Source: Bradyrhizobium valentinum
GTDB lineage: Bacteria > Pseudomonadota > Alphaproteobacteria > Rhizobiales > Xanthobacteraceae
Direction of reading: 5' to 3'
DNA: 64,000 nt
Assembly (NCBI RefSeq): GCF_001440405.1
Contig: NZ_LLXX01000143.1
Location: 35,403 to 99,402, forward strand
Under the pieces are notes generated by a model. That model was not told the DNA's origin. It was given only the letters and a program-made list of their open reading frames with translations, and did no database searches. A program made the translations under genes and the position numbers. This document shows positions 1 to 64,000 of this stretch, one piece after another. Position 1 is the first letter of the stretch. Each line of letters starts with the position of its first letter.

Positions 1-67
1 GACAGGCAGCGGCTCCTACTGACATCGACACGACCCGAGCGCGAGAGAAGGGGCGAAGAGGCATCCA

Positions 68-364
68 ATGTTCAAACGATCCGATCAGGACAGCAGAAGA
101 CCGGTGCACATCGTCGTGGACGGGGCCGCCGTCGCCGCGCGCGAGGGCGATACGGTTTCCGCTGCGCTGCTCGCCTCCGGCCGTGACGTGCGCCGCGCAA
201 CCGCGGTGAGCGGCGCGCCGCGCTTGCCCTATTGCATGATGGGCGTGTGTTTCGATTGCCTCGTCACCATCGATGGCGTCGGCAATCGCCAAGGCTGCCT
301 GGTGCCCGTCGCCGAGGGCATGCAGATCGAGATCCAAAAGGGCAAAAGGGAGATCGGCCGATGA
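68..364 (+). CDS. (2Fe-2S)-binding small subunit of an amino/imino-acid dehydrogenase
   Basis: A 98-residue ferredoxin-like protein. The Cys pattern YCMMGVCFDC followed by GC about 20 residues later fits the plant-type 2Fe-2S fold found in HcnA, in the gamma subunit of D-hydroxyproline dehydrogenase and in opine oxidase small subunits. It should pass electrons between the flavin subunits and a membrane acceptor. The stop codon overlaps the start of the next gene (ATGA), so translation is probably coupled. The upstream GAAGAGG is a plausible ribosome site. The cofactor class is clear; the substrate cannot be told from sequence. Confidence 0.88.
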   Translation: MFKRSDQDSRRPVHIVVDGAAVAAREGDTVSAALLASGRDVRRATAVSGAPRLPYCMMGVCFDCLVTIDGVGNRQGCLVPVAEGMQIEIQKGKREIGR

Positions 365-1779
365 ACGTGGCTCCCAAGCGCGATAGCTATGACGTCGTGG
401 TCATCGGGGCAGGGCCCGCAGGGCTCGCCGCCGCAGCGACCGCGGCCGAAGCTGACCTGTCGGCACTGCTGCTCGACGAGAATGCCGGCCCCGGCGGTCA
501 GGTCTGGCGCGCCATCGCCTCGACCCCAGTAACGGAACGCGACCGCCTCGGCGCCGACTATTGGGCGGGCGCGGAGCTCGTTCGGGCGGTGCGCACGAGC
601 GGCGCCGAAATCATCCAGCGTGCGACGGTCTGGAGCCTTGACCGCCACCTCGAGGTCGGCGTGTCAATCGGCGGCGCGTCGTCCCTCGTCAAGGCGCGCC
701 GCGTGATCCTGGCAACAGGCGCGCTGGAGCGGCCGTTTCCGATTCCCGGCTGGACCCTTCCTGGGGTGATGACCGCAGGCGCCGCGCAGACGATGCTGAA
801 GTCCTCAGGGCTCGTGCCGGATGGGCGGACGGTGATCGCCGGCCAGGGACCGCTGCTTTGGTTGCTCGCGGCGCAGATCCTGCGCCTTGGCGGTCGGATC
901 GACCGCATCCTCGATACGACCGAGCGTCGAAACTATTTTGCCGCGCTGCCCCACGCATTCGCCTTCATGACCTCGCCCTATTTCGCAAAGGGCCTTGCCA
1001 TGATGCGGGAAGTGCGGGCGAAAGTTCCGGTGGTGAGTGGAGTTAGCGAACTTGCTGCCGCTGGCGACGGCCAGCTTGCAACCGTGACCTATGCAGTCGG
1101 CAGCCGACGCGAGACGATTCCAGCCGAGCTGCTGCTGCTGCATCAGGGCGTGGTGCCCAACGTCAATCTCGCGATGGCGGCCGGGGTCGAGCATCGCTGG
1201 GACGACCTGCAGCTCTGCTGGTCGCCGGTTCTTGATCACAATGGCAGCGCGTCGGTCGAAGGCATTGGTATCGCCGGCGATGGTGCCGGGATCGGTGGTG
1301 CGGGAGCCGCAATTGTTCGCGGCCATATCGCTGCACGAGTTGCGGTCGAGGCGCTGGCACCTGCGGCGGCTGCGAAGCTTGCCCCGATGGCAACCTTCCG
1401 AGCATCGCTAGCGCAGGCCGAGCGAGGCCGTGCCTTCCTCGACACGCTGTTCCGCCCCGCCCGGCAGTTCCGCATCCCCTCCGGCGATACCGTCGTCTGC
1501 CGCTGCGAGGAGGTCACGGCCAAGGACATTGTCGATGCCGTCGCGATCGGTGCGACCGGTCCCAACCAGCTCAAGGCGTATCGCCGCAGCGGCATGGGTC
1601 CCTGCCAGGGCCGGCTCTGCGGCCTGACCGTCACTGAACTGATGGCGCAGGCCCGCGGCAAGACTCCGCAGGAGATCGGCTATTATCGGCTGCGCGCACC
1701 GGTGAAGCCGATCACGCTCGCGGAGCTGGCGGCGGTGCCGAAGACAGAAGCCGACGTCCAGGCGGTGGTGCGCGGATGA
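361..1779 (+). CDS. FAD/NAD(P)-binding oxidoreductase, HcnB/OoxA-type alpha subunit
   Basis: A 472-residue flavoprotein. An N-terminal Rossmann motif VVVIGAGPAGLAAA (about residues 11-25) is followed by a pyridine-nucleotide-disulfide oxidoreductase body and a second dinucleotide-binding segment near VIAGQGPLLWLLA. The C-terminal BFD-like 2Fe-2S domain has CRCEEV and then MGPCQGRLCG. This architecture is that of HcnB, opine oxidase A and the D-hydroxyproline dehydrogenase alpha subunit. The ATG at 361 was chosen over an upstream in-frame start because it overlaps the previous stop and puts the FAD motif near the N-terminus. Together with the flanking 2Fe-2S and DAO-type subunits it should form an amine- or imine-oxidising complex. 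Confidence 0.9.
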   Translation: MNVAPKRDSYDVVVIGAGPAGLAAAATAAEADLSALLLDENAGPGGQVWRAIASTPVTERDRLGADYWAGAELVRAVRTSGAEIIQRATVWSLDRHLEVGVSIGGASSLVKARRVILATGALERPFPIPGWTLPGVMTAGAAQTMLKSSGLVPDGRTVIAGQGPLLWLLAAQILRLGGRIDRILDTTERRNYFAALPHAFAFMTSPYFAKGLAMMREVRAKVPVVSGVSELAAAGDGQLATVTYAVGSRRETIPAELLLLHQGVVPNVNLAMAAGVEHRWDDLQLCWSPVLDHNGSASVEGIGIAGDGAGIGGAGAAIVRGHIAARVAVEALAPAAAAKLAPMATFRASLAQAERGRAFLDTLFRPARQFRIPSGDTVVCRCEEVTAKDIVDAVAIGATGPNQLKAYRRSGMGPCQGRLCGLTVTELMAQARGKTPQEIGYYRLRAPVKPITLAELAAVPKTEADVQAVVRG

Positions 1780-2909
1780 CGAAGCTCGCCGATGCCATCG
1801 TTGTCGGTGGCGGCATCCACGGATGCTCGACCGCGCTTCACATGTGCCTCGCGGGCATGAAGCCGGTGCTGATCGAGAAGGACTATGCCGGCCGCCACGC
1901 CTCAGGGGTGAACGCCGGTGGCGTTCGTCAACTCGCGCGGCATGTCGCCGAGATCCCGCTCTCGATCCGCTCGATGGGAATTTGGGAGCGGATTGAAGAG
2001 CTGGTCGACGACACCTGCAGCTTCGAAAGCCACGGCCAGGTGCTGGTCGCCGAGAACGACGCCGAATTCGATGCCTGTCGCGCGCGCGTCGCCGAGTTGA
2101 ACGCGCTCGGCTTCACTCATGAGGAGCTGATCGACGGGCCGGAGCTGCGGCGGCTGGTGCCGGCGGTGGCCGAGAGCTGCCCTGGCGGTGTGGTGTCGCG
2201 GCGGGATGGCGCGGCCGATCCCGCCAGAACCACCACCGCATTCCGCCGCAAGGCTGCCGCGCTCGGCGCAACCGTCTGTGAAGGCGTGGCAGCGACCAAC
2301 ATTCGTAAAGAAGATGGGTTGTGGCGGGTGGATGTCGGCGCCGACACCTATGCTGGGCCGGTGCTCGTCAATGCCGCCGGGGCATGGGCCGGCCGCATGG
2401 CCGCGGCGCTCGGCGAGCCGGTGCCGGTTGAAACCGTGGCGCCGATGCTGATGATCACCTCCCGCGTGCCGCGTTTCATCGATCCGGTGGTCATTCTGCG
2501 TGGCCGCAAACTCTCCTTCAAACAGTTCGCCAACGGCACCGTGCTGATCGGCGGTGGGCATCTGGCGACGCCGGACCAGGATCGAAATGAAACGGTGCTG
2601 GACTGGCGCAGCCTCGCCATCAGTGCACGCACGGTGTTCGAGCTATTCCCCGTGATGCGCAGCGCCGCCATTGTCCGCGCCTGGGCCGGCATCGAGGCGC
2701 GGACACGCGACGAACTGCCCGTGCTCGGCCCGAGCGCGCGCCACGCGGGGCTCTATCACCAATTCGGCTTTTCGCTGCATGGCTTCCAGCTCGGCCCCGG
2801 CGCGGGCGCCGTGATGACGGAGCTGATCGCCAACGGCGGTACCCAGACACGGATCGGCGATCTCAGCATCGACCGCTTTCATCCTTCCACACCCTGGAAC
2901 CCAAGATGA
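1776..2909 (+). CDS. FAD-dependent oxidoreductase, DAO family (HcnC/OoxB-type beta subunit)
   Basis: A 377-residue member of the glycine/D-amino-acid oxidase family. It opens with the FAD-binding motif IVVGGGIHGCSTALH and ends with the usual GFSLHGFQLGPGAG segment that contacts the flavin. It overlaps the preceding gene by ATGA and completes a gamma-alpha-beta gene set. Family knowledge says the DAO subunit holds the substrate site for a secondary or primary amine (sarcosine, proline derivative, opine or glycine). Which one is used here is not visible; the adjacent RidA suggests an enamine/imine product. Confidence 0.9.
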   Translation: MTKLADAIVVGGGIHGCSTALHMCLAGMKPVLIEKDYAGRHASGVNAGGVRQLARHVAEIPLSIRSMGIWERIEELVDDTCSFESHGQVLVAENDAEFDACRARVAELNALGFTHEELIDGPELRRLVPAVAESCPGGVVSRRDGAADPARTTTAFRRKAAALGATVCEGVAATNIRKEDGLWRVDVGADTYAGPVLVNAAGAWAGRMAAALGEPVPVETVAPMLMITSRVPRFIDPVVILRGRKLSFKQFANGTVLIGGGHLATPDQDRNETVLDWRSLAISARTVFELFPVMRSAAIVRAWAGIEARTRDELPVLGPSARHAGLYHQFGFSLHGFQLGPGAGAVMTELIANGGTQTRIGDLSIDRFHPSTPWNPR

Positions 2910-2916
2910 GGACATC

Positions 2917-3264
2917 ATGAACATCATCCGCAACATCCGTACGCCGATCATGCACCGCGCAGTTGAAGCCAATGGGTTTGTGTTCGTCGGCGGCACGATC
3001 GCCGACGATACCAGCGCCTCGATGGGCGAGCAGACCCGCAACATCCTCGGCAAGATTGCCGGCTATCTGAAAGAGGCGGGCACGGATGCAACCCGCGTCG
3101 TCAGCGCCTCGATCTTCGTGACGGATCTCTCCAAGAAAAAGGAGATGGACGCGGCATGGCTCGAATTTTTCGGCAACGACCTGCCGGCGCGGGCAACGGT
3201 CGGTGTGGCCGATCTCGGCGGCGGCGCCTTGATTGAGGTCGTTGTCACGGCGCTCAAAGGCTGA
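2917..3264 (+). CDS. RidA/YjgF/UK114-family enamine/imine deaminase
   Basis: A 115-residue RidA-family protein with the typical PARATVGVADLGGGALIEV segment, which carries the conserved active-site Arg. RidA proteins hydrolyse reactive enamines/imines such as 2-aminoacrylate to keto acids and ammonia. The gene starts 7 bp after the DAO-type subunit and is surely co-transcribed, so it probably clears the imine made by that oxidase. Length and start agree with the family. Confidence 0.92.
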   Translation: MNIIRNIRTPIMHRAVEANGFVFVGGTIADDTSASMGEQTRNILGKIAGYLKEAGTDATRVVSASIFVTDLSKKKEMDAAWLEFFGNDLPARATVGVADLGGGALIEVVVTALKG

Positions 3265-3445
3265 GCACACTGGCCCGCTTGTCCAATTGCTGACAGCGGC
3301 TTGTCGTCCCAGAATTGCTGAGGTCGTTGCCTGGCGATCTCAAACCGGTCGCCTGGTTCGAAAGTGGCGCGCACTATCAGATATTTTGGTGGAGCGCTCC
3401 ACGCGGGCACGTCGCGGCAAAATTCATCGCCACCACGGTTCATCA

Positions 3446-4345
3446 TCAATGAGGCACGGATGATTTGGCCGCCGCGACCGAATCCTGGGTAACCATCTCG
3501 GCCAGGCCATCCGGGCCGACGCCGCGGACGGCGATGGCGACTTGCGTACGATTGCAGACGCCCAACTTGCGCATGATCTCGCGGACATGAACCTTGACGG
3601 TCGTTTCGGTCATGCCGAGCTTGCGACCGATCACCTTGTTGGGATCGCCTTGGCAGAGGCACGCGAGAACGGCGTACTGCCGTTCGGTAAACTCGGGTGC
3701 ATGCCGCGCGCCGTTGGAGCCACAAGACCCATTGGAAGACCCATTAGAGCCGTCGACGCCGCGGTCACTCGCCGCCTTGCCGTCGAAAAGGGAGACTTGT
3801 TGCTCGTATAGGCCGTCCTCCGGTCCGAGGGGCGGGGCCTGCATCTGTTGCTCGGGGGGCAGGAGCGGTTGCTCCTGGGAAAGATCAGGCAGTCTGTATT
3901 CGATGGGCGGCGAATTGAAGGCCTGGGCTAAGACGGCGGTCGGCGGAAAATAGGTACCGCCATGGAGGACGAACGAAAGGGCCTGCAGCGCGAGCTCGGG
4001 CGCCATGGAGTTGCTGAAGTAACCCTGGGCCCCGCAACGCATCGCGGCGAGGACGGTGGCGGGATGTTCATCGTCGGAGACGATGGCGAGCGCGGCGTCC
4101 CGGCGAAGCGTGTGCAAGACCTGTATCTCGGTGAAGACCTCGTAGGGAGAGGGGGCACCGACGCTGTAAATCAGCATGTCGCATTCGGCGCGCTCGGCAA
4201 GCTTCGCGTGCGCTTCGTCAGGATCGAGCGAAATCAGCTCGACGTTTTCGTTCCTGGCCCACGGACTTAAGAAGCTCTCCGCGCGGGCTCGCCTAAAGGC
4301 CATCGTATCTACAATAAAAACGGTCTTCTTGGGTGGGACCGACAT
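3446..4345 (-). CDS. LuxR-family transcriptional regulator with a pseudo-receiver domain
   Basis: A 299-residue protein. An N-terminal receiver-like fold (about 8-125) is joined by a long Pro/Gln- and then Ser/Gly/Asn-rich linker (DGSNGSSNGSCGSNG) to a C-terminal LuxR helix-turn-helix (FTERQYAVLACLCQGDPNKV through VKVHVREIMRKLGVCNRTQ). In the receiver the beta-3 phospho-acceptor Asp is replaced: CDMLIYSVGAP, where families show xDxxLxDxxxP, so regulation by phosphorylation is unlikely. The start ATG at 4345 gives MSVPPKKTVFIVD; an upstream in-frame ATG would add 19 unlikely residues. It is convergent with ridA and divergent from the 4580 gene. Its targets are unknown; the nearby secretion locus is one possibility. 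Confidence 0.85.
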   Translation of the reverse strand: MSVPPKKTVFIVDTMAFRRARAESFLSPWARNENVELISLDPDEAHAKLAERAECDMLIYSVGAPSPYEVFTEIQVLHTLRRDAALAIVSDDEHPATVLAAMRCGAQGYFSNSMAPELALQALSFVLHGGTYFPPTAVLAQAFNSPPIEYRLPDLSQEQPLLPPEQQMQAPPLGPEDGLYEQQVSLFDGKAASDRGVDGSNGSSNGSCGSNGARHAPEFTERQYAVLACLCQGDPNKVIGRKLGMTETTVKVHVREIMRKLGVCNRTQVAIAVRGVGPDGLAEMVTQDSVAAAKSSVPH

Positions 4346-4520
4346 AACGCGCCCCTTAATGTTACATCCAATGATATCGACAGGTTTCTTCCGAGACCCC
4401 AAAGGTCGCTATGAAATAGATCACTTAGCATCTTAATTGTGCAGAAAAGTTTACACTTGTTGGAACGAAATGCCAAGATAAGGATGTGTGACAAGAAGTC
4501 GTCAAAAAAATGGGAACTGA

Positions 4521-4557
4521 AGCAGGATAGCAGCAGGAAAGCAGCAGGATAGCAGCA
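4521..4557. repeat. Short direct repeat upstream of the 4580 gene
   Basis: AGCAGGATAGCAGCA occurs at 4521-4535 and again at 4543-4557 with a period of 22 bp. It sits in the divergent promoter region between the LuxR-type gene and the 4580 gene, only about 25 bp before the latter. It may be a regulator site or a small slippage product. Confidence 0.5.
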
Positions 4558-4579
4558 AGAAGGCGACATTTTTCATGCG

Positions 4580-5308
4580 ATGATGCAAAATATTTCAGGC
4601 GCTGATTGCATGAGTGAGGTTCCTCCAGCCTTCGTTATTATATCTTTCGATATATACTTCTTTGGCGACGAAGCCCGTTACGATCGAATGATGATAGGCC
4701 TGATCTTCGGAGACATGGCCGTGTTTGTCAGCAAGCTGCCGCCAAAGCCGGATTTTGACATGCTCGCCGCCGCGGCGCCCGCGTCGGCGGATCGCCGTAC
4801 GTTCGTCCTCGCTTTGATGGGAAACCTGATCTGCAGTTGGTCGAATAACGAAAGCCTTTTCATCTACGTGCTGATGATTCTGTTGCGGACCGACGAGGCT
4901 TCCGCCGCAGTCGTGTTCGCGACATTGAACACCACCCGCGCGAGACTCGATCTGATCCAGCGACTGGCCAAGATCAGGGTGACCGACAAGGCTCTGTCGA
5001 AAAATCTGACAGCGCTCATCGAACGTTTCTCGGAATCCACCAAGGTTCGCAATGAGTTGAATCATTGCATGTTCATTTTTGATTCCGCGGGCGCCATCAC
5101 CCACACGCAGTCGATGCGATTGATGGAAACAAGGGCGAGCCTGAGGTTCGGAGAGATCAAGGCGCTGGACGAAAGCCGTCTGCAGGAGATGGTGCGGACG
5201 ACCCACGAAATGACGAAGATCAACCGCGAGATCTGGGATCTGCTGCCGCGCCTTGAAGCGCATGTTTATGGCGTGAAGCCCCAAGGCGTGCCGCGCGACG
5301 CGGCTTGA
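4580..5308 (+). CDS. Hypothetical protein with a HEPN-like RNELNH motif
   Basis: A 242-residue, mostly helical soluble protein without a signal peptide. I do not recognise the family. The segment VRNELNHC (about residue 156) has the R-N-x-x-x-H form of the HEPN RNase motif (RX4-6H), and the surrounding amphipathic helices (LTALIERFSESTKVRNELNH) fit a four-helix HEPN-like domain. Later ATGs at 4610 and 4688 are possible starts. The gene stands alone between the LuxR-type regulator and the type I secretion locus. The HEPN reading is inference from one motif. Confidence 0.72.
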   Translation: MMQNISGADCMSEVPPAFVIISFDIYFFGDEARYDRMMIGLIFGDMAVFVSKLPPKPDFDMLAAAAPASADRRTFVLALMGNLICSWSNNESLFIYVLMILLRTDEASAAVVFATLNTTRARLDLIQRLAKIRVTDKALSKNLTALIERFSESTKVRNELNHCMFIFDSAGAITHTQSMRLMETRASLRFGEIKALDESRLQEMVRTTHEMTKINREIWDLLPRLEAHVYGVKPQGVPRDAA

Positions 5309-5612
5309 AGCAGGCCGGCGATAACGAACGATCGAACGTCGTCGCGCCGCTATTCATCCAAAAGACTGACTCGTTCTGGGCGCCAACCGTGCCGATGGTT
5401 GATATCGCAAGATACAACGGAGGATCGAATGCGTGCATGTTGTTGTCGAAGATGTGGCGGCATTCTGACCGTGCCGTGGTTCGCAATAACGCGAGTGCCG
5501 GCAGTCGGAAGAAACCGACGTTGAAGAGCACCGCCGCGCTTCGAAGACCGCAGACTTAGAAGATCAGCGCTCTCCGTTCCGCCCGCGATGCTCCAAACCA
5601 CAGGAGCTCGTC
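5309..5612. other. Intergenic region before the secretion locus
   Basis: About 300 bp with no convincing gene; a short plus-strand frame here has no family features. It presumably holds the promoter of the repeat protein at 5613. No hairpin terminator was seen. Confidence 0.4.
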
Positions 5613-6413
5613 ATGTTTGATCCCAACGATCAGGAACAAGAGCAAGAGCAGTTGCAGGCGCAGGCCAATCTCCAGGCTCAATTGCAGGGCCAGGGCCAGG
5701 GTCAAGGCCAGGGTCAGGGCCAGGGCCAATTCCAGGTCGCGGTACAGTCGCTCGAATCCAAGAGCGACAACGAGAACGACAACGAGAACGACAACGACAA
5801 TGACAACGACAACGACAACAAGAATGAGAACGAGAACAAGAACGAGAACGAGGTCGAAAACAAGCTCGACAACGAGGTAGATAACGATCTCGACAACGAC
5901 GTCGACAACAAGATCGACAACGACATCGAAAACAAGATCGAAAACACCGTCGAGAGCAAGGTAGACGTTGATGTCGATGTGGATGTCGATGTGGACACAG
6001 AAGGCCTGAGCACCCCGGTCATCGACCTCAGCCACTTCACCACGAATGGTTCTGTCGTCATGCCTGACGTCGTGACCCAGACGATGAACGACGGCAACCA
6101 GTTCAATATTGATCAGGTCAACAACCTGGTCGATAACGACAGCAACTGGTCGCATGCCAGCTACACCGGCGGCGCCGGCGGGGATTGGTGTGAGCCGGGT
6201 GCAAGCTTCAGCATGGAAGCCAAGATCGAAGGCGGAGAGTCCAGGATCGGCGACGTCGGCGATGTTGGGCGTGGCAGCGTGTCTTCGAGCGCCGATGCAG
6301 TTCTCAACCAGTCGGCCTTCGATCAGAACATCACGCAGGGTGCGAACATTCAGTTCAACAGCATCACCATTCAGGCTGCTGGTAACAATGTGAGCGACGA
6401 CGATATAGGGTAG
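5613..6413 (+). CDS. Low-complexity Gln/Gly-, Asp/Asn- and Val/Asp-repeat protein, candidate type I secretion substrate
   Basis: A 266-residue highly acidic protein built from successive blocks: Gln-rich (about 8-28), a Gly-Gln dipeptide run (29-38), a long (D/E/K)-N dipeptide run (52-105), V-D/K-x-D-N units (80-112) and a Val-Asp run (117-130). The C-terminal half is less repetitive and contains FNIDQVNNLVDNDSN and IQFNSITIQAAGNN. The Q-x-N-x-L-x-D-N-D element also occurs in the product of the next gene. There is no Sec signal, which fits type I export by a C-terminal signal. RTX nonapeptides are absent. A strong terminator follows, so it forms its own transcription unit. The function is unknown; surface or biofilm protein is inference. 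Confidence 0.8.
   Translation: MFDPNDQEQEQEQLQAQANLQAQLQGQGQGQGQGQGQGQFQVAVQSLESKSDNENDNENDNDNDNDNDNKNENENKNENEVENKLDNEVDNDLDNDVDNKIDNDIENKIENTVESKVDVDVDVDVDVDTEGLSTPVIDLSHFTTNGSVVMPDVVTQTMNDGNQFNIDQVNNLVDNDSNWSHASYTGGAGGDWCEPGASFSMEAKIEGGESRIGDVGDVGRGSVSSSADAVLNQSAFDQNITQGANIQFNSITIQAAGNNVSDDDIG
5688..5995 (+). repeat. In-frame 6-bp coding microsatellites
   Basis: Three tandem blocks inside the 5613 gene have 6-bp or 12-bp periods: GGCCAG/GGTCAG units (5688-5728), GACAAC/GAGAAC units (about 5766-5860) and GATGTC/GATGTG units (about 5968-5995). All periods are multiples of three, so copy-number change would alter protein length without a frameshift. Confidence 0.8.
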
Positions 6414-6423
6414 TTTCGCGTTC

Positions 6424-6458
6424 GACCCGCGCGGCGTTAGCCGCGCGGGTCATTTTTT
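6424..6458 (+). terminator. Intrinsic terminator
   Basis: GACCCGCGCGGC (6424-6435), loop GTTA and GCCGCGCGGGTC (6440-6451) form a perfect 12-bp stem followed by A and six T. It lies 10 bp after the stop of the 5613 gene and separates it from the 6552 gene. Confidence 0.92.
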
Positions 6459-6551
6459 CCCAGCTTTCATTTCAGTCGCCGCAGTTGCCGACAAGAAGCT
6501 GTGGGGTCGCCGTGCGGCCCCTAACAGCTCGCGGCGACAGGGGAGGTTCCC

Positions 6552-8486
6552 ATGGCGTCAGCTAGTTTCGTCGAAATCATTTCCCATTTCGCTGGATATC
6601 TGCAGATCTTCGAGGACATCGCTCGCGATCGCACCCAGTACGATGAGACGCCCGCGCCCGGTCCCTCCGGCGACTACACGACGCTGCGACCGAACTACCA
6701 CCATCGCTACGCGCCAGAGGATATGGACAGTGCGGGGGGGCCAGGGCCGGAGCTGATAGCCGACGATCCGATGGATCTGATCCGCGGCCGTCCGCTCAAG
6801 CTGCACAAAGGCCCGCAGGATCCCGATTTCGATTTTTTTCCGACACCGCTGAAACCGAACATCGTGTTGCCCGCAGCGGGCGGCGGCGGTGGCGGCGGGG
6901 GCGAGCTTAACATCAGGGTGACCTACGAGGACGGCGGCGCGCAGATTCAGCTTGCGGTCCGCCAGTACAACTTCATGCATGACGAGGACGTCAATCTACC
7001 GGCGGATTTCATGGCTGCGGCCGAGCCCTTGATCATGAGCCTCAATGATGATGCGATGGCCGTCATCGGGAAGTTGGTGGACGGTGCCAACGCCGAGATT
7101 CCTACCCATTGGTGGATGACGCAGAACGATGCCGGCCTGCCGGATTTCCTCAAGGCTCACGATGCCGCATGGGCCGACCGCGATGGCACGCCGGATGAGC
7201 ATTCGGTGCCTGCCGGCTACTATGTCAACGGTGAGCTGCAGGAACCGCCAACGGAGCCGAGGCCGCCGATCGAATTGAAGGAGTTGCCGGACACCGGCGA
7301 CGGCATCGGCCAATGGGCGTCGATGGGCGGCAACTACAGCATCAACGCGGCGCTGCTGGTCGATATTGGCGAGGGCGCCCGCACCATGGTGGTGTTGGGG
7401 GACTACTTCAAGACCGATGCCATGTTCCAGACCAACACGACCATCGACAACGACGAGGTCAGCGTGTCGGGTGGGGAGGGCGCGCCATCGGTGACCAGCG
7501 AAGGAAATGTCGCGACCAACATCGCCAACTTCGTCCAGAACCCCAGCATCTACGCCGAACTCCCGTCCTACTGGGCGGGGCCGAACTGGATCGTCGATGT
7601 GGTCGACGGCGACTACTACAGCGTCAATGCGGTGAGCCAAACCAACTATCTCTCCGACAACGATGTGGCAGCGCAGGTCAGCAGTGATGGCCACTACAAC
7701 CTCGTCAGCGGCCACAATCAGCTCGGTAATCTGGCTCAGATTTTTGATGGTGACATTCAATACGACCTGATCGTCATCGAGGGCGCCTATCACGGCATGA
7801 ACGTGATCTTCCAGAACAACATCCTGTTGAACAACGACAACATCGTGATGTCGGCCGACGGCGCCGATCCGTCTCAATCGGTGAGCTCAGGCGACAACAG
7901 CCTGTTGAACGAGGGCGCTATCGAGAATTATGGCGGCGACACCTTCGATGTGCTGACCCCGGGCCTCCAGCAGATCCTGGATCTGCTGGCCTCCGGCGTG
8001 ACGTCGATTGATCCCGAGCTGGGCAGCGCCATCGCCGGCAATGGCGGCCCTCTGCGCGTGCTCTACGTCAAGGGGGACTACTACGACATCAATGCGGTTT
8101 GGCAGACCAACATCACCTCCGACATCAACGTGCTGTATCAACTGCAAAACGAGCCGTCGGCCGATCTGATGGCGCTGGAACCCGGCGGGGGCAGGGGCAT
8201 AAGGCAGTCGGCCACCACAGGCGGCAATGAACTCGCCAACGATGCCGCGATTGTCGATGTCAATCCCGACGTCATTTACGTTGAGGGCGAGGTCTACACC
8301 GATTCCATTCTGGTGCAGGCCAATCTGCTGCCGGTGGACCAGGATGATGCGGTTAATGGCGACACCGATACCCTGGTGACTGAACTCATTGCGTTCGTCG
8401 ATGACACCCAGGACCAGACAAACACGAGCCCGGCTGTCGTTACCAATTCGGTGCAGGCAGATCCGATGGCGAGCGTGCTGCATTAG
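6552..8486 (+). CDS. Large repeat protein, candidate non-RTX type I secretion substrate
   Basis: A 644-residue acidic protein without a Sec signal. A poly-Gly stretch (about 111-118) separates an N-terminal region from a repeat region (about 255-600). Two motifs alternate there: G-x-N-x-x-x-N-x-A-x-I (GNVATNIANFV, GHNQLGNLAQIF, GGNELANDAAIV) and G-D-Y-Y-x-x-N-A-x-x-Q-T-N-x-x-x-D-N-D. The second occurs about five times, near residues 283, 352, 409, 506 and 577, for example GDYYSVNAVSQTNYLSDND. It is followed by the ABC exporter and adaptor genes, which is why I call it their substrate. No calcium-binding GGxGxD nonapeptides are present. The ATG follows GGGGAGG closely. Adhesin or biofilm role is inference. 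Confidence 0.82.
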   Translation: MASASFVEIISHFAGYLQIFEDIARDRTQYDETPAPGPSGDYTTLRPNYHHRYAPEDMDSAGGPGPELIADDPMDLIRGRPLKLHKGPQDPDFDFFPTPLKPNIVLPAAGGGGGGGGELNIRVTYEDGGAQIQLAVRQYNFMHDEDVNLPADFMAAAEPLIMSLNDDAMAVIGKLVDGANAEIPTHWWMTQNDAGLPDFLKAHDAAWADRDGTPDEHSVPAGYYVNGELQEPPTEPRPPIELKELPDTGDGIGQWASMGGNYSINAALLVDIGEGARTMVVLGDYFKTDAMFQTNTTIDNDEVSVSGGEGAPSVTSEGNVATNIANFVQNPSIYAELPSYWAGPNWIVDVVDGDYYSVNAVSQTNYLSDNDVAAQVSSDGHYNLVSGHNQLGNLAQIFDGDIQYDLIVIEGAYHGMNVIFQNNILLNNDNIVMSADGADPSQSVSSGDNSLLNEGAIENYGGDTFDVLTPGLQQILDLLASGVTSIDPELGSAIAGNGGPLRVLYVKGDYYDINAVWQTNITSDINVLYQLQNEPSADLMALEPGGGRGIRQSATTGGNELANDAAIVDVNPDVIYVEGEVYTDSILVQANLLPVDQDDAVNGDTDTLVTELIAFVDDTQDQTNTSPAVVTNSVQADPMASVLH

Positions 8487-8532
8487 CGGCAAGCAGGATG
8501 TTTTGATTATTGGAAGTGAACGGAGTTTCCAA

Positions 8533-10629
8533 ATGTGGGGTTGGGATGTTCGTCCAGGCGGGAGTTGGCGCTTGAGGGAGTATGACGAAGCAACGCCGCA
8601 TATGGCAAAGATAATTCCGCTTCGTCCATGGTTTGATCAGCCCCCTCCGCGTGCCGAGGATCCGCCTGTCGCATTTGCGGACGAGAAGGCGGCTCCGGCC
8701 GTGGCCAAGGTCGCGGAGCCGCCGGCGGTCGAGCCATCACTGCGGGAGGAAGCCAAGACCCCGGCGCCGGGATCCACCGTCGTGATCGAGCAGCAGACTC
8801 CTGCGCCCCCGCTGCAGCGTGGCGGCGACAGGAACGGTGGCGGCTCCTCCGGCGGTGGTGGCGGCGGAGGCGGTGGCGGCACGCCGCGGCTCCAAAAGCG
8901 TTCCGGCGACAATGAATTTCGCGATGTGCTCGGCAAGGGCCTTGCGAATGCCCGCCGCAACCTGGTGACCGTGGGGATATTCTCGATCGCGGTCAACCTG
9001 CTGGTGCTGGCGATTCCGATCTACCTGTTCAACATGTCCGATCGCGTGATGACCAGCCGCAGCACGGACACGCTGGTGATGCTGACCATTATCGTGGTCA
9101 TCGCGATCGGGGCGCATGTGCTCATGGATATGATGCGCCGCGTCATCCTGATGCGGGTGGCGGTCGAGACCGAGGCGCGATTGGGCGGACCGGTGCTGAG
9201 CGCCGCCGCCAAATCCGCGCAGAGTGGATCCAGCCGCGAATTCCAGACGCTGGCCGACCTGCAGCACCTGCGCGCGTTCATTACCGGCCCCGTGCTGCTG
9301 ACGATGTTCGATACGCCGGTGTCGCCGGTCTATTTCGCCGTCGTGTTCCTGATCCATCCGCATCTCGGGTTCATCGTCCTGGGGGCCGGCGTCGCATTGG
9401 TCGTTGTGGCGCTGATAAACCAGCGGGTGACCGCGATCCCGTTCAACCAGGCGAACAATTACGGAGCCAGGGCAAACCTGCAGGCGGAATCGATGGCGCG
9501 CAACGCCCAGGTCATCAACGCCATGGGCATGATTCCCGAAGGCGTGCAGGTATGGGGCCGCGAAACCGTGGAGTCTCTGAAGGCACAGGTGATCGGACAG
9601 GACCTCAACATCCTGATGACGGGCGTGTCGAAATTCCTGCGACTGTGCACCCAGATCGCGATCCTCGGCTGGGGCGCATGGCTGGCGCTGGAGAACGAGA
9701 TCACCAGCGGCATGGTGATCGCGGCCTCGATCGTGGCGAGCCGGGCGCTGGCCCCGCTGGAAGGCACCATCGAAGGCTGGCGCAATTTCGTGCAGGCGCG
9801 TTCGGCTTATGCCCGCATCAGATCCCTGCTGCTGAACTCGCCGCTCAACCTGGAGCGGCTCCGGCTGCCGCGTCCAGCAGGGTATCTCAGCGTCGAGCGC
9901 ATTCTCTACGTGCCGCCGCCGAACAAGAAGGTGATCCTGAACGGGATCAGCTTTCAACTGAAGCCCGGAGAATCCCTTGCCATTGTCGGAGATTCCGGTA
10001 CTGGCAAAACCATGCTGGCCCGCATGCTGGTTGGATCCATCATTCCAACCGCCGGCAGCGTAAGGCTGGACATGATGGATCTGCGTAACTGGGATCCGCG
10101 GCAGTTCGGCGAGAGCGTCGGCTACCTACCGCAGGATGTGCAATTGTTCCCTGCATCCATCAAGGCCAACATCGGCCGGATGCGCGAAGACGCCCGCGAC
10201 GAGGATGTGTTCGACGCGGCCGAGGCCGCCGACGTGCACGAACTGATCTCGAGCTTCGCCCAGGGCTACGAGACCGTTGTCGGCATGGATGGGAGTCCGC
10301 TGTCGGGCGGCCAGCGCCAGCGCATCGGGCTAGCGCGCGCGTTCTACGGCAATCCGCGCCTGCTCGTGCTCGACGAACCGAATTCGAATCTGGACGCCAA
10401 TGGCGAGCGGGCGCTCGCCAAGGCGCTGGTGCGCGCCAAGGAAAAGCAGATCACGGTGGTGACGATCACCCAGCGCGCAGCGCTGCTGATGAGCGTCGAC
10501 AAGATCATGATCCTGCATCAGGGCGCGGTGCAGGCATTCGGCAACCGCGACGAGATCATTCCGATGATCACCGGACGCAAGCCGAACAATATCCCCCCCA
10601 ACGGCAATCCTCCTTCGTTGAATTCATAG
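8533..10629 (+). CDS. Type I secretion system ABC transporter (permease-ATPase, PrtD-like)
   Basis: A 698-residue inner-membrane exporter. A Pro-rich and then poly-Gly N-terminal extension precedes the ABC transmembrane domain (about 140-420) and the nucleotide-binding domain. Walker A is GDSGTGKT (about 486), the signature LSGGQRQRIGLARA (about 589) and Walker B LLVLDEPNSNLD. The switch position usually held by His is Gln here: VVTITQRAALL (Gln about 647). The ATG at 8533 follows CGGAG; an earlier in-frame start would overlap the substrate gene. It should pair with the HlyD-like protein downstream and a TolC-type porin encoded elsewhere. Confidence 0.92.
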   Translation: MWGWDVRPGGSWRLREYDEATPHMAKIIPLRPWFDQPPPRAEDPPVAFADEKAAPAVAKVAEPPAVEPSLREEAKTPAPGSTVVIEQQTPAPPLQRGGDRNGGGSSGGGGGGGGGGTPRLQKRSGDNEFRDVLGKGLANARRNLVTVGIFSIAVNLLVLAIPIYLFNMSDRVMTSRSTDTLVMLTIIVVIAIGAHVLMDMMRRVILMRVAVETEARLGGPVLSAAAKSAQSGSSREFQTLADLQHLRAFITGPVLLTMFDTPVSPVYFAVVFLIHPHLGFIVLGAGVALVVVALINQRVTAIPFNQANNYGARANLQAESMARNAQVINAMGMIPEGVQVWGRETVESLKAQVIGQDLNILMTGVSKFLRLCTQIAILGWGAWLALENEITSGMVIAASIVASRALAPLEGTIEGWRNFVQARSAYARIRSLLLNSPLNLERLRLPRPAGYLSVERILYVPPPNKKVILNGISFQLKPGESLAIVGDSGTGKTMLARMLVGSIIPTAGSVRLDMMDLRNWDPRQFGESVGYLPQDVQLFPASIKANIGRMREDARDEDVFDAAEAADVHELISSFAQGYETVVGMDGSPLSGGQRQRIGLARAFYGNPRLLVLDEPNSNLDANGERALAKALVRAKEKQITVVTITQRAALLMSVDKIMILHQGAVQAFGNRDEIIPMITGRKPNNIPPNGNPPSLNS

Positions 10630-10666
10630 GGACATCAGTCAGGTTTGACAGCAACGAGGTTACGCC

Positions 10667-12031
10667 ATGGCCAACAGGAAAATTGCGGACCGCTCCGCAG
10701 TATCACAAGGCACCTGGTACGATTCGCTGCCGCGATCGACCAAATTTCCAACGGTTGCCGGCGCGCTGATCATGGCCGTGGTGCTGATGGGATTCGGCGT
10801 CTGGGGCAACATGGCGCCGATCGCCGGCGCCGTGGTTGCGTCGGGCGTATTCGTCGTTACCGGACAGAACAAGATCGTCCAGCATCTCGAGGGCGGCGTG
10901 ATCCGGGAGATTTTCGTGCGCGAAGGCGACAAGGTGGAGGCCGGACAAATACTGCTCGAACTCGATGACACGGCGGCGCGTGCGGAGTTGCAGCGGCTGT
11001 TCCTGCGTCGCATCCGCCTGTCGGCCATGGATGCAAGGCTGCAGGCCGAGATGAGGGAGGAGGCGGATATCACGCTTCCGCCGGAGGTCGTCGGTTGGCT
11101 GGGCAAGTCGCCCGAGGCGAAGGAAATCGTGGACAGCCAGCAGATGACGTTTGCGGCGCGCCGTAACAACCTCAACAGCGACGTCAAGAGTATCCAGGAG
11201 AGCATCAACGCTCTGGAGGAGCGGATCCGGGGGTCGCGGGTCCAACTGGACGCGGTCAAGCGCCAGATCGTCCTGCTCGATGAGGAGATCGTGACTAAGG
11301 ACCGTCTGGTGCAGGCCGGACTGGTGCGCAAACCGGAGCTGATGGTGTTGCAGCGGTCGAAGGCCAATCTGGAAGGCGAGGTCGGTCGCATCATGGGTGA
11401 TATCGGGGATGCGAAGGAACGCATTGCCCGCGCGCTCGAGCAGATTAACGGCGTGCGCAAGACAGCGATCAAGACCGCGGTCGAACAGATGCACGAGGTC
11501 CGGGGCGAACTGGCCGACGTCCGCGAGCGGATGCTCAGCGCCAAGGGCATACTCGATCGGGTTCGCGTCACGGCGCCGGTGAGCGGCGTCGTGGTCAAGC
11601 TCCGCTATCATACGCGGGGCGGCGTGGTCGAGGCCGGCAAGAACATCATGGAGCTGTTGCCGGTGAAGGACGAACTGATCATCGAGGCGCGATTGCGGCC
11701 GCAGGACATCGACAGCGTAAAGCACGGACAGGCCGCGATGGTGCGGCTGACGGCGCTGAACCAGCGCATCACGCCGATGGTCTCCGGCGACGTCGTATAC
11801 CTGTCGGCCGATACCCTGGCGGACGAAAAGAAGTCCCAGCAGGTCGGGCCGACCGACATCTATCTCGTCCGCGTCAGGCTCAACAGCGAAGAGAGCCGGA
11901 ATCTTCCGGGCTTCAGTCCGACGCCCGGCATGCCCGCCGAGGTTTACATCAAGACAGCGGAGCGCACGTTCTTCCAGTACCTCATGAGGCCCATCTACGA
12001 CAGCTTTATGCGCGCATTCCGAGAGCGCTAG
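10667..12031 (+). CDS. HlyD-family type I secretion periplasmic adaptor
   Basis: A 454-residue membrane-fusion protein. One N-terminal membrane segment (about 29-50, [17 protein letters not shown]) is followed by a lipoyl half-motif ([21 protein letters not shown]), a long coiled-coil hairpin (about 110-290), the second lipoyl half ([16 protein letters not shown]) and a beta-barrel domain. It follows the ABC exporter by 37 bp, matching the B-D gene order of type I systems. It bridges the inner-membrane ATPase and an outer-membrane TolC protein. Confidence 0.93.
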
Positions 12032-12074
12032 GTCTCGACAGGAACTCAACACGCACTTTGGAAAGGCGTCCGCC

Positions 12075-13634
12075 GTGCATATCGACATCATCGAAACCTT
12101 GCCGTCGCTGGCGAAACTCGAGGACAACTGGAATGCCGTCTACGACGCGGACGACGAGGCGCAGATATTCCTGTCATGGAAATGGCTCAACGGCTTACTG
12201 TCCCACAGTGCGGGGCCATGGTTTATCCTGGCGGCAAAAGCCGACGAGGCCGCGGATACTCCCTACGTTGCGTTCTTTCCGTTGCGGCTGCAAACCACAA
12301 TCAAGAACTCCGATGTCTTCCATGAAATCAGGATGACGGGCTCCGCCGATTACACTGGCATCGTTTGCAGGCCCGAGGTGGAGAACAAGGTCATTCCCGC
12401 GTTTGCCCGATATATCAGGCAGATGAACTGGGCGCGCTTCAAGCTTGATAATCTGCGAATGTCGGAGAGGCGCGTGCGGCTGCTTCTGGCCTGCTTTCCG
12501 AGAGCCAGTTTCCACTGTACGGAGGTCGACATGGTCAGCAAGGTCGATGGGATCGACCTCAGCCGCTGCCCGTATGTGACGCTGCCCAAGGACTGGAACG
12601 CCTATCTCGAAACGCTGAGCTCCAACACAAGACAGAAAATCAGGCGCCTTCTGAAGCAGATCGATGCGCAGGGCGAATATCGAATATCCGTTTCCACCCC
12701 CGAAACCTTTGCGCAAGACCTCAAGACTTTGCTGCGGTTCTGGGAGGCAAGGTGGCGCTCCCGCAAAGGGGATCGGATGGATGGGCTCGTTCGTTCGAAC
12801 AGCGCCATGCTGACGCGCAGTTTTGAATCCGGTCTGGTCTACCTGCCGACGTTCTGGCACGGCGACCGGGCTGTCGCGGCGCTGGCCACGCTGGTGGATC
12901 CGCGCAAGCGCACCTTCTCATTCTACATGACCGGACGCGACGAGACGTTCGATGGACCGCCGGCGGGGGTGATCCTGCATGCCTTCAGCATTCGCCACGC
13001 GATCGAGCTCGGCTATACTGAATACGACTTCCTGCGCGGCAACGAGCCGTACAAATATTCATTCGGCTGCGCGGAGCGCAAGATCCGCGGCACCGTTCTG
13101 GCGACCAGGAACGGCGGGAATCTCGGCGGCAGGATCGACCGCAGGAGCATCCCTGACGTCCTGCGACAGGCGACCGAACTTCACCGGAAGGGGAAGGCTG
13201 CCGACGCCGAGATAGGCTACCGGCGGATTTTGGAGGTTCAGCCAAAACACGCCGACGCGTTGCATCGGTTCGGCCAGTTATTGACGGCGAAGGGTGACTT
13301 CGTCGCGGCCAAGCGGCTGTTCCGCACCTTGACCGCGGTTCGCCCCGACGCCGTCAAGGCATGGCAGTGCTTGGGCCAGGTCTGTGAGAGGCTCGGTCAG
13401 TACGAGGAAGCGCTGCGCCATCATCTCGAGTTCATGCGGCTGCAGCCGGAACTGACAGACGGATTCGTCGCGGTCGGTCGATGCATGGTCAAGCTCGGCC
13501 GGATGGCTGAGATCAACGCCGCGCTGCTGGCCGCGATAGAGCCGGCGAGCGGGTTATCGGTCAGGCGCTGGCGCAACGGCGGGGATGCGCCGGATCAGAG
13601 GGCTGACCGGGAGCAAGCGATGTCGCAGCACTGA
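12075..13634 (+). CDS. GNAT/FemAB-like acetyltransferase fused to TPR repeats
   Basis: A 519-residue protein. Residues about 1-340 look like the CelD/BcsL-type acetyltransferase fold (Acetyltransf_6), with LSSNTRQKIRRLLKQ and YDFLRGNEPYKYSFG as typical segments. Residues about 355-490 form TPR-like repeats (AEIGYRRILEVQPKHADALH, FRTLTAVRPDAVKAWQCLGQ, ALRHHLEFMRLQPELTDGF). The start is GTG at 12075 after GGAAAGG. It is 43 bp downstream of the HlyD-like gene and probably in the same operon, so it may modify the exported proteins or a surface polymer. That role is inference; HlyC-type acyltransferases in toxin operons are only an analogy. Confidence 0.82.
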   Translation: MHIDIIETLPSLAKLEDNWNAVYDADDEAQIFLSWKWLNGLLSHSAGPWFILAAKADEAADTPYVAFFPLRLQTTIKNSDVFHEIRMTGSADYTGIVCRPEVENKVIPAFARYIRQMNWARFKLDNLRMSERRVRLLLACFPRASFHCTEVDMVSKVDGIDLSRCPYVTLPKDWNAYLETLSSNTRQKIRRLLKQIDAQGEYRISVSTPETFAQDLKTLLRFWEARWRSRKGDRMDGLVRSNSAMLTRSFESGLVYLPTFWHGDRAVAALATLVDPRKRTFSFYMTGRDETFDGPPAGVILHAFSIRHAIELGYTEYDFLRGNEPYKYSFGCAERKIRGTVLATRNGGNLGGRIDRRSIPDVLRQATELHRKGKAADAEIGYRRILEVQPKHADALHRFGQLLTAKGDFVAAKRLFRTLTAVRPDAVKAWQCLGQVCERLGQYEEALRHHLEFMRLQPELTDGFVAVGRCMVKLGRMAEINAALLAAIEPASGLSVRRWRNGGDAPDQRADREQAMSQH

Positions 13635-13640
13635 ATGGCT

Positions 13641-13661
13641 GCCGCGCCGGCAAGGCGCGGC
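13641..13661 (+). terminator. GC hairpin after the secretion operon
   Basis: GCCGCGCC (13641-13648) pairs with GGCGCGGC (13654-13661) around GGCAA. It lies 7 bp after the stop of the acetyltransferase gene. There is no T tract, so it could be an RNA-stabilising or weak termination hairpin. Confidence 0.4.
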
Positions 13662-13873
13662 GGATGACTGGTCAGGAGTGAGCACCATGTTGGCAATGAC
13701 CAGAGATGTCAGTCATCGGCGTTCTCGCAGCAAAACAACGGCGCGGCGAATCCCCGGCGTTGGTGAGGCGCCACTATTCGTATCGCTGCTGGTCGCGTCC
13801 TATGAGCGGGAGTTGATCGCTGGGTTCTGCCGGTCGTTTCCGACGGTGCCGCAAGCTGCATGGATGAGCTGTA

Positions 13874-14149
13874 ATGGGTTCTGGTCCAAAGACACCATCC
13901 GATCCAGCCGCGTCCACTGAGCAGCCTCCGCTGCCTCACCGGACGCGCGTCAGGATGACAGCGCTGGGCGCGGAACGATGCCCGAACCTCGCCGGCAGGG
14001 AAGGCGTCGTCGTCGGCTCGGGGCAGTACCGCAGCACCGTCCGTGTCATGTTCGATGGGTTCAAGTCGCCGACGTCGCTGCACAGCTCTTACGTCGAAGC
14101 TGTGGTCGAGCAAGAGCGCGCTTCCAGCCGTCGCCGGACGTGCCGATAG
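13874..14149 (+). CDS. Small conserved hypothetical protein (SH3/KOW-like)
   Basis: A 91-residue basic protein with a compact beta-rich core: RVRMTALGAERCPNLAGREG, then VVVGSGQYRSTVRVMFDG and SPTSLHSSYVEAV. The alternating pattern with G-x-V-V-x-G resembles small SH3/KOW-like barrels, and I recall similar small proteins in Bradyrhizobium. The first 25 residues look disordered. The gene is isolated and its function unknown. Confidence 0.6.
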   Translation: MGSGPKTPSDPAASTEQPPLPHRTRVRMTALGAERCPNLAGREGVVVGSGQYRSTVRVMFDGFKSPTSLHSSYVEAVVEQERASSRRRTCR

Positions 14150-14258
14150 GACGCAAGTCAGCGTTGAAGCTGACCGTTATGAGCGCGGGACTCTACCTGG
14201 AAATTCGAGCAAAATCAGTGATTATCGTTTGAGATCGTGCGCGTTCGTGCACGTTTGT

Positions 14259-14705
14259 TCATGGGGTTTCTGGCGGATAACTGGCGGGGCGGCGGGCAGC
14301 AATTTCTGCTCGCAACGCTGTGAGCGGCTTATTGCGGTCCAGTTCGGAGCCATAGAGACTTGTCGAGATCAGACCCGCTCGGAACGCCAGCGCGGTTTTA
14401 CGTGGCGCAAATATGACGCCCATCAGTGCCAGAGGCAGGCAGAAGAGCGTCGCCGCCCAGTGGCGGTAGCGTCCGGCGGCAAACTCCCAGGCGGCCATCT
14501 GCATCTCTCCCGTCATCGTGCAGGGATAGCCGGTGAGAATGTGGTGGAGGTCGTGCCGAGTGATGGCGTCTCGCCTCCACTTCCAGTTTGGAAATTCAAC
14601 CGACACCGGCCCTATCTTGCAAATCCATGTCGCAGCGCGAGCGGGGTCAGCCTCTATGCCATTCGCCGCATAATAAGCGGCGAGGGCTTCAGCCGCAGTC
14701 GTCAC
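14259..14705 (-). CDS. Coq4-like protein with HDxxHx11E metal motif
   Basis: A 148-residue soluble protein. RHDLHHILTGYPCTMTGE contains His-Asp-x-x-His, eleven residues, then Glu, which matches the zinc-ligand motif HDxxHx11E of COQ4 proteins of ubiquinone synthesis. It is shorter than typical COQ4. The GTG start overlaps the stop of the upstream desaturase gene (GTGA), so the two are translationally coupled. That pairing suggests action on a lipid or isoprenoid-like substrate; a true ubiquinone role is not shown. Confidence 0.72.
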   Translation of the reverse strand: MTTAAEALAAYYAANGIEADPARAATWICKIGPVSVEFPNWKWRRDAITRHDLHHILTGYPCTMTGEMQMAAWEFAAGRYRHWAATLFCLPLALMGVIFAPRKTALAFRAGLISTSLYGSELDRNKPLTALRAEIAARRPASYPPETP

Positions 14706-15676
14706 AACTGGACTCTCGAAATTTCAGCTTGGCCGGGCGCACAGACTGAAAGCGAGCGGGCGCGGACCGGGCTTATTCCAGGCCTGGGCGGCAGCTCCGC
14801 GGGCACCTGAACATTCCACGCCAGGCCAAGGGCGCGAAGCAGCCTCACGAACTCCCAGCCGAGATCGATCTGCCCGGGATAGAGACCGTGCCGCGCAGAG
14901 CCCGGAAAGGCGTGATGGTTATTGTGCCAGCTCTCTCCCATTGTTGGAATAGCCATCAAGGGCACGTTGTGCGCCTGGACCACCGCGCCGTCGACTGTCC
15001 AGTCCTGCTCTCCTTGTGTGTGCGCAAAGTAGGATATTCCCCAATGCATGGTCGTGCAGGCCGCGACGCGTACAAAGACGCCCCAAACGACAAAAGGCCA
15101 CCCGCCCAGCCAATAGAGAACGAGTGCGATCGGAATCTGGTGCAACATCCAGGTGCGATCGAGAAACTGATAGAAGGGATCGTCGCCAATTCCCGGACCA
15201 GGATCGAAACCAGGAGGACGCTTCAGGACAAGCCGGCCATGGAGGTAGAGCAGGCCATCCAACCAAAAGTCTTTCCGGTGCGCGAGGAACGGATGACAAT
15301 CGACCTGGCGCTGCGCCCAATCCCGGCTGTCGTGCACGCGAATAGTCCATAGCGGCCCACCCATGCCCACCGCCGTTCCGAACCAGACCAGCGTCCTCTC
15401 CAGCCATTTAGGACACTCGAAGCTGCGGTGAATGAGGCGCCGGTGGAAGCCGACGGAGTGGCCGGCGCAAAGCGTGATTGCGGCTGTGATCAGAAAGACG
15501 GCCAAGGCGCTCCACGAAGATGTGAGCGGACCGAGGACGATGGCCCCAAGCAGCATCGCGCCATTCCACAGGGAGCGCGGTGCATCCCAAACAATCGTGC
15601 CCTCGACAGGCGACGCCTCGTCCAGATTGGTCAGCGAATTGACTTTGTAAAAATCGTGCTGCTCCTGGACCATCAT
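14702..15676 (-). CDS. Membrane fatty acid desaturase (acyl-CoA desaturase type)
   Basis: A 324-residue membrane protein with hydrophobic pairs around 35-85 and 185-225. Box 1 is HSVGFHRRLIH and box 3 is WHNNHHAFPGSARHG. Box 2 is atypical: RVHDSRDWAQRQ replaces HxxHH, followed by DCHPFLAH. This matches a bacterial subfamily related to delta-9 desaturases that uses a di-iron centre. The ATG at 15676 is preferred over upstream in-frame starts that would add a non-homologous N-terminus. It is the first gene of a pair with the Coq4-like gene. Confidence 0.85.
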   Translation of the reverse strand: MMVQEQHDFYKVNSLTNLDEASPVEGTIVWDAPRSLWNGAMLLGAIVLGPLTSSWSALAVFLITAAITLCAGHSVGFHRRLIHRSFECPKWLERTLVWFGTAVGMGGPLWTIRVHDSRDWAQRQVDCHPFLAHRKDFWLDGLLYLHGRLVLKRPPGFDPGPGIGDDPFYQFLDRTWMLHQIPIALVLYWLGGWPFVVWGVFVRVAACTTMHWGISYFAHTQGEQDWTVDGAVVQAHNVPLMAIPTMGESWHNNHHAFPGSARHGLYPGQIDLGWEFVRLLRALGLAWNVQVPAELPPRPGISPVRARSLSVCAPGQAEISRVQL

Positions 15677-16239
15677 CCAGACCTCGGCTCTTTGCTGATA
15701 CCAGGAAAAAATTGGCGAGACGGTGCTGCTCCGCCCAGCTTTCCTACCAGAAAAGCATAAAGAAAGCATGAAAGTGCAACGCCAGATTGAGTCGTTGCTT
15801 CCCACGCAAAAGCTAGTCCGTCAAATTTGCCGTCGCTGGTGCGAAGCGGACTCTTTGAAAGCAGAGTTGCCGCTAACGACAACACGTGAGCTGACCAAGA
15901 GTGGCTCTCAATCAGCCGGTCAGAAGCCACCATTGCTGCCCCCAAGAGCCCGTCGTCGGGCAGGGCCATGGGCGATCTTAAGAATTGCATGATGATGCAA
16001 TAGTGCGGCTGATTTGCCCGACGTGTCAAAATGTTTTCGCGGGATCATGCCAGCGACCCCTGTTACTTTGCATGGGGTTGTTTTCGATATTTTATTGGGA
16101 GCGAGATCGCGTCGGTGCTCGCGGCTGTCTCCTCACTAAGATCGCAGGATGGCTTGCCGAGCCGTAGCTCGCGGATGCGCCCGCCTACGCCCAAGCGGGC
16201 TTCGGCGCGGCAGCCTTCACTCGCTTCGCGAGCGAAGGC
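15677..16239. other. Intergenic region upstream of the desaturase, left flank of the tRNA scar
   Basis: No gene is supported here; the frames lack family features. The right end carries a strong hairpin that abuts the tRNA 3' half. The desaturase promoter must lie near 15700-15850. Confidence 0.4.
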
Positions 16240-16240
16240 T
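16212..16240 (-). terminator. Hairpin directly after the tRNA 3' end
   Basis: AGCCTTC (16212-16218) pairs with GAAGGCT (16234-16240), and inside it CTCGC (16220-16224) pairs with GCGAG (16228-16232). On the minus strand it follows the tRNA CCA end at once, as a tRNA processing or termination hairpin would. No T tract is evident. Confidence 0.6.
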
Positions 16241-16284
16241 GGTGGGCCCGGCAGGACTCGAACCTGCAACCAGACCGTTATGAG
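16240..16284 (-). tRNA. Truncated tRNA (CAU anticodon, 3' half only), probable att site remnant
   Basis: Read on the minus strand, this 45-nt stretch gives the anticodon loop CTCATAA, the 3' anticodon strand CGGTC, the variable region, the T arm GCAGGTTCGAGTCCTGC and the acceptor strand CGGGCCC ending in CCA. It is the 3' half of a tRNA with CAU anticodon (Met or Ile2). Sequence above 16284 does not form the matching 5' half: GCGGTC would be needed to close the anticodon stem. A 3' fragment starting at the anticodon loop is the usual scar of tyrosine-recombinase integration. It is not a functional tRNA. Confidence 0.82.
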
Positions 16285-16327
16285 TGGGAGGATCAGGCGA
16301 GGGCGGTTTGCCTGGCCGAGCCTGGAT

Positions 16328-17299
16328 TCATTGCGGCTCGATACCTGCCTGCTTGATGATGCGAGACCATTTGTCGGTCTCGGTTCTGAGAAAGGCATCG
16401 AGCGCCGCGGGCGTGGCGCGTTCGTCCTCAACCGGCGTCATGCTGAGTTCGGCGAAGCGGTTGACCAAGGGCGGGTCCTTGAGCGCCTTTTTCAGCGCAT
16501 CCACCAGCGCATCGACGATCGGCTTCGGCGTGTTGCGCGGCGCATACATGCCGTACCAGGTCGTCACGTCGAACGCCGGTACGCCGGCCTCCGCCGAGGT
16601 TGGCAGGTTCGGCAACGTCGATACGCGTTTCTTGCTCGTGATGGCATATCCCGGAATGGTGCCCGCCTGAATAAAGGGCGTCGGCCCGGTCGCGGGATCG
16701 CAATAGACGTCGATGTGACCAGCGAGGATGTCATTCAGCGCCGGTCCGCCGCCCTTGTAATAGACCGGCGTAAGCTTGGCTTGGACGGCGCTCATGAACA
16801 TCAGCCCGCAAAGATGCGATGCAGACCCCAGGCCGACATTGCCGTAGGTGACCTTGTCGCCCTGGGCGCGCACGTGCGCGATCAGCTCTTTCAGATCCTT
16901 GGCGGGAAAGTTCGGACGCGCGATCAGGATCATCGGAACGTCGGTCACCAGGCCAATCGGTGCGAAGTCGCCGATCGGATCGAACGGCAATTTTGCATAT
17001 AGCGCGGGCGCAGTGGCCTGGCCGACATGCATCAACAACAATGTGTAGCCGTCGGGCGGGGCCTTGGCGACCCGGTTGGTGCCGAGGGTGCCGCCGGCGC
17101 CGACGACGTTTTCGATGACGACGGCCTGCTTCAGCGTCGCGCTCATCGACGTTCCGAGCAGGCGCGCGATCACATCGCCTGGCCCGCCGGCAGAGAACGG
17201 AACGACGAGGGTGATCGGCCGGCTCGGATATTCCTGGGCGAATGTCGGGGTGACCTGTGAAAGCAACAGCAATAGCAGTACGCGCTTGAAAAACTTCAT
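16328..17299 (-). CDS. Tripartite tricarboxylate transporter (Bug-family) substrate-binding protein
   Basis: A 323-residue periplasmic receptor. A Sec signal (KFFKRVLLLLLLSQVTPTFA) is followed by the Bug-family start YPSRPITLVVPFSAGGPGD and the internal motifs GAGGTLGTNRVAKAPPDGYT and TPVYYKGGGPALNDILAGH. Bug proteins bind carboxylates or aromatic acids. No TctA or TctB membrane partner lies nearby, as is usual for orphan Bug receptors. AGGAAG precedes the ATG. It is downstream of the GntR gene on the same strand. Confidence 0.93.
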   Translation of the reverse strand: MKFFKRVLLLLLLSQVTPTFAQEYPSRPITLVVPFSAGGPGDVIARLLGTSMSATLKQAVVIENVVGAGGTLGTNRVAKAPPDGYTLLLMHVGQATAPALYAKLPFDPIGDFAPIGLVTDVPMILIARPNFPAKDLKELIAHVRAQGDKVTYGNVGLGSASHLCGLMFMSAVQAKLTPVYYKGGGPALNDILAGHIDVYCDPATGPTPFIQAGTIPGYAITSKKRVSTLPNLPTSAEAGVPAFDVTTWYGMYAPRNTPKPIVDALVDALKKALKDPPLVNRFAELSMTPVEDERATPAALDAFLRTETDKWSRIIKQAGIEPQ

Positions 17300-17327
17300 G
17301 GCTGCTTCCTATCGGGATGAGGTTCGC

Positions 17328-18038
17328 TCATTCGTTCAACTTCTCGTTCGATGCGGATGCCCGCTCGATCATGCTGAGCGCGGCCACCGCGGCCGCCTTC
17401 ACATGATCGACGCAACACTGCTCGGCGAGGTCTGGGTCGCCGCTCTGGATGGCGCGCCAGATTGCTGTAACTTCGCGGAGGCTCTTGTTGATCCGCTTCG
17501 GCTGCGACATCGAGGTGATCCGCAACAGCGTGATGCGGTCGTGCAGCGGGCGAAGCATGCGCTCGATGAAGGCATTCTGGCAGCCGCCGATCAGCGCTGC
17601 ATAGAACTCCGTCTTGGCTTCAAGCGCCATCATCAGGTCGGATTCGGCGAACGCGGCCTTCAGCTTGGTCAGCGCGTCCCCGATCTTGCGGACGACAACG
17701 GGGTCACGCAGGCGGGCGCATTCACGGCCGGCAAACCCTTCCAGGACGGCGCGGGCGGCGTAAAGCTGCTTGGCTTCCTCGAGGCTGATGGTGCTGACGA
17801 CGGGGCCGCGATGCGGGACGGTCGCGACGAGACCGTCGGCTTCCAATGCCCGAAGCGCCTCGCGAATGGACGGCCGACTGACACCAGTCATCTCGCAAAG
17901 CTCCCGCTCGATCAGGCGCTCGCCCGGCTTGAATCTTCCGGACATGATTGCCTCGCGCAGCTTTTGCGCAACCATCGAGCGGACGGTGGGAACGCCCTCG
18001 ATTCGCAGCGTGGATTGCAATTCAGCGCGCTTGTCCAT
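17328..18038 (-). CDS. GntR-family transcriptional regulator (FCD/FadR subfamily)
   Basis: A 236-residue regulator. The N-terminal winged helix (SGRFKPGERLIERELCEMTG, SRPSIREALRALEADGLV) is followed by an all-helical FCD ligand domain (about 95-220) whose Asp and His residues usually bind a metal and a carboxylate effector. It lies amid the catabolic genes and probably controls them in response to a pathway acid. A palindrome at 18055-18068, just before its start, is a likely self-operator. Confidence 0.93.
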   Translation of the reverse strand: MDKRAELQSTLRIEGVPTVRSMVAQKLREAIMSGRFKPGERLIERELCEMTGVSRPSIREALRALEADGLVATVPHRGPVVSTISLEEAKQLYAARAVLEGFAGRECARLRDPVVVRKIGDALTKLKAAFAESDLMMALEAKTEFYAALIGGCQNAFIERMLRPLHDRITLLRITSMSQPKRINKSLREVTAIWRAIQSGDPDLAEQCCVDHVKAAAVAALSMIERASASNEKLNE

Positions 18039-18054
18039 TGCCTACCGCCTTCGT

Positions 18055-18068
18055 ATCGGAATACCGAT
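18055..18068. promoter_or_regulatory. Candidate GntR/FCD operator
   Basis: ATCGGAATACCGAT has arms ATCGG and CCGAT around AATA, 17 bp upstream of the GntR gene ATG. On the minus strand it reads ATCGGTATTCCGAT, close to the T-x-GGTATACC-x-A type of box recognised by many FCD regulators. Autoregulation is inferred. Confidence 0.5.
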
Positions 18069-18179
18069 TCAGTAGCGATTTACGGGCAGAATCATCATTT
18101 CCGCAATCTGAACATGAGGTGGCTGGTCCCGTGCAAACACGGTCGACCGGGCGATATCCTCGGTGTGGAGTGTTGGTGC

Positions 18180-18953
18180 TCATGCGATGGACCAGCCTCC
18201 GTCGATCGGCAGCGTCGCGCCCGTGATGTCCTGCCCGGCCGGGCTGGACAGGAAGACAACCATTGCGCCCACGCTTTCCATGGCGACAAACCGCCCGGTC
18301 GGCTGCCGCGCCATCAGATAGTCGCGCGTTGCTTCGTCGACGGCGCGGCCTTCGCTCGCCGCGATCGATGCAATCTTGCCCTGGATGGCCGGCGTCGGAA
18401 GGACGCCCGGGCAGAGGGCGTTGCAGGTGATCCCGTCCCGTGTCGTCTCGATCGCGACTGCCCGGGTCATGCCGAGAATGGCGGTTTTCGTGGTCACGTA
18501 GTCGATGCGGTCGGCAATGGCGCGGCTCGCATAGATCGAGGCCATGTTGATGATGCGGCCCCAGCCACGCTGCTTCATGGCGGGCAGCGCGAGCCGGACC
18601 AGATGAAAGGGCGCCGACAGATTGACCGCCAGCGCCTCTTCCCAATGCTCCGGAGCAAATGTCTCGACCGGTGAAAAATGCCGGACCACGGCGTTGTTCA
18701 CCAGGATATCGATGGCTCCGAGGCGCCCGAGTAGGTCGTCCATCATGGTTTCGATCGATGAACGTTGTGACAGGTCGGCGGCCACGCTTACGGCATCGAC
18801 ACCGAAACGGGAACGAAGACGATCCCGGGCCTCCCGGGGCTCAAGCAGGTCGTGCAGGGCAATATTGGCACCGGCGCCGGCCAGGCTCTCCGCCACGGCC
18901 AGCCCAAGGCCGGCTGTTGCGCCGGTGACGAGTGCCCATTTGCCCTGCAGCAT
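18180..18953 (-). CDS. SDR-family NAD(P)-dependent oxidoreductase
   Basis: A 257-residue classical short-chain dehydrogenase. It has the cofactor motif TGATAGLGLA near the N-terminus, NNA (VNNAVVRH), a catalytic Ser in NMASIYAS and Y-x-x-x-K in DYVTTKTAI. It resembles 3-hydroxybutyrate and glucose dehydrogenase-type enzymes, but the substrate is not identifiable. The start at 18953 (MLQGKWALVTG) puts the Rossmann motif at the expected place; an upstream in-frame ATG would add a spurious extension. It follows the decarboxylase-like gene closely and is likely in one operon with it. Confidence 0.92.
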   Translation of the reverse strand: MLQGKWALVTGATAGLGLAVAESLAGAGANIALHDLLEPREARDRLRSRFGVDAVSVAADLSQRSSIETMMDDLLGRLGAIDILVNNAVVRHFSPVETFAPEHWEEALAVNLSAPFHLVRLALPAMKQRGWGRIINMASIYASRAIADRIDYVTTKTAILGMTRAVAIETTRDGITCNALCPGVLPTPAIQGKIASIAASEGRAVDEATRDYLMARQPTGRFVAMESVGAMVVFLSSPAGQDITGATLPIDGGWSIA

Positions 18954-18969
18954 CGGATCGGGCTCCTGT

Positions 18970-19353
18970 TTATTTCTTCTGGTCCAACTCGGCGAATACT
19001 TCCCGCGCGTTGCGGAAAGCATCGACGCCGGCCGGTACGCCGCAATAGATTGCAACCTGCATGAAGACCTCGCGTATCTCCTCGCGCGTCGCTCCGTTGG
19101 TCAGTGCGCCCCGAACGTGCGTCTTGAGTTCATGCGGCCGGTTCAGTGCGCACAGCATCGCCAGGTTGAGAAAGCTGCGGGTCTTGTGGCTAAGGCCATC
19201 GCGGCCCCAGACATAGCCCCAGCAATATTCCGTCGTGAGGTCCTGCATCGGCCGGTTGAAGTCGTCGGCCGAAGTGATTGCCTTGTCGACGAATTCATCG
19301 CCCAGGACGCTCTTGCGGATCTTGAGGCCTCGATCGTATGTCGCCTTGTCCAT
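18970..19353 (-). CDS. Carboxymuconolactone decarboxylase-family protein (PcaC/AhpD-like)
   Basis: A 127-residue all-helical protein with the CMD core LNLAMLCALNRPHELKTHVR and EIREVFMQVAIYCGVPAGVD. The Tyr/Cys/His pattern near the C-terminus (YCGVPAG) is that of PcaC-like enzymes rather than CxxC AhpD. PcaC decarboxylates 4-carboxymuconolactone in protocatechuate breakdown; relatives act on other lactones. It closely resembles the second copy at 29371. The ATG at 19353 is preferred over a TTG four codons earlier. Confidence 0.9.
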   Translation of the reverse strand: MDKATYDRGLKIRKSVLGDEFVDKAITSADDFNRPMQDLTTEYCWGYVWGRDGLSHKTRSFLNLAMLCALNRPHELKTHVRGALTNGATREEIREVFMQVAIYCGVPAGVDAFRNAREVFAELDQKK

Positions 19354-19389
19354 ATCGGTATCCAATGTGTTGCGGTTGATGGCTACACG

Positions 19390-20625
19390 CTAGTTTTTGG
19401 GCCAGAACGGTTGGGCCAGCGCCAGTTGCGGAGGGAACACCGTGACGGGTACGCCGGATTGCCATTGCACGATGGTCATGCCGGCGCCGACGCGGCGGCC
19501 CTTTTCATCGAACTTGATTTCACCGAGCGGGTAATATTTGGAGGGACCGCCATCCATGGCGCGCAGGGCGTCGGCCACCGCGACGCGGTCGGCCTTGCCG
19601 GCCTTTTCGAGCGCGTCCTTGATCACCCACATGTCGCCATAGGTGGAGATCGCATTCTGCGTCATCCACGGTTCCTTGTAGCGGGTCTTGAGTTCGGCAA
19701 TAAGGGCCTCGTGACCCTTGGCGCCCCAGCTTGCGACGCAGGTGAGCAGGCCTTGCAGCAATTCAGGGCTTACGGTCTGCAACATGTCGGGTTCGGCGAT
19801 GGCGATGCCGAACGAGATCGTCGGAATCTTGCCTTGTCCCAAGCCGAACTCGTTCATCTTCTCGAGCAGTAGCTTGGCGTCGGAAATGACGGTCGGCAGG
19901 AAGAAGAGCAGGTCTGGTCTGGCTGAGCGGACTTTCTGGACCAGCGAGGTGGCATCGGCGAGCGGCGGGGTAAAGGTTTCGTCGACGGTCAGTTGGAGGC
20001 CGTTTTCGGCGAGCAGGCCGTCCCGCATCGCTTTGGCCGAGGAAACCGATGCCGCCGTGTTATCCGTGACGATCGCGACCGTCTTTGGCTTCTTGCCGGA
20101 AGCCGTCTCCGCAAGCTTCACGATCTGAGGCAGGGCCTGCTTTGCCTGCGAGCCGGCCGTTGCCGACGTCTGGAAGACATACTTGAAGCCCCGATCGGTA
20201 ATCAGATCGGAATAGGAGAGGGTCAGGACCGGAAGATTGGCCCGCTCGGTCACTTCCGTGACGGCAAGCGTGAATGAACTGAGATAGGCGCCGCTCGCCG
20301 CCACAAGGTCGGGCTCCTGGGCGACCATCCGTTGCGCGGCATTCTTGGCCTTCTCTGTCGTATCGCCGGAATCAAGTACGACCAGTTTCAGCTTGGCACC
20401 GCCGAGCGATTTGATGCCGCCTTGCGCGTTGATGTGATCCACCGCCATCTCGGCGCCTTGTCGCATCACCGTACCCGGGCGGGCATAAAGGCCGGAAACC
20501 GGCACCAACAATCCGACCTTGACCTCGGAAGGCTGCTGCGCCCATGCGCGAGAAGAGATCAGGCCGGCGGATGCACCGGCGAGCAGGCTGCGCCGCGTCA
20601 ATGCGGCCCGGGTAGCTCTTGTCAT
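19390..20625 (-). CDS. ABC transporter substrate-binding protein (LivK-like)
   Basis: A 411-residue periplasmic binding protein of the leucine/amide-binding family (Peripla_BP_6). The N-terminus has TRRSLLAGASAGLISSRAWA, a probable Tat-type signal. The mature protein begins EVKVGLLVPVSGLYARPG. Its partners are the LivH, LivMG and LivF genes upstream on the same strand. It is a close paralogue of the next gene upstream (20662-21906), including the segments VMRQGAEMAVDHINAQGG and NAAQRMVAQEPDLVAASGAY. The substrate may be an aromatic acid or amide rather than leucine, given the catabolic context. Confidence 0.93.
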   Translation of the reverse strand: MTRATRAALTRRSLLAGASAGLISSRAWAQQPSEVKVGLLVPVSGLYARPGTVMRQGAEMAVDHINAQGGIKSLGGAKLKLVVLDSGDTTEKAKNAAQRMVAQEPDLVAASGAYLSSFTLAVTEVTERANLPVLTLSYSDLITDRGFKYVFQTSATAGSQAKQALPQIVKLAETASGKKPKTVAIVTDNTAASVSSAKAMRDGLLAENGLQLTVDETFTPPLADATSLVQKVRSARPDLLFFLPTVISDAKLLLEKMNEFGLGQGKIPTISFGIAIAEPDMLQTVSPELLQGLLTCVASWGAKGHEALIAELKTRYKEPWMTQNAISTYGDMWVIKDALEKAGKADRVAVADALRAMDGGPSKYYPLGEIKFDEKGRRVGAGMTIVQWQSGVPVTVFPPQLALAQPFWPKN

Positions 20626-20661
20626 CGCTAATCCTCCCTGAAGTTTTTGAACGCGTTACGG

Positions 20662-21906
20662 TCAGGACTTCTTCGGCCAGAATGGCGCAGCCAATGCGAG
20701 ATCGGACGGATAGACTGTGACGGGCACGCCGGACTGCCACTGCGCGATCACCACGCCGGCGCCGACGCGGCGGCCCTTCTCGTCGAACTTGAGCTGGCCG
20801 CCCGGGTAGTGCTTCGACGGACCGCCGTCCATGGTCCGGAACGCCTGTGCAACGGCAAGGCGATCGGCCTTTCCGGCTTGTTCGAGCGCTGCCTTCATCA
20901 GCCACATATCGCCGTAGGTCGAGATGACGTTCTGCGTCATCCAGGGCTCCTTGTATTTTGCCTTCAACTCGGCGATCAGCGCCTCGTGGCCCTTCGAGCC
21001 CCAGTTGGCGACCACCGTCATGATGCCCTGAACGGCTTCCGTGCTGACGCTTTGCAGCATGTCGGGCTCGGCGATCGTGATGCTGAAGGAGACGGTCGGG
21101 ATCTTGCCTTGGCCGAGCCCGAACTCGTTGATCTTTTCCAGGCCGAGCTTGGCGTCGGAAATGGCGTTGGGCATGAACAGCAGCAGATCTGGACGCGCCG
21201 ACCTGACCTTCTGGATCAGCGGCGTCGCATCGGAAAGCAGGGGCGTCCATACTTCTTCCACGACGAGCCGAAGGCCTTCCTGCGCGAAGATTTTCTCCTT
21301 CAGCGCCTTGGCGGTCGCAACTGACGTCGCCGTATTGTCCATCAGCATCGCTACCGTCTTCGGGCGTTTGCCGGATGCGGCCTCGGCAAGCTTCATCAGT
21401 TCAGGCAGGCCGAGTTCCGACTGCCGGCTTGCGGGCGCTGCGGTCTGGAAGATGAATTTGAAGCCGCGCTCGGTCAGCAGGTCCGAATAGGACAATGTGA
21501 GCATCGGCAGCTCGGCGCGTTCGGTCACCTCGGTCACCGCCAGCGTAAACGAGCTGAGATACGAGCCGGTCGCCGCAACCAGGTCCGGCTCCTGCGCCAC
21601 CATGCGCTGCGCCGCATTCTTGGCCTTTTCAGTGGTATCGCCGCAATCGATCACAATCAGCTTGAGCTTGGCGCCGCCGAGCGATTTGATGCCGCCTTGA
21701 GCGTTGATGTGCTCGATGCCCATCTCTGCGCCCATCCGCATCACCTGGCCCGGCCGGGTGTAAATGCCCGACAGCGGCACGATCAAGCCGACCTTGACCT
21801 CGGCAGGTTGCTGCGCGCGCGCCATCGTCGACAGTCCCATGGCGGCGGCACCGGAGAGCACGGTTCGCCGCGTCAACGATGTCTTCGACATATTGGCCTC
21901 GCCCAT
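20662..21906 (-). CDS. ABC transporter substrate-binding protein (LivK-like), tandem paralogue
   Basis: A 414-residue binding protein, collinear with the 19390 gene over its full length (EVKVGLIVPLSGIYTRPGQV, MGIEHINAQGGIKSLGGAK, KNAAQRMVAQEPDLVAATGS). A Tat-like signal (SLTRRTVLSGAAAMG) is present. GGGAG lies 8 bp before the ATG at 21906; a second ATG five codons later is also possible. The tandem arrangement suggests a gene duplication that widened or split ligand specificity for one transporter. Confidence 0.93.
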   Translation of the reverse strand: MGEANMSKTSLTRRTVLSGAAAMGLSTMARAQQPAEVKVGLIVPLSGIYTRPGQVMRMGAEMGIEHINAQGGIKSLGGAKLKLIVIDCGDTTEKAKNAAQRMVAQEPDLVAATGSYLSSFTLAVTEVTERAELPMLTLSYSDLLTERGFKFIFQTAAPASRQSELGLPELMKLAEAASGKRPKTVAMLMDNTATSVATAKALKEKIFAQEGLRLVVEEVWTPLLSDATPLIQKVRSARPDLLLFMPNAISDAKLGLEKINEFGLGQGKIPTVSFSITIAEPDMLQSVSTEAVQGIMTVVANWGSKGHEALIAELKAKYKEPWMTQNVISTYGDMWLMKAALEQAGKADRLAVAQAFRTMDGGPSKHYPGGQLKFDEKGRRVGAGVVIAQWQSGVPVTVYPSDLALAAPFWPKKS

Positions 21907-21943
21907 TTTCGTTCTCCCAATGGTGTTATTGATCGTTTGTTGG

Positions 21944-22634
21944 TTACATGCCGAGATAGGCCTTGCGGATGCGGTCGTCCGCCCGCAAGGTTTGGTTGTT
22001 GCCTTCGAGTGCGACGCGGCCTGCTTCGAGAACGTAGCCGTGGTCGGCCGATTCCAGCGCCTCCGCCACGCGCTGTTCGACCAGCAGGATGGTGAGGTTC
22101 GATTGCCGCCGGATCTCGATCAGCCGTTCGAAGATGAAATCCGCGATGGTTGGCGCGAGGCCCATCGAGGGCTCATCCAGCATCAGGAGTTTCGGCGAGG
22201 AGGCGAGCCCGCGGCCGATCGCCAGCATCTGCTGCTGTCCGCCGGACAGTGTTCCTGCGAACTGGCCGCGGCGTTCGGCGAGGATCGGCAGCCATTCGAA
22301 GATGCGCTCGATATTGTGTTTCCAGTCGCGCTGACCGGCCTCGGTCATCGCGCCCATTTCGAGATTTTCCATCACCGTGAGCGACGGAAAAACTTGACGG
22401 CCTTCCGGGACATGGGCGATGCCGAGATGCGCGCGCTGCGCGGGCCGGATCGACAGCAGGTCTTGATTGGCGAACCTGATCGTACCGGTGCTCGGACGCA
22501 CGATGCCGGAAATCGTCTTGAACAGGGTGGTCTTGCCGGCGCCGTTCGGTCCGACGATAGCGACGAACTGGCCTTCCTCGACCTTGATCGAGACGTCGTT
22601 CAAGACCGGGATCGAATAGCCTGATGTCAGCCCT

Positions 22635-22648
<14 letters not shown>
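21944..22648 (-). CDS. livF: Branched-chain amino acid-type ABC transporter ATPase (LivF)
   Basis: A 234-residue ATPase. It has Walker A GPNGAGKTTLF, signature LSGGQQQMLAIGRGL, Walker B LLMLDEPSMGL and the His switch region ILLVEQRVAEAL. It overlaps the end of the LivM-LivG fusion gene by 14 bp. It energises import together with that fused ATPase domain. Confidence 0.94.
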
Positions 22649-24418
<1,770 letters not shown>

Positions 24419-24422
<4 letters not shown>

Positions 24423-25369
24423 GTCCTCTCGACCATGCGCCCGAAGAAACCTTGCGGGCGGAAAAAGATGATCAGGAGAAACACGACGAAGATCGCGGCG
24501 TTCTGCAATTGCGTCGGAAGGATCAGCGTCGACATCTGCTGGACCAGGCCGATCGTCATGCCGCCCCAGAAGGCGCCGATGATGCTGCCCATGCCGCCGA
24601 GCACGACGCCGGCATACATGACGATGACGTATTCGACGCCGACAAAGGGGTGAAATGGATAGTTTGTGGCGAGCAGGCCACCCGCGATCGCGGTGATACC
24701 AGTGCCGAGCGCGAAGGCAATGCGGTGCGCGCGGTCAACGTCGATACCCATATAGGTCGCCGCGGTGGGGTTGTCGGCCGCGGCGCGCAGCGACTTTCCG
24801 ATCCGCGACCGCGTGATCATTAGCGTCAGCAGCAACATCGTCACCAGCGAAACAACCGCGTCTATCCCGCGCGCCTTGTTGATGAAGACGCTGACGTCAT
24901 AAAATAACGGTCCAAGCTCCCACGCCGAACTCGACAGCGGCGTCCGGATCGAGGCAAGCACCGAACCGAACACGAGCAGACCGCCGTTCTGCAGGATCAG
25001 CGCGATCCCGAGCGTCAGGATGAGCTGGGCATAATGCCCCTCTCCCTCGAGCGAAGAGGTGCGCGTGCCTGATACGCGTGAGATCAGGGTAAGGTGGACG
25101 AAGTAGCCGAAGACGGCCAACACCGGGCCGGCCAGCAGGATCGCGACGAACGGTCCAAAGGTGTTGCCGAACGTGGCCTGCACGCCGAGCGCAGTGAAGA
25201 AATAGAACGCCGCGTACATGCCGAGCATCATGAAATCGCCCTGGGCAAAATTGATCACCCGCATAACGCCGAAGATCAGCCCGAGCCCGACGCACATCAG
25301 GCCGTAGACCGCGCCGATAAGGAGGCCGGCGGACAACGCTTGCAGAAAACCTTCCAGCACCTGTGTCAC
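24419..25369 (-). CDS. livH: Branched-chain amino acid-type ABC transporter permease (LivH)
   Basis: A 316-residue integral membrane protein with about eight segments. The LivH hallmarks GLIFGVMRVINFAQGDFMML near the N-terminus and VGVEYVIVMYAGVVLGGMGS near the C-terminus are both present. It pairs with the LivM half of the next gene to form the translocation channel. It begins the transporter part of the minus-strand catabolic operon. Confidence 0.94.
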
Positions 25370-25475
25370 CGACGACCTCGTGCGGCGTTGGCATTCGTCT
25401 TCGGTGCGCTGGCCGATGTCGAGTGCGCCTCAGGTTTGAACATTTCGCTCCACATTTCCTGCTTGCTCATATTGG

Positions 25476-26837
25476 TCATGATGCCGGCCGCAACTGCCGT
25501 TCGCTTGGTTCGGACCGGCAGCAGGCTGCGATGACGCGGCTGTCCGGAAGCGATGCGCAATCGTCGACAAGTCCTTCGAGAAGCAGCGCGCGCTTGTCGC
25601 CGATCACGCCGGTCGCAGCAGTTCGAAAGCGCGTGCGGATCTCTTCCGGCGTCGCGGCAATGACATTGTCGAGGCGCTGATCGACGGCGTTTCCGTCGCG
25701 CAAGGTAACGCGTATCTCGGCGCCCTGCTTGGCCGGGAATGCGGCGGTGAGGTGCGGCTCGCTTTGCAGGCTGGTTCGCTCGACGAGGCGAAGAATTCTG
25801 ATGTCGTCGATGTCAGCGTAATTGGCCTCTTCGAGCGCGCCGCGCGCGAGCACGGCAGCGACGCTGAAGGGGATGCTCATCTTCGCCTGCAACGCGTTGC
25901 GGAACGGGCCTTTGAAATCGCAGCCGGGATAGTCGGCCGCGGCCTCGGGGAAGCGGATCGAAACTGTCGCGATGTCGTCCGCCGTTCCTATGTCGCGCAC
26001 GGCACGCAAGGCTGCTTGTGCCGCGGTCTGGGCAAAATTGCACGCGGGCGCCGGCTTGTTATAGACCGCCATGATCTCGGGCCGCGCGCCCGCGAACAAC
26101 CGGATGCTGGCGGGGGCAGGCTGCCGGCGGAAGGCTGCGAATAGTCCGGCTTCGCCCTCGAGGATCGTTTCCGAGGCGCGGGCACCGGCTTCGGCCAGTT
26201 CGATCGCGGCAATCGCGTTGCGCGCAGCGAAACCCGGGTGGAAATACATCTCGGAGCCGCCGGCACGCGGCCATTCGTTCAGGCCGGATGATGTATTGGC
26301 GGCAATGGCGACCGCACTCGTTACGGCATCCTCGGTGAGACTGAGGGCACAACTTCCCGCTAACGCTGCGCCGAGCGGCGCCACCAGGCCGGTCGGCCGG
26401 TAGAGGCGGGCGAGGTCGGCCGTAACGAGTGCGCGGCCGATTTGCGCGCCGGCCTCATAGCCGATGATCGCGGCGCCAAGGAAATTCGCCCCGGACAACA
26501 ATGTTCGCTCCGACAGGGCAAGCAGGATCGGCCAGATCACCACGCCGTGGTGGCAGATGCTGGCGGCATGCATGTCCTCGCGCACCAGGCCGTGGCCCAT
26601 CGTCGCATTGGCGAAGGCGGCATCGCCCGGCGCGGCAAGCGAGCCGGTCCCGATGATGGTCGCGCCATTTGCCACCTGCCGCGCGATGCCGATCGCCTGG
26701 CGGCTCCAGGGGTGATTGCGGGCCTCGAAAGCACAGGAGAGAAAGTCCAGCAGGCAGATTTTGGCCTTCTCAACGACGTCCTGATCGAGACGGCCGGCAT
26801 CGACGGCAAGCGCGTCGCGCGCGAACGCTCGCGCCAT
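25476..26837 (-). CDS. MmgE/PrpD-family protein
   Basis: A 453-residue protein of the 2-methylcitrate dehydratase/cis-aconitate decarboxylase superfamily. Family landmarks include KICLLDFLSCAF near the N-terminus, ATMGHGLVREDMH and the cavity segment KPAPACNFAQTAA. The ATG at 26837 gives the normal domain start. It lies between the 3-hydroxyisobutyrate dehydrogenase-like gene and LivH on the same strand. A second family member is encoded divergently at 27945. The reaction is presumably dehydration, isomerisation or decarboxylation of a polycarboxylate; the exact substrate is unknown. Confidence 0.88.
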   Translation of the reverse strand: MARAFARDALAVDAGRLDQDVVEKAKICLLDFLSCAFEARNHPWSRQAIGIARQVANGATIIGTGSLAAPGDAAFANATMGHGLVREDMHAASICHHGVVIWPILLALSERTLLSGANFLGAAIIGYEAGAQIGRALVTADLARLYRPTGLVAPLGAALAGSCALSLTEDAVTSAVAIAANTSSGLNEWPRAGGSEMYFHPGFAARNAIAAIELAEAGARASETILEGEAGLFAAFRRQPAPASIRLFAGARPEIMAVYNKPAPACNFAQTAAQAALRAVRDIGTADDIATVSIRFPEAAADYPGCDFKGPFRNALQAKMSIPFSVAAVLARGALEEANYADIDDIRILRLVERTSLQSEPHLTAAFPAKQGAEIRVTLRDGNAVDQRLDNVIAATPEEIRTRFRTAATGVIGDKRALLLEGLVDDCASLPDSRVIAACCRSEPSERQLRPAS

Positions 26838-26904
26838 CGATACTTCGCCTGGTCCGATCGATCCGACCGTCACGCTGCGGCTCCCTTTCGACGATGGCGT
26901 CGGC

Positions 26905-27798
26905 CTACCCACGCATCTGCACGCCGGCCCACTCTTCCAGCACTTTCGCGATCGATGTGAAGTCGGACGACGCGCCATATTTGGCATTGGTGATCGCAAG
27001 CATCTGCCGCACCACGGAGCCGCAGACCATCGGAACGCCCATGGCTTCGGCTTCGTCGACGCAGAGCCGCACGTCCTTGTAGGAAAGGCCGGTGGTAAAG
27101 CCGAAGTCGAACGTGCCGGGAAGCACCGCGCGGGGGAATTTGTCTTCGGATGCGCTGTTGCGTCCGCTGCTGGCGTTGATGATATCGATCAGCACTTTGG
27201 CGTCGACGCCGCCCTTGACGCCCATCGCCACCGCTTCGGAGGTGATGACCAGAGCGGCCGCCGCCATCAGATTGTTGGCGAGCTTCGCGGTCTGAGCCGT
27301 ACCCGGCTTGTCGCCGGTGTAAAACAGCTTTCCAAAATGCTTCAGGATAGGCTGAACCTTGTCATAGGTCGCCTGCGGGCAGGAGACCATCACGGCGAGC
27401 GTGCCATTTACCGCGCCCTTGATGCCGCCGCTGACGGGCGCATCGACCAGCGTGATGTTCCGGGCTTCGAATCCATTCGCGATCGCCTTGGCGGCGCCAG
27501 GTCCGGTGGTGGACAGATCGATAAGAATGGTGGCGCGGTTGCCGGCAACGATTCCATCAGGGCCTAATGCCACGGCCTTGACGATATCGGGGGTCGGCAG
27601 GCTCGCCAGCACGATGTCTGCGCTGGACGCGACTTCGGCGGGCGATTTCGCCAGCCGCGCGCCGCGCGCAACCAGCGGCTTGGTCGCTTCGGTCTGCGAA
27701 TCGTAAACGCATAGCGAATAGCCGGCGTCGAGCAGGCGTCCGGCCATAGGTCCGCCCATGCGGCCCGTTCCGACAAAGCCGATTGTTTCTGCTGCCAT
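26905..27798 (-). CDS. NAD(P)-dependent beta-hydroxyacid dehydrogenase (3-hydroxyisobutyrate dehydrogenase family)
   Basis: A 297-residue dehydrogenase. The Rossmann motif GFVGTGRMGGPMAGRL opens the protein, DAPVSGGIKGAVNGTL is the substrate-binding signature, and the catalytic Lys lies in TAKLANNLMAAA. Family members oxidise 3-hydroxyisobutyrate or reduce tartronate semialdehyde. The start at 27798 was chosen over an upstream ATG that would add eight residues. It is the first gene of the minus-strand run and faces the divergent promoter. Confidence 0.92.
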   Translation of the reverse strand: MAAETIGFVGTGRMGGPMAGRLLDAGYSLCVYDSQTEATKPLVARGARLAKSPAEVASSADIVLASLPTPDIVKAVALGPDGIVAGNRATILIDLSTTGPGAAKAIANGFEARNITLVDAPVSGGIKGAVNGTLAVMVSCPQATYDKVQPILKHFGKLFYTGDKPGTAQTAKLANNLMAAAALVITSEAVAMGVKGGVDAKVLIDIINASSGRNSASEDKFPRAVLPGTFDFGFTTGLSYKDVRLCVDEAEAMGVPMVCGSVVRQMLAITNAKYGASSDFTSIAKVLEEWAGVQMRG

Positions 27799-27882
27799 GG
27801 TTCGCTCCCTGATGCGCCGCAAGCGCTCTTCTTGTTATTGGCGCCGCCGGGGTTCCCGGCCGCGTTTGACCAAATGTCCAGA

Positions 27883-27901
27883 TTGTCAGTTAATCTGTCA
27901 A
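27883..27901. promoter_or_regulatory. Candidate operator in the divergent promoter region
   Basis: TTGTCAG-TTAAT-CTGTCAA is a 19-bp imperfect palindrome (6 of 7 arm bases pair). It lies between the divergent dehydrogenase (27798) and MmgE/PrpD (27945) genes. It could bind a catabolic regulator or overlap a -35 element. Confidence 0.4.
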
Positions 27902-27944
27902 GCATAAGATTCCGGTCGACAGGGCGCGGCGCGGCGGAATAGGA

Positions 27945-29321
27945 TTGGAGAAACAGGCTCACGGGGAAATTTGCTCAGTGCGGCAAGATGAAGCGCAAGG
28001 CGCCGGCACGACGCTCGCCAGTTTCGTTGCCGGTACGACGTGGACGGATGTCGCGGGGCAAAGTCACGAAGCGAAACGCTCGATCCTGAACTTCTTTGCA
28101 ACCGCCTTGGGTTCGGCCCACGACCCCGCGGTCACCGCTGCCTTGCGCGTGCTTTCGCCGTTCAGCGGTGTCGCAACATCTGCGGTCATCGGCCGTCCGG
28201 AACGGCTGGATGCGATGGGCGCAGCGTTCGCCAACGCGGTGTCAGCCAATCTGCTCGATTTCGACGATACCCATCTGGACACGATCATTCATCCGGCTGC
28301 CCCAGTCGCAGCTCCGGTCCTGGCCTTGGCGCAGGCGCGAGGATTTTCGGGGCGGGACGTTCTCACGGCATTCATTCTCGGCGTGGAGATCGAGTGCCGC
28401 GTCGGCAACGCGGTGTCTCCCGGACATTATGCGCGCGGCTGGCATATTACTTCGACCTGCGGCGTGTTCGGAGCCGCCGCCGCCAGCGGCAAGCTGCTCG
28501 GCCTGTCGGCAGACCAGATTTCCAATGCGCTTGGAATTGCTGCAAGCCAATCGGCCGGGATCGTCGAGAATCTCTCCAGCGCCGCCAAGAACGTCAGCGT
28601 CGGCAATGCGGCGCGCAACGGCCTGTTTGCCGCATTGCTTGCGGCTGAGGGCTACTCCGCATCGCCCTTCGCCATTGAAGGCTCGCTCGGTTGGGCGCGC
28701 GCCATGGGAGATGAGCCCGATCTTGCGCGGCTGACGGGAGGTCTGGGCAAGACCTGGGAGATCGCCAAGAACACCTACAAGCCCTATCCCGCGGGCATCG
28801 TGTTTCATGCGGTGATCGATGCCTGCTTCAGATTACGGGAAAGGCTGGGCTCGCACATCGAGGATATCGCCTCCATCACGGTGCAGGGCTCCGCACTCTT
28901 GCTGGCACGCGGTGATCGGCCGGTCCGCAACGAACGCGACGCACGCGTCAGCATCCATCACTGCGCCGCCTGCGCCTTGTTGCTAGGAGCCGCTGGCATC
29001 ACGGAGTTCTCGGCGGCGATGGTATTTCGCCCGGACCTGGTGTCGTGGCGTCAGAAGGTGAGGGCGGAGCTCGATGGCTCACTTCCGGATGGCGCCGCGC
29101 GCGTCGTGATTCAATTGACGTCGGGAGAGGCGCTGAGCGAGATCGTGATGGCGGCAAAGGGCAGTCTTGCCGATCCGCTGTCGGATCGTGCTATCGAAGC
29201 CAAGCTGCGTGATTGTGCGCGGCTGGGCGAAAGCGACTGGGATATCGATCGCATCATCGATGGCGTTTGGCGTATCGATACGCTTGATGACATATCGGGC
29301 CTGATGGGGGTGGGGCGCTGA
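27945..29321 (+). CDS. MmgE/PrpD-family protein (second copy)
   Basis: A 458-residue superfamily member with SILNFFATALGSAHDP, VSANLLDFDDTHLDTIIHPA, GWHITSTCGVFGAAAASGKL and KNTYKPYPAGIVFHAVIDAC, all typical of the fold. The start is uncertain: TTG at 27945 or GTG at 27978, which has GGGGA about 11 bp upstream. It heads a plus-strand run with a CMD-family gene and a metallo-hydrolase gene. It is clearly diverged from the first copy at 25476, so the two probably act on different substrates. Confidence 0.9.
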   Translation: MEKQAHGEICSVRQDEAQGAGTTLASFVAGTTWTDVAGQSHEAKRSILNFFATALGSAHDPAVTAALRVLSPFSGVATSAVIGRPERLDAMGAAFANAVSANLLDFDDTHLDTIIHPAAPVAAPVLALAQARGFSGRDVLTAFILGVEIECRVGNAVSPGHYARGWHITSTCGVFGAAAASGKLLGLSADQISNALGIAASQSAGIVENLSSAAKNVSVGNAARNGLFAALLAAEGYSASPFAIEGSLGWARAMGDEPDLARLTGGLGKTWEIAKNTYKPYPAGIVFHAVIDACFRLRERLGSHIEDIASITVQGSALLLARGDRPVRNERDARVSIHHCAACALLLGAAGITEFSAAMVFRPDLVSWRQKVRAELDGSLPDGAARVVIQLTSGEALSEIVMAAKGSLADPLSDRAIEAKLRDCARLGESDWDIDRIIDGVWRIDTLDDISGLMGVGR

Positions 29322-29370
29322 GTCGCGCTGCCTTGAAAGACAGCACTCAAACAAACGGAAGGAACCAGTG

Positions 29371-29751
29371 ATGAGCGAGTTGTTCGAAAAGGGATTGAAG
29401 ATTCGCAAGGAAGTGCTCGGCGAGGATTACGTCAACAAATCCATGGCAGGCGCCGACGAATTCACCCGGACGATGGCGGAGTGGTCGACCGAATTCTGCT
29501 GGGGCGCATTGTGGGCCCGGCCGGGGCTCGATCGCCGGACGCGCAGCATCGTCAATCTTGCGATGCTTGGCGCGCTCAACCGGCCGCATGAGTTGAAGCT
29601 GCATGTCAAGGGCGCGCTGAAAAACGGTCTCACCAAGGACGAGATCAAGGAGATCCTGCTCCAGGTCGCCGTCTATTGCGGTGTGCCGGCAGGGATCGAC
29701 GCTTTCCGTAACGCGCGCGAGGCGTTCAACGAAGCCGAAGGCAAGTCATGA
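29371..29751 (+). CDS. Carboxymuconolactone decarboxylase-family protein (second copy)
   Basis: A 126-residue helical protein aligning end to end with the 18970 protein: GLKIRKEVLGEDYVNKSM, LNRPHELKLHVKGALKNG and VAVYCGVPAGIDAFRNAREA are shared or nearly so. GGAAGG precedes the ATG at 29371. It lies 49 bp after MmgE/PrpD, likely in one operon. By family it acts as a lactone decarboxylase in aromatic catabolism, which is inferred here. Confidence 0.9.
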   Translation: MSELFEKGLKIRKEVLGEDYVNKSMAGADEFTRTMAEWSTEFCWGALWARPGLDRRTRSIVNLAMLGALNRPHELKLHVKGALKNGLTKDEIKEILLQVAVYCGVPAGIDAFRNAREAFNEAEGKS

Positions 29752-29775
29752 CCTGCCGGTCTGTCAGGGAATAGC

Positions 29776-30609
29776 ATGGCCGAGCCGGAATACGAACTCT
29801 TCGCCATTCGCTACGCCACCCGCGATGCACGGCGGAGTGAGCATTTCATCGGCGGCGACCCGCACGACGGGCCGATGCCGATGGACTATTTCATGTGGCT
29901 GGCAAGAGGGGGAGGTCGTACCTTCGTCATCGACACCGGATTCAACGCGGAAGTATCGACGAGACGGAAACGGACATATCTGCGCTGTCCCGTGGAGACG
30001 CTCAGTGCGTTCGATATCTCTGCGAGTGCGGTCGAGGATGTCATTCTCACCCATTTGCACTACGACCATGCGGGAAATTTCGACCGATTCCCGAACGCGC
30101 GTTTCCATCTTCAGGAGCGCGAACTTGCCTATGCCACGGGGCGCTTCATGCGCTATCCGAGGTTGTCGCATTCATTCGAGGTCGAGGACGTCTGCGGGAT
30201 CGTACGGCTCAACTATGCGCGCCGCGTCTTGTTCTACGATGGCGACGCCGAGCTCGCTCCCGGCCTCTCGGTACACGCGGCAGGCGGCCATTCGGCCGGG
30301 CTTCAATTCGTTCGCGTCAGGACCCGCCGGGGGTTCGTCGTGCTCGCTTCCGACGTCAGCCATTTTTACGAGAACATGGCGAGCGAACGTCCGTTTACCA
30401 CCGCGCTTCATATCGGCGAAATGCTGGAAGGGTTCGACCGGCTGCGGGCGTTGGCGCCGGATGAGAGCCATATCGTCCCGGGGCATGATCCGCTGGTTAT
30501 GAAGCTTTATCCGGCGCCGAGTCAGGAACTCGAGGGCATCGCAGTGCGCCTCGACGTGCCGCCATCGGGCGCGGCTCCGGTTCGCGCCGACTATGCGTCG
30601 GAGCACTAG
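29776..30609 (+). CDS. MBL-fold metallo-hydrolase, N-acyl-homoserine-lactonase-like
   Basis: A 277-residue metallo-beta-lactamase-fold hydrolase. The metal motif HLHYDHAGN (HxHxDH) is followed by AAGGHSAGLQ, LASDVSHFYEN and IVPGHDP, giving the full di-zinc ligand set of AttM/AiiA-type lactonases. In this operon it may open a catabolic lactone rather than, or as well as, an autoinducer. It starts 24 bp after the CMD-family gene. Confidence 0.88.
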   Translation: MAEPEYELFAIRYATRDARRSEHFIGGDPHDGPMPMDYFMWLARGGGRTFVIDTGFNAEVSTRRKRTYLRCPVETLSAFDISASAVEDVILTHLHYDHAGNFDRFPNARFHLQERELAYATGRFMRYPRLSHSFEVEDVCGIVRLNYARRVLFYDGDAELAPGLSVHAAGGHSAGLQFVRVRTRRGFVVLASDVSHFYENMASERPFTTALHIGEMLEGFDRLRALAPDESHIVPGHDPLVMKLYPAPSQELEGIAVRLDVPPSGAAPVRADYASEH

Positions 30610-30670
30610 CCAAGGTCGTTGCACTCCCAACGGAAGCGAATGTCTTCAACGAGCGATACACTGGCCGCGC

Positions 30671-31642
30671 CTATTTCTCCATCGCAGCTCTTAGGATCGG
30701 CATCAGACGCGCGGATTCGCTTCTGATCAGGTCGGCGAGGGGCTTTGGTCCGCGGCGGCCTGGCTCCACGATGTCGGCGCCGAGATCCGCCAACCGCTTT
30801 TGCACCGATTCCTCGCTGAGGCCTTTATCCAGCGCCTCCGCGAGCTTCTCGATAACTGATTGCGGCGTGCCGCTGGGCACGAACACCCCGTAAAACGGTG
30901 CGCAGTCGAATTCGGGCAGGCCTTGTTCGTAAGACGTTGGCACATCCGGTAGCATCGGGCTGCGTTTCCGGGCCGCGACCGCCAGTGCCTTGACGGCGCC
31001 GGCTCGCACCTGGCTCAACGTTCCGAGCACGGGATCGCATTCATAGTCGATTTCACCCGCCAGCATTGCATTCAACACCGGGGCCGTGCCGGTGAACGGG
31101 ACCATGGTCGGCTTGATGCCGATCGCAGCGTTGAGAAGGAGGCAGCCGATGTACGACACCGAGCCAAGTCCGGCGTGTCCGGCATTGAGCTTGCCTGAGT
31201 TGGATTTCGCATAGGCGACAAATTCGGCGAGGTTGTTGGCAGGGAAATCTTTGCGGACGACCAGCAGTTCGGGGTACTCGGCGCTTAATCCAATCGGCTC
31301 GAAATCCTTTTGCGGATCGTAACCCAGATTTGGATAGAACGCCGGCGCAAGCGCATTTGTGCCCAGGTGCCCGGAAAGAATGGTGTAACCATCGGCCGCG
31401 GCACGGGCCGCTCGAAGCGCGCCAAGGGTGCCGCCGGCACCTCCGACATTCTCCACCACAAACTTCTGATTGAGATGACGGCTAAAGATATCGGCGACGA
31501 TCCTGCCCGTGATGTCGGCCGGCCCGCCGGCTGCAAAGGGAACGATGATCGTAACGGTTCTTGCCGGATAATCCTGGGCCTGCGCACCATTCATTCCGGC
31601 TATTGCAAGAAGAACAGCCGCCGCCATCAAAAGCTTTGCCAC
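30671..31642 (-). CDS. Tripartite tricarboxylate transporter (Bug-family) substrate-binding protein, second
   Basis: A 323-residue Bug receptor. The signal peptide MAKLLMAAAVLLAIAGMNGA is followed by YPARTVTIIVPFAAGGPADI and GAGGTLGALRAARAAADGYT. The start is set at GTG 31642 because GGGAGG lies 7 bp before it, and this gives exactly the length of the 16328 homologue. It is convergent with the lactonase-like gene and closes the catabolic block. No TctAB membrane genes are present. Confidence 0.92.
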   Translation of the reverse strand: MAKLLMAAAVLLAIAGMNGAQAQDYPARTVTIIVPFAAGGPADITGRIVADIFSRHLNQKFVVENVGGAGGTLGALRAARAAADGYTILSGHLGTNALAPAFYPNLGYDPQKDFEPIGLSAEYPELLVVRKDFPANNLAEFVAYAKSNSGKLNAGHAGLGSVSYIGCLLLNAAIGIKPTMVPFTGTAPVLNAMLAGEIDYECDPVLGTLSQVRAGAVKALAVAARKRSPMLPDVPTSYEQGLPEFDCAPFYGVFVPSGTPQSVIEKLAEALDKGLSEESVQKRLADLGADIVEPGRRGPKPLADLIRSESARLMPILRAAMEK

Positions 31643-32303
31643 TTGTCGCCTCCCTGAAGCTATTTTTGTTGTAACCATAGGCTGGTTTCGCCGACAGGCA
31701 AGTCGCCCATGCGGCAGCTTCAGCAGCCAAGCATCGTCGCTACAGGGACGTTAGGATCATCATGGCAATCGCGATAGCGATTAGTGGTTTACTTTCATCC
31801 ATGTGGTGCGCTGGCGATCCAAAGAATAAAGCCGCCAAGCGGAATATACTCGCCTGACGGCTTCGCCGAGGGGCGAGGCGGTTTGCTTCAGACCGCGCGG
31901 CTATGCGTTGCGACAGAATGCGCAAGATGGGCATCGAACGCCGATGCGACGCTTGGCACCAGGAATTCAGCGCCGTCGCTGATGGAAAGCCCATCGTCAA
32001 TGATCGTCACGGCGCCGTCAGCGATGAGGCTTTCGATCCGCGAGGGATCGACGATCGCGGATCGCAGGTCCCAGCCGTGCAACCGGGATACTCGGGGCAG
32101 GTTAACCGCAAGGTCGCACATGATGGTTGGCAAGAGCCCTTCTCAAGCTCGTCTCGTTGTATGATTGGTAACCTTCACGCGAAAGCTTAATGCCAAGTTT
32201 GCTTGCGACGTCTTCCGGCGCCGATAAAGTTGCATTATAAGGGATGCAAGGCATACGAGCCAAATTGCAGATATCTCTTCGCATTGGTTTTTGAGATAAA
32301 GCG
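31643..32303. other. Sparsely coding region
   Basis: About 660 bp with only one possible small gene (31888-32133, minus). The receptor gene's promoter should lie at its left end. I see no RNA gene or mobile element. Confidence 0.35.
31888..32133 (-). CDS. Possible small hypothetical protein
   Basis: An 81-residue frame with balanced composition (WDLRSAIVDPSRIESLIADG, VTIIDDGLSISDGAEFLVPS). It has no recognised domain, signal peptide or strong ribosome site. Nothing around it suggests a role. Confidence 0.35.
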   Translation of the reverse strand: MPTIMCDLAVNLPRVSRLHGWDLRSAIVDPSRIESLIADGAVTIIDDGLSISDGAEFLVPSVASAFDAHLAHSVATHSRAV

Positions 32304-32486
32304 ATGAAGAAGCCTAAAAGCATTGCCGATCAGTTTCAGGAACTGAAGAAGCTCCGTATCAGCGTCGGTCGAGCTGAAATGGCTGCGGCGCGGAAGGATG
32401 AGAAAATCGCTAAGCGGAAAAATGACTTTTCGCGTTCAAAGAAACAGGCACCGGCCCGCAGAGCTTTGAAGGACTTGGGGACCTAG
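32304..32486 (+). CDS. Small basic protein, paralogue of the 36303 product
   Basis: A 60-residue Lys/Arg-rich protein. Its core QFQELKKLRISVGRAEMAA matches the pattern QYAEIQRLRSWVRRAELER of the product of the 36303 gene: Q-aromatic-x-E-aliphatic-x-x-LR-x-x-V-x-RAE. The core is probably one amphipathic helix and the tail is basic, so nucleic-acid binding is possible but unproven. Confidence 0.55.
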   Translation: MKKPKSIADQFQELKKLRISVGRAEMAAARKDEKIAKRKNDFSRSKKQAPARRALKDLGT

Positions 32487-33254
32487 ATCGCACGCCAAAG
32501 GCAAGGAACATCCGATCTAAGGGGATGCCGGCTTATGAAATAGGCCAAGCCACTGCGTACTTATACCTGGCAATTCATCTCTGCCTGACGCCTCTCTCAG
32601 TATTCAAGCTGATTGCGATCGATTATTTCCTCATTGAATGCATCGTGGCACGCGGTCTAGGGCTTTACATGGTTCGTCGCTAAGCGGACCATTGTAATAC
32701 GCAGCGGCGACGGTTGCGCAATTTCCTGCTCAGTCGCAATCGAAAACAAAGGCAAGGCCCTGTTCGCACTCTGCGCGATCAACCGCTGGATGTGCAGCCG
32801 GGTTGATCAGGATATCGAAATTCGGTCGAACGCAGTTCATCAAGGCAAGTGCAAACTTGCCTCGTCACCTTGAGCATGCGGCGCCCAAATCGTAGAGTTC
32901 CTGGCGCGCCTCCTTATAGTCCATCTCACGCTTCGCGCGGTGGGCCGATTAAGACTAGCAGACGTCTTGCAATTCTCTCCGCCTTTGTTGGCTATGCGCT
33001 TGAAAGCCGTTGATCCACACGCACGGGAGCATACGCGATGGGGGTTGCCGAACGAACGTAGGCTCTCCCTGAATACCACAAAAGCGGTAATCACCTTGGT
33101 CTGGAGCCAGGACGGGTTACCCGCTGCGCCCGTCACGACTTGACTATCATTCCGCGCGCAGACTACGAGCGGTGGAGGCGGCACGGTGGGTTGAATGCCG
33201 GTTGATACATAATATGTTATGGTATACGCGAATCGGAACCATTGTTGAGCGCCC
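32487..33254. other. Intergenic region with no supported gene
   Basis: About 770 bp. A minus-strand frame at 32840-33262 is unconvincing. On the minus strand near 32869-32928 there is a short frame beginning MDYKEARQELYDLG that ends after 19 residues and could be a gene remnant. The promoter of the H-NS-like gene should be near its right end. Confidence 0.35.
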
Positions 33255-33632
33255 ATGGACAAGTCGAAACTCGAGGCGATGCCTCTTGATGATCTGTGGT
33301 CTCTTCACGAGCAACTCACCGCTCTCTTATCCAAGCGGATCATTGCGGAAAAGCGTCAGCTTGAAGAGAGGCTAACCCAACTCAATCGTGGAAAAATCGC
33401 GCAAGCATCGGCGGCTGTCGAGGTGAAATCAACCAAAGCAGGTCGCAAGAGCGCGCGGCGCCATTATCCAAAGGTTTTCCCAAAATATCGGAATCCAGCG
33501 GTGCCGTCAGAAACCTGGTCTGGACGTGGTAAGCAGCCGCGATGGCTAGTTTCCGCTTTGAAGGCCGGCGGCAGGATTGAGGACTTCAAGATCCCCAGTG
33601 CGCAGCAAGGTAAGGTGAGAGCGCAGCGTTGA
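33255..33632 (+). CDS. H-NS histone-family nucleoid-associated protein
   Basis: A 125-residue protein. An N-terminal coiled-coil oligomerisation region (MPLDDLWSLHEQLTALLSKR to about 55) is followed by a basic linker and the H-NS DNA-binding motif TWSGRGKQPRWLVSAL. H-NS-type proteins silence AT-rich, often foreign, DNA. It is isolated in a sparsely coding, scarred region, which fits carriage by acquired DNA. Confidence 0.92.
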   Translation: MDKSKLEAMPLDDLWSLHEQLTALLSKRIIAEKRQLEERLTQLNRGKIAQASAAVEVKSTKAGRKSARRHYPKVFPKYRNPAVPSETWSGRGKQPRWLVSALKAGGRIEDFKIPSAQQGKVRAQR

Positions 33633-33791
33633 TCGGAGCCTAGAGTAAATCTCTGCCCTCGGTCATCCAAACCGCCGCAGAGCGCAAGGCTCCCGCGTCC
33701 TGATTGGCTTGTAGTCTTCGGTTGGGGGCCTCCAGCCATTTACCTTTCCCTGAACTGCGAAAGGCGCAATGGGCTGCCGGACGGCTTGAGA

Positions 33792-34034
33792 CTAGATGCG
33801 CTTCGAAGATCGGTTCAGGAGTTCGCGGCTGGTCAGCCCGATCATGTATCCCCCCTGAAGGGCGACCGCAGGTACAAGAATGGCCAACAGCGTCCCGGAA
33901 ATAGTTTGGCCCTGCGACGCTGCGGCGGCACCGGAGGCTACGACTGTGGCCAGCGTGAGGGGCACCAGGAGCAGGAAGTTGCAGTAAACGCCAATGAATG
34001 CTCCGACCAGACAGGCAGCGACGAAAAGTTCCAT
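33792..34034 (-). CDS. Small membrane protein
   Basis: An 80-residue protein with two hydrophobic segments (FVAACLVGAFIGVYCNFLLL, and LLAILVPAVALQGGYMIGL) around a Gly/Ala/Ser-rich loop. GGGGC lies before the ATG at 34034. I do not recognise the family; no neighbours are on the same strand within an operon distance. Confidence 0.65.
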   Translation of the reverse strand: MELFVAACLVGAFIGVYCNFLLLVPLTLATVVASGAAAASQGQTISGTLLAILVPAVALQGGYMIGLTSRELLNRSSKRI

Positions 34035-34355
34035 TTGCGCCCCTGCAGCTTGATGCGGCACTCACAAGTGTTGCAATGCGGTGCGGCTAAGTTAATCAGA
34101 GGACCATTAACGAGAAGTTATTTTAACGGCGCTCCCATCCCCTGATTTCCTGATCGGACTGCCGGCCGCCAGAAAGGCTCCCTGGTCATCGCCGGAAGTT
34201 GCCACACGGCCGCAACCGGCCGACGAATTTGGTTTGCTCCGACCCGACGAAATACTCTTCCTTCGGACATGAGCGGGTAGTAGTTCCAACTGGCGGCCGA
34301 GCGGAGAACAGGGCGACGACCGTCGCCTCTTTTATTAAAACGGGGCAAATGGGAT

Positions 34356-34766
34356 TTAGGTCGTCGTCCGCGCAGTCGACCCGCTTGACGTCTTTGCCAA
34401 GTTGAAATCGGGAAACCTCGTCAGGAGTGCTGTTCTTAAGAACTGGTAGTGGCCGATACTTACCGTCAGTTCACTCAACCGGCGCTGCCCGTTCGCGATT
34501 TCAGCACCAAGAGTGTCTTGATTCCGGCTATCTTCAGCCTCACGCGTGAGATATTCGTCCGTGCCATTTCCCAGCGTAATGGCAGCTCGTGCGAGTACTT
34601 CGTCGACGCGTGCGGTTAGGCCAGCGTGCTCGGCCCTGGCCGCCTGCAGCGCATCTTCGATCGCACGAAAGATAGCTCCAGCTCTGAGACGATCCACTTC
34701 GAGGTCCCGCTCTGGAGATCGCGCCTTGAAGTTGATGGCTCGCGGACGCGTGAAAAATCGAAACAT
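34356..34766 (-). CDS. Hypothetical coiled-coil protein
   Basis: A 136-residue protein with a helical, coiled-coil-prone middle (RAIEDALQAARAEHAGLTAR, then TLGAEIANGQRRLSELTVSI) and no signal peptide or membrane segment. I do not recognise it. It stands alone. Confidence 0.55.
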   Translation of the reverse strand: MFRFFTRPRAINFKARSPERDLEVDRLRAGAIFRAIEDALQAARAEHAGLTARVDEVLARAAITLGNGTDEYLTREAEDSRNQDTLGAEIANGQRRLSELTVSIGHYQFLRTALLTRFPDFNLAKTSSGSTARTTT

Positions 34767-35147
34767 GTCGCAGATCCTCGGATAATCTGACGGGATCGAC
34801 GAGCTCTCGCCGATTCGACCAGAGTAAAGTTACCATGAAGATATAGCAAAAACGGTCGGTGCCTTCAGGCAAAGAAGACGAGTCATCGCCGCCGAGGATG
34901 CCAGGTCGCTGCGCTGCGAACATCACGCAAGCGCCGTGTCATTCGAAGCCGCTCCGGGACGGGTAGCCTGAAGCTCCGCGATCCGTTCCGAATTGCTCGT
35001 TGCGCAGGGTAGGGCAAATTGCTTGCCTTCAAACCCGCTTCATCGATGTTATCAAGTTCAGTCACGCCGCGATGAGGCAAGCAATGACCATCGTGGTCTT
35101 AGATTGCACCTGATTGCCAAATCCAAGCTTCGACGGATTTCATCGTC
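34767..35147. other. Intergenic region
   Basis: About 380 bp between two minus-strand genes. I see no gene, hairpin terminator or repeat in it. Confidence 0.35.
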
Positions 35148-35858
35148 TCATCCCTTCCGCTTTTCTTTGTTCGTGAAGAACTTGTCGAAGAAAATCGCTG
35201 CTAACCGTACCGGTGTCGGCTCCAGCCTGGCGAACAAGGTTGAGATCGCGATCCTGGCATCCAACAAGAGCGACCAGCTCTTGGCATAAGCGCAATCGAA
35301 GCTAACTCGCTCGCTATACTTCGCCTGACCGCTGACCCGCCAAAGTCCAGTAATGCCTGGCTTGCACGCCAGATAGGCCGCTGCTTTATCGGCATAATGA
35401 TCGATTTCGTCGTCGCTGATGGGTTGCGGGCCTACAATGCTCATGTCACCCCGCAGCACATTGAACACCTGCGGCAATTCGTCGAGACCGGCCTTACGAA
35501 ATACGGCCCCCAAGCGTGTGACGCGCGGTTCGTCCGGTCTCTTTCCGGCTTCGCTTAACTCGCGGGCAGCAGAATCCGCGCTCGAGCAAAGGTGTAGCCG
35601 GTGAGCCGGTGCGGAGGTCTCGAACTTCAAACAATCAAAAGCACGACCGCGAAAGCCAACCCTCCGATGGCGAGCGATGATCGACCCTCCTGAGGCCAAG
35701 AATGTTGCGACCGCGCAGAAAACAAGAAGCGGCAGCAAAAGCCCGATCCCGCCTACCGCGAGAATGATGTCAATCAACCGTTTGATCGCTCCCCCAACAG
35801 GCGCAACGCTCGCCGTTCTGACACTCGCGTCGGAGGTTCGCTTGGCCATTTCCGGCAT
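35148..35858 (-). CDS. Divergent bacterial sugar transferase (WcaJ/ExoY family)
   Basis: A 236-residue protein with one membrane segment (about 33-57, DIILAVGGIGLLLPLLVFCA) and the polyisoprenyl-phosphate hexose-1-phosphate transferase domain. Several normally invariant positions differ from the canonical homologue at 57340: KFET for KFRT, GPQP for GPRP and LWRVSGQ for LWQVSGR. The DELPQVFNVLRGDMSIVG core is kept. The start is uncertain: ATG at 35858, 35849 or 35942. It is isolated from the main polysaccharide cluster. It may be an impaired or re-specialised copy. Confidence 0.82.
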   Translation of the reverse strand: MPEMAKRTSDASVRTASVAPVGGAIKRLIDIILAVGGIGLLLPLLVFCAVATFLASGGSIIARHRRVGFRGRAFDCLKFETSAPAHRLHLCSSADSAARELSEAGKRPDEPRVTRLGAVFRKAGLDELPQVFNVLRGDMSIVGPQPISDDEIDHYADKAAAYLACKPGITGLWRVSGQAKYSERVSFDCAYAKSWSLLLDARIAISTLFARLEPTPVRLAAIFFDKFFTNKEKRKG

Positions 35859-35942
35859 TAAAAGTCGCCCCACTCGAAAGTATCGGCCGTCAAAATGATT
35901 TAAATGCGCAATCAGTTTTAATACCTTATCGCATCGCATCAT

Positions 35943-36302
35943 TCGGGCAAGGCGATTATTGGGCGTAAAGGCGTCTTGTTTCGGCGCCGGCGCGGAGTTC
36001 TACCCGAGCCAGCCACGTCTGATCAAATGCTTCGCAAGCGAATAGGCGGCGACGGAATCTAACAGGCGCGCGGCCCGCGTTTGCGACATAGAGAGACTGC
36101 CAACGACGGAGTTGACATGCCGGCGTGGTCATCTGGTCCGGACGCGAATTGATTCATATGCCGGTCACGACACTTGTTTATCTTGGCCGGCTCAAGCCAG
36201 GGCAGTGAGCTTTCACTTGCAGACGAAGAGGCGATATCTGAACCTAAACCGAATTTTAGCTTACTAACGAATTAGGTCGCCAACAATTAGTGTCCGAACC
36301 GG
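35943..36302. other. Intergenic region with one possible micro-ORF
   Basis: About 360 bp. The only coding-like stretch is the 29-codon minus-strand frame at 36000-36089. The promoter of the divergent sugar transferase must be at its left edge. Confidence 0.35.
36000..36089 (-). CDS. Possible 29-residue micro-protein
   Basis: The frame MSQTRAARLLDSVAAYSLAK, then HLIRRGWLG and a stop, has a clean amphipathic pattern. The frame is open for 13 further codons upstream without a better ATG, so it may be the tail of a decayed gene. No Shine-Dalgarno is evident. Confidence 0.28.
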   Translation of the reverse strand: MSQTRAARLLDSVAAYSLAKHLIRRGWLG

Positions 36303-36494
36303 ATGGATCAGATGCAACAGATCAGTTCCAAGAAGGCCGAAGATGTCGGGATCGATTGTAATCTTGCTGAGCAGTATGCTGAAATCCAGCGTCTAAGAAG
36401 CTGGGTTCGGCGGGCGGAATTGGAGCGAAAAGGCGGTCCCCGTCGGCGGACCGTTCGGAAACATCCTGGCATCGATCTTGCCAAGCACAAATGA
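36303..36494 (+). CDS. Small basic protein, paralogue of the 32304 product
   Basis: A 63-residue protein sharing the helix pattern QYAEIQRLRSWVRRAELER with the product of the 32304 gene, followed by a basic tail (GPRRRTVRKHPG). No function is known. The two paralogues lie 4 kb apart on the same strand with the H-NS-like gene between them. Confidence 0.55.
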   Translation: MDQMQQISSKKAEDVGIDCNLAEQYAEIQRLRSWVRRAELERKGGPRRRTVRKHPGIDLAKHK

Positions 36495-37110
36495 CGTTCG
36501 CATGCGCGAGTTCGCGTTGAACTCACTGCGATGTCAGGGTGTGCTGGCGAAGGCCGAACCAGGTAGCAACCTAAAGCCAGGCGGGGCTGCAGGAGAGCTG
36601 GATGGCCGAGACCAGCGAGAATGCGCTGGCTGCATTTGACGCCTTCGTTGAAACCTGGGGCGTCAAATATGACAAGGCCTGTCGAGTGCTGGGTCTTCGG
36701 CAACTTGTTTGGCACGTTGGCGGTTTTGTGCACCCTGCAGCACAGGCCGCTGGTCTGAGGCCACGTCTTCCCGACTGCTTGCCAGAAGCCGGTCTACGCC
36801 GGATGGATACACTTCGATCCGCCTTGACTGGCTTTTCAGCTATGGCGGCCGTGGATCATGGTGCTCCACCACATCGCGCCTTATGGGCGTCTCCAGTCTC
36901 AGCACTTCGAGTGTGAATTCACGACCCGGGCGTGCTAAGAAGGCTATGCCGCGACGTGAGCGGTGGAATTGATTGGCTTCGACAGCGGTCATTCGCACGC
37001 TGTCGTTTGCTTAGGCCGCGCACATGATTTGCTTGGAAACCTGTTTCGTACCTGCGCCTTTTTAGTGCTCAGGCTGGTATCGAACGTCAGTAGAAGAAAG
37101 GGAGCGTAGG
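36495..37110. other. Degenerate region with a transposase remnant
   Basis: About 615 bp. Apart from the IS256-like fragment at 36587-36694, frames here are broken and unrecognisable. The promoter of the 37111 gene is at the right end. Confidence 0.4.
36587..36694 (+). pseudogene. IS256-family transposase fragment
   Basis: The frame reads LQESWMAETSENALAAFDAF, then VETWGVKYDKACRVLG. This corresponds to the C-terminal part of IS256-type transposases, where MAET-x2-A-x3-AFD-x-F-x5-KY-x-KA precedes a conserved KDRDALLAFYDFPAEHW segment. That next segment is missing, and no 5' part of the transposase or terminal repeats could be found. It is a decayed relic. Confidence 0.6.
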
Positions 37111-37416
37111 ATGCATACAGGGCAATTGGCGGTCTGCGTACTGGCCGCTCTTGGAGCTTGGTCCCAATTGGATTCGGCTGATGCCCGCGAGCGAAGGCGA
37201 GGCTCGGAAGCGCGGGTCGAGCAGGCCCATGGTAGCCTGCCGCCGGGCGCAAACATAGATGGCGGAAGCAAAGCGCTGAAAGGCGCGCCAGAGGGCGGGG
37301 CCGGCTCTGCCGCCACAAAGACCGGTCCTACCGCACCGGTGACCTGCAATCAGCAGAACGCATCGTCGCCGGCCTGTTATAGCGCGACCCAGCAGGCACG
37401 CCCTGTCGCGCGATAA
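37111..37416 (+). CDS. Small exported hypothetical protein
   Basis: A 101-residue protein with a signal peptide (about 1-24, ending DSADA) and a Gly/Ala/Thr-rich mature part with two Cys (TCNQQNASSPACYS) that may form a disulfide. GGGAG precedes the ATG. It is convergent with the csgG-like gene, 13 bp away. The function is unknown. Confidence 0.65.
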   Translation: MHTGQLAVCVLAALGAWSQLDSADARERRRGSEARVEQAHGSLPPGANIDGGSKALKGAPEGGAGSAATKTGPTAPVTCNQQNASSPACYSATQQARPVAR

Positions 37417-37429
37417 GCCGGCGGGCCTA

Positions 37430-38347
37430 TCAGTTCTTGGTGATCACCACCGGCTCGGCCATCGGAGCGGCTGCGACCACGGCGACCGGCGGCGGCACGG
37501 CCTTGCGGTGGAGTTCGAGCTCCCGCATGAATGCAGCGCCGGCCGCGGTGTCCCTGAACTCCCAGAGATTGTTCTTCACGCCTTCGAAGATGAGGGAGTA
37601 GACGGCGAGTTGAATGCCTTCGCGAACGGCGAGCGTCGCGGGCGAGTTCTTGGTCACGCCGATATCCGCCTGCAGCAGCGCATCGACGGCGGCGAACTGG
37701 AAAGCGTTGGCGCCGACGCTCGTGGAATAGATGGTCTTCGTGGTCGTGACGGATGCCAGCACGCGGCCGGTCTGCACGCTGACAGCCCGCAGCGCCACCG
37801 AGACAATGTCCTGGCGATACGACACGTTGCCGCCGATGCCAAGGTAGTTGGCGCCGATGCCGCCGGTGGTCTCGTTGGTATCGTAGCCGATCACGCCGCC
37901 ATCGAGCAGCACGCCGGCAAACCGCAGGGGCGGCAGGCTCTGGGCTTTGTTTCCCATCAATGCGGTGCGGGTATTCTGAATGATTTGGCGTTCCTGCAGG
38001 AGTGACTGCAGGTCGGCGCGTTCGGCGACGTCGAACCAGGCCCCACCGCCGGCCTTGACCAGAACATCGGTGAGAATCGAGCTGCCGCCCTGGGTCACCG
38101 CACGCGAAAATTCGGCAAAATTGTCGTTCGATTTATTCTGGCCCGTCATGTCAGGAAAATTGTAGACGGCAACGTCGAGCTTCTGCCTCGGGGGCGGAAG
38201 CGTATCCAGAACCAGGCCGGTCTTGGTCGCGGGCACAAGGGTTGCAGCCTGCGTCACGGGATCCTTGGCCGTGCCGGTGAGGGCGCAGCCGCCTGCCGTC
38301 CAGCCGAGGAGCGAGGCCATAGCCAGCCTGACAACGAGACGATTCAA
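37430..38347 (-). CDS. csgG: Curli secretion channel lipoprotein CsgG/HfaB
   Basis: A 305-residue outer-membrane lipoprotein. Signal and lipobox (WTAGGC, Cys 21) are followed by the CsgG core: KLDVAVYNFPDMTGQNKSND, RADLQSLLQERQIIQNTR and FAGVLLDGGVIGYDTNETTG. CsgG forms the nonameric channel through which curlin subunits leave the periplasm. The start TTG at 38347 has GGGGG six bases upstream; TTG at 38359 lacks one. It is the last gene of the curli run and is preceded by a hairpin terminator after csgF. Confidence 0.92.
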   Translation of the reverse strand: MNRLVVRLAMASLLGWTAGGCALTGTAKDPVTQAATLVPATKTGLVLDTLPPPRQKLDVAVYNFPDMTGQNKSNDNFAEFSRAVTQGGSSILTDVLVKAGGGAWFDVAERADLQSLLQERQIIQNTRTALMGNKAQSLPPLRFAGVLLDGGVIGYDTNETTGGIGANYLGIGGNVSYRQDIVSVALRAVSVQTGRVLASVTTTKTIYSTSVGANAFQFAAVDALLQADIGVTKNSPATLAVREGIQLAVYSLIFEGVKNNLWEFRDTAAGAAFMRELELHRKAVPPPVAVVAAAPMAEPVVITKN

Positions 38348-38420
38348 GTTAACCCCCAAGACAAAGTCGTGCGCGCTCCAAAAAGGAACGGTGCAGCCAA
38401 GGACTGGTCCGCAAGCCGAC

Positions 38421-38462
38421 GAAGCAAAAAAGCGAAAAGAAAGGCCGCGAATGACGGCCTTT
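38421..38462 (-). terminator. Terminator-like hairpin between csgF and csgG
   Basis: AAAGGCCG (38440-38447) pairs with CGGCCTTT (38455-38462). Read on the minus strand it follows csgF, includes the csgF stop codon and is trailed by CTTTTCGCTTTTTTGC. It may attenuate transcription into csgG or mark the end of one unit. Confidence 0.7.
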
Positions 38463-38769
38463 ATGGACTCGATGGAATGGTCGTCTGACCGTTGCCGCCG
38501 ATGATGATGACGGGCTGCCCGCCGCCGTTGCCGATACCGCTCAGCGCGTTGGTGAGCCCCGAAAGATCCGGGCTCTGCTGACCGGACTTGGTGCCGTTGC
38601 CCTGAGCCTGGGCGGTGGAGAGCAGGAAGTTTCCATTCAACGCATTGCCGCCAAACGTGGGGCTCACAGGGCGATAAATCTGCTCCGTTGCGGAAGCGGA
38701 AGTGGAAAGGACGAGGCCTGCGACCAGGCCGGCTAGGGAAATCAATAATCTACTCACGGCAATCTCCAT
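38461..38769 (-). CDS. csgF: Curli assembly protein CsgF
   Basis: A 102-residue exported protein. After the signal peptide (ending SASATE) comes the CsgF signature IYRPVSPTFGGNALNGNFLL followed by STAQAQ, which matches the N-terminal part of CsgF that plugs the CsgG channel and anchors the nucleator. The Ile/Gly-rich C-terminus is short. The start at 38769 gives MEIAVSRLLISLAG. Confidence 0.9.
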   Translation of the reverse strand: MEIAVSRLLISLAGLVAGLVLSTSASATEQIYRPVSPTFGGNALNGNFLLSTAQAQGNGTKSGQQSPDLSGLTNALSGIGNGGGQPVIIIGGNGQTTIPSSP

Positions 38770-39011
38770 CAAAATTAAATCGATCAAAATCCCGCGTAAG
38801 TTACCAAAAGCCTATAGATAAGGCTATTGCGGGCCAGCAACACTGCGACGCTATCTCAACGGCCTCAATAATTTCTAAAGCTTCGACGTTTTCTGAACGC
38901 AGGGCTTACTGGCAGATAGACTTGGAGCATCGTTGTTAATCCCGACAGAGGTCGGGCTGCTGAAAGCCGAACTTACCCACGTTGCATCTCCTCTAGAGAA
39001 ATTCGAGTGGA

Positions 39012-39473
39012 TTATCGCTTGATCAGCAGCCCGCCGTTGGGAAGCCGCGCGATCATCACGTTGACCGGCGCCGATCCGTTCGGCTGGATCACACCCACCG
39101 CAAGTCCCTGCGTGTTGATCAAGGCAACGTTGGACTTCAGATTGTTGCCGGCCTGCAGGACGCCGACGCTGTTGGCGTAACCCTTGATGATGCCGACATT
39201 CGAAACGTTGTCGGCGCCGAGCTGCGCCTGGAACACCTTGTTGTAGGCGCCGATCTCGAGTGTGCTGGCGTAGTTGCCGCCGCTGGCCGCTGCGGCCAGT
39301 TCGGGCACGGCCTTCAGGCTGGCGGTCCTCGGCGCCGTGTAGGCTGCCGCGCCGCCGCCGGTGAGGGCCGCGGTCGGCGCAATGGGATTGGCGACGCTTT
39401 GAGCAAACGCACCGGAGCTGGGCAGGATCGAAATGGCTGCGAACGCGGCAATTGATTTTAGGGTGAGACGCAT
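39012..39473 (-). CDS. Curlin-repeat protein, probable CsgB-like minor subunit
   Basis: A 153-residue exported protein with signal MRLTLKSIAAFAAISILPSS ending at AFA. The C-terminal half has about five curlin-type strands: LEIGAYNKVFQAQLGADN, VGIIKGYANSVGVLQAGNN and INTQGLAVGVIQPNGS. The end, LPNGGLLIKR, is basic as in CsgB nucleators. It overlaps the csgH-like gene by 16 bp. I assign it as nucleator by position and basic tail; this is inference. Confidence 0.8.
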   Translation of the reverse strand: MRLTLKSIAAFAAISILPSSGAFAQSVANPIAPTAALTGGGAAAYTAPRTASLKAVPELAAAASGGNYASTLEIGAYNKVFQAQLGADNVSNVGIIKGYANSVGVLQAGNNLKSNVALINTQGLAVGVIQPNGSAPVNVMIARLPNGGLLIKR

Positions 39474-39847
39474 GAAACGCTCCCGAATTCCTTTGTGTCC
39501 AGTGTCAGCCGCGCCCGGTAGTGGCCGCGGGCAGACCCGTCCAGAACGACTGTGGTCAGTATGGCGTCCCGATCGGCATCCAGCCCGAACGCCCCGCTTT
39601 GGACGTTCTGGCTGGTGCCGCTCGGACTCTGCTTGAGGATCTCGAAGCGATAGTTTCCGGTCGCGGATTCCGGACCGTTGGCCACCGCGTCGAGCCGAAG
39701 CATCTCGTTCTGCGATGTCACCCGGATCTGGCAGCCAATGGTCATTTTCGGCTCCGCTGCGGACGAAAGCTCCGCCCGCGTACAGTTGAGAAAAACGCCA
39801 GTGGCAATGGCAAACCCGGTGACGAAGGTCGTGCGCAAGCCCGACAT
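39458..39847 (-). CDS. csgH: Curli chaperone CsgH-like
   Basis: A 129-residue exported protein. After the signal peptide, a beta-sandwich-like region (MTIGCQIRVTSQNEMLRLDA, YRFEILKQSPSGTSQNVQSG) matches CsgH, the alphaproteobacterial counterpart of the CsgC amyloid inhibitor. It contains two Cys (IGC and SVSC) that may pair. The ATG at 39847 is preferred over 39856 because AGGGG is well spaced from it. CsgH keeps curlin subunits from fibrillating in the periplasm. Confidence 0.85.
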   Translation of the reverse strand: MSGLRTTFVTGFAIATGVFLNCTRAELSSAAEPKMTIGCQIRVTSQNEMLRLDAVANGPESATGNYRFEILKQSPSGTSQNVQSGAFGLDADRDAILTTVVLDGSARGHYRARLTLDTKEFGSVSCVSP

Positions 39848-39870
39848 GCCCGTCATCCCCTGAAGGAGAG

Positions 39871-39895
39871 GGCGGCGGAGAGAAATCCCGCCGCC
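39871..39895 (-). promoter_or_regulatory. GC hairpin between the csgA-like gene and csgH
   Basis: GGCGGCGG (39871-39878) and CCGCCGCC (39888-39895) form an 8-bp perfect stem, 11 bp after the csgA-like stop. There is no T tract, so it may protect the upstream mRNA 3' end or partially terminate, giving more major subunit than chaperone. Confidence 0.6.
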
Positions 39896-39905
39896 TTCTG
39901 TGGGC

Positions 39906-41663
39906 TTACTTCTGGACGGTGATCGCGGTGTTGTGCGAACCGAACTGCGCCGTAACCGAGGTGTTGGTGACGCTCGCGCTGTTCTGGGCGGTCACAGCGT
40001 AGTTGCCGGTACCAACCTGAACGGTCGCCTGGGTATTCAGGGCGCCAATCATCGGCTGCATGCCGGTCGACTGGGCAGCGATCGCGGTGTTGTTGTTGCC
40101 GAACTGAGCAATCAGAGAGCCGTTGGCTCCGAGGTTGAGCGGGTTGGCGATCTGGTTGGTCAGCGCCTTGTTACGCGAACCGACCTGGATGGTGGCGGCG
40201 GCGTTCAAGGTGCCCGACACAACCGAGTTCGACTGCAGCGTCACGGCCGAGTTCTTCTCGCCGATCTGCACCGTTCCCTGAGCGTTCAGGCCGTTGGTCT
40301 GGCTGGCAAGGGCGAAGTTCTTCTCGCCGATCTGCACGGTCGCCGAGTTGTTCGACGAGGGCAGAACGCTCATGCCGCTCTGGAGCGTGAAGGCAGAGTT
40401 TTCCTTGCCAACCTGCAGCGTCAGGGCGTTGTTGTCGACAGCATTCACACCGATGAAGTCGGGTGTGGTGACGGAGCCCCAGAGCGTCGGAAAAACGAGA
40501 CCCGAACTAAAACTCGGGCCTTGGAAGCCGACTGGAAGAATGGACGGAAGATAGCCGGAGATGACGTTTCCTCCGATCCGACCTCCCTGCGAAACCTGAT
40601 TGGTGAACGCTTTGTTGCCGTTACCAAGCTGCACTGTCGTTGATGTGTTTACGCCACCATAGTAGGCGCCCAAAGTAATCGGCGAGAAGGTTGTGCTCGA
40701 ATCATTGAGGGCGGGCTTCTGTATCCAGGGCCCGAAGAAGCTATTTTTGGTATAGTATGGGGTTGAGGTCGTGGAAGAAGCAAACTTCGTGATTTGACCC
40801 TGCTGCGCCGGGGAACCCTTCGACACTTGGCTGGTAACGGCGGTGTTGCCATTGCCGGCCTGGAACGTGGTCGAGGTGTTGGTGAGGCCCTGCGCGTTGC
40901 TGTTCTGGCCGGTCAGCGAGAGGTTGCCGTAGCCGATCTGCAGCGTGCCCTGGTCGTTGTTGCCGCCGGTCTGGCCGACGAACGAACGGTTGAAGCCGCC
41001 GAACTGCAGCGTGGTCGAGTCGTTGGTGCGACCGTTCGTCTGGACGCCGGTCTGGTTGGTGACGGCAAGATTGCCGACGCCGACGCTCAGCGTGGTCTGG
41101 TTGTTGTTACCGCCGGTCTGGTTGACGAACGCACCGTTGAAGCCACCGATCTGGGTGGTCGACGAGGTGTTGGTCTTCGCGGCAGCGGCGTCCTGCGACG
41201 TCGTGGCGAAGTTACCGACACCGATCTGCAGCGTGTTCTGCTTGTTGTTGCCGTCCTTCTGGTCGGCCGCCGAGGCGTTGAACGCGCCGAACTGCGCGGT
41301 GGTCGAGTCGTTCAGCTTGCCGTTGGTCTGCGTGCCCTTCTGCGTGGTGATTGCGAAGTTACCGACGCCGCCCTGGATGGTGGTCTGCTCGTTGTTGCCG
41401 CCCCTCTGGAGAGCAACCGAACCGTTGTGGGCGCCGAACTGCAGCGTGTTGGACGTGTTGGTCTTCGAACCAGCCTGGTCCTGCAAGGTCAGCGCGCCGT
41501 TCTTCTTGCCGACCTGAATCGTGTTCTGCTTGTTGTTACCGCCGTCCTGGCCCGCGATTGCCTTGTTTTTTTCGCCAGCCTGCAAAATGAAAGATTCGTT
41601 GCTCGCCGCAGAAGCGAGCGACGTCGTCGCCATCAGAAATGAAATGATTGTTAAATTTCGCAT
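39906..41663 (-). CDS. Giant curlin (CsgA-like major subunit)
   Basis: A 585-residue exported protein with a signal peptide (MRNLTIISFLMATTSLASA) and about 19 curlin repeat cores of the form x-Q-x-G-x-x-N (LQAGEKN, IQVGKKN, LQFGAHN, VQIGEKN, AQFGSHN and others). E. coli CsgA has five repeats in 151 residues. The repeats alternate between an N-terminal set and a C-terminal set, separated by about 130 residues with two Pro/aromatic-rich insertions (for example YYTKNSFFGPWIQKP and YLPSILPVGFQGPSF) around one repeat. It should form the fibre body. It is the first gene of the curli run; 20-bp paired boxes lie about 200 bp upstream. Confidence 0.9.
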   Translation of the reverse strand: MRNLTIISFLMATTSLASAASNESFILQAGEKNKAIAGQDGGNNKQNTIQVGKKNGALTLQDQAGSKTNTSNTLQFGAHNGSVALQRGGNNEQTTIQGGVGNFAITTQKGTQTNGKLNDSTTAQFGAFNASAADQKDGNNKQNTLQIGVGNFATTSQDAAAAKTNTSSTTQIGGFNGAFVNQTGGNNNQTTLSVGVGNLAVTNQTGVQTNGRTNDSTTLQFGGFNRSFVGQTGGNNDQGTLQIGYGNLSLTGQNSNAQGLTNTSTTFQAGNGNTAVTSQVSKGSPAQQGQITKFASSTTSTPYYTKNSFFGPWIQKPALNDSSTTFSPITLGAYYGGVNTSTTVQLGNGNKAFTNQVSQGGRIGGNVISGYLPSILPVGFQGPSFSSGLVFPTLWGSVTTPDFIGVNAVDNNALTLQVGKENSAFTLQSGMSVLPSSNNSATVQIGEKNFALASQTNGLNAQGTVQIGEKNSAVTLQSNSVVSGTLNAAATIQVGSRNKALTNQIANPLNLGANGSLIAQFGNNNTAIAAQSTGMQPMIGALNTQATVQVGTGNYAVTAQNSASVTNTSVTAQFGSHNTAITVQK

Positions 41664-41860
41664 TTGGAAATCCCTTGTTTCCCATTGGTGGTACAGCGAC
41701 CATCGCTGCCCTCCTGGGCGGGACTTAACCCTTTCTTAAGCATGCTCTGCAAGTGCCAAAGCAAATTTTACCCTAATGTTCGTGGTTTAAATTCTGCGAC
41801 GGCAATGTTTAGTCGCTGGGAATGCTATCCAACCTTCAGCGGGGATTAATGAAATTCGAC

Positions 41861-41880
41861 TTGTTGACTTATATGTCGAC
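41861..41880. promoter_or_regulatory. 20-bp box, copy 1
   Basis: TTGTTGACTTATATGTCGAC. It matches copy 2 at 17 of 20 positions and starts exactly 50 bp before it. GTTGAC and GTCGAC flank a 6-bp spacer as an imperfect inverted repeat. Confidence 0.6.
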
Positions 41881-41910
41881 ATCGTTGGCGTCGATGCTAC
41901 GAGGCACGGT

Positions 41911-41930
41911 TTGTTGACATGAATGTCGAC
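41911..41930. promoter_or_regulatory. 20-bp box, copy 2
   Basis: TTGTTGACATGAATGTCGAC. With two flanking bases it forms a 22-bp palindrome with one mismatch (arms TTTGTTGACAT and ATGTCGACAAA). It lies about 250 bp upstream of the csgA-like start codon. It looks like a dimeric regulator site. Confidence 0.62.
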
Positions 41931-42525
41931 AAACGAGGACGTGCTGCTCATCTCCGACGGATATCGGGAATCGATCGGCGAGCTCCGCTTTTTTGTGGTG
42001 CGCCGAATCATCGTGTGGCTGACCGACCGGTTCGCTGGCGCATCCGGGAAATCACCGCGTGTGGATTGCTATTGTCGATCTGCTCTTCAGCTGCCGCCAA
42101 GTCAGGATTTCTGTTTTGGCTTGCGATGGAAGGGTAGGCGAGAAGCGCACGGTTTCTCCTGGCGGGCATCGCATGTGAACATCGGCCCCAGTCTTCGCTT
42201 CGGTTCTGTGCTCTCTTCGAAATCGAAACGGTGATCGGTCTCGGCTGTAGTGACAGTCGATGGCTGGCGTCTTTAGGTCTAGGCTGTCACCGTTGGCCGT
42301 GAAGTCATTTCACGCGGCCCGGATGCCGGGCGCCTGAATGGTTGCAATGCAGCAGATACTCCCGTTCAGCCCGGAAGCTGTGCCTTCAGCGCCTCAGGTG
42401 CAAAAATTTAGGGTTGCGCGCGGCCGGGCCGAATACCATTGTAACGTTCGGGAATGCGCATCGAGCCGCATGCTAGCATCAACGGATCCACGAATTTATG
42501 ACCTCGGAGCGGTTGTAGACTTAAT

Positions 42526-43011
42526 ATGTCAACGATCGAAGATCTCGTCGCCGCGGGGGCCATTTCGAGAATTGAAGTGGAGTTGAGTGGCCGCGAACAG
42601 GCGCAACGCCTGCTGTATGGAACGCCTGATTTTATTGAGTGGCTTCGTAAACTCGTAAACGGCGCTGAAGCCGAAGGCCGCCTCGGGCAAGCGACAGCCG
42701 CAGAGCAAATCGATCAGCTTTTCCACCTATATCTAAGCGGCGGGCCTCTTATCCATACCCGCCAATTTCGATATATTCGCGCCGAAGAAAATGCTGTATG
42801 GGAATTGAAGACGCCGGATATACGCATATTCGGCTGGTTCATGAAACGAGATTGCTTCGTTTGCGTATTTGGTGATTGGGCTGATAGAGTTAAAGACCAC
42901 GAGCTTTATCGTGGCTATCGAATTGCAATAAGAAGAATCCGTCGGCAATTGGACGTTGATAATACTTTATGTGTTCAGGGGGTAGATCCAGGTGACGTCC
43001 TTTCAGTTTGA
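42526..43011 (+). CDS. RelE/HigB-like toxin candidate
   Basis: A 161-residue protein. The C-terminal half (YIRAEENAVWELKTPDIRIF, GWFMKRDCFVCVFGDWADRV, KDHELYRGYRIAIRRIRRQL) resembles RelE/HigB mRNA-interferase-type toxins, whose basic C-terminal residues act on RNA. It overlaps the next, XRE-type gene by 20 bp, in toxin-first (HigBA) order. Its base composition is clearly more AT-rich than the surroundings, suggesting acquisition. Toxicity is inferred only. Confidence 0.68.
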   Translation: MSTIEDLVAAGAISRIEVELSGREQAQRLLYGTPDFIEWLRKLVNGAEAEGRLGQATAAEQIDQLFHLYLSGGPLIHTRQFRYIRAEENAVWELKTPDIRIFGWFMKRDCFVCVFGDWADRVKDHELYRGYRIAIRRIRRQLDVDNTLCVQGVDPGDVLSV

Positions 43012-43405
43012 TATTGGAAGCAGGGCGCGTAATGCCGGTCGATTTATTGGTCGCGTCAGAAATGAATTGCTGAGGGCGCTCTCAGAGCGGAAAAAAGACG
43101 AGAAGCTTTCGCAGCAGCAGCTTGCGAAGAAGCTCGAGGTTCATCGCTCGCTGATTAACCGGCAGCTCTCCGGAGAAGCGAATCTGACGCTGAGGTCACT
43201 GGCGGATCTCGCGTGGGCGATGGATATGGAAATCTCATTTGAGCTCAAGAAGCCGGTGGTCGAGGCGGGACAGAATCAGCCAGTAACCACTTCGACGATC
43301 GGCCATGGCCAGATCAAATATATAGATGGCGGTAGGCGACGCACGTCGCTTTGTCAGAAGCTCGTCGCATCTTCGCTCGCGCCGGGCGAGCAACGAAATC
43401 TCTAA
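42992..43405 (+). CDS. XRE-family HTH protein, probable antitoxin
   Basis: A 137-residue protein with an XRE helix-turn-helix (LSQQQLAKKLEVHRSLINRQ, LTLRSLADLAWAMDMEI) in the middle and a less structured C-terminus. It overlaps the toxin-like gene upstream and would both neutralise it and repress the shared promoter. A DUF6941-like gene follows after one base. Confidence 0.82.
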   Translation: MTSFQFDIGSRARNAGRFIGRVRNELLRALSERKKDEKLSQQQLAKKLEVHRSLINRQLSGEANLTLRSLADLAWAMDMEISFELKKPVVEAGQNQPVTTSTIGHGQIKYIDGGRRRTSLCQKLVASSLAPGEQRNL

Positions 43406-43406
43406 G

Positions 43407-43853
43407 ATGAGACGTTACGGCTATTCCATTTTCTGCGACGACATTCGAAGTGAAGCTGGTGGCAAGCTCAGCTTCATCGGCTGTTATAATGCGGTCATGA
43501 TGACGGCGCAGAAATTCCCGCTAGTCCTTTCCAAGTTCTGCATTCATTTCCACGTGTTCTCTCCCGCAACGCAGCCCTACACGTCTGTGACGGCTCGGTG
43601 CTATGTGCCCGGCGAGCCGGAGCCTATTGCCGAAGAGCCGATCGAGGTGCCCGGACTGCTGGACCAGCAGAACCTGCTGGATAGGCTGCCGAAAGATATC
43701 GCTGTCCCGCCCTATATCGTCGTGGCATCGAGCCTGGTTTTCTCGCCGCTGGAGATCCGGGAGCCGGGCCTGATTAACATTCGTGTTGTGATCAACGGAG
43801 GACCTGACGAATTGCATCTCGGCTCGTTGCAGGTGGTACCCGCCTCGACGTAG
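43407..43853 (+). CDS. DUF6941-like protein
   Basis: A 148-residue soluble protein starting RRYGYSIFCDDIRSEAGGKL, with SFIGCYNAVMM and PLVLSKFCIHFHVFSPATQP next. The pattern of an acidic C-D-D-I-R-x-E and G-K-x-S-x-I-G-x-Y is that of DUF6941, a family of unknown function. The ATG at 43407 directly follows the antitoxin stop, so the three genes are probably one operon. Its role in the pair is unknown. Confidence 0.75.
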   Translation: MRRYGYSIFCDDIRSEAGGKLSFIGCYNAVMMTAQKFPLVLSKFCIHFHVFSPATQPYTSVTARCYVPGEPEPIAEEPIEVPGLLDQQNLLDRLPKDIAVPPYIVVASSLVFSPLEIREPGLINIRVVINGGPDELHLGSLQVVPAST

Positions 43854-43879
43854 CGAAGAATGAGGAGGAGCTCGAGGAA

Positions 43880-44236
43880 TCAGCGTCGCTGATTCACGAT
43901 GGCCTGATTTCCCGCGCCCTGCTGGACGATTGCGGACAAGTTGTTTCCGCCGGTCTGCGCAACCATTGCGAAGTTGTTCGTCCCAACCTGTGTGACGGAA
44001 GAAACGTTGGCATTGGGTGGCAATGTCGTCGGCGCCGCAGCGGCAAATGCGTTCGCCTTGACAGGCGCTGCGATCTTCGCGGCCGAGACCGCTTCTGTCG
44101 GCCATTTGAAGCTGCCGGCCATCTGCCTGCCACCGCCGATCTGCGGAATGAAGACCTCGCCCGCCAGGCTGGGCGTATTGGCTGCAGTCAGGAGGGCCGC
44201 GAGAACGAGGATGTGTGTACGCATTCTACTCACCAT
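43880..44236 (-). CDS. Small curlin-repeat protein (CsgB-like)
   Basis: A 118-residue exported protein with a signal peptide (ending PSLAG) and three curlin cores at the C-terminus: SVTQVGTNNFAMVAQTGGNN and LSAIVQQGAGNQAIVNQRR. The terminal basic residues recall the CsgB C-terminus. It lies 2.2 kb upstream of the curli run on the same strand, separated by the toxin-like operon on the other strand. Later ATG at 44224 is possible. It is likely a minor subunit or nucleator. Confidence 0.82.
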   Translation of the reverse strand: MVSRMRTHILVLAALLTAANTPSLAGEVFIPQIGGGRQMAGSFKWPTEAVSAAKIAAPVKANAFAAAAPTTLPPNANVSSVTQVGTNNFAMVAQTGGNNLSAIVQQGAGNQAIVNQRR

Positions 44237-44585
44237 TGCAATGCGCCGTTCTAGCGGATTTTCCTTAATGACTCGTGACGCCCTCATTTTCGGTTAGCGT
44301 TACCGATCCGATTGGACCATCGCGAAGCCGTTCGTTGACGTGTTCGGCGCGCAGGGCTGGATGGCTTTGAATTTCGCAGCGCACACGGGCGCGACATTGT
44401 CGTCTGCAGCGCATGTCGTGCTCCACGAAAGTAAACCCTCCGAGTAATCGGTCTCTGCGACAAACCTTGCAGGTGCAGGGAAAGTAGGGGCTGGCGCTGG
44501 CGTTGGGCTGGCGATATCTTGCCGTCGTTTGTAGTCATGTCCCCTCAGCGTTTTGCGGTTGCCCGAGCACGAAGGCTTTTGTGTT

Positions 44586-45272
44586 ATGCGCGAATTTTCA
44601 TTTTCCAAGGCTCACATCATTCTTTTCGTATCTGCCGCAGTCTTTTGTGATGTGGCGCCACTTCATGCCCAAGACACGCTAGGGCCCGTCGAGCCCAATG
44701 CCGTCTTCATTCCGCAGGCGGATCCAAAGGGAGCCAAGAAGGCGACGGCGCCTGCACGCCGGTCTGCGCCGCAAGCGGCCAGTCAAGGCCAGGTGCAAAC
44801 GAGCACTGCGTCAGGTGCGCGCGTCGGCGCATTGCCGAACGGCGCTTCCCAACTCAGCGAAACATACGGCGACTGGACCTTGAATTGCAGCACGGGAGCT
44901 AAGGCTTGCACGCTGAGCCAGGCGCTCGTCAACAAAGAGGGGCAGCGAGCCTTCATGATCGAGTTGCGGGTTGCAAAGGAGGGCGCGAGCGAGGGAACGA
45001 TCCTGATGCCGTTCGGCCTCAAGCTGGAGGCCGGCGTTCTCCTCAAACTGGACGGTCAGGATATGGGACAGGGCCTGCGCTTCTCGACCTGCGTGGCGCA
45101 AGGTTGCGTGCTTCCCGTCACCTTTCCGATCGCCGGCATGAACGCGATACGAAACGGCAAGGCGCTTGCGGTGGACGCGCTCAACATGAGCGATGGTCAA
45201 CTCATGACGTTTAGCGTGTCTCTCAACGGTTTCGCTGTCGCGGTCGATCGCGCCATCCAGCTCGCGAGCTGA
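44586..45272 (+). CDS. Invasion-associated locus B (IalB) family protein
   Basis: A 228-residue exported protein. A signal peptide (FSKAHIILFVSAAVFCDVAP) is followed by a Pro/Ala/Gln-rich linker and the IalB domain: ETYGDWTLNCSTGAKACTLS, QRAFMIELRVAKEGASEG, FSTCVAQGCVLP. The conserved Cys pairs are present. IalB-family proteins are periplasmic or surface proteins, named for Bartonella invasion; their biochemical role is unclear. The gene is upstream of and divergent from the curlin-repeat gene. Confidence 0.9.
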   Translation: MREFSFSKAHIILFVSAAVFCDVAPLHAQDTLGPVEPNAVFIPQADPKGAKKATAPARRSAPQAASQGQVQTSTASGARVGALPNGASQLSETYGDWTLNCSTGAKACTLSQALVNKEGQRAFMIELRVAKEGASEGTILMPFGLKLEAGVLLKLDGQDMGQGLRFSTCVAQGCVLPVTFPIAGMNAIRNGKALAVDALNMSDGQLMTFSVSLNGFAVAVDRAIQLAS

Positions 45273-45748
45273 ATCCAAACGGAGCAACTTCAGCTCGTCT
45301 GAACAAGCCGCCTTGATACAGAGCAGCGCGACGCGTTCTCCTGCTCCTATTGGAAACTTGCCTCGGGAGATTATCGCCGGGCCGTTTAGCCGCGTCTCGT
45401 TGCATCCCTTCGTCCAAGCCATGCGAGGACACCGCCGCGATTTTGGGGGTTCCCTTTTCCCTCAACCGGAATAAATCTTACCCTTGCTCGAACCAACTAT
45501 GGGGACGGTGGTGTTTTCGCATTCTTGAAGTGGGGTTGCTGAGCGAATTTCCTTCTTCGTCGGGAAGGATTCAATGAAGTCTTCCGGTGCTGATAGGCAG
45601 TGTCAAGGCGCTGTGGCCTTGATGCCATAACCGTACGCGTGCCGAAGGACGCAGGGTGTTCTGCATCACCCATCGCGCGCCTGGCGGCAGCGGGGAGAAG
45701 CTGAGGATTGAATTTTCAATGGGCGTACGGCGGAGCTGTTGATCTGTA

Positions 45749-45943
45749 ATGGATCCAACCAAGATACGGATGAGATATCTAATCCTCATTCTTGCGGCGG
45801 CGGTGCTTACCGCCGCCGTCCTCCGGCACACGCTTCATGTTCATGCCGGCTTCACGCGAATTGAGATTGCCATACTTGCGGTTGTTGGCCTGGTTGCCTT
45901 TTTGACGGCGATCGGTCTGGTACGGCGCAGGCATCGCGACTGA
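45749..45943 (+). CDS. Small membrane protein
   Basis: A 64-residue protein with two hydrophobic segments (YLILILAAAVLTAAVL and IEIAILAVVGLVAFLTAIGL) separated by a His-rich loop (RHTLHVHAG) and a basic end. I do not recognise the family. It is convergent with the next gene. Confidence 0.55.
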   Translation: MDPTKIRMRYLILILAAAVLTAAVLRHTLHVHAGFTRIEIAILAVVGLVAFLTAIGLVRRRHRD

Positions 45944-45970
45944 ACGGGCCGATAAATCTCTCGTTGCCGC

Positions 45971-46582
45971 TCAGAGCGAAGCCCAGCCCGCGGCGCGCTG
46001 CCGGGTGACGCTTCTTTCCTCGACGAGCACCAGTTCTTTCTGCATGCGCTGGACGACGTTTGCCAGGGTTTCCGCAGCCAGCTTTCTGTCCGCTTTGCCG
46101 AATTTTGCTCCCTGAATTTCCCAGTTCGGATCGAGATTCGATTTTGGGGTCTTGCGCCCGACGATCACACCAACGAAGTCTTCGCAGGGCGCAGTCTTCT
46201 TCACAGCCTCCGAAATCGCCGCTTCGAGTTCCGGAACGGTTATCTCAGTGCGGGAATCGTTTCTCCACCACTTCCGCTTTTTCGGCCGGCCGAGTGGTTG
46301 CTTCTCTGGGGCTGGTTCTTCCTGTGGCACTACTTCCGGAGACGTGGCGACAGCACTCACCGCAGGCTCCTCGACTTCCATAGGAGGCTTCGCTGAAGCT
46401 TTCTTCGCATTCCGATGCCTGCTCGTTTTCCTGGACTGTCGCGCCTTTCGCCTGATCCAGAGATTGATCTTCTTCGCGGCAAGAACAACGGCGCTGCCGT
46501 CGCTGCTCTGTTTGGTGGCATCGTGCAGAATCAGCGCTATCAGCGCAATCCAGAGGATTAAAATCACGATCCAAACAAACAT
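45971..46582 (-). CDS. Hypothetical membrane-anchored protein
   Basis: A 203-residue protein with one N-terminal membrane segment (MFVWIVILILWIALIALIL), a basic Lys/Arg-rich region, an acidic Pro/Glu-rich linker (about 67-95) and a compact C-terminal region (TVPELEAAISEAVKKTAPCE). The C-terminal region may face the cytoplasm or periplasm. No family is recognised. Confidence 0.65.
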   Translation of the reverse strand: MFVWIVILILWIALIALILHDATKQSSDGSAVVLAAKKINLWIRRKARQSRKTSRHRNAKKASAKPPMEVEEPAVSAVATSPEVVPQEEPAPEKQPLGRPKKRKWWRNDSRTEITVPELEAAISEAVKKTAPCEDFVGVIVGRKTPKSNLDPNWEIQGAKFGKADRKLAAETLANVVQRMQKELVLVEERSVTRQRAAGWASL

Positions 46583-46941
46583 CGTTCATCCATCTACGCC
46601 GTCGATCTGGAGCACGGATGTTTCCGCGAGCCCGGCGAGCGTGCAAGGAGATTTTGTTGGCTGGAGCAGGACCGTGAACCGGATCACCGGAGCCGGGGGC
46701 GCGGTCGGCCAAAACCGGCGCCTGCCAAAGGCGTTACAGGACTCCGCGCGGCGCGAAGGCGTTTCGCACCAGCCCGTGTCATTAGCATCAAGTGCTCAAG
46801 AAAACGGCGATAGATCGAGCCCGACTGACGTTCCGAAGAACGCCAGTCGCACCTTGGGGTGGCCAGGTGCCGCGCGCGAAGACGAACAGCCCGCTTAGCC
46901 GGCCTTGGTCATTTGCGAATGTTCCGCGGAGACCCCCGGGG
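46583..46941. other. Intergenic region
   Basis: About 360 bp with no supported gene. The promoter of the minus-strand membrane protein must be at the left end. No terminator or repeat was noticed. Confidence 0.35.
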
Positions 46942-47217
46942 TCAGTACCGCACCGAAAGCACACGCGTCGCCTGAAGCACCGGTTCGCAAATCAGAATCG
47001 GACCGTAACGATAGACGCGCCGCCGGAAGAACGGCTCCCAATTCGGAGTCGGGTAGATGTAGGTCGGACGTGGCCCCGGATCGCTGCAGGCACCCGCACT
47101 CAGCGCATACGCGGTGCCAGCGTGCCGCAGATGGCGGGCCTCGGCGGGGCCTGCAGCGGCTATCGCGGTCATGCCCAGCACAAGAGAGGCAGTCAAAATG
47201 GGCTTGATACTTTTCAT
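46942..47217 (-). CDS. Small exported hypothetical protein
   Basis: A 91-residue protein with a signal peptide (KSIKPILTASLVLGMTAIAA) and a short mature part with two Cys and several Tyr/Pro (GACSDPGPRPTYIYPTPNWE, YGPILICEPV). It resembles the 48955 product in style. GATTGAG precedes the ATG at 47217. Confidence 0.6.
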   Translation of the reverse strand: MKSIKPILTASLVLGMTAIAAAGPAEARHLRHAGTAYALSAGACSDPGPRPTYIYPTPNWEPFFRRRVYRYGPILICEPVLQATRVLSVRY

Positions 47218-47574
47218 GAATCTCAATCCCCGGATGATTGAATAGTGCCGGAACATTCCGTGTGGCGTCAACTACAGTTCGTTCGATGAGGATTGCAAGC
47301 AAACTAGGCGGGGGTGGCAGGTATCCTGTGACTCACGGTTGCGCCTAGCTGACCCGCCGGATTTGATTTCGTCAAGGACCGTCAGCCTCTTGTCGCGGAA
47401 AGAATGCAACCAGGATGATGGCTCGATGGTAGAGGGCTGGCATTATGGTGGAAAACTGCGCAGTTGCGCCATTAATTGGCCGCGACTCGACCGTCATCGC
47501 GCCATCAGCGCGCCTCGAACAAACGATCTATCGGAATCCTCTAGCTTTAGTTTAAATTAGTTGAGTTGTTAGCA
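47218..47574. other. Intergenic region
   Basis: About 355 bp between divergent small genes. It should hold both promoters. I saw no RNA gene or repeat. Confidence 0.35.
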
Positions 47575-48189
47575 ATGAGACACTTGTGGGCAATTCTTCT
47601 CATTTTGGCTGCGACGCTATCGGTCTTGTTCGGGAGGAGCGGCGCTGGCGTCGCCCAGTCGTCGGATTCCACGCAGCGGACGGAAGCTTCCGATGACGGG
47701 CCGCCGCCCGGCGGGTGCAATCCGATCGGCGTAACCGCCTCGGGCGAAATCGTTTTCCCGATGACCTGCAAGGATTTCATTGAAAAGCACAAGGCCACGG
47801 ACCGCGACGCCGGCGCGGCGAAGACGAAGCCAGCGACCGGCGATGCCAGCATTACCGCAGCTGCGGCCGAGGCCGGCAAAGCTCCCGCTGCTGTCGATGC
47901 CGGCAAGGCGCCGACTGCGGCCGATCCAAGCAAGCCTGACGAGAAAGACGCCAGGCCCGCTGCGGCACAAGCTTCAGCGGATGAAGCAGCCCGGCCCGCA
48001 ACCAATCAGGCCGCGGTAGCGCCGGCCGAGATCAGTAATTTCGCGACCGAACCCGCTACAACAGCCGCAGTACCGAAACGGGCCCGAAACCGCGTCGCTG
48101 GTTCGCCTGGCTGTATGAAATTCCGGACGTACGACGCGGCGAGCGGGACTTATCGCAGTTACAGCGGACATCGTCGGCCGTGCCCCTGA
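47575..48189 (+). CDS. Exported Ala/Pro-rich protein with a BA14K-like tail
   Basis: A 204-residue protein. A signal peptide (RHLWAILLILAATLSVLFG) is followed by PPPGGCNPIGVTASGEIVFP with MTCKDF, a long Ala/Pro/Lys low-complexity linker, and a C-terminal Cys motif GCMKFRTYDAASGTYRSYSG followed by HRRPCP. That tail resembles short BA14K-like repeats in rhizobial surface proteins. The ATG at 47575 puts the signal peptide at the N-terminus. Confidence 0.7.
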   Translation: MRHLWAILLILAATLSVLFGRSGAGVAQSSDSTQRTEASDDGPPPGGCNPIGVTASGEIVFPMTCKDFIEKHKATDRDAGAAKTKPATGDASITAAAAEAGKAPAAVDAGKAPTAADPSKPDEKDARPAAAQASADEAARPATNQAAVAPAEISNFATEPATTAAVPKRARNRVAGSPGCMKFRTYDAASGTYRSYSGHRRPCP

Positions 48190-48241
48190 GGCAGAGGCCA
48201 TCCGTAAACGAACAGACGCGATCGCTATTTCGCACAGCCCT

Positions 48242-48445
48242 TTACTTGTCTTTGCGGAGGCAAACCACGCGTCCCAAGGTTTGAACCCGCTGGGCTGGAA
48301 TTGGTGCGTTGATTTCATTCCTGATTGCTTCTGCTGCATTGTTGCAGAGCTCTTCTGAAGCAAAGGGTTGAATCAGCTGCGAGGTTGGCTGAGTGGCGCT
48401 TCCAAGAACAATCCATTGCAGCGAGACGAAAAGAACCCATTCCAT
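48242..48445 (-). CDS. Small exported hypothetical protein
   Basis: A 67-residue protein with a short hydrophobic start (EWVLFVSLQWIVLG) and FASEELCNNAAEAIRNEI, RVVCLRKDK. The two Cys may pair. This type of tiny exported Cys protein is frequent in Bradyrhizobium. It is convergent with the 47575 gene. Confidence 0.55.
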   Translation of the reverse strand: MEWVLFVSLQWIVLGSATQPTSQLIQPFASEELCNNAAEAIRNEINAPIPAQRVQTLGRVVCLRKDK

Positions 48446-48673
48446 GCGGTAACTCCTAGCTGTGTATGCCGGCGCGGCATTCGTGCGCGATCACTGTCTA
48501 CGGCGAAACATTGAATGGCGGAGGCCGTTTGTTGATCTGGGGAACGGCGCCGAGGCCCGGAGCGGAGTTCCGAGGGACAGCGCTGGAACGGCTGCCTGCG
48601 ATTCCATGTACCACCTGGGATGCATTCTTCCGTATTCGGGTCTATGATAAGCGCTGGAAAAAATAGAGGTCAC

Positions 48674-48919
48674 ATGAAAATCACGTTGGCGGTTCTTTGC
48701 CTGGTTGCTTGCAGCAGCTCGGCGCTCGCACAATACGGCGTATCGAACGCCAGAGACGGCAATGGCAATCTCATTCGCAATTCCGGGATGAACCCGGGAC
48801 GAAATTGGGATCGTGCGCCCGTCAACAATTTAAACGGGCCGATCAGGCAGACGATCACCCCGGCACCAAATCCCACGCTGGCGCCAAATACTGCAGCGAC
48901 AAAGCGCACCAGAAATTAA
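48674..48919 (+). CDS. Small exported hypothetical protein
   Basis: An 81-residue protein with a signal peptide (KITLAVLCLVACSSSALA) and an Asn/Pro/Arg-rich mature chain (GNGNLIRNSGMNPGRNWDRA, QTITPAPNPTLAPNT). AGAGG precedes the ATG at 48674. It is convergent with the 48955 gene. The function is unknown. Confidence 0.65.
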   Translation: MKITLAVLCLVACSSSALAQYGVSNARDGNGNLIRNSGMNPGRNWDRAPVNNLNGPIRQTITPAPNPTLAPNTAATKRTRN

Positions 48920-48954
48920 CCCGGGCGCTCGACGTGTTGACGACCGTCGGTCCC

Positions 48955-49239
48955 TTACCAATAGACCATCGGCCTTTCAGGCGCTCCGCAAACGATTGCG
49001 CGGCGGCGTTCAATTCCCGCCGGTGTTTCCACGCTGACCATCTTGATGCAGCCGGGATGGATGGCCAGGTTGTAGTGGAAAGGAGGCTGGCTGAAGTAAC
49101 CGTGGATCGGGCAGAGATAGGCGAGGTCAGGTCCGCAGCGCGTCAAAGGATACAGCCCGCGCGCCGACGCTTCATCTGACAGGCCACCAAGCACTGCGAC
49201 GATCGTGGAAAAAACGGCGATCTTGATGGCGTGCGACAT
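48955..49239 (-). CDS. Small exported Cys-rich hypothetical protein
   Basis: A 94-residue protein with a signal peptide (SHAIKIAVFSTIVAVLGGLS) and four Cys (TRCGPDLAYLCP, PGCIKMV, IVCGAP). AAGGA is 7 bp before the ATG at 49239, so a longer upstream frame was rejected. It probably folds with disulfides in the periplasm or outside. Confidence 0.65.
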   Translation of the reverse strand: MSHAIKIAVFSTIVAVLGGLSDEASARGLYPLTRCGPDLAYLCPIHGYFSQPPFHYNLAIHPGCIKMVSVETPAGIERRRAIVCGAPERPMVYW

Positions 49240-49487
49240 TTCCGGATCCTTGCTGCGTGGGACGATGAGATCGAGCAGGAACGGACCATAAACCGTAATG
49301 GGCCGGTTGGCCAAGCTATATGCCGAGATCAGCCCGACCCATTGCCTTGGGAAAGTTCTGGAATAGTCTTCAATTTCGTATCGCGTATCGGACCGGTGGG
49401 CCTGAACACCAAGCGTCAAGACATTAATAGCGTGCTTTTCCATGGCTTTAGCCGGTAAATGAGATCGCAAGAAGCGTTGCATGGTCC

Positions 49488-50699
49488 ATGAAAACAGAAT
49501 TGTCGCAGCCTGACGGAAATGAGACCGCGGTTTTCCAGAACCAGGCGGTCGAGTTCGCCCTGATTCTCTCGCGGATGATCAACACCGTGAAGGAAGACCC
49601 TTCACAGATGCGCCTGGCGATCTACGAGTTTGCCCGCGCAAGGCTGAAGACCGATACATCCTGGGCCAATGATGCGGAACGAAAACAGCTTTTGTCCTCG
49701 CTCGAAGCGGCGATTCGGGGGGTTGAAGACTTCGCTGTACGCGGCGGAGACCAGGCACGTATTGAGGCTTCGACGCAAGCTCCGCAGCTCCCGGGCCGGA
49801 AATCCCAGGAAGAACCACCGGGCATGTCAGTTGTGGAGATCCATCGTCCGGAGCCGCCGCAAACGATTGTTCCTGGGAAGGTGGTTTATTCCTGGGACAA
49901 CGCTACGCCGGCCGCAGGAGTTCAAGCCGCACGACTCACGTTGAGGCCGAACCGCTTCTGGATCGGGCTGATGCTATTTTTCGCTGCGGTGGCAGGCACC
50001 GCGATTTACGCGAACATGCAGTTGATTTTTGCGCTTGGTCGCGACGCGGAAGTCACCAAGGCGGCGTCACCGGCAAGCGCAGAGCCCGCAGCTCCGCCGG
50101 CATCGGCGCAATCTCCACCTCCGACGTCTCTCGCTTTCGAAACAAAATCAGCCGCCGCGGCCACGCGGCCATTTCCGTTGCCCACTGATTATGGCGTCTA
50201 CGCTTTGAGCAGCGCCGGCTTGAGCGAATTGAGCCCTCTGCCTGAACAGGTGCCTGACAAGCGGGTCTCGATATCTACACCGATCAGCCAATCCAGCAGC
50301 ACAACCTTGCCTGACGGGAAAGCGAAGTTCGTGGTGTATCGGCGCGACTTGGCAGGTAACGCGCCGGAGAGGATGGACGTTCGCGTCGTGGCCAAGGTGG
50401 TGCGCGCCCTGAAGTTCGATGCCAAGGGCAAGCCGGTTATTTCGCCGGTCTCCGATGCCTGGAATATCCGAAATCTGTCGTATGAATTCAGGGTGCGGCC
50501 GATTGCCGGGAATCCCGAAATGCTGCTGGTGCAACCGGCGGATTCTGAATTCACTCTGCCCGCTGGCCGCTACGCGCTGGCTCTAAGAAACCAGGGGTAC
50601 GACTTCACGGTTGCTGGTGAGATCACCGACCTGTCGCAGTGCCTTGAACGGACCGATGCAGTCAATGGCTCGTTTTATTCCGATTGTCGAAAGCCGTAA
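49488..50699 (+). CDS. Hypothetical membrane protein
   Basis: A 403-residue protein. A soluble helical N-terminal part (about 1-95) and a linker lead to one membrane segment (about 160-183, FWIGLMLFFAAVAGTAIYAN). A Pro/Ala-rich linker and a periplasmic domain follow (KFVVYRRDLAGNAPERMDVR, FRVRPIAGNPEMLLVQPADS, ALRNQGYDFTV), with two Cys near the end. I recall similar proteins in Bradyrhizobium but no assigned function. Confidence 0.72.
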   Translation: MKTELSQPDGNETAVFQNQAVEFALILSRMINTVKEDPSQMRLAIYEFARARLKTDTSWANDAERKQLLSSLEAAIRGVEDFAVRGGDQARIEASTQAPQLPGRKSQEEPPGMSVVEIHRPEPPQTIVPGKVVYSWDNATPAAGVQAARLTLRPNRFWIGLMLFFAAVAGTAIYANMQLIFALGRDAEVTKAASPASAEPAAPPASAQSPPPTSLAFETKSAAAATRPFPLPTDYGVYALSSAGLSELSPLPEQVPDKRVSISTPISQSSSTTLPDGKAKFVVYRRDLAGNAPERMDVRVVAKVVRALKFDAKGKPVISPVSDAWNIRNLSYEFRVRPIAGNPEMLLVQPADSEFTLPAGRYALALRNQGYDFTVAGEITDLSQCLERTDAVNGSFYSDCRKP

Positions 50700-50728
50700 G
50701 CAAGCTTTTAGAGACCCGGAAAGCTACA

Positions 50729-51001
50729 TTATAAAGAACCCCAGAATCTGAGTACGCTGCTCTCGCGGAGAGCTGCACTTAACGCAGCCCTGACCACTAA
50801 TCCTCCAAAGTAACTGCCTTGCACGATCATTTGCGCCGCCATCACGGCCAGAGCGGCGTTCAGAAAGCCAAACCCGTAGACGAAGGAAAAGACGACAGAG
50901 ACCACGAGAAGCAGAGCCAGAAACCAAAGGAGAGCTCTGACGCGGAATGCCATGCCAAATACAAATCCCAATATGGCTAGCGCGACTGCAGCATACGTCA
51001 T
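50729..51001 (-). CDS. Small membrane protein
   Basis: A 90-residue protein with about three hydrophobic stretches (YAAVALAILGFVFGMAF, LLWFLALLLVVSVVFSFVYG, NAALAVMAAQMIVQGSYFGG). It has no recognised family. It is convergent with the 49488 gene. Confidence 0.65.
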   Translation of the reverse strand: MTYAAVALAILGFVFGMAFRVRALLWFLALLLVVSVVFSFVYGFGFLNAALAVMAAQMIVQGSYFGGLVVRAALSAALRESSVLRFWGSL

Positions 51002-51835
51002 GCCAATGTCCCCCGTCGCTTGTGACGATACCGCCGTACTCGCAGAAAGTACTCAACAGGTAGGACTTGCGAAGACAAAGCCTAAGACCGCTACTTGTTC
51101 GCCTTTATTCGCCCGTCACGGGGCTGGCTCGCTCATTCCGCGTGAGCGAATCATTACTTGCATTGAATCACGAGACTTTGAAAAAAGCAGCTGCAAATCA
51201 CAAAAGGATCAGCACTGGTTGGCCGAGTTTTGCAGCCCCGAAAAGGAGAATTGTTTGTCTGCTTCGCGATGCGACCCGCGCGGGTAAGTTGTCAAGACGG
51301 CGATTCTTTAAGGATGGCAAGCCAATACAGACTTGCGCCGCCTGTTGTGATGCTATCGTAGGCTGCGCATTATTTTTAATCAACTCTTAATTGAACGTGA
51401 ATGTCAGGGAAATCCTAGGAGTCGACGTTCAATAGCGTTTTAGAGGGCAGACAAACACTCCCGATTTCCGGGACACATTCTGGATCGCGCGCCGGTGAGT
51501 GGGGCCAGAGGTCTTCCGGGGGATGCGTCTCGGCCTTAAAGTCGCCGACCAGCCCGACTGGGGGATACAGGACGGTATGGACTGTTAGGTTTTCCAGCTC
51601 TTGACATCCAATCGCATGTAACTCCTTCAATATTCAGCGCTTTGCGGGGTGTGGCGCAGAGGCAACGGATCGCTCAAAACCGAGTCAAGGCGCCACTGCG
51701 CTGTTTGATACGCGCGACTCCCCCTGTAGGTTCGGTTCGGAAGCGTCCGCGAGCCAATTGACGTGAGTAACGGGAATCGAAGACGCAGGATCCGGGGGCA
51801 GGGCGTTGAAATTAAGGGCGAACCATATTGCTAAG
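51002..51835. other. Long intergenic region before the polysaccharide cluster
   Basis: About 830 bp with no firm gene. A minus-strand frame at 51415-51630 has only a TTG start. A short AAGGAG-ATG frame of ten codons (MRLDVKSWKT) is embedded in it on the same strand. The promoter of the OPX gene is presumably near 51700-51830. Confidence 0.4.
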
Positions 51836-53119
51836 ATGACCCAAGACCGGCCAAATCTGGGCGGGCCTTTGCGTTTGGGTCCCGAGACTGTTCGGCAGCG
51901 GTGCTGGCGATGGGGGGCACGCGCCGGGGTACGGAGCCAGCCGCTGTTTGCAGTTGTCTTTGCGTTTATGCTGCCGGCATGCTCGATTCTTCCCGGAACT
52001 GGGCCCTCGAGTGACGCGGTAAATGGAAATGCGACCGCTGGCATACGGTCTACGACGGCTTTGCCCTATGCTCTGGTCGACATTAGCGCCGATACCATTG
52101 GCTTTCTGTCGCAACCTAACCTGATCACATTCAAAGGGCAATTTCCTGACAAACGCGCCAAGCCGACTCAGGTTGTCGGTGTGGGCGATGTCCTGAATGT
52201 ATCGATCTTTGAAGCTGCTCCGGGCGGCCTGTTCACGCCCGGCCAAGCTGCCGGCGCTCGGCCGGGAAATTTCGTCGATTTGCCGCCCCAGGCGGTGGAT
52301 CAGAAGGGGAGCATTTACGTTCCCTATGCCGGCGAAATACCTTCCGCTGCGCGGACCATTCCAGAAATCCAGCAGGCAATTGTTGCTCGGTTGCGCAACC
52401 GCGCTATCGAGCCGCAAGTGGTCGTCAGCCTTAATCAGCAGCACTCGAGTGTCGTCAGTGTATTGGGTGACGTGAATACACCGGGCGTCTTGGCTCTGAA
52501 CAGTGTCGGCGAAAGGTTACTGGCGCTTATTGCGCGCGCAGGGGGCCCGAAGTACGAAGCAATTGAAAGTTACGTTACCTTGCAGCGCGACGGCAAGCGC
52601 GTGAAGGTGCTGCTCAGTCGCGTGGTGCACGACCCGCGCGAGAATATCTTCATAAGACCGAACGACGTGATTTTCCTTACCCGTGAGTCTCCCACTTTCA
52701 CGGCATTAGGTGCGCTCAATCAAAATGTGTTCGGGTTCAATTCAGAAATTCCGTTCGATGTTGAAACGCTGACGCTAGCGCAAGCAATGGGCAAGGCTGG
52801 CGGACTCAACGACAATCAATCCGACCCCAGGGAACTTTACGTCTATCGCTATGAGGACCGTCATTTCCTGGAAAAGCTTGGTGTCGATACAACGAGATTC
52901 ACCTTTGAAAGGGTGCCCACGATCTATCGACTAAACCTGCGGGATCCATCTGGTATGCTGCTCGCCGCTGGTTTTCAGATGCGATCCAAGGATGTCATGT
53001 ACGTCGCCAACGCCAAGGTTGTGGACTACTACAAGCTCCTCTTGCTGATTAACAATACGACCTCGACCGTCAGAAATGTCAATTCAGCCGTCCATGAAGT
53101 GGCCACGCCGATTAACTAG
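51836..53119 (+). CDS. Polysaccharide export outer-membrane protein (OPX/Wza-like)
   Basis: A 427-residue lipoprotein-like exporter with lipobox LPAC after a hydrophobic stretch (LFAVVFAFMLPAC). The poly-export domain (VVGVGDVLNVSIFEAAPGGL, GSIYVPYAGEIPSAARTIPE) is followed by two SLBB-like domains (VSVLGDVNTPGVLALNSVGE, IFIRPNDVIFL). The ATG at 51836 gives a normal signal region; TTG at 51806 is an alternative. OPX proteins form the outer-membrane exit for the polymer and work with the Wzc-type kinase at 59631. Confidence 0.92.
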   Translation: MTQDRPNLGGPLRLGPETVRQRCWRWGARAGVRSQPLFAVVFAFMLPACSILPGTGPSSDAVNGNATAGIRSTTALPYALVDISADTIGFLSQPNLITFKGQFPDKRAKPTQVVGVGDVLNVSIFEAAPGGLFTPGQAAGARPGNFVDLPPQAVDQKGSIYVPYAGEIPSAARTIPEIQQAIVARLRNRAIEPQVVVSLNQQHSSVVSVLGDVNTPGVLALNSVGERLLALIARAGGPKYEAIESYVTLQRDGKRVKVLLSRVVHDPRENIFIRPNDVIFLTRESPTFTALGALNQNVFGFNSEIPFDVETLTLAQAMGKAGGLNDNQSDPRELYVYRYEDRHFLEKLGVDTTRFTFERVPTIYRLNLRDPSGMLLAAGFQMRSKDVMYVANAKVVDYYKLLLLINNTTSTVRNVNSAVHEVATPIN

Positions 53120-53177
53120 GCGTGGCCCGATAGGGTCAGCGATTCGGCTATAGATTGATGGTAATTGAGATTTCGGC

Positions 53178-54548
53178 GTGACGGCCAGCTCTGTCCATCT
53201 GTGGATCACCGTCCTTGTGCTTGTGCTGGCCCCGCTGTTCTTCGGGTCCGTCGATCTTTTCTGGATAGCGGTCTGGACTATTCTGCTCTCAACAAGCGCG
53301 TTGTGCGGTGTGGTCGCACCAATGAGCTCCAGTCAGAGCCGGGTATTGCTCGGCTTCCTTGCTTTATGCGGGGTCTATGCGCTGGTGGCGGTCGTTCAGG
53401 TCGTTCCTGATGCGATCAGCCAGCTCAACGATCTAAGTTGGCATCGGGCCAACGAGATTCTTAATCTTAATGCGTTGCCCCGTATTTCTAGCCGAGCCGA
53501 GATTCCACCGATAGCGGCAGGGCATTTTCTGCTCTTTACTACGTCTTTCGTCAGCGCCTTCTGCCTGGGAGTCTCGCAGCGCAATTTCGAAATAATTGTC
53601 CGGTTCGCACAATACTCAATTCTTGCTTACGTTGCTTATGGCCTTGCCGCTTTTGCATTTACGCCGAACACGGTGTTATGGGCCCCTAAGCTCGCTTACC
53701 AGGGAAGTCTGACCGCGACGTTCATTAATCGCAATACCGCCGCCACATTCGTGGGGGCCGGCGTGATCCTGTGGTCCTGCTCAGCCTTTTTCTCGATACA
53801 GTCCTTTCAATTTTCCTCGCTACGGCTGCTGTTACTGTCCAAATTGAATGAGGACCTTGCGTTCAAGATCATTCTTCGATCGGCCGCCGCGCTAATGTGC
53901 TTTTTTGCACTGCTTTTGACGGGCTCACGCGCCGGATTGATTTGCACCTGCTTCGGATTAATGGTGGCGATCATCCTGATGGTCGCTAACAGGCGCAAGG
54001 CGAGATTTTGGTTCATCGCGGTTTCAGTAAGCGCGGCTATTGCGCTCGTTGTCCTGTTGCTCAGTCGGATGGGCCAAATTGTCACTCGTGGGTTGTTGGA
54101 CGAAGCGCGATGGTCAGTCTATGAGTTTTGCGTTGAGGCCGTCCGGCAGCGACCTCTTCTGGGTGCCGGAGTTGGCAGCTTTGCAGATCTGTTTCCATCG
54201 CTCCGGACCAACGACTTCTCCAGTGGGGGCGTCTGGGACTACGCTCACTCCACAATTCTAGAAATTGCAGTCGAGATGGGAATTCCTGTGGCAGCCATGG
54301 TTGTCATTGCGGCGCTGGCCTCCTTTTTTATCCTTGCTCGCGCTGCCCTTATGTCCAAGGACCGGAGCCGGAGCTCGCTGGCTGCAATCGCCGGCATTGT
54401 GGTCCTTAGCTATCTGCACTCGCTCGTCGATTTTTCACTGCAAATTCCTGGCTATCTTATCGTGTTCGGTATTCTGCTCGGTTGCGGGCTCGCCCGAGCA
54501 TCCTCTACCTGCCAGTCCAAGCAACCCGCGATTACGCAATCTTCTTGA
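53178..54548 (+). CDS. O-antigen ligase/polymerase-family membrane protein (Wzy-like)
   Basis: A 456-residue protein with about ten membrane segments. It has a periplasmic loop (about 85-110) and the Wzy_C-type region around LLTGSRAGLICTCFGLM and RQRPLLGAGVGSFADLFPS, with the conserved Arg, Gly and His positions (DYAHSTILEIAVEMG). It joins polysaccharide units as polymerase or ligase. The start is GTG at 53178, 58 bp after the OPX gene, probably in one operon. Confidence 0.9.
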   Translation: MTASSVHLWITVLVLVLAPLFFGSVDLFWIAVWTILLSTSALCGVVAPMSSSQSRVLLGFLALCGVYALVAVVQVVPDAISQLNDLSWHRANEILNLNALPRISSRAEIPPIAAGHFLLFTTSFVSAFCLGVSQRNFEIIVRFAQYSILAYVAYGLAAFAFTPNTVLWAPKLAYQGSLTATFINRNTAATFVGAGVILWSCSAFFSIQSFQFSSLRLLLLSKLNEDLAFKIILRSAAALMCFFALLLTGSRAGLICTCFGLMVAIILMVANRRKARFWFIAVSVSAAIALVVLLLSRMGQIVTRGLLDEARWSVYEFCVEAVRQRPLLGAGVGSFADLFPSLRTNDFSSGGVWDYAHSTILEIAVEMGIPVAAMVVIAALASFFILARAALMSKDRSRSSLAAIAGIVVLSYLHSLVDFSLQIPGYLIVFGILLGCGLARASSTCQSKQPAITQSS

Positions 54549-54635
54549 GTTGAGAGGGAGCGGCAAGCCTGCGTTGAGAGCAGCGGGTCGAGATGCTTAT
54601 GGCGGCCAGAATTATGCGCGGCTTTTTCGAACCGG

Positions 54636-55289
54636 CTATCGATCCGCCAGGCGAACTTTTTTATCAGCTTGCGCCATGGACGGGCCACTCGCAGGATACT
54701 TCACCTCATACCAAAACTTGGCGTCGGTGGCTGATTGTATCTTGAGCCATTGGTAGCCCGTGCTCTGCCAGGGGCGGATCGCTTCGGTCAAATTGTCCAT
54801 AACGAGGTCACCCCGCGTCGTCGCGACGACGAGCACTAGGTGGCCAATTCCGGAGGCTGTCTTGACCACCGATAGCCGCAGAGCTCTAGAGGGCAGACCG
54901 CCTTCAAGGAGCTCGTGCCGTTTAGTTACGGCGTAGTCGTTGCAGTCTCCCATATCTGGGGCAATCGTCCAGCCGTCCCCAAGGTTGGAACCATAAGTCT
55001 TGGAGGCTGGAATGATGGACATGTTGATGCTGTGATTCACACGCTTCAGCAACTCCGAAGTTTCCGTGTTGAATTCGATGCGGTCGCTTTCCGCCGCGCT
55101 TGTCTTGCAATCAGAAGGATATCGAAGGCAAAACCGGACATGCTGAAAAGGAGCTAATGTCGGAGAAGCTTCCGCAATCGCTGGAGGCACATTTGAGTCC
55201 TGTGGGGATCGACTGCGAGCTTCGGCGAGGCCAGCAAACAGTGCGCCTGCAAGGATTGCAGCCAGCATCGAATATAAGTGTCGCGTCAT
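54636..55289 (-). CDS. Transglutaminase-like cysteine peptidase (BTLCP)
   Basis: A 217-residue exported protein. After the signal peptide (MLAAILAGALFAGLAEA) comes the BTLCP core with the catalytic triad: Cys in DMGDCNDYAVTKRHEL, His in GIGHLVLVV and Asp in LVMDNLTEAI. Relatives (LapG-type) cleave biofilm adhesins at the periplasmic face. The ATG at 55289 is chosen for the signal peptide. It is convergent with the Wzy-like gene. Its target might be a secreted repeat protein, which is inference. Confidence 0.9.
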   Translation of the reverse strand: MTRHLYSMLAAILAGALFAGLAEARSRSPQDSNVPPAIAEASPTLAPFQHVRFCLRYPSDCKTSAAESDRIEFNTETSELLKRVNHSINMSIIPASKTYGSNLGDGWTIAPDMGDCNDYAVTKRHELLEGGLPSRALRLSVVKTASGIGHLVLVVATTRGDLVMDNLTEAIRPWQSTGYQWLKIQSATDAKFWYEVKYPASGPSMAQADKKVRLADR

Positions 55290-55440
55290 AAGACAACCAC
55301 CGACCGAGGATGATGCGACCGCTTGTGCGCGCGCTATCAATCGGCGGATTGTCCGGCTGCGAGGTTAAGTCTTCCCTAGCAAACGCCGTTAACGAACTCT
55401 TATGATCTTCTCCTGCAGCCCGCGGTGGTCAAGAGCTGGG

Positions 55441-56418
55441 TCAAATCGTCAGGCAGTTTGAGTGCCAGTTCCAGGCCGTACTGACAATCGATCGGAGGTC
55501 ATGCCGAGGAGACCACCCGATCGTTTGTTTCGCCAGAGCGTTGTCTGCTACCAAAATCGGTGAGTCGCCTTCCCGACGTGGCCCATATTTGACGCTAATG
55601 CTTTTGCCCGCAATGTGCTGAACGGTCTCAAGCAGTTCCTTCACGGTTGTCCCATGACCGGTGCCAAGATTCAGCGCGTGGCTTGTGCCGTTGTTCAAGA
55701 GATGCTCGATCGCGCGGACATGCGCGTCGGCGAGATCGAGCACGTGGACGAAGTCGCGCACGCACGATCCATCCCGCGTTTCATAGTCCGTTCCCAGAAT
55801 CTCAAAATGTGGCCGGCGACCCAAAGCGGTCTCGATCGCTATGGGGAGGGCGTGAGTTTCCGGTGAATGCCATTCACCGATTCTTCCTTCAGGGTCTGCT
55901 CCGGCCGCGTTAAAGTAGCGCAAAATTAGGGATCGAAAGCCCTGGTACAGATCCAAGTCCTTCAATATCTGCTCGACGATCAGCTTACTCCGGCCGTAAG
56001 GATTGATCGGCGCCTGAGGGTGGGCCTCATTGATCGGTATCGAGGAAGGAATACCGTACGTCGCACATGTCGAGGAGAACACGATCTTGTCGATTCCTGC
56101 AGCTTGCGCTGCTCGAAGCAACGTTATCGTGCCGACCACATTGTTCTCGTAGTAGCTGCCTGGGTCCAGAACCGACTGGCCAACCTCAATCGCTGCGGCG
56201 AAATGCACGATGGCGAGCGGTTTGTGTTTCCTGAGCACGTCGTCGAGCTTGCCACGATCCCGGATGTCGCCGATTTCAAGAGGACCCCACTTGACGAATT
56301 CAGCATGACCGTTTGAGAGGTTATCATACACGATTGGCGTGAAGCCCTTAGTGAATAGATCAAGGCAGGTGTGCGCCCCGATGTATCCCGCTCCACCAGC
56401 GACAAGAATATTTGCCAT
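55441..56418 (-). CDS. galE: UDP-glucose 4-epimerase
   Basis: A 325-residue extended SDR enzyme. It has NAD motif GGAGYIGAHTCLDL, SSTCATYG with the catalytic Ser, YGRSK with Tyr and Lys, and GTDYETRDGSCVRDFVHVLD, characteristic of GalE. It interconverts UDP-glucose and UDP-galactose to feed the polysaccharide pathway. The protein is a few residues shorter than E. coli GalE and ends WNWHSNCLTI. Confidence 0.94.
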   Translation of the reverse strand: MANILVAGGAGYIGAHTCLDLFTKGFTPIVYDNLSNGHAEFVKWGPLEIGDIRDRGKLDDVLRKHKPLAIVHFAAAIEVGQSVLDPGSYYENNVVGTITLLRAAQAAGIDKIVFSSTCATYGIPSSIPINEAHPQAPINPYGRSKLIVEQILKDLDLYQGFRSLILRYFNAAGADPEGRIGEWHSPETHALPIAIETALGRRPHFEILGTDYETRDGSCVRDFVHVLDLADAHVRAIEHLLNNGTSHALNLGTGHGTTVKELLETVQHIAGKSISVKYGPRREGDSPILVADNALAKQTIGWSPRHDLRSIVSTAWNWHSNCLTI

Positions 56419-56569
56419 TCTAGGATTTCCCGGAGGGCGCTCGCGGTGTCAGTTCCGCTGCGATTGAAAACGCGATTGTTGCGAACGCCCCGTTCTATGC
56501 CTGAAGGGCGGCTGCGATTTGAAGGATCCAAGCTCAGTCGCGTCTTGAAACAAAGGCGGTAGTCCAGAA

Positions 56570-56791
56570 CTAGACGTAGGTCGTCCAGAGGTTTTTACTA
56601 TGATCGAACACCCACTGCCATAACGTGATCATTCCCCACCCAAGAAAGGCGAGCCATGCGAGCATTGCCAATACAATCATTGTGGCAAGCAGCCAAATCG
56701 CGACCTTCCTGCCCGTTCGCACACCAGTGAATCTGGTTGACGAACCCTGCAATTCGATGTCCGATTTTTCCGATCGCTGGTCATCATTCAT
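56570..56791 (-). CDS. Small membrane protein
   Basis: A 73-residue protein with one long hydrophobic segment (VAIWLLATMIVLAMLAWLAF) and Trp-rich end (GWGMITLWQWVFDHSKNLW). The N-terminal 28 residues are polar. It lies 150 bp upstream of galE on the same strand. The function is unknown. Confidence 0.6.
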   Translation of the reverse strand: MNDDQRSEKSDIELQGSSTRFTGVRTGRKVAIWLLATMIVLAMLAWLAFLGWGMITLWQWVFDHSKNLWTTYV

Positions 56792-57339
56792 TCGTCGTTA
56801 CCGCTCTGAGACAGCGATCAGTAAACGCAAATGCCTGCGATCAGCAATCTCAATGCAAAATTAACGTAAAAGGAGCTTGCTGGCATGTCATTAAATGTAG
56901 ACCCGTTATCCTTACCCCTTAGCGATGATTTGGAGTCAACCAAGGGTGGTCTGCCTGTTGAACGCGACGTCGGCCTGTTCGGAACATGGATTGAGCTTGT
57001 GAGAATGGCTGTTTTGACGCGAGGGCCGAATAGCCCTTGCAAGTCGGTAATCATGCTCGAACGTTCGGGCCAAGAAATAGAATGAGTTAGAGATGATGGT
57101 TCTATGACGCAAGATTGCGTCCCGCTACATGCCGTGCCAGCATATCACTATAGCCGGCAAGATGTGTTGAGAGCGCGGAAAGTCGGATCGACTACTAACA
57201 TGATGCACAAGTCCAACGCCCGCACTTGAACCTCGAAAGCGTGGTCCTGCCCAGTCGTCTAGACAAAGACTGGAGCGCGGCCAGAAGTTCTTCCGAACTC
57301 ATTTTTCTGCGGCCGCCCCGCGATGGATCAATCACACGT
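56792..57339. other. Intergenic region with one possible small gene
   Basis: About 550 bp. The only candidate gene is at 56885-57085 (plus). I saw no terminator or repeat. Confidence 0.35.
56885..57085 (+). CDS. Possible small hypothetical protein
   Basis: A 66-residue frame beginning SLNVDPLSLPLSDDLESTKG and containing DVGLFGTWIELVRMAVLTRG. AAAGGAG lies nine bases before the ATG, which is better than most frames in this region. No domain or signal peptide is visible. Confidence 0.42.
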   Translation: MSLNVDPLSLPLSDDLESTKGGLPVERDVGLFGTWIELVRMAVLTRGPNSPCKSVIMLERSGQEIE

Positions 57340-58005
57340 TCAATAGCCGCTATCCGAGAGCAGAACGACAGGGATTGTGACGACCAATATCTTCACGTCC
57401 AAAGCCATGGACCAGTTGCGTGCATAAAAGGTATCATATTCGACGCGTTGCTCATACGTCGTGGTACTACGCCCGCTCACCTGCCAGAGGCCGGTTATGC
57501 CCGGCCGGCATGAAAGGTAGGCCTCTATGGCGGCGGAGTATCTGACCAGCTCTTCATCGGTAACCGGACGAGGCCCAACAATGCTCATGTCGCCCTTCAG
57601 GACGTTGAACAATTGAGGCAACTCGTCCAGGCTGGATTTGCGTAGAATTGCTCCGATCGCGGTCACCCGAGGATCGTGCCGCAGCTTGCGTGTGGTCGCC
57701 CACTCCGCCGCCGCTCTAGGATCCGAGTCAAGAAGGTCGCGCAGTCGCGCCGATGCATCGGTCGCCATCGTGCGGAATTTCAGGCAATCAAAATACTTCC
57801 CCCTAAAGCCGACGCGCCGGTGACGGAACAGGGCCGGTCCAGGCGACGTCATAACAGTGGCGACGAAACAAATGATCAGCAAAGGCGCGAGTAAGACAAT
57901 TCCAGAGATTGCCAATACAATATCGATTGCCCTCTTGCCAGTTAGTCCAACAGGACGGGGCGACGTTTTTGCAGCAAATCGCAGCGTATCGACCAAATCG
58001 TTCAT
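57340..58005 (-). CDS. Polyprenyl-phosphate sugar-1-phosphate transferase (ExoY/WcaJ-like)
   Basis: A 221-residue initiating transferase. One membrane segment (AIDIVLAISGIVLLAPLLII) is followed by the catalytic domain with all canonical motifs: KFRTMATDA, RKSSLDELPQLFNVLKGDMS, VGPRPVTDEEL and GLWQVSGRSTTTYEQRVEYD. It places the first sugar phosphate on undecaprenyl phosphate at the inner membrane. The canonical sequence contrasts with the homologue at 35148. Confidence 0.93.
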   Translation of the reverse strand: MNDLVDTLRFAAKTSPRPVGLTGKRAIDIVLAISGIVLLAPLLIICFVATVMTSPGPALFRHRRVGFRGKYFDCLKFRTMATDASARLRDLLDSDPRAAAEWATTRKLRHDPRVTAIGAILRKSSLDELPQLFNVLKGDMSIVGPRPVTDEELVRYSAAIEAYLSCRPGITGLWQVSGRSTTTYEQRVEYDTFYARNWSMALDVKILVVTIPVVLLSDSGY

Positions 58006-58432
58006 TTGGCACTCCTTAAGAACTCACTTCTGAAAATACTTCATCCTACGTGTTCTAATTTACCGATTTTTAACATATGAATGCCTGCACTGCAAAAATG
58101 TGCAAGGCTCTATTGTTGGCACGATTTACAAAAAATTAAACACACCTAACGCACTGCGTTTATTAACCATTTCTTCTGCTTGAATCCTGTCCGCTTCGAA
58201 TTGAAGCAACCCTATGCCTCCCTAATATGCTGCAGTGCGATATCTTTGGTCAGCCCGTGCCGGGAAAAGAGGCTAAGAATCGTCATAGTTAAATATTTGT
58301 GCAAGTCTTATCCGTCTTTGACATCAGGTTCTAGGAGGGCGGCATCAACCTGACGTGATCAAGCCAAGGCCGCGGGCCCGGTTTCGTATCGTGAGGGGTT
58401 AGTCTTCTACAAAGCGCGATTTCGAACGGACC
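58006..58432. other. AT-rich intergenic region upstream of the sugar transferase
   Basis: About 430 bp, with 58020-58200 markedly AT-rich (runs such as TTTACAAAAAATTAAACAC). It presumably carries the promoter of the 57340 gene and would suit an H-NS-type silencer. No gene or clear repeat was found. Confidence 0.45.
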
Positions 58433-58801
58433 TCATGGCGGGCGGTGCGGTTCGAGGACCGGCGAGAAGTCCGCAGGCGTACGTTCCTTGCGATCGTCTC
58501 CGGTGAAGACAAACAAGCCCTTGCTGGTTACAATCATGTCGCCTCGCTGGAGGCTTGGGTCGTTCATGGCTCGTTGGTCTGCGGCTTCAGCGTCCTCCTG
58601 GTCAGATGACGGAGGACCCGCAGACCGCGTGCGCGCCTTGGCGACGTATTCCTCGGAGAGACGACGCGCGTCCAGCACGCGTTGCTGCCACTGATCGGCC
58701 GTAAGCGTAGAGTCAGGAAAACCTTCCAGTTCTTCGAGACAGTTCACCCCCGATCCCAGTAGCGACAAGACAACGACCAAAACCGGGGTCCGAAATGTCA
58801 T
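58433..58801 (-). CDS. Exported hypothetical protein
   Basis: A 122-residue protein with an N-terminal signal-like segment (FRTPVLVVVLSLLGSGVNC), which could be a non-standard lipobox ending at Cys 21. A polar helical middle (ADQWQQRVLDARRLSEEYVA) follows and then a C-terminal segment GDMIVTSKGLFVFTGDD. It lies within the polysaccharide cluster on the same strand as its main run. Confidence 0.65.
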   Translation of the reverse strand: MTFRTPVLVVVLSLLGSGVNCLEELEGFPDSTLTADQWQQRVLDARRLSEEYVAKARTRSAGPPSSDQEDAEAADQRAMNDPSLQRGDMIVTSKGLFVFTGDDRKERTPADFSPVLEPHRPP

Positions 58802-58904
58802 GGCAAGCCCGAAAGTTCGGTGATCAAGCGTATCGTAGCGGACACGACAGAGTGTCTATAGGTACTTAGCTGACGCGCAACGGAGCTCGGGTCTTGCTTG
58901 ATAG

Positions 58905-59627
58905 TCAAGATCGGAGTTTCTGCAATGCGTCGGAAAAGCTTTTCTGCTGGGGAGAATTGAGCAGTTCGACCTGAGTCAGAAGCAGCGAACGAATGGATTG
59001 AGGAGCAGCTAAATAACTGCGGGCCGCACTGTCCGCGAATCCGTGGCGTATCAGCTGTTGAAACTCGCTAATAATTTTCAGCCGGAGCGGTTCAGGCGCG
59101 ATATGGAGCAGGGGCGTCGCAACGACGGTCCGGCGGATCGAGATCCATGCTTCGTTCGGAGAGGCTTCATAGGACATGGAGAGCGCGTCAAAAGACCGTT
59201 CGTTCAACAGACCGTGCAGCACCTCCAGGTTGAACACCAGCAGCCAAACGAACGAATCTCGCGGAGTGCAACTCAGGATCAGTCTCGAACGAGCCTCAAG
59301 AGAGCGGACGTGCCGGTCGAACTCCTTGGTGAACCCGGCCCGTAGCGCGGCTTCCGCCAGGGGCATTTCCATGAGCAACATTGCCCTCTGAGAATGGGTG
59401 TCACAAGCGCTGAGGCTCTGCGCAGCGCGACTTTCCAGCGTCTGCGTCGATGCCGTCCGATTGAACCTTTCTAAGCGCAAGAGACGACTTTCGATGTCCC
59501 GAAAATCATCAGCCGCCTCGCTCCGCGGAAGAACGAAAAATCCCCAAACCAGCCCCAGGCAGCCAACTGCAAGCGTCAGCGCTCGTCCAACGACCAATGC
59601 AAGAGGAGTCTTTGATGCGGGGCCCAA
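58905..59627 (-). CDS. Hypothetical membrane-anchored protein of the polysaccharide cluster
   Basis: A 240-residue protein with one N-terminal membrane segment (LALVVGRALTLAVGCLGLVW) and a helical periplasmic part (DIESRLLRLERFNRTAS, AEAALRAGFTKEFDRHVRSL). It starts 3 bp after the Wzc-like gene, so the two are co-transcribed and probably coupled. I do not recognise the family; small exported partners of Wzc occur in rhizobial clusters. Confidence 0.75.
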   Translation of the reverse strand: MGPASKTPLALVVGRALTLAVGCLGLVWGFFVLPRSEAADDFRDIESRLLRLERFNRTASTQTLESRAAQSLSACDTHSQRAMLLMEMPLAEAALRAGFTKEFDRHVRSLEARSRLILSCTPRDSFVWLLVFNLEVLHGLLNERSFDALSMSYEASPNEAWISIRRTVVATPLLHIAPEPLRLKIISEFQQLIRHGFADSAARSYLAAPQSIRSLLLTQVELLNSPQQKSFSDALQKLRS

Positions 59628-59630
59628 GAC

Positions 59631-61892
59631 CTAGACGGTTTCCGCCGATGCCGGTTCATTTGTGTAATAAGTATAACGCCGATCGGAATAACCTTCGAAG
59701 CGGCGCATGACGGCTTCATCGGCTTTGTTGAGGACGGCACCCAGGAGGCGCTCGGACACGATGGGGGAGGCGCGGACGGCCTTGACAATCTCGTCGGTGG
59801 ATGTGCTGCCCCACTCAACGACCAACACAAAGGCGTCGAACAGATGGGCCACAGCCTTGACGTCAACCACCGGAAGGATTGGTGGCAAGTCGACAAGGAC
59901 ATAGTCGTAATTGCTCTCGGCGGCCCTGAGCATATCCTTCATCGCCGGCGAGTTCAGGATGTCGGAACTGTGGGAAGGCTTCATCCGCGTTGAAGATGGC
60001 AAGAAATCAAATTTAAATTTGGAGTCCGTGATGACCAGATCGTCAAAGTCCGATTTGTCGGCAACCATGTTGACCAAGCCTCGCGTATTTACATAGCCAA
60101 GGGCCCGGCTCATCGAAGGGTTTCGCAAGTCGGCGTCAATCAGCAAGGTGCGTGCGCCGTTCTTTGCAACGAAGGCCGCAAAACCTGTTGCGACCGTGGT
60201 TTTTCCTTCGCCAGGGAGCGCCGAAACTATCCCGATAACCTTGCCCCCGGTGGGGTGAAGGTCGATGGCGACCTTGATGTAGCGCAGAGCCTCGGCCGTT
60301 GCGGAAAAAGGCGCAACTTCGCTGATCTGTCGAAATGCGCTTGAATCCCGGGTCGCATGCCGTTTGCGTAGCACAGATTTGTTCTGTGGAAACGCGGGTA
60401 ATACGGCGAGGCAACTTACTCCCAGCAGTTTTTCAAGTTGCGCACGGGTGTGGATCTGGCGATTCATATGTTCGCGGCCAAAGGCTAACAATATTCCAAG
60501 CGCCAGTCCGGAAAGCGATGCAAGTGCAAGTGTCAATCCGATCTTTGGCGAACTTGGCATGCGGGGAGGGGTGGCCACTGTGACAACTCGGGCCTCAGTC
60601 GAGGGAAATGATTGTTGCTGCACAGATTGAGTGAAGCGTGAGAGGAATGTCTCATAAATACCGCGATAGGTATTCGCGGCAGTTTCAAGCTCGCGCAGGC
60701 GGACTTGTGATTGTCTGGTCGAGCCGGAGTTCTGGAAGACCTCAATCATGCGCTTATCAATGGATTCTTCCTGACTTTTGGCGATCTGCAGTTCACTCTT
60801 GTAACTTTCAGCGATGCGGGAAATCTCATCCCAGATCGCCCGCTGCAGAGCCGCCATTTCAGCCCGTAGATTTCTGGCGGCCGTATGATCCCCTCCATAG
60901 CGGGAGCTCCACTCCGATTCCTTGTTCTGATTGTCCAAAAATTGCTGCCGAAGCCTCGTGATAACCGGATTGCTGAGTGCATCCGTTACCACCGGATCAG
61001 GAATGTTGAAGCGGTTTTCCTTGTCCGACCGCTGTTCCAGAACGCGCGATATCCGGTCAAGCTTGGCCCGAGCCTGGCTGGTATCGGCACGGGCCTTGGC
61101 CAAGGCTATTCCAAGCTGATCAAGCTCGACTTCACTCGCCAACTTGCCATCGACACCGATGATAATGCTATTTTCGGACTTGAAGTCTTGAACTTCCTTA
61201 TAGGCATTGCTCGCCTGCTGGCGCAGCTCACCAATTCGCTGCTCAAGCCATGCGGTGGCGCGACGAGTCGCTTCAAACTTCGCCTGCAGTTGATCTTCGA
61301 TGTAGGCATCGGCAAAGGCATTGGCGATCGTGGCAGCCTTTTCCCGATCAAGCGAGGTATAGGCGATCTGCTCGATGTAGCTGCGTCCGAGGCGGGTGAC
61401 GCGCAGATCAGCCTTAACGGCGTCTACGACGCGGCGCATCAGTTCTTCTTTCGAAGGCTCCGGTTCTGGTCCTGAATCCGACTTGAACAACGAAAAGATA
61501 CGGCGTCTGAGCCCCGGTCCGGACCCGACGAATTCGGGGTCCTCGGTCAAACGCAAGCGACGAATAACGGCTTCGACAACTTTTTCGGACTTGGTAGTCT
61601 CTATCTCGCTTTCGACCGCTGCATCTTCAATGCTGCGATTTTCAGAGGCCATTTCGGTCTGTGTCCAGGTAACCCTCTTGGTATCGATGATCATGTCCGC
61701 TTGCGCAGTGTACCTGAACGGCGAAGTTGCGATGTAGGCGGTTCCAACAACCGTCAAGAGAGCGGTAACCAAGGCGATCAGGCGCCACTGGCGGCCCAGA
61801 AAATCGCGTATCTGAAGCATGGACAACGTTCCGGAATCGGGATCGTTGTCAATCGCCGGCGTGTAGGGGGAAAACTGCCGGGCAATGTTCAT
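59631..61892 (-). CDS. Polysaccharide co-polymerase/tyrosine autokinase (Wzc/ExoP-like)
   Basis: A 753-residue inner-membrane protein. An N-terminal Wzz domain with membrane segments (about 35-55 and 455-475) and a long coiled coil (about 200-430) precede the cytoplasmic BY-kinase domain. The kinase has Walker A SALPGEGKTTVATGF, Walker A' LLIDADLRNP and Walker B YDYVLVDLPP. A Tyr cluster near the end (EGYSDRRYTYYTNEP) is the usual autophosphorylation site. It controls polymer length and export with the OPX protein. Confidence 0.94.
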   Translation of the reverse strand: MNIARQFSPYTPAIDNDPDSGTLSMLQIRDFLGRQWRLIALVTALLTVVGTAYIATSPFRYTAQADMIIDTKRVTWTQTEMASENRSIEDAAVESEIETTKSEKVVEAVIRRLRLTEDPEFVGSGPGLRRRIFSLFKSDSGPEPEPSKEELMRRVVDAVKADLRVTRLGRSYIEQIAYTSLDREKAATIANAFADAYIEDQLQAKFEATRRATAWLEQRIGELRQQASNAYKEVQDFKSENSIIIGVDGKLASEVELDQLGIALAKARADTSQARAKLDRISRVLEQRSDKENRFNIPDPVVTDALSNPVITRLRQQFLDNQNKESEWSSRYGGDHTAARNLRAEMAALQRAIWDEISRIAESYKSELQIAKSQEESIDKRMIEVFQNSGSTRQSQVRLRELETAANTYRGIYETFLSRFTQSVQQQSFPSTEARVVTVATPPRMPSSPKIGLTLALASLSGLALGILLAFGREHMNRQIHTRAQLEKLLGVSCLAVLPAFPQNKSVLRKRHATRDSSAFRQISEVAPFSATAEALRYIKVAIDLHPTGGKVIGIVSALPGEGKTTVATGFAAFVAKNGARTLLIDADLRNPSMSRALGYVNTRGLVNMVADKSDFDDLVITDSKFKFDFLPSSTRMKPSHSSDILNSPAMKDMLRAAESNYDYVLVDLPPILPVVDVKAVAHLFDAFVLVVEWGSTSTDEIVKAVRASPIVSERLLGAVLNKADEAVMRRFEGYSDRRYTYYTNEPASAETV

Positions 61893-61956
61893 GCCTAGTT
61901 CCTGTCTAACTCTGCCCGTTTGGCTCGGGTGGGCGTACCGCTAAACGGTTTCGAAT

Positions 61957-62574
61957 TCAACGTGTGGGGCTAACGGGACCTGCCGCGTTCGTTGATGAAG
62001 CGCTGGGGTTGTTGAGGCCGGGAGCCGAAATTTGGACAAGCGCCGAAACGGTGCCGCCACCGCCCGGTGCCAACGTGGAGCGACGCGACCCGTTCGGGTT
62101 CACCACGATCACGCTGCCTACCGAACTGGTCGCAAAAGCGGTCGCAGCCTCCGTCGCGGCGGTCGAGAGATCTCCCGCAACCGCGGCAAACGCTGCCTGG
62201 AACTGTCCGTCCTGGAAGCCGGCGACCGCCTGCTGGATGAGTTGGCCTGCTTGCTGGTCAATGGTCGAACAAGCGACTGCGGCTTGGGCGAGGCCGGCAG
62301 CGATCGCCGTCTGAAATCGGGGGGTAGTGCCTTTCGCAACTCGGACAAGATCCGCGGCAAGTGAGGCGTCTGTTCCGGCGAGATCCCGTGTCGTTGCCTC
62401 GATGGTGCGGGTATCGGAATTGGGGGTGACCAAACCTTGCGGGTTGGCGCGGAAGTGACTTATCGCCTGTTCGGAAGCGCTCGGGTTGATGCACGCTGCC
62501 CAACCCTGGGCTACGGAAATGGCGAGAAACGCCGCAGCAAAAAGCGCGATGGACGTGATGGGGGTGGTGATCAT
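61957..62574 (-). CDS. Exported hypothetical protein
   Basis: A 205-residue protein with a signal peptide (SIALFAAAFLAISVAQGWAA), an Ala/Gln-rich helical middle (QTAIAAGLAQAAVACSTIDQ, AGQLIQQAVAGFQDGQFQAA) and a Ser/Gly/Pro-rich tail. It lies immediately upstream of the Wzc-like gene and may be the first gene of that operon. No family is recognised. The 20-bp repeats at 62611 are just upstream. Confidence 0.72.
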   Translation of the reverse strand: MITTPITSIALFAAAFLAISVAQGWAACINPSASEQAISHFRANPQGLVTPNSDTRTIEATTRDLAGTDASLAADLVRVAKGTTPRFQTAIAAGLAQAAVACSTIDQQAGQLIQQAVAGFQDGQFQAAFAAVAGDLSTAATEAATAFATSSVGSVIVVNPNGSRRSTLAPGGGGTVSALVQISAPGLNNPSASSTNAAGPVSPTR

Positions 62575-62934
62575 GGGAACGCTGCCAACTGTTTGTTTCT
62601 GATTGAAAATTGCTTTTAAGCTACATTACTTGCTTTAAGCTACATTAGAGTGCAAGAGTCAGCAAGCCTACCCATCGCTATGGTTGATCCCGAGGTCCCC
62701 TCACTAACCTTATGATAATATTTATGTTTCAGGTTCCAGACACCTGATCTGATGGACGCGTGCTTCCATAGACTATCGGCTGGCCTGTCATTGCGCGACC
62801 CTAGTTAAGCCACAGCGAGGCTATCGAAATGCAGCAACCGTTCAATGTATGGTAGCCTGATCGGAAGGTGCAAGATGCTGAGCCAGTTGATGTTCCACCG
62901 TTGTGGAAAGCGTTCTGCGATGGCGGGTTGACAA
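62575..62934. other. Divergent intergenic region
   Basis: About 360 bp between the divergent exported-protein and phosphatase genes. It contains the direct repeat at 62611-62648 and should hold both promoters. Confidence 0.45.
62611..62648. repeat. Two-copy direct repeat in the divergent promoter
   Basis: TGCTTTTAAGCTACATTA (62611-62628) and TGCTTTAAGCTACATTA (62631-62647) are nearly identical with a 20-bp period. They lie about 37-74 bp upstream of the 62574 start codon, where a regulator or polymerase would bind. Tandem duplication is an alternative. Confidence 0.65.
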
Positions 62935-63708
62935 GTGCTGCCGGCTCTTCTTCCGGGTTTTAGCGAACTGCGCGTGCGGGGACGGCGCCCCTCGGTACCG
63001 GCAGAACTGAGGATCTACGCCATTGGCGACATTCATGGTCGCCTTGACCTGCTCAACACGTTGCTGGCCCGGATCAGTCGCGATATCGCGTTCCGCCCGA
63101 CGGCAAGACCAATTTACGTGTTTTTGGGTGATTATATCGATCGCGGGCCATCGTCGCGCGAAACGATCGATAGATTGATCGAACATAGGAGGACGCATGC
63201 ATGCGTATTCCTGAAGGGTAACCATGAACTGATCGCGATCAAGTGCCTGAGCGATCGCGCCCTGTTCGATCAATGGCTGCGTTTGGGTGGTCTGGAAACC
63301 TTGGTCTCGTATGGCGTGCCTCCTGACACCTTGGCCTACGGAAGGCAGATCGCCAAGCTTCAATCGGCTTTTCACAGTGCATTGCCCCGAGAGCATTTTC
63401 GTTTTTTTCGAGATTTGAAAAATTCGTTCGCATGCGGCGATTTCTTCTTTGCTCATGCTGGGGTGAAGCCTAACGTTGAGCTGTCAAGCCAGAGGGAAAA
63501 TGACTTGCTTTGGATAAGGGAAGAATTTCTGTCGTCAAAGGAGGAGTTCGGCAAGATCATTGTTCACGGACATACCCCCACCCGCGAAATAGAAGTGGGG
63601 CCAAATCGGATCAATATCGATACCGGCGCCTTTGCGACTGGCCGCCTGTCATGCCTTGTACTTGAGGGGGAAGACTTGTCGGTGATCGATACCTCTTTCG
63701 AGTCCTGA
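62935..63708 (+). CDS. Metallophosphatase of the PPP serine/threonine phosphatase family
   Basis: A 257-residue enzyme with the complete di-metal signature: GDIHGRLD, GDYIDRGPSS, GNHELIA, AHAGVKP and HGHTPTREIE. This is the bacterial PPP (PrpA/Pph-like) layout. The start is GTG at 62935. It is divergent from the Wzc operon and convergent with a glycosyltransferase. It may dephosphorylate cluster proteins, including tyrosine-phosphorylated Wzc, but that is inference. Confidence 0.9.
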   Translation: MLPALLPGFSELRVRGRRPSVPAELRIYAIGDIHGRLDLLNTLLARISRDIAFRPTARPIYVFLGDYIDRGPSSRETIDRLIEHRRTHACVFLKGNHELIAIKCLSDRALFDQWLRLGGLETLVSYGVPPDTLAYGRQIAKLQSAFHSALPREHFRFFRDLKNSFACGDFFFAHAGVKPNVELSSQRENDLLWIREEFLSSKEEFGKIIVHGHTPTREIEVGPNRINIDTGAFATGRLSCLVLEGEDLSVIDTSFES

Positions 63709-63746
63709 AAGCCGAGCAGTTCTTCCTGCGGTTTGCGCCGTGTTGC

Positions 63747-64000
63747 CTATCTTGCGGCCAGCAGGCCATCGATGTGCGCCCGCATTTTTTGAAAGAACTG
63801 ATCGCGGCCGAATTGGTGCGCGTGTGCGGCGATCTTTTCGGGATCGATTTCGATATCTGCCAGACTTCTGACCGCCGACGAGATGGCCTCGACCGATTGT
63901 TCGGCAAAGAAAGCACCCGACAGACCAATTGCAACGGTTTCAGTAGCGCCGCCTCGACCAAAGGCGACGACGGGACGGCCGCTCGCCATTGCCTCAACCG
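63747..64000 (-). CDS. Glycosyltransferase, C-terminal part (cut by window end)
   Basis: The final 83 residues of a GT-B fold glycosyltransferase (family 4-like). VEAMASGRPVVAFGRGGATE is the standard nucleotide-sugar-binding E-x7-E region, followed by the C-terminal helix ending GLLAAR. The rest lies beyond position 64000. It belongs to the polysaccharide cluster; sugar specificity cannot be read. Confidence 0.85.
   Translation of the reverse strand, partial: VEAMASGRPVVAFGRGGATETVAIGLSGAFFAEQSVEAISSAVRSLADIEIDPEKIAAHAHQFGRDQFFQKMRAHIDGLLAAR

Follow-up and report, generated by a model that had tools for sequence, protein, structure and literature searches.

A 45-nt piece of a tRNA-Met gene in Bradyrhizobium valentinum is probably the scar of an integrase-type recombination in the anticodon loop of that gene. 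The catabolic and transport operon on its right was probably resident already, so that the piece is unlikely to mark the edge of an island extending rightward. The window, that is, the whole stretch of 64,000 nt analyzed here, corresponds to C143:35403-99402 of an 8.85-Mb draft genome (G000) in 242 contigs, and positions given without a contig are counted from its first base. On the minus strand at 16240-16284, the 3' half of tRNA-Met(CAT) reads CTCATAACGG...CCA, and its bases 1-7, CTCATAA, are the anticodon loop. Directly 3' of CCA lies a 14-bp hairpin (16211-16241, minus strand), and near-identical sequence follows the intact tRNA-Met genes of G084, G012, G106, and G054. An earlier note on this DNA had described a 45-nt CAU half running from the anticodon loop to CCA and then a hairpin, and this description is exact. 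The 89-nt stretch folds with a z-score of -3.2, and no T-run was found 3' of the hairpin. Next to it, a repeat-like stretch (15947-16210, minus strand; end points approximate) also occurs after other tRNA-Met copies, with ~74-84% identity over parts of its length.

The genome contains three exact copies of the 45-mer and one copy with two mismatches, while a reversed control pattern has no match, which rules out a chance origin of the fragment. Only one of these copies, C25:81603-81678, is an intact tRNA-Met(cat) gene according to ARAGORN, and it lies on a contig other than that of the fragment in this 242-contig draft; two more orphan halves are found elsewhere. One of them has two mismatches and carries the element arm described below, lying 54 kb from the intact gene in the same orientation, and C25:81603-135735 is thus a plausible tRNA-Met island, with no Phage_integrase match inside it. 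The other, C130:44291-44335, is preceded by a degraded 5' half and resembles a decayed whole tRNA gene. In addition, C234 has an intact tRNA-Lys(CTT) gene, and several sequences on C239, C46, and C93 match no more than the 3' end of this gene, which is perhaps a second island hot spot of this genome. No tRNA gene was found in the window, and the tRNA 3'-end pattern, searched over the whole of C143, returned only the known fragment. Tyrosine integrases are represented in the genome by 31 Pfam Phage_integrase matches, none of them on C143, C25, or C130, and 58 integrase queries searched by tblastn against all 193 kb of C143 yielded a single 46-aa scrap outside the window. The earlier note was therefore right that the window holds no integrase, and both the intact tRNA-CAU gene and the integrases that it proposed to look for are present elsewhere in the genome.

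The same right flank is joined to the same anticodon-side half in a separate assembly, that of Bradyrhizobium sp. CSA112 (G102), the closest relative found, whose matching operon lies on a 530,008-bp contig, equal in length to NZ_JAACFS010000003.1. Because this assembly is independent, the junction is no misassembly of the B. valentinum draft, and the reading of the fragment as a displaced 3' half of tRNA-Met that marks a genuine boundary is supported. The first gene to the right encodes a TctC-type receptor (16328-17299, minus strand); transcription of this gene would run toward the fragment, from which the stop codon, at 16328, is 43 nt away. The operon region that we take as resident (16317-31824) is collinear with C118 of G102 over that length and encodes the TctC receptor, a GntR regulator, an SDR, two Peripla_BP proteins, ABC transporter parts, two MmgE/PrpD proteins, and a second TctC, the genes next to the first TctC gene being those for the regulator, the dehydrogenase, branched-chain-type transport, and the two MmgE/PrpD proteins. 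G102 diverges from the window at 31824. From there to 64000 the G+C content drops to 52-64% per kb, and genes of polysaccharide type are found, including those for sugar transferases, an O-antigen ligase, export, and chain length.

Genome searches used one genome per species, with 265 genomes of the genus drawn for the TctC and left-cluster searches and 146 for the other genus searches. The TctC gene (query 16200-17300, E 1.5e-185 or better) is matched in 81 of the 265, but the match includes the tRNA-Met fragment in G000 and G102 only, starting at query base 111 or beyond in the other 79. The DNA right of the fragment is thus not specific to fragment-bearing genomes. Within ~1.5 kb of TctC, a tRNA-Met half (up to 10 mismatches) was found in none of 28 other loci scanned, and the single positive among 22 loci of a second TctC set is CSA112 itself. 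In three relatives, tRNA-Lys or a fragment of it lies beside TctC: the intact tRNA-Lys(CTT) gene precedes it at 0.4 kb in G229 and 0.9 kb in G254, and in G051 a tRNA-Lys 3' fragment is found at a distance of ~90 bp, with the intact tRNA-Lys gene 61 kb farther off on the same contig. In complete genomes, the operon is far from tRNA-Met (3.41 versus 7.12 Mb in G053, and 2.28 versus 5.50 Mb in G019). The TctC distribution, the tRNA-Lys neighbors, and the distance from tRNA-Met together suggest that the operon was resident before the tRNA-Met half arrived. Its left neighbors differ among the compared genomes, except in the pair G229-G254, and its right neighbors differ too; since both ends vary, the operon itself may have moved.

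tRNA-Met is a repeatedly used recombination hot spot across Bradyrhizobium: the 45-mer (up to 2 mismatches) is present in 142 of 146 same-genus genomes, often in more than one copy. The 102 distinct copies compared, 51 intact and 51 orphan, are not a random set, many of the orphans having been picked by hand. Excluding those of the window and G102, 49 orphan halves are left, 34 of which share a 60-nt arm on the anticodon (5') side, with a consensus of about ACGCGAnCnAAnnnnAnCnAAAAnnCnGnAAAATCAACGAAGCTnnnCnATATCCnGCCG, and 15 of which do not. An integrated element would be expected to have such an arm. Arm-bearing orphans have leave-one-out scores of at least 16.7, and the maximum along the window, sampled every 7 bases, is 5.3. 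With a score of -29.5, the right side of the window fragment is close to background (mean -34.8) and does not look like an element end. On the opposite side of the tRNA, a comparison of 17 loci revealed no common gene within ~1.5 kb downstream of tRNA-Met. The exceptions to this lack of sharing are short matches that link G084, G012, and G106 and further ones that G106 has with G019, whereas the upstream sides of these loci have many mutual matches. A sequence similar to CACTTTgAgAACGACTCGATT occurs within ~60 bases after the tRNA-Met copies of L002, L069, L073, L325, L326, and L335; as a guess, it is possibly the end of an insertion sequence.

To the left, the fragment adjoins accessory DNA (3265-16239) with genes for a LuxR-type regulator, ABC and HlyD-type transporters, an acyltransferase-TPR protein, and a desaturase. 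Among 146 genomes, long matches of at least 89% to 13500-16284 occur only in G102 and, in part, G053, and the region of the fatty acid desaturase gene (14702-15805, minus strand) is also found in G053, 37 kb downstream of a tRNA-Met fragment. Positions 1-3264 (plus strand) are the end of a gene cluster, consisting of oxidoreductase genes here and of ABC transporter and LysR genes left of the window. This cluster occurs at other places in many genomes (265 searched, 56 of them unscorable), and the conserved stretch ends at 3264-3268 in all six relatives compared, for which reason we rejected the idea that one element spans the 22.5 kb to the left. The left DNA is thus a mosaic in which no single inserted element can be delimited. 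Beyond the left edge of the window lies a siderophore-type cluster, so named from its Pfam families. With matching order and orientation, it follows an intact tRNA-Met gene in G098, at 64 kb, and an orphan tRNA-Met half in G254, at 12 kb; the 74 kb covered in G254 include no intact gene. This agrees with the earlier note, according to which the left side is the old downstream flank of the tRNA gene. In G019, this left cluster and the operon are 912 bp apart, with neither fragment nor accessory genes between them, and in the same order they are 32 kb apart in G091 and ~161 kb in G037.

In G102, the right flank and the anticodon side of the fragment are those of the window, but four bases of the fragment have changed, all within the last twelve. 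The DNA to its left is different and includes the remnant of a tyrosine integrase gene (Pfam E 1.3e-8). This remnant has an in-frame stop, and its frame, when extended by eye, stops 2 nt short of the CCA end; no integrase is near the fragment in the window. Among 30 loci scanned, all 15 with both an ARAGORN tRNA (Glu in six, Arg in five, Met in three, and Leu in one) and a related integrase have the integrase on the CCA side and pointing to the tRNA. By this rule, the element of G102 is placed on the left. The changed end of its fragment, GGGATCGCCA, is that of tRNA-Arg(TCT). The ten nearest relatives of the remnant (54-80% identity, L292-L301) include five at intact tRNA-Arg(TCT) genes and one at an Arg-like 3' end, in addition to one (G110) at a Met/Arg hybrid and three at other or no recognised tRNA ends. 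The hybrid fragments, L136 7020-7064 in G102 and L300 1238-1282 in G110, combine the anticodon side of tRNA-Met with an acceptor end like that of tRNA-Arg(TCT), and each adjoins an integrase of this mostly Arg-associated family. It is tempting to speculate that orphan tRNA halves serve as landing pads that let integrases switch targets, in which case the scar of the window would show what such a pad was like before the switch, when it was still purely tRNA-Met. We regard this as a tentative idea, weakened by the orphan Arg halves L302 and L313: these start at the anticodon loop, whereas the idea requires an unusual crossover, one within the T-arm that the two tRNAs share.

Between the fragment and the flank common to G254 is a 32-nt spacer (16285-16316), which occurs only in the B. 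valentinum genome and G102 among the loci compared, as was also found by a search that required an exact match of the 8 bases at either end and tolerated up to 9 mismatches. It was rejected as an element arm, ~11% of background positions scoring equally high. In G254, the intergenic DNA beside TctC, read on the tRNA strand, contains CTCACAACGGCCTGG, which is identical to the start of the tRNA-Met half at 13 of 15 bases (11 of 15 in G229). Among 349,374 background positions, 13 identities are reached only at this site and at the G102 fragment, a comparison whose length and place were picked after inspection. Over the 17-bp anticodon stem-loop, G254 is mismatched at four positions and G229 at five, and in G000 and G102 the 32-nt spacer intervenes. 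A TctC flank from a close strain that has a near-match to CTCATAACGGTCTGG and lacks both spacer and fragment would support recombination at a secondary site.

These observations are best accommodated by a tyrosine recombinase that uses tRNA-Met as its attachment site and would act at the anticodon loop. The tRNA-Met 3' half, together with the hairpin and the DNA to its left, would have been joined to DNA outside any tRNA gene, right after the TctC gene of the resident operon. Either an element integrated there, at a secondary site, or two attachment-like sites recombined in an inversion; the data fit either. The site may then have been hit again in the G102 lineage, leaving the integrase remnant of the mostly tRNA-Arg(TCT) family against the fragment and its last bases Arg-like. 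We infer the recombinase step, its direction, and the greater age of the operon relative to the junction from how the sequences are arranged in the genomes compared. Several points weaken this reading, among them the 15 armless orphans, the mosaic nature of the left DNA, the variable ends of the operon, and the lack of an integrase near the fragment in the window. No simple crossover explains the 32-nt spacer. The left side bears the ordinary tRNA-Met hairpin and no element arm, which would fit an old attachment end equally well. Finally, the two junctions of one element are not seen together, the fragment being the only tRNA-Met half in C143:15403-119402 with up to 13 mismatches allowed, and the SDR remnant expected beside the reciprocal junction has no match in G000 and G102. 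As regards an inversion, the siderophore-type cluster and the operon are oriented differently to each other in G254 and in C143, but they are 3.2 Mb apart in G254, and a reciprocal junction was not found.

The main alternative is a passive origin, in which a deletion removed the element from an ordinary old attachment end at tRNA-Met, or an unrelated rearrangement fused the operon to this end, with the spacer as a leftover and no recombinase acting at the junction. The spacer itself speaks for such a history, as do the rearranged order of segments around the junction and the many orphan halves available as starting points. It leaves unexplained why the exact anticodon-loop end is kept at the junction and why G254 has a sequence much like the tRNA core at the equivalent position, and we therefore consider it unlikely, although it ranks next after recombination of an attachment half. 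A rung below stands the model of the earlier note, namely that the fragment is the far end of one or more islands at tRNA-Met and that all DNA to its right as far as the intact tRNA, the operon included, has been inserted. The TctC gene present in 81 of 265 genomes, the tRNA-Lys gene or fragment that adjoins this first operon gene in three relatives, and its distance of megabases from tRNA-Met in G053 and G019 argue against it. So do the CCA-side integrase remnant on the left in G102 and the missing element arm on the right, which the 15 armless orphans among the other 49 lack as well. What the model does account for is the position of the siderophore-type cluster downstream of tRNA-Met in G098 and G254, the hairpin typical of intact tRNA-Met genes, and the intact tRNA and other orphan halves on other contigs, and the draft state leaves room for a very large pile of islands. 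On balance, insertion to the right is improbable. The note had also named an observation that would count against it, the same fragment beside the same right flank in distant genomes; the combination does recur, but only in the close relative G102.

Retention of the half tRNA for a function, for example as the 3' end structure (half plus hairpin) of the TctC transcript, would suit a gene read toward the fragment and a strong hairpin. It is very improbable, given that the half is not contiguous with TctC in 79 of the 81 genomes, that no T-run follows the hairpin, and that four positions have already changed in G102. Recombination of the attachment half thus remains the probable explanation. A general lesson is that the side of the inserted DNA is not readable from a displaced tRNA half alone; relatives and the element arm are needed as well. 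For Bradyrhizobium tRNA-Met elements, a consensus of the 60-nt arm is now available, and the pure Met half here and the Met/Arg hybrid of G102 form a pair of states for testing an integrase target switch.

Compared with known systems, as portrayed in those parts of the cited papers that are drawn on here, the scar is locally interesting but no new kind of system. Like tRNA-targeted islands with a displaced tDNA fragment in the Islander sense, it has a CCA-ending 3' half that starts at the anticodon loop and an intact copy elsewhere, whereas it has no integrase nearby, no intact tRNA on the contig, and no arm on the expected island side (PMC4383910). In Bacillus subtilis, secondary attachment sites of ICEBs1 are reported to differ from its 17-bp tRNA site at 2 to 12 bases (PMC3715440). 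There, too, an attachment half would be joined to DNA that is no tRNA gene but is similar to the anticodon stem-loop; in contrast, the present case has one known junction, a 32-nt spacer, and only sequence to go by. Within Bradyrhizobium, attachment-site recombination is reported to cause large chromosome inversions, and the symbiosis ICEs, including polypartite ones with inversions, share with our case the genus, tRNA attachment sites, and large rearrangements, although the portions of the two papers used here name tRNA-Val, Ile, Glu, Gln, Pro, Arg, and His and not tRNA-Met (PMC9174649, PMC9239051). The tRNA species itself recurs in Bradyrhizobium symbiosis islands, inside which tRNA-Met genes occur as whole genes, with no orphan half beside an operon in the part of that report covered here (PMC4070871). 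It is likewise shared with Mesorhizobium, whose ICEs and IMEs at tRNA-Met are complete elements (PMC8627217).
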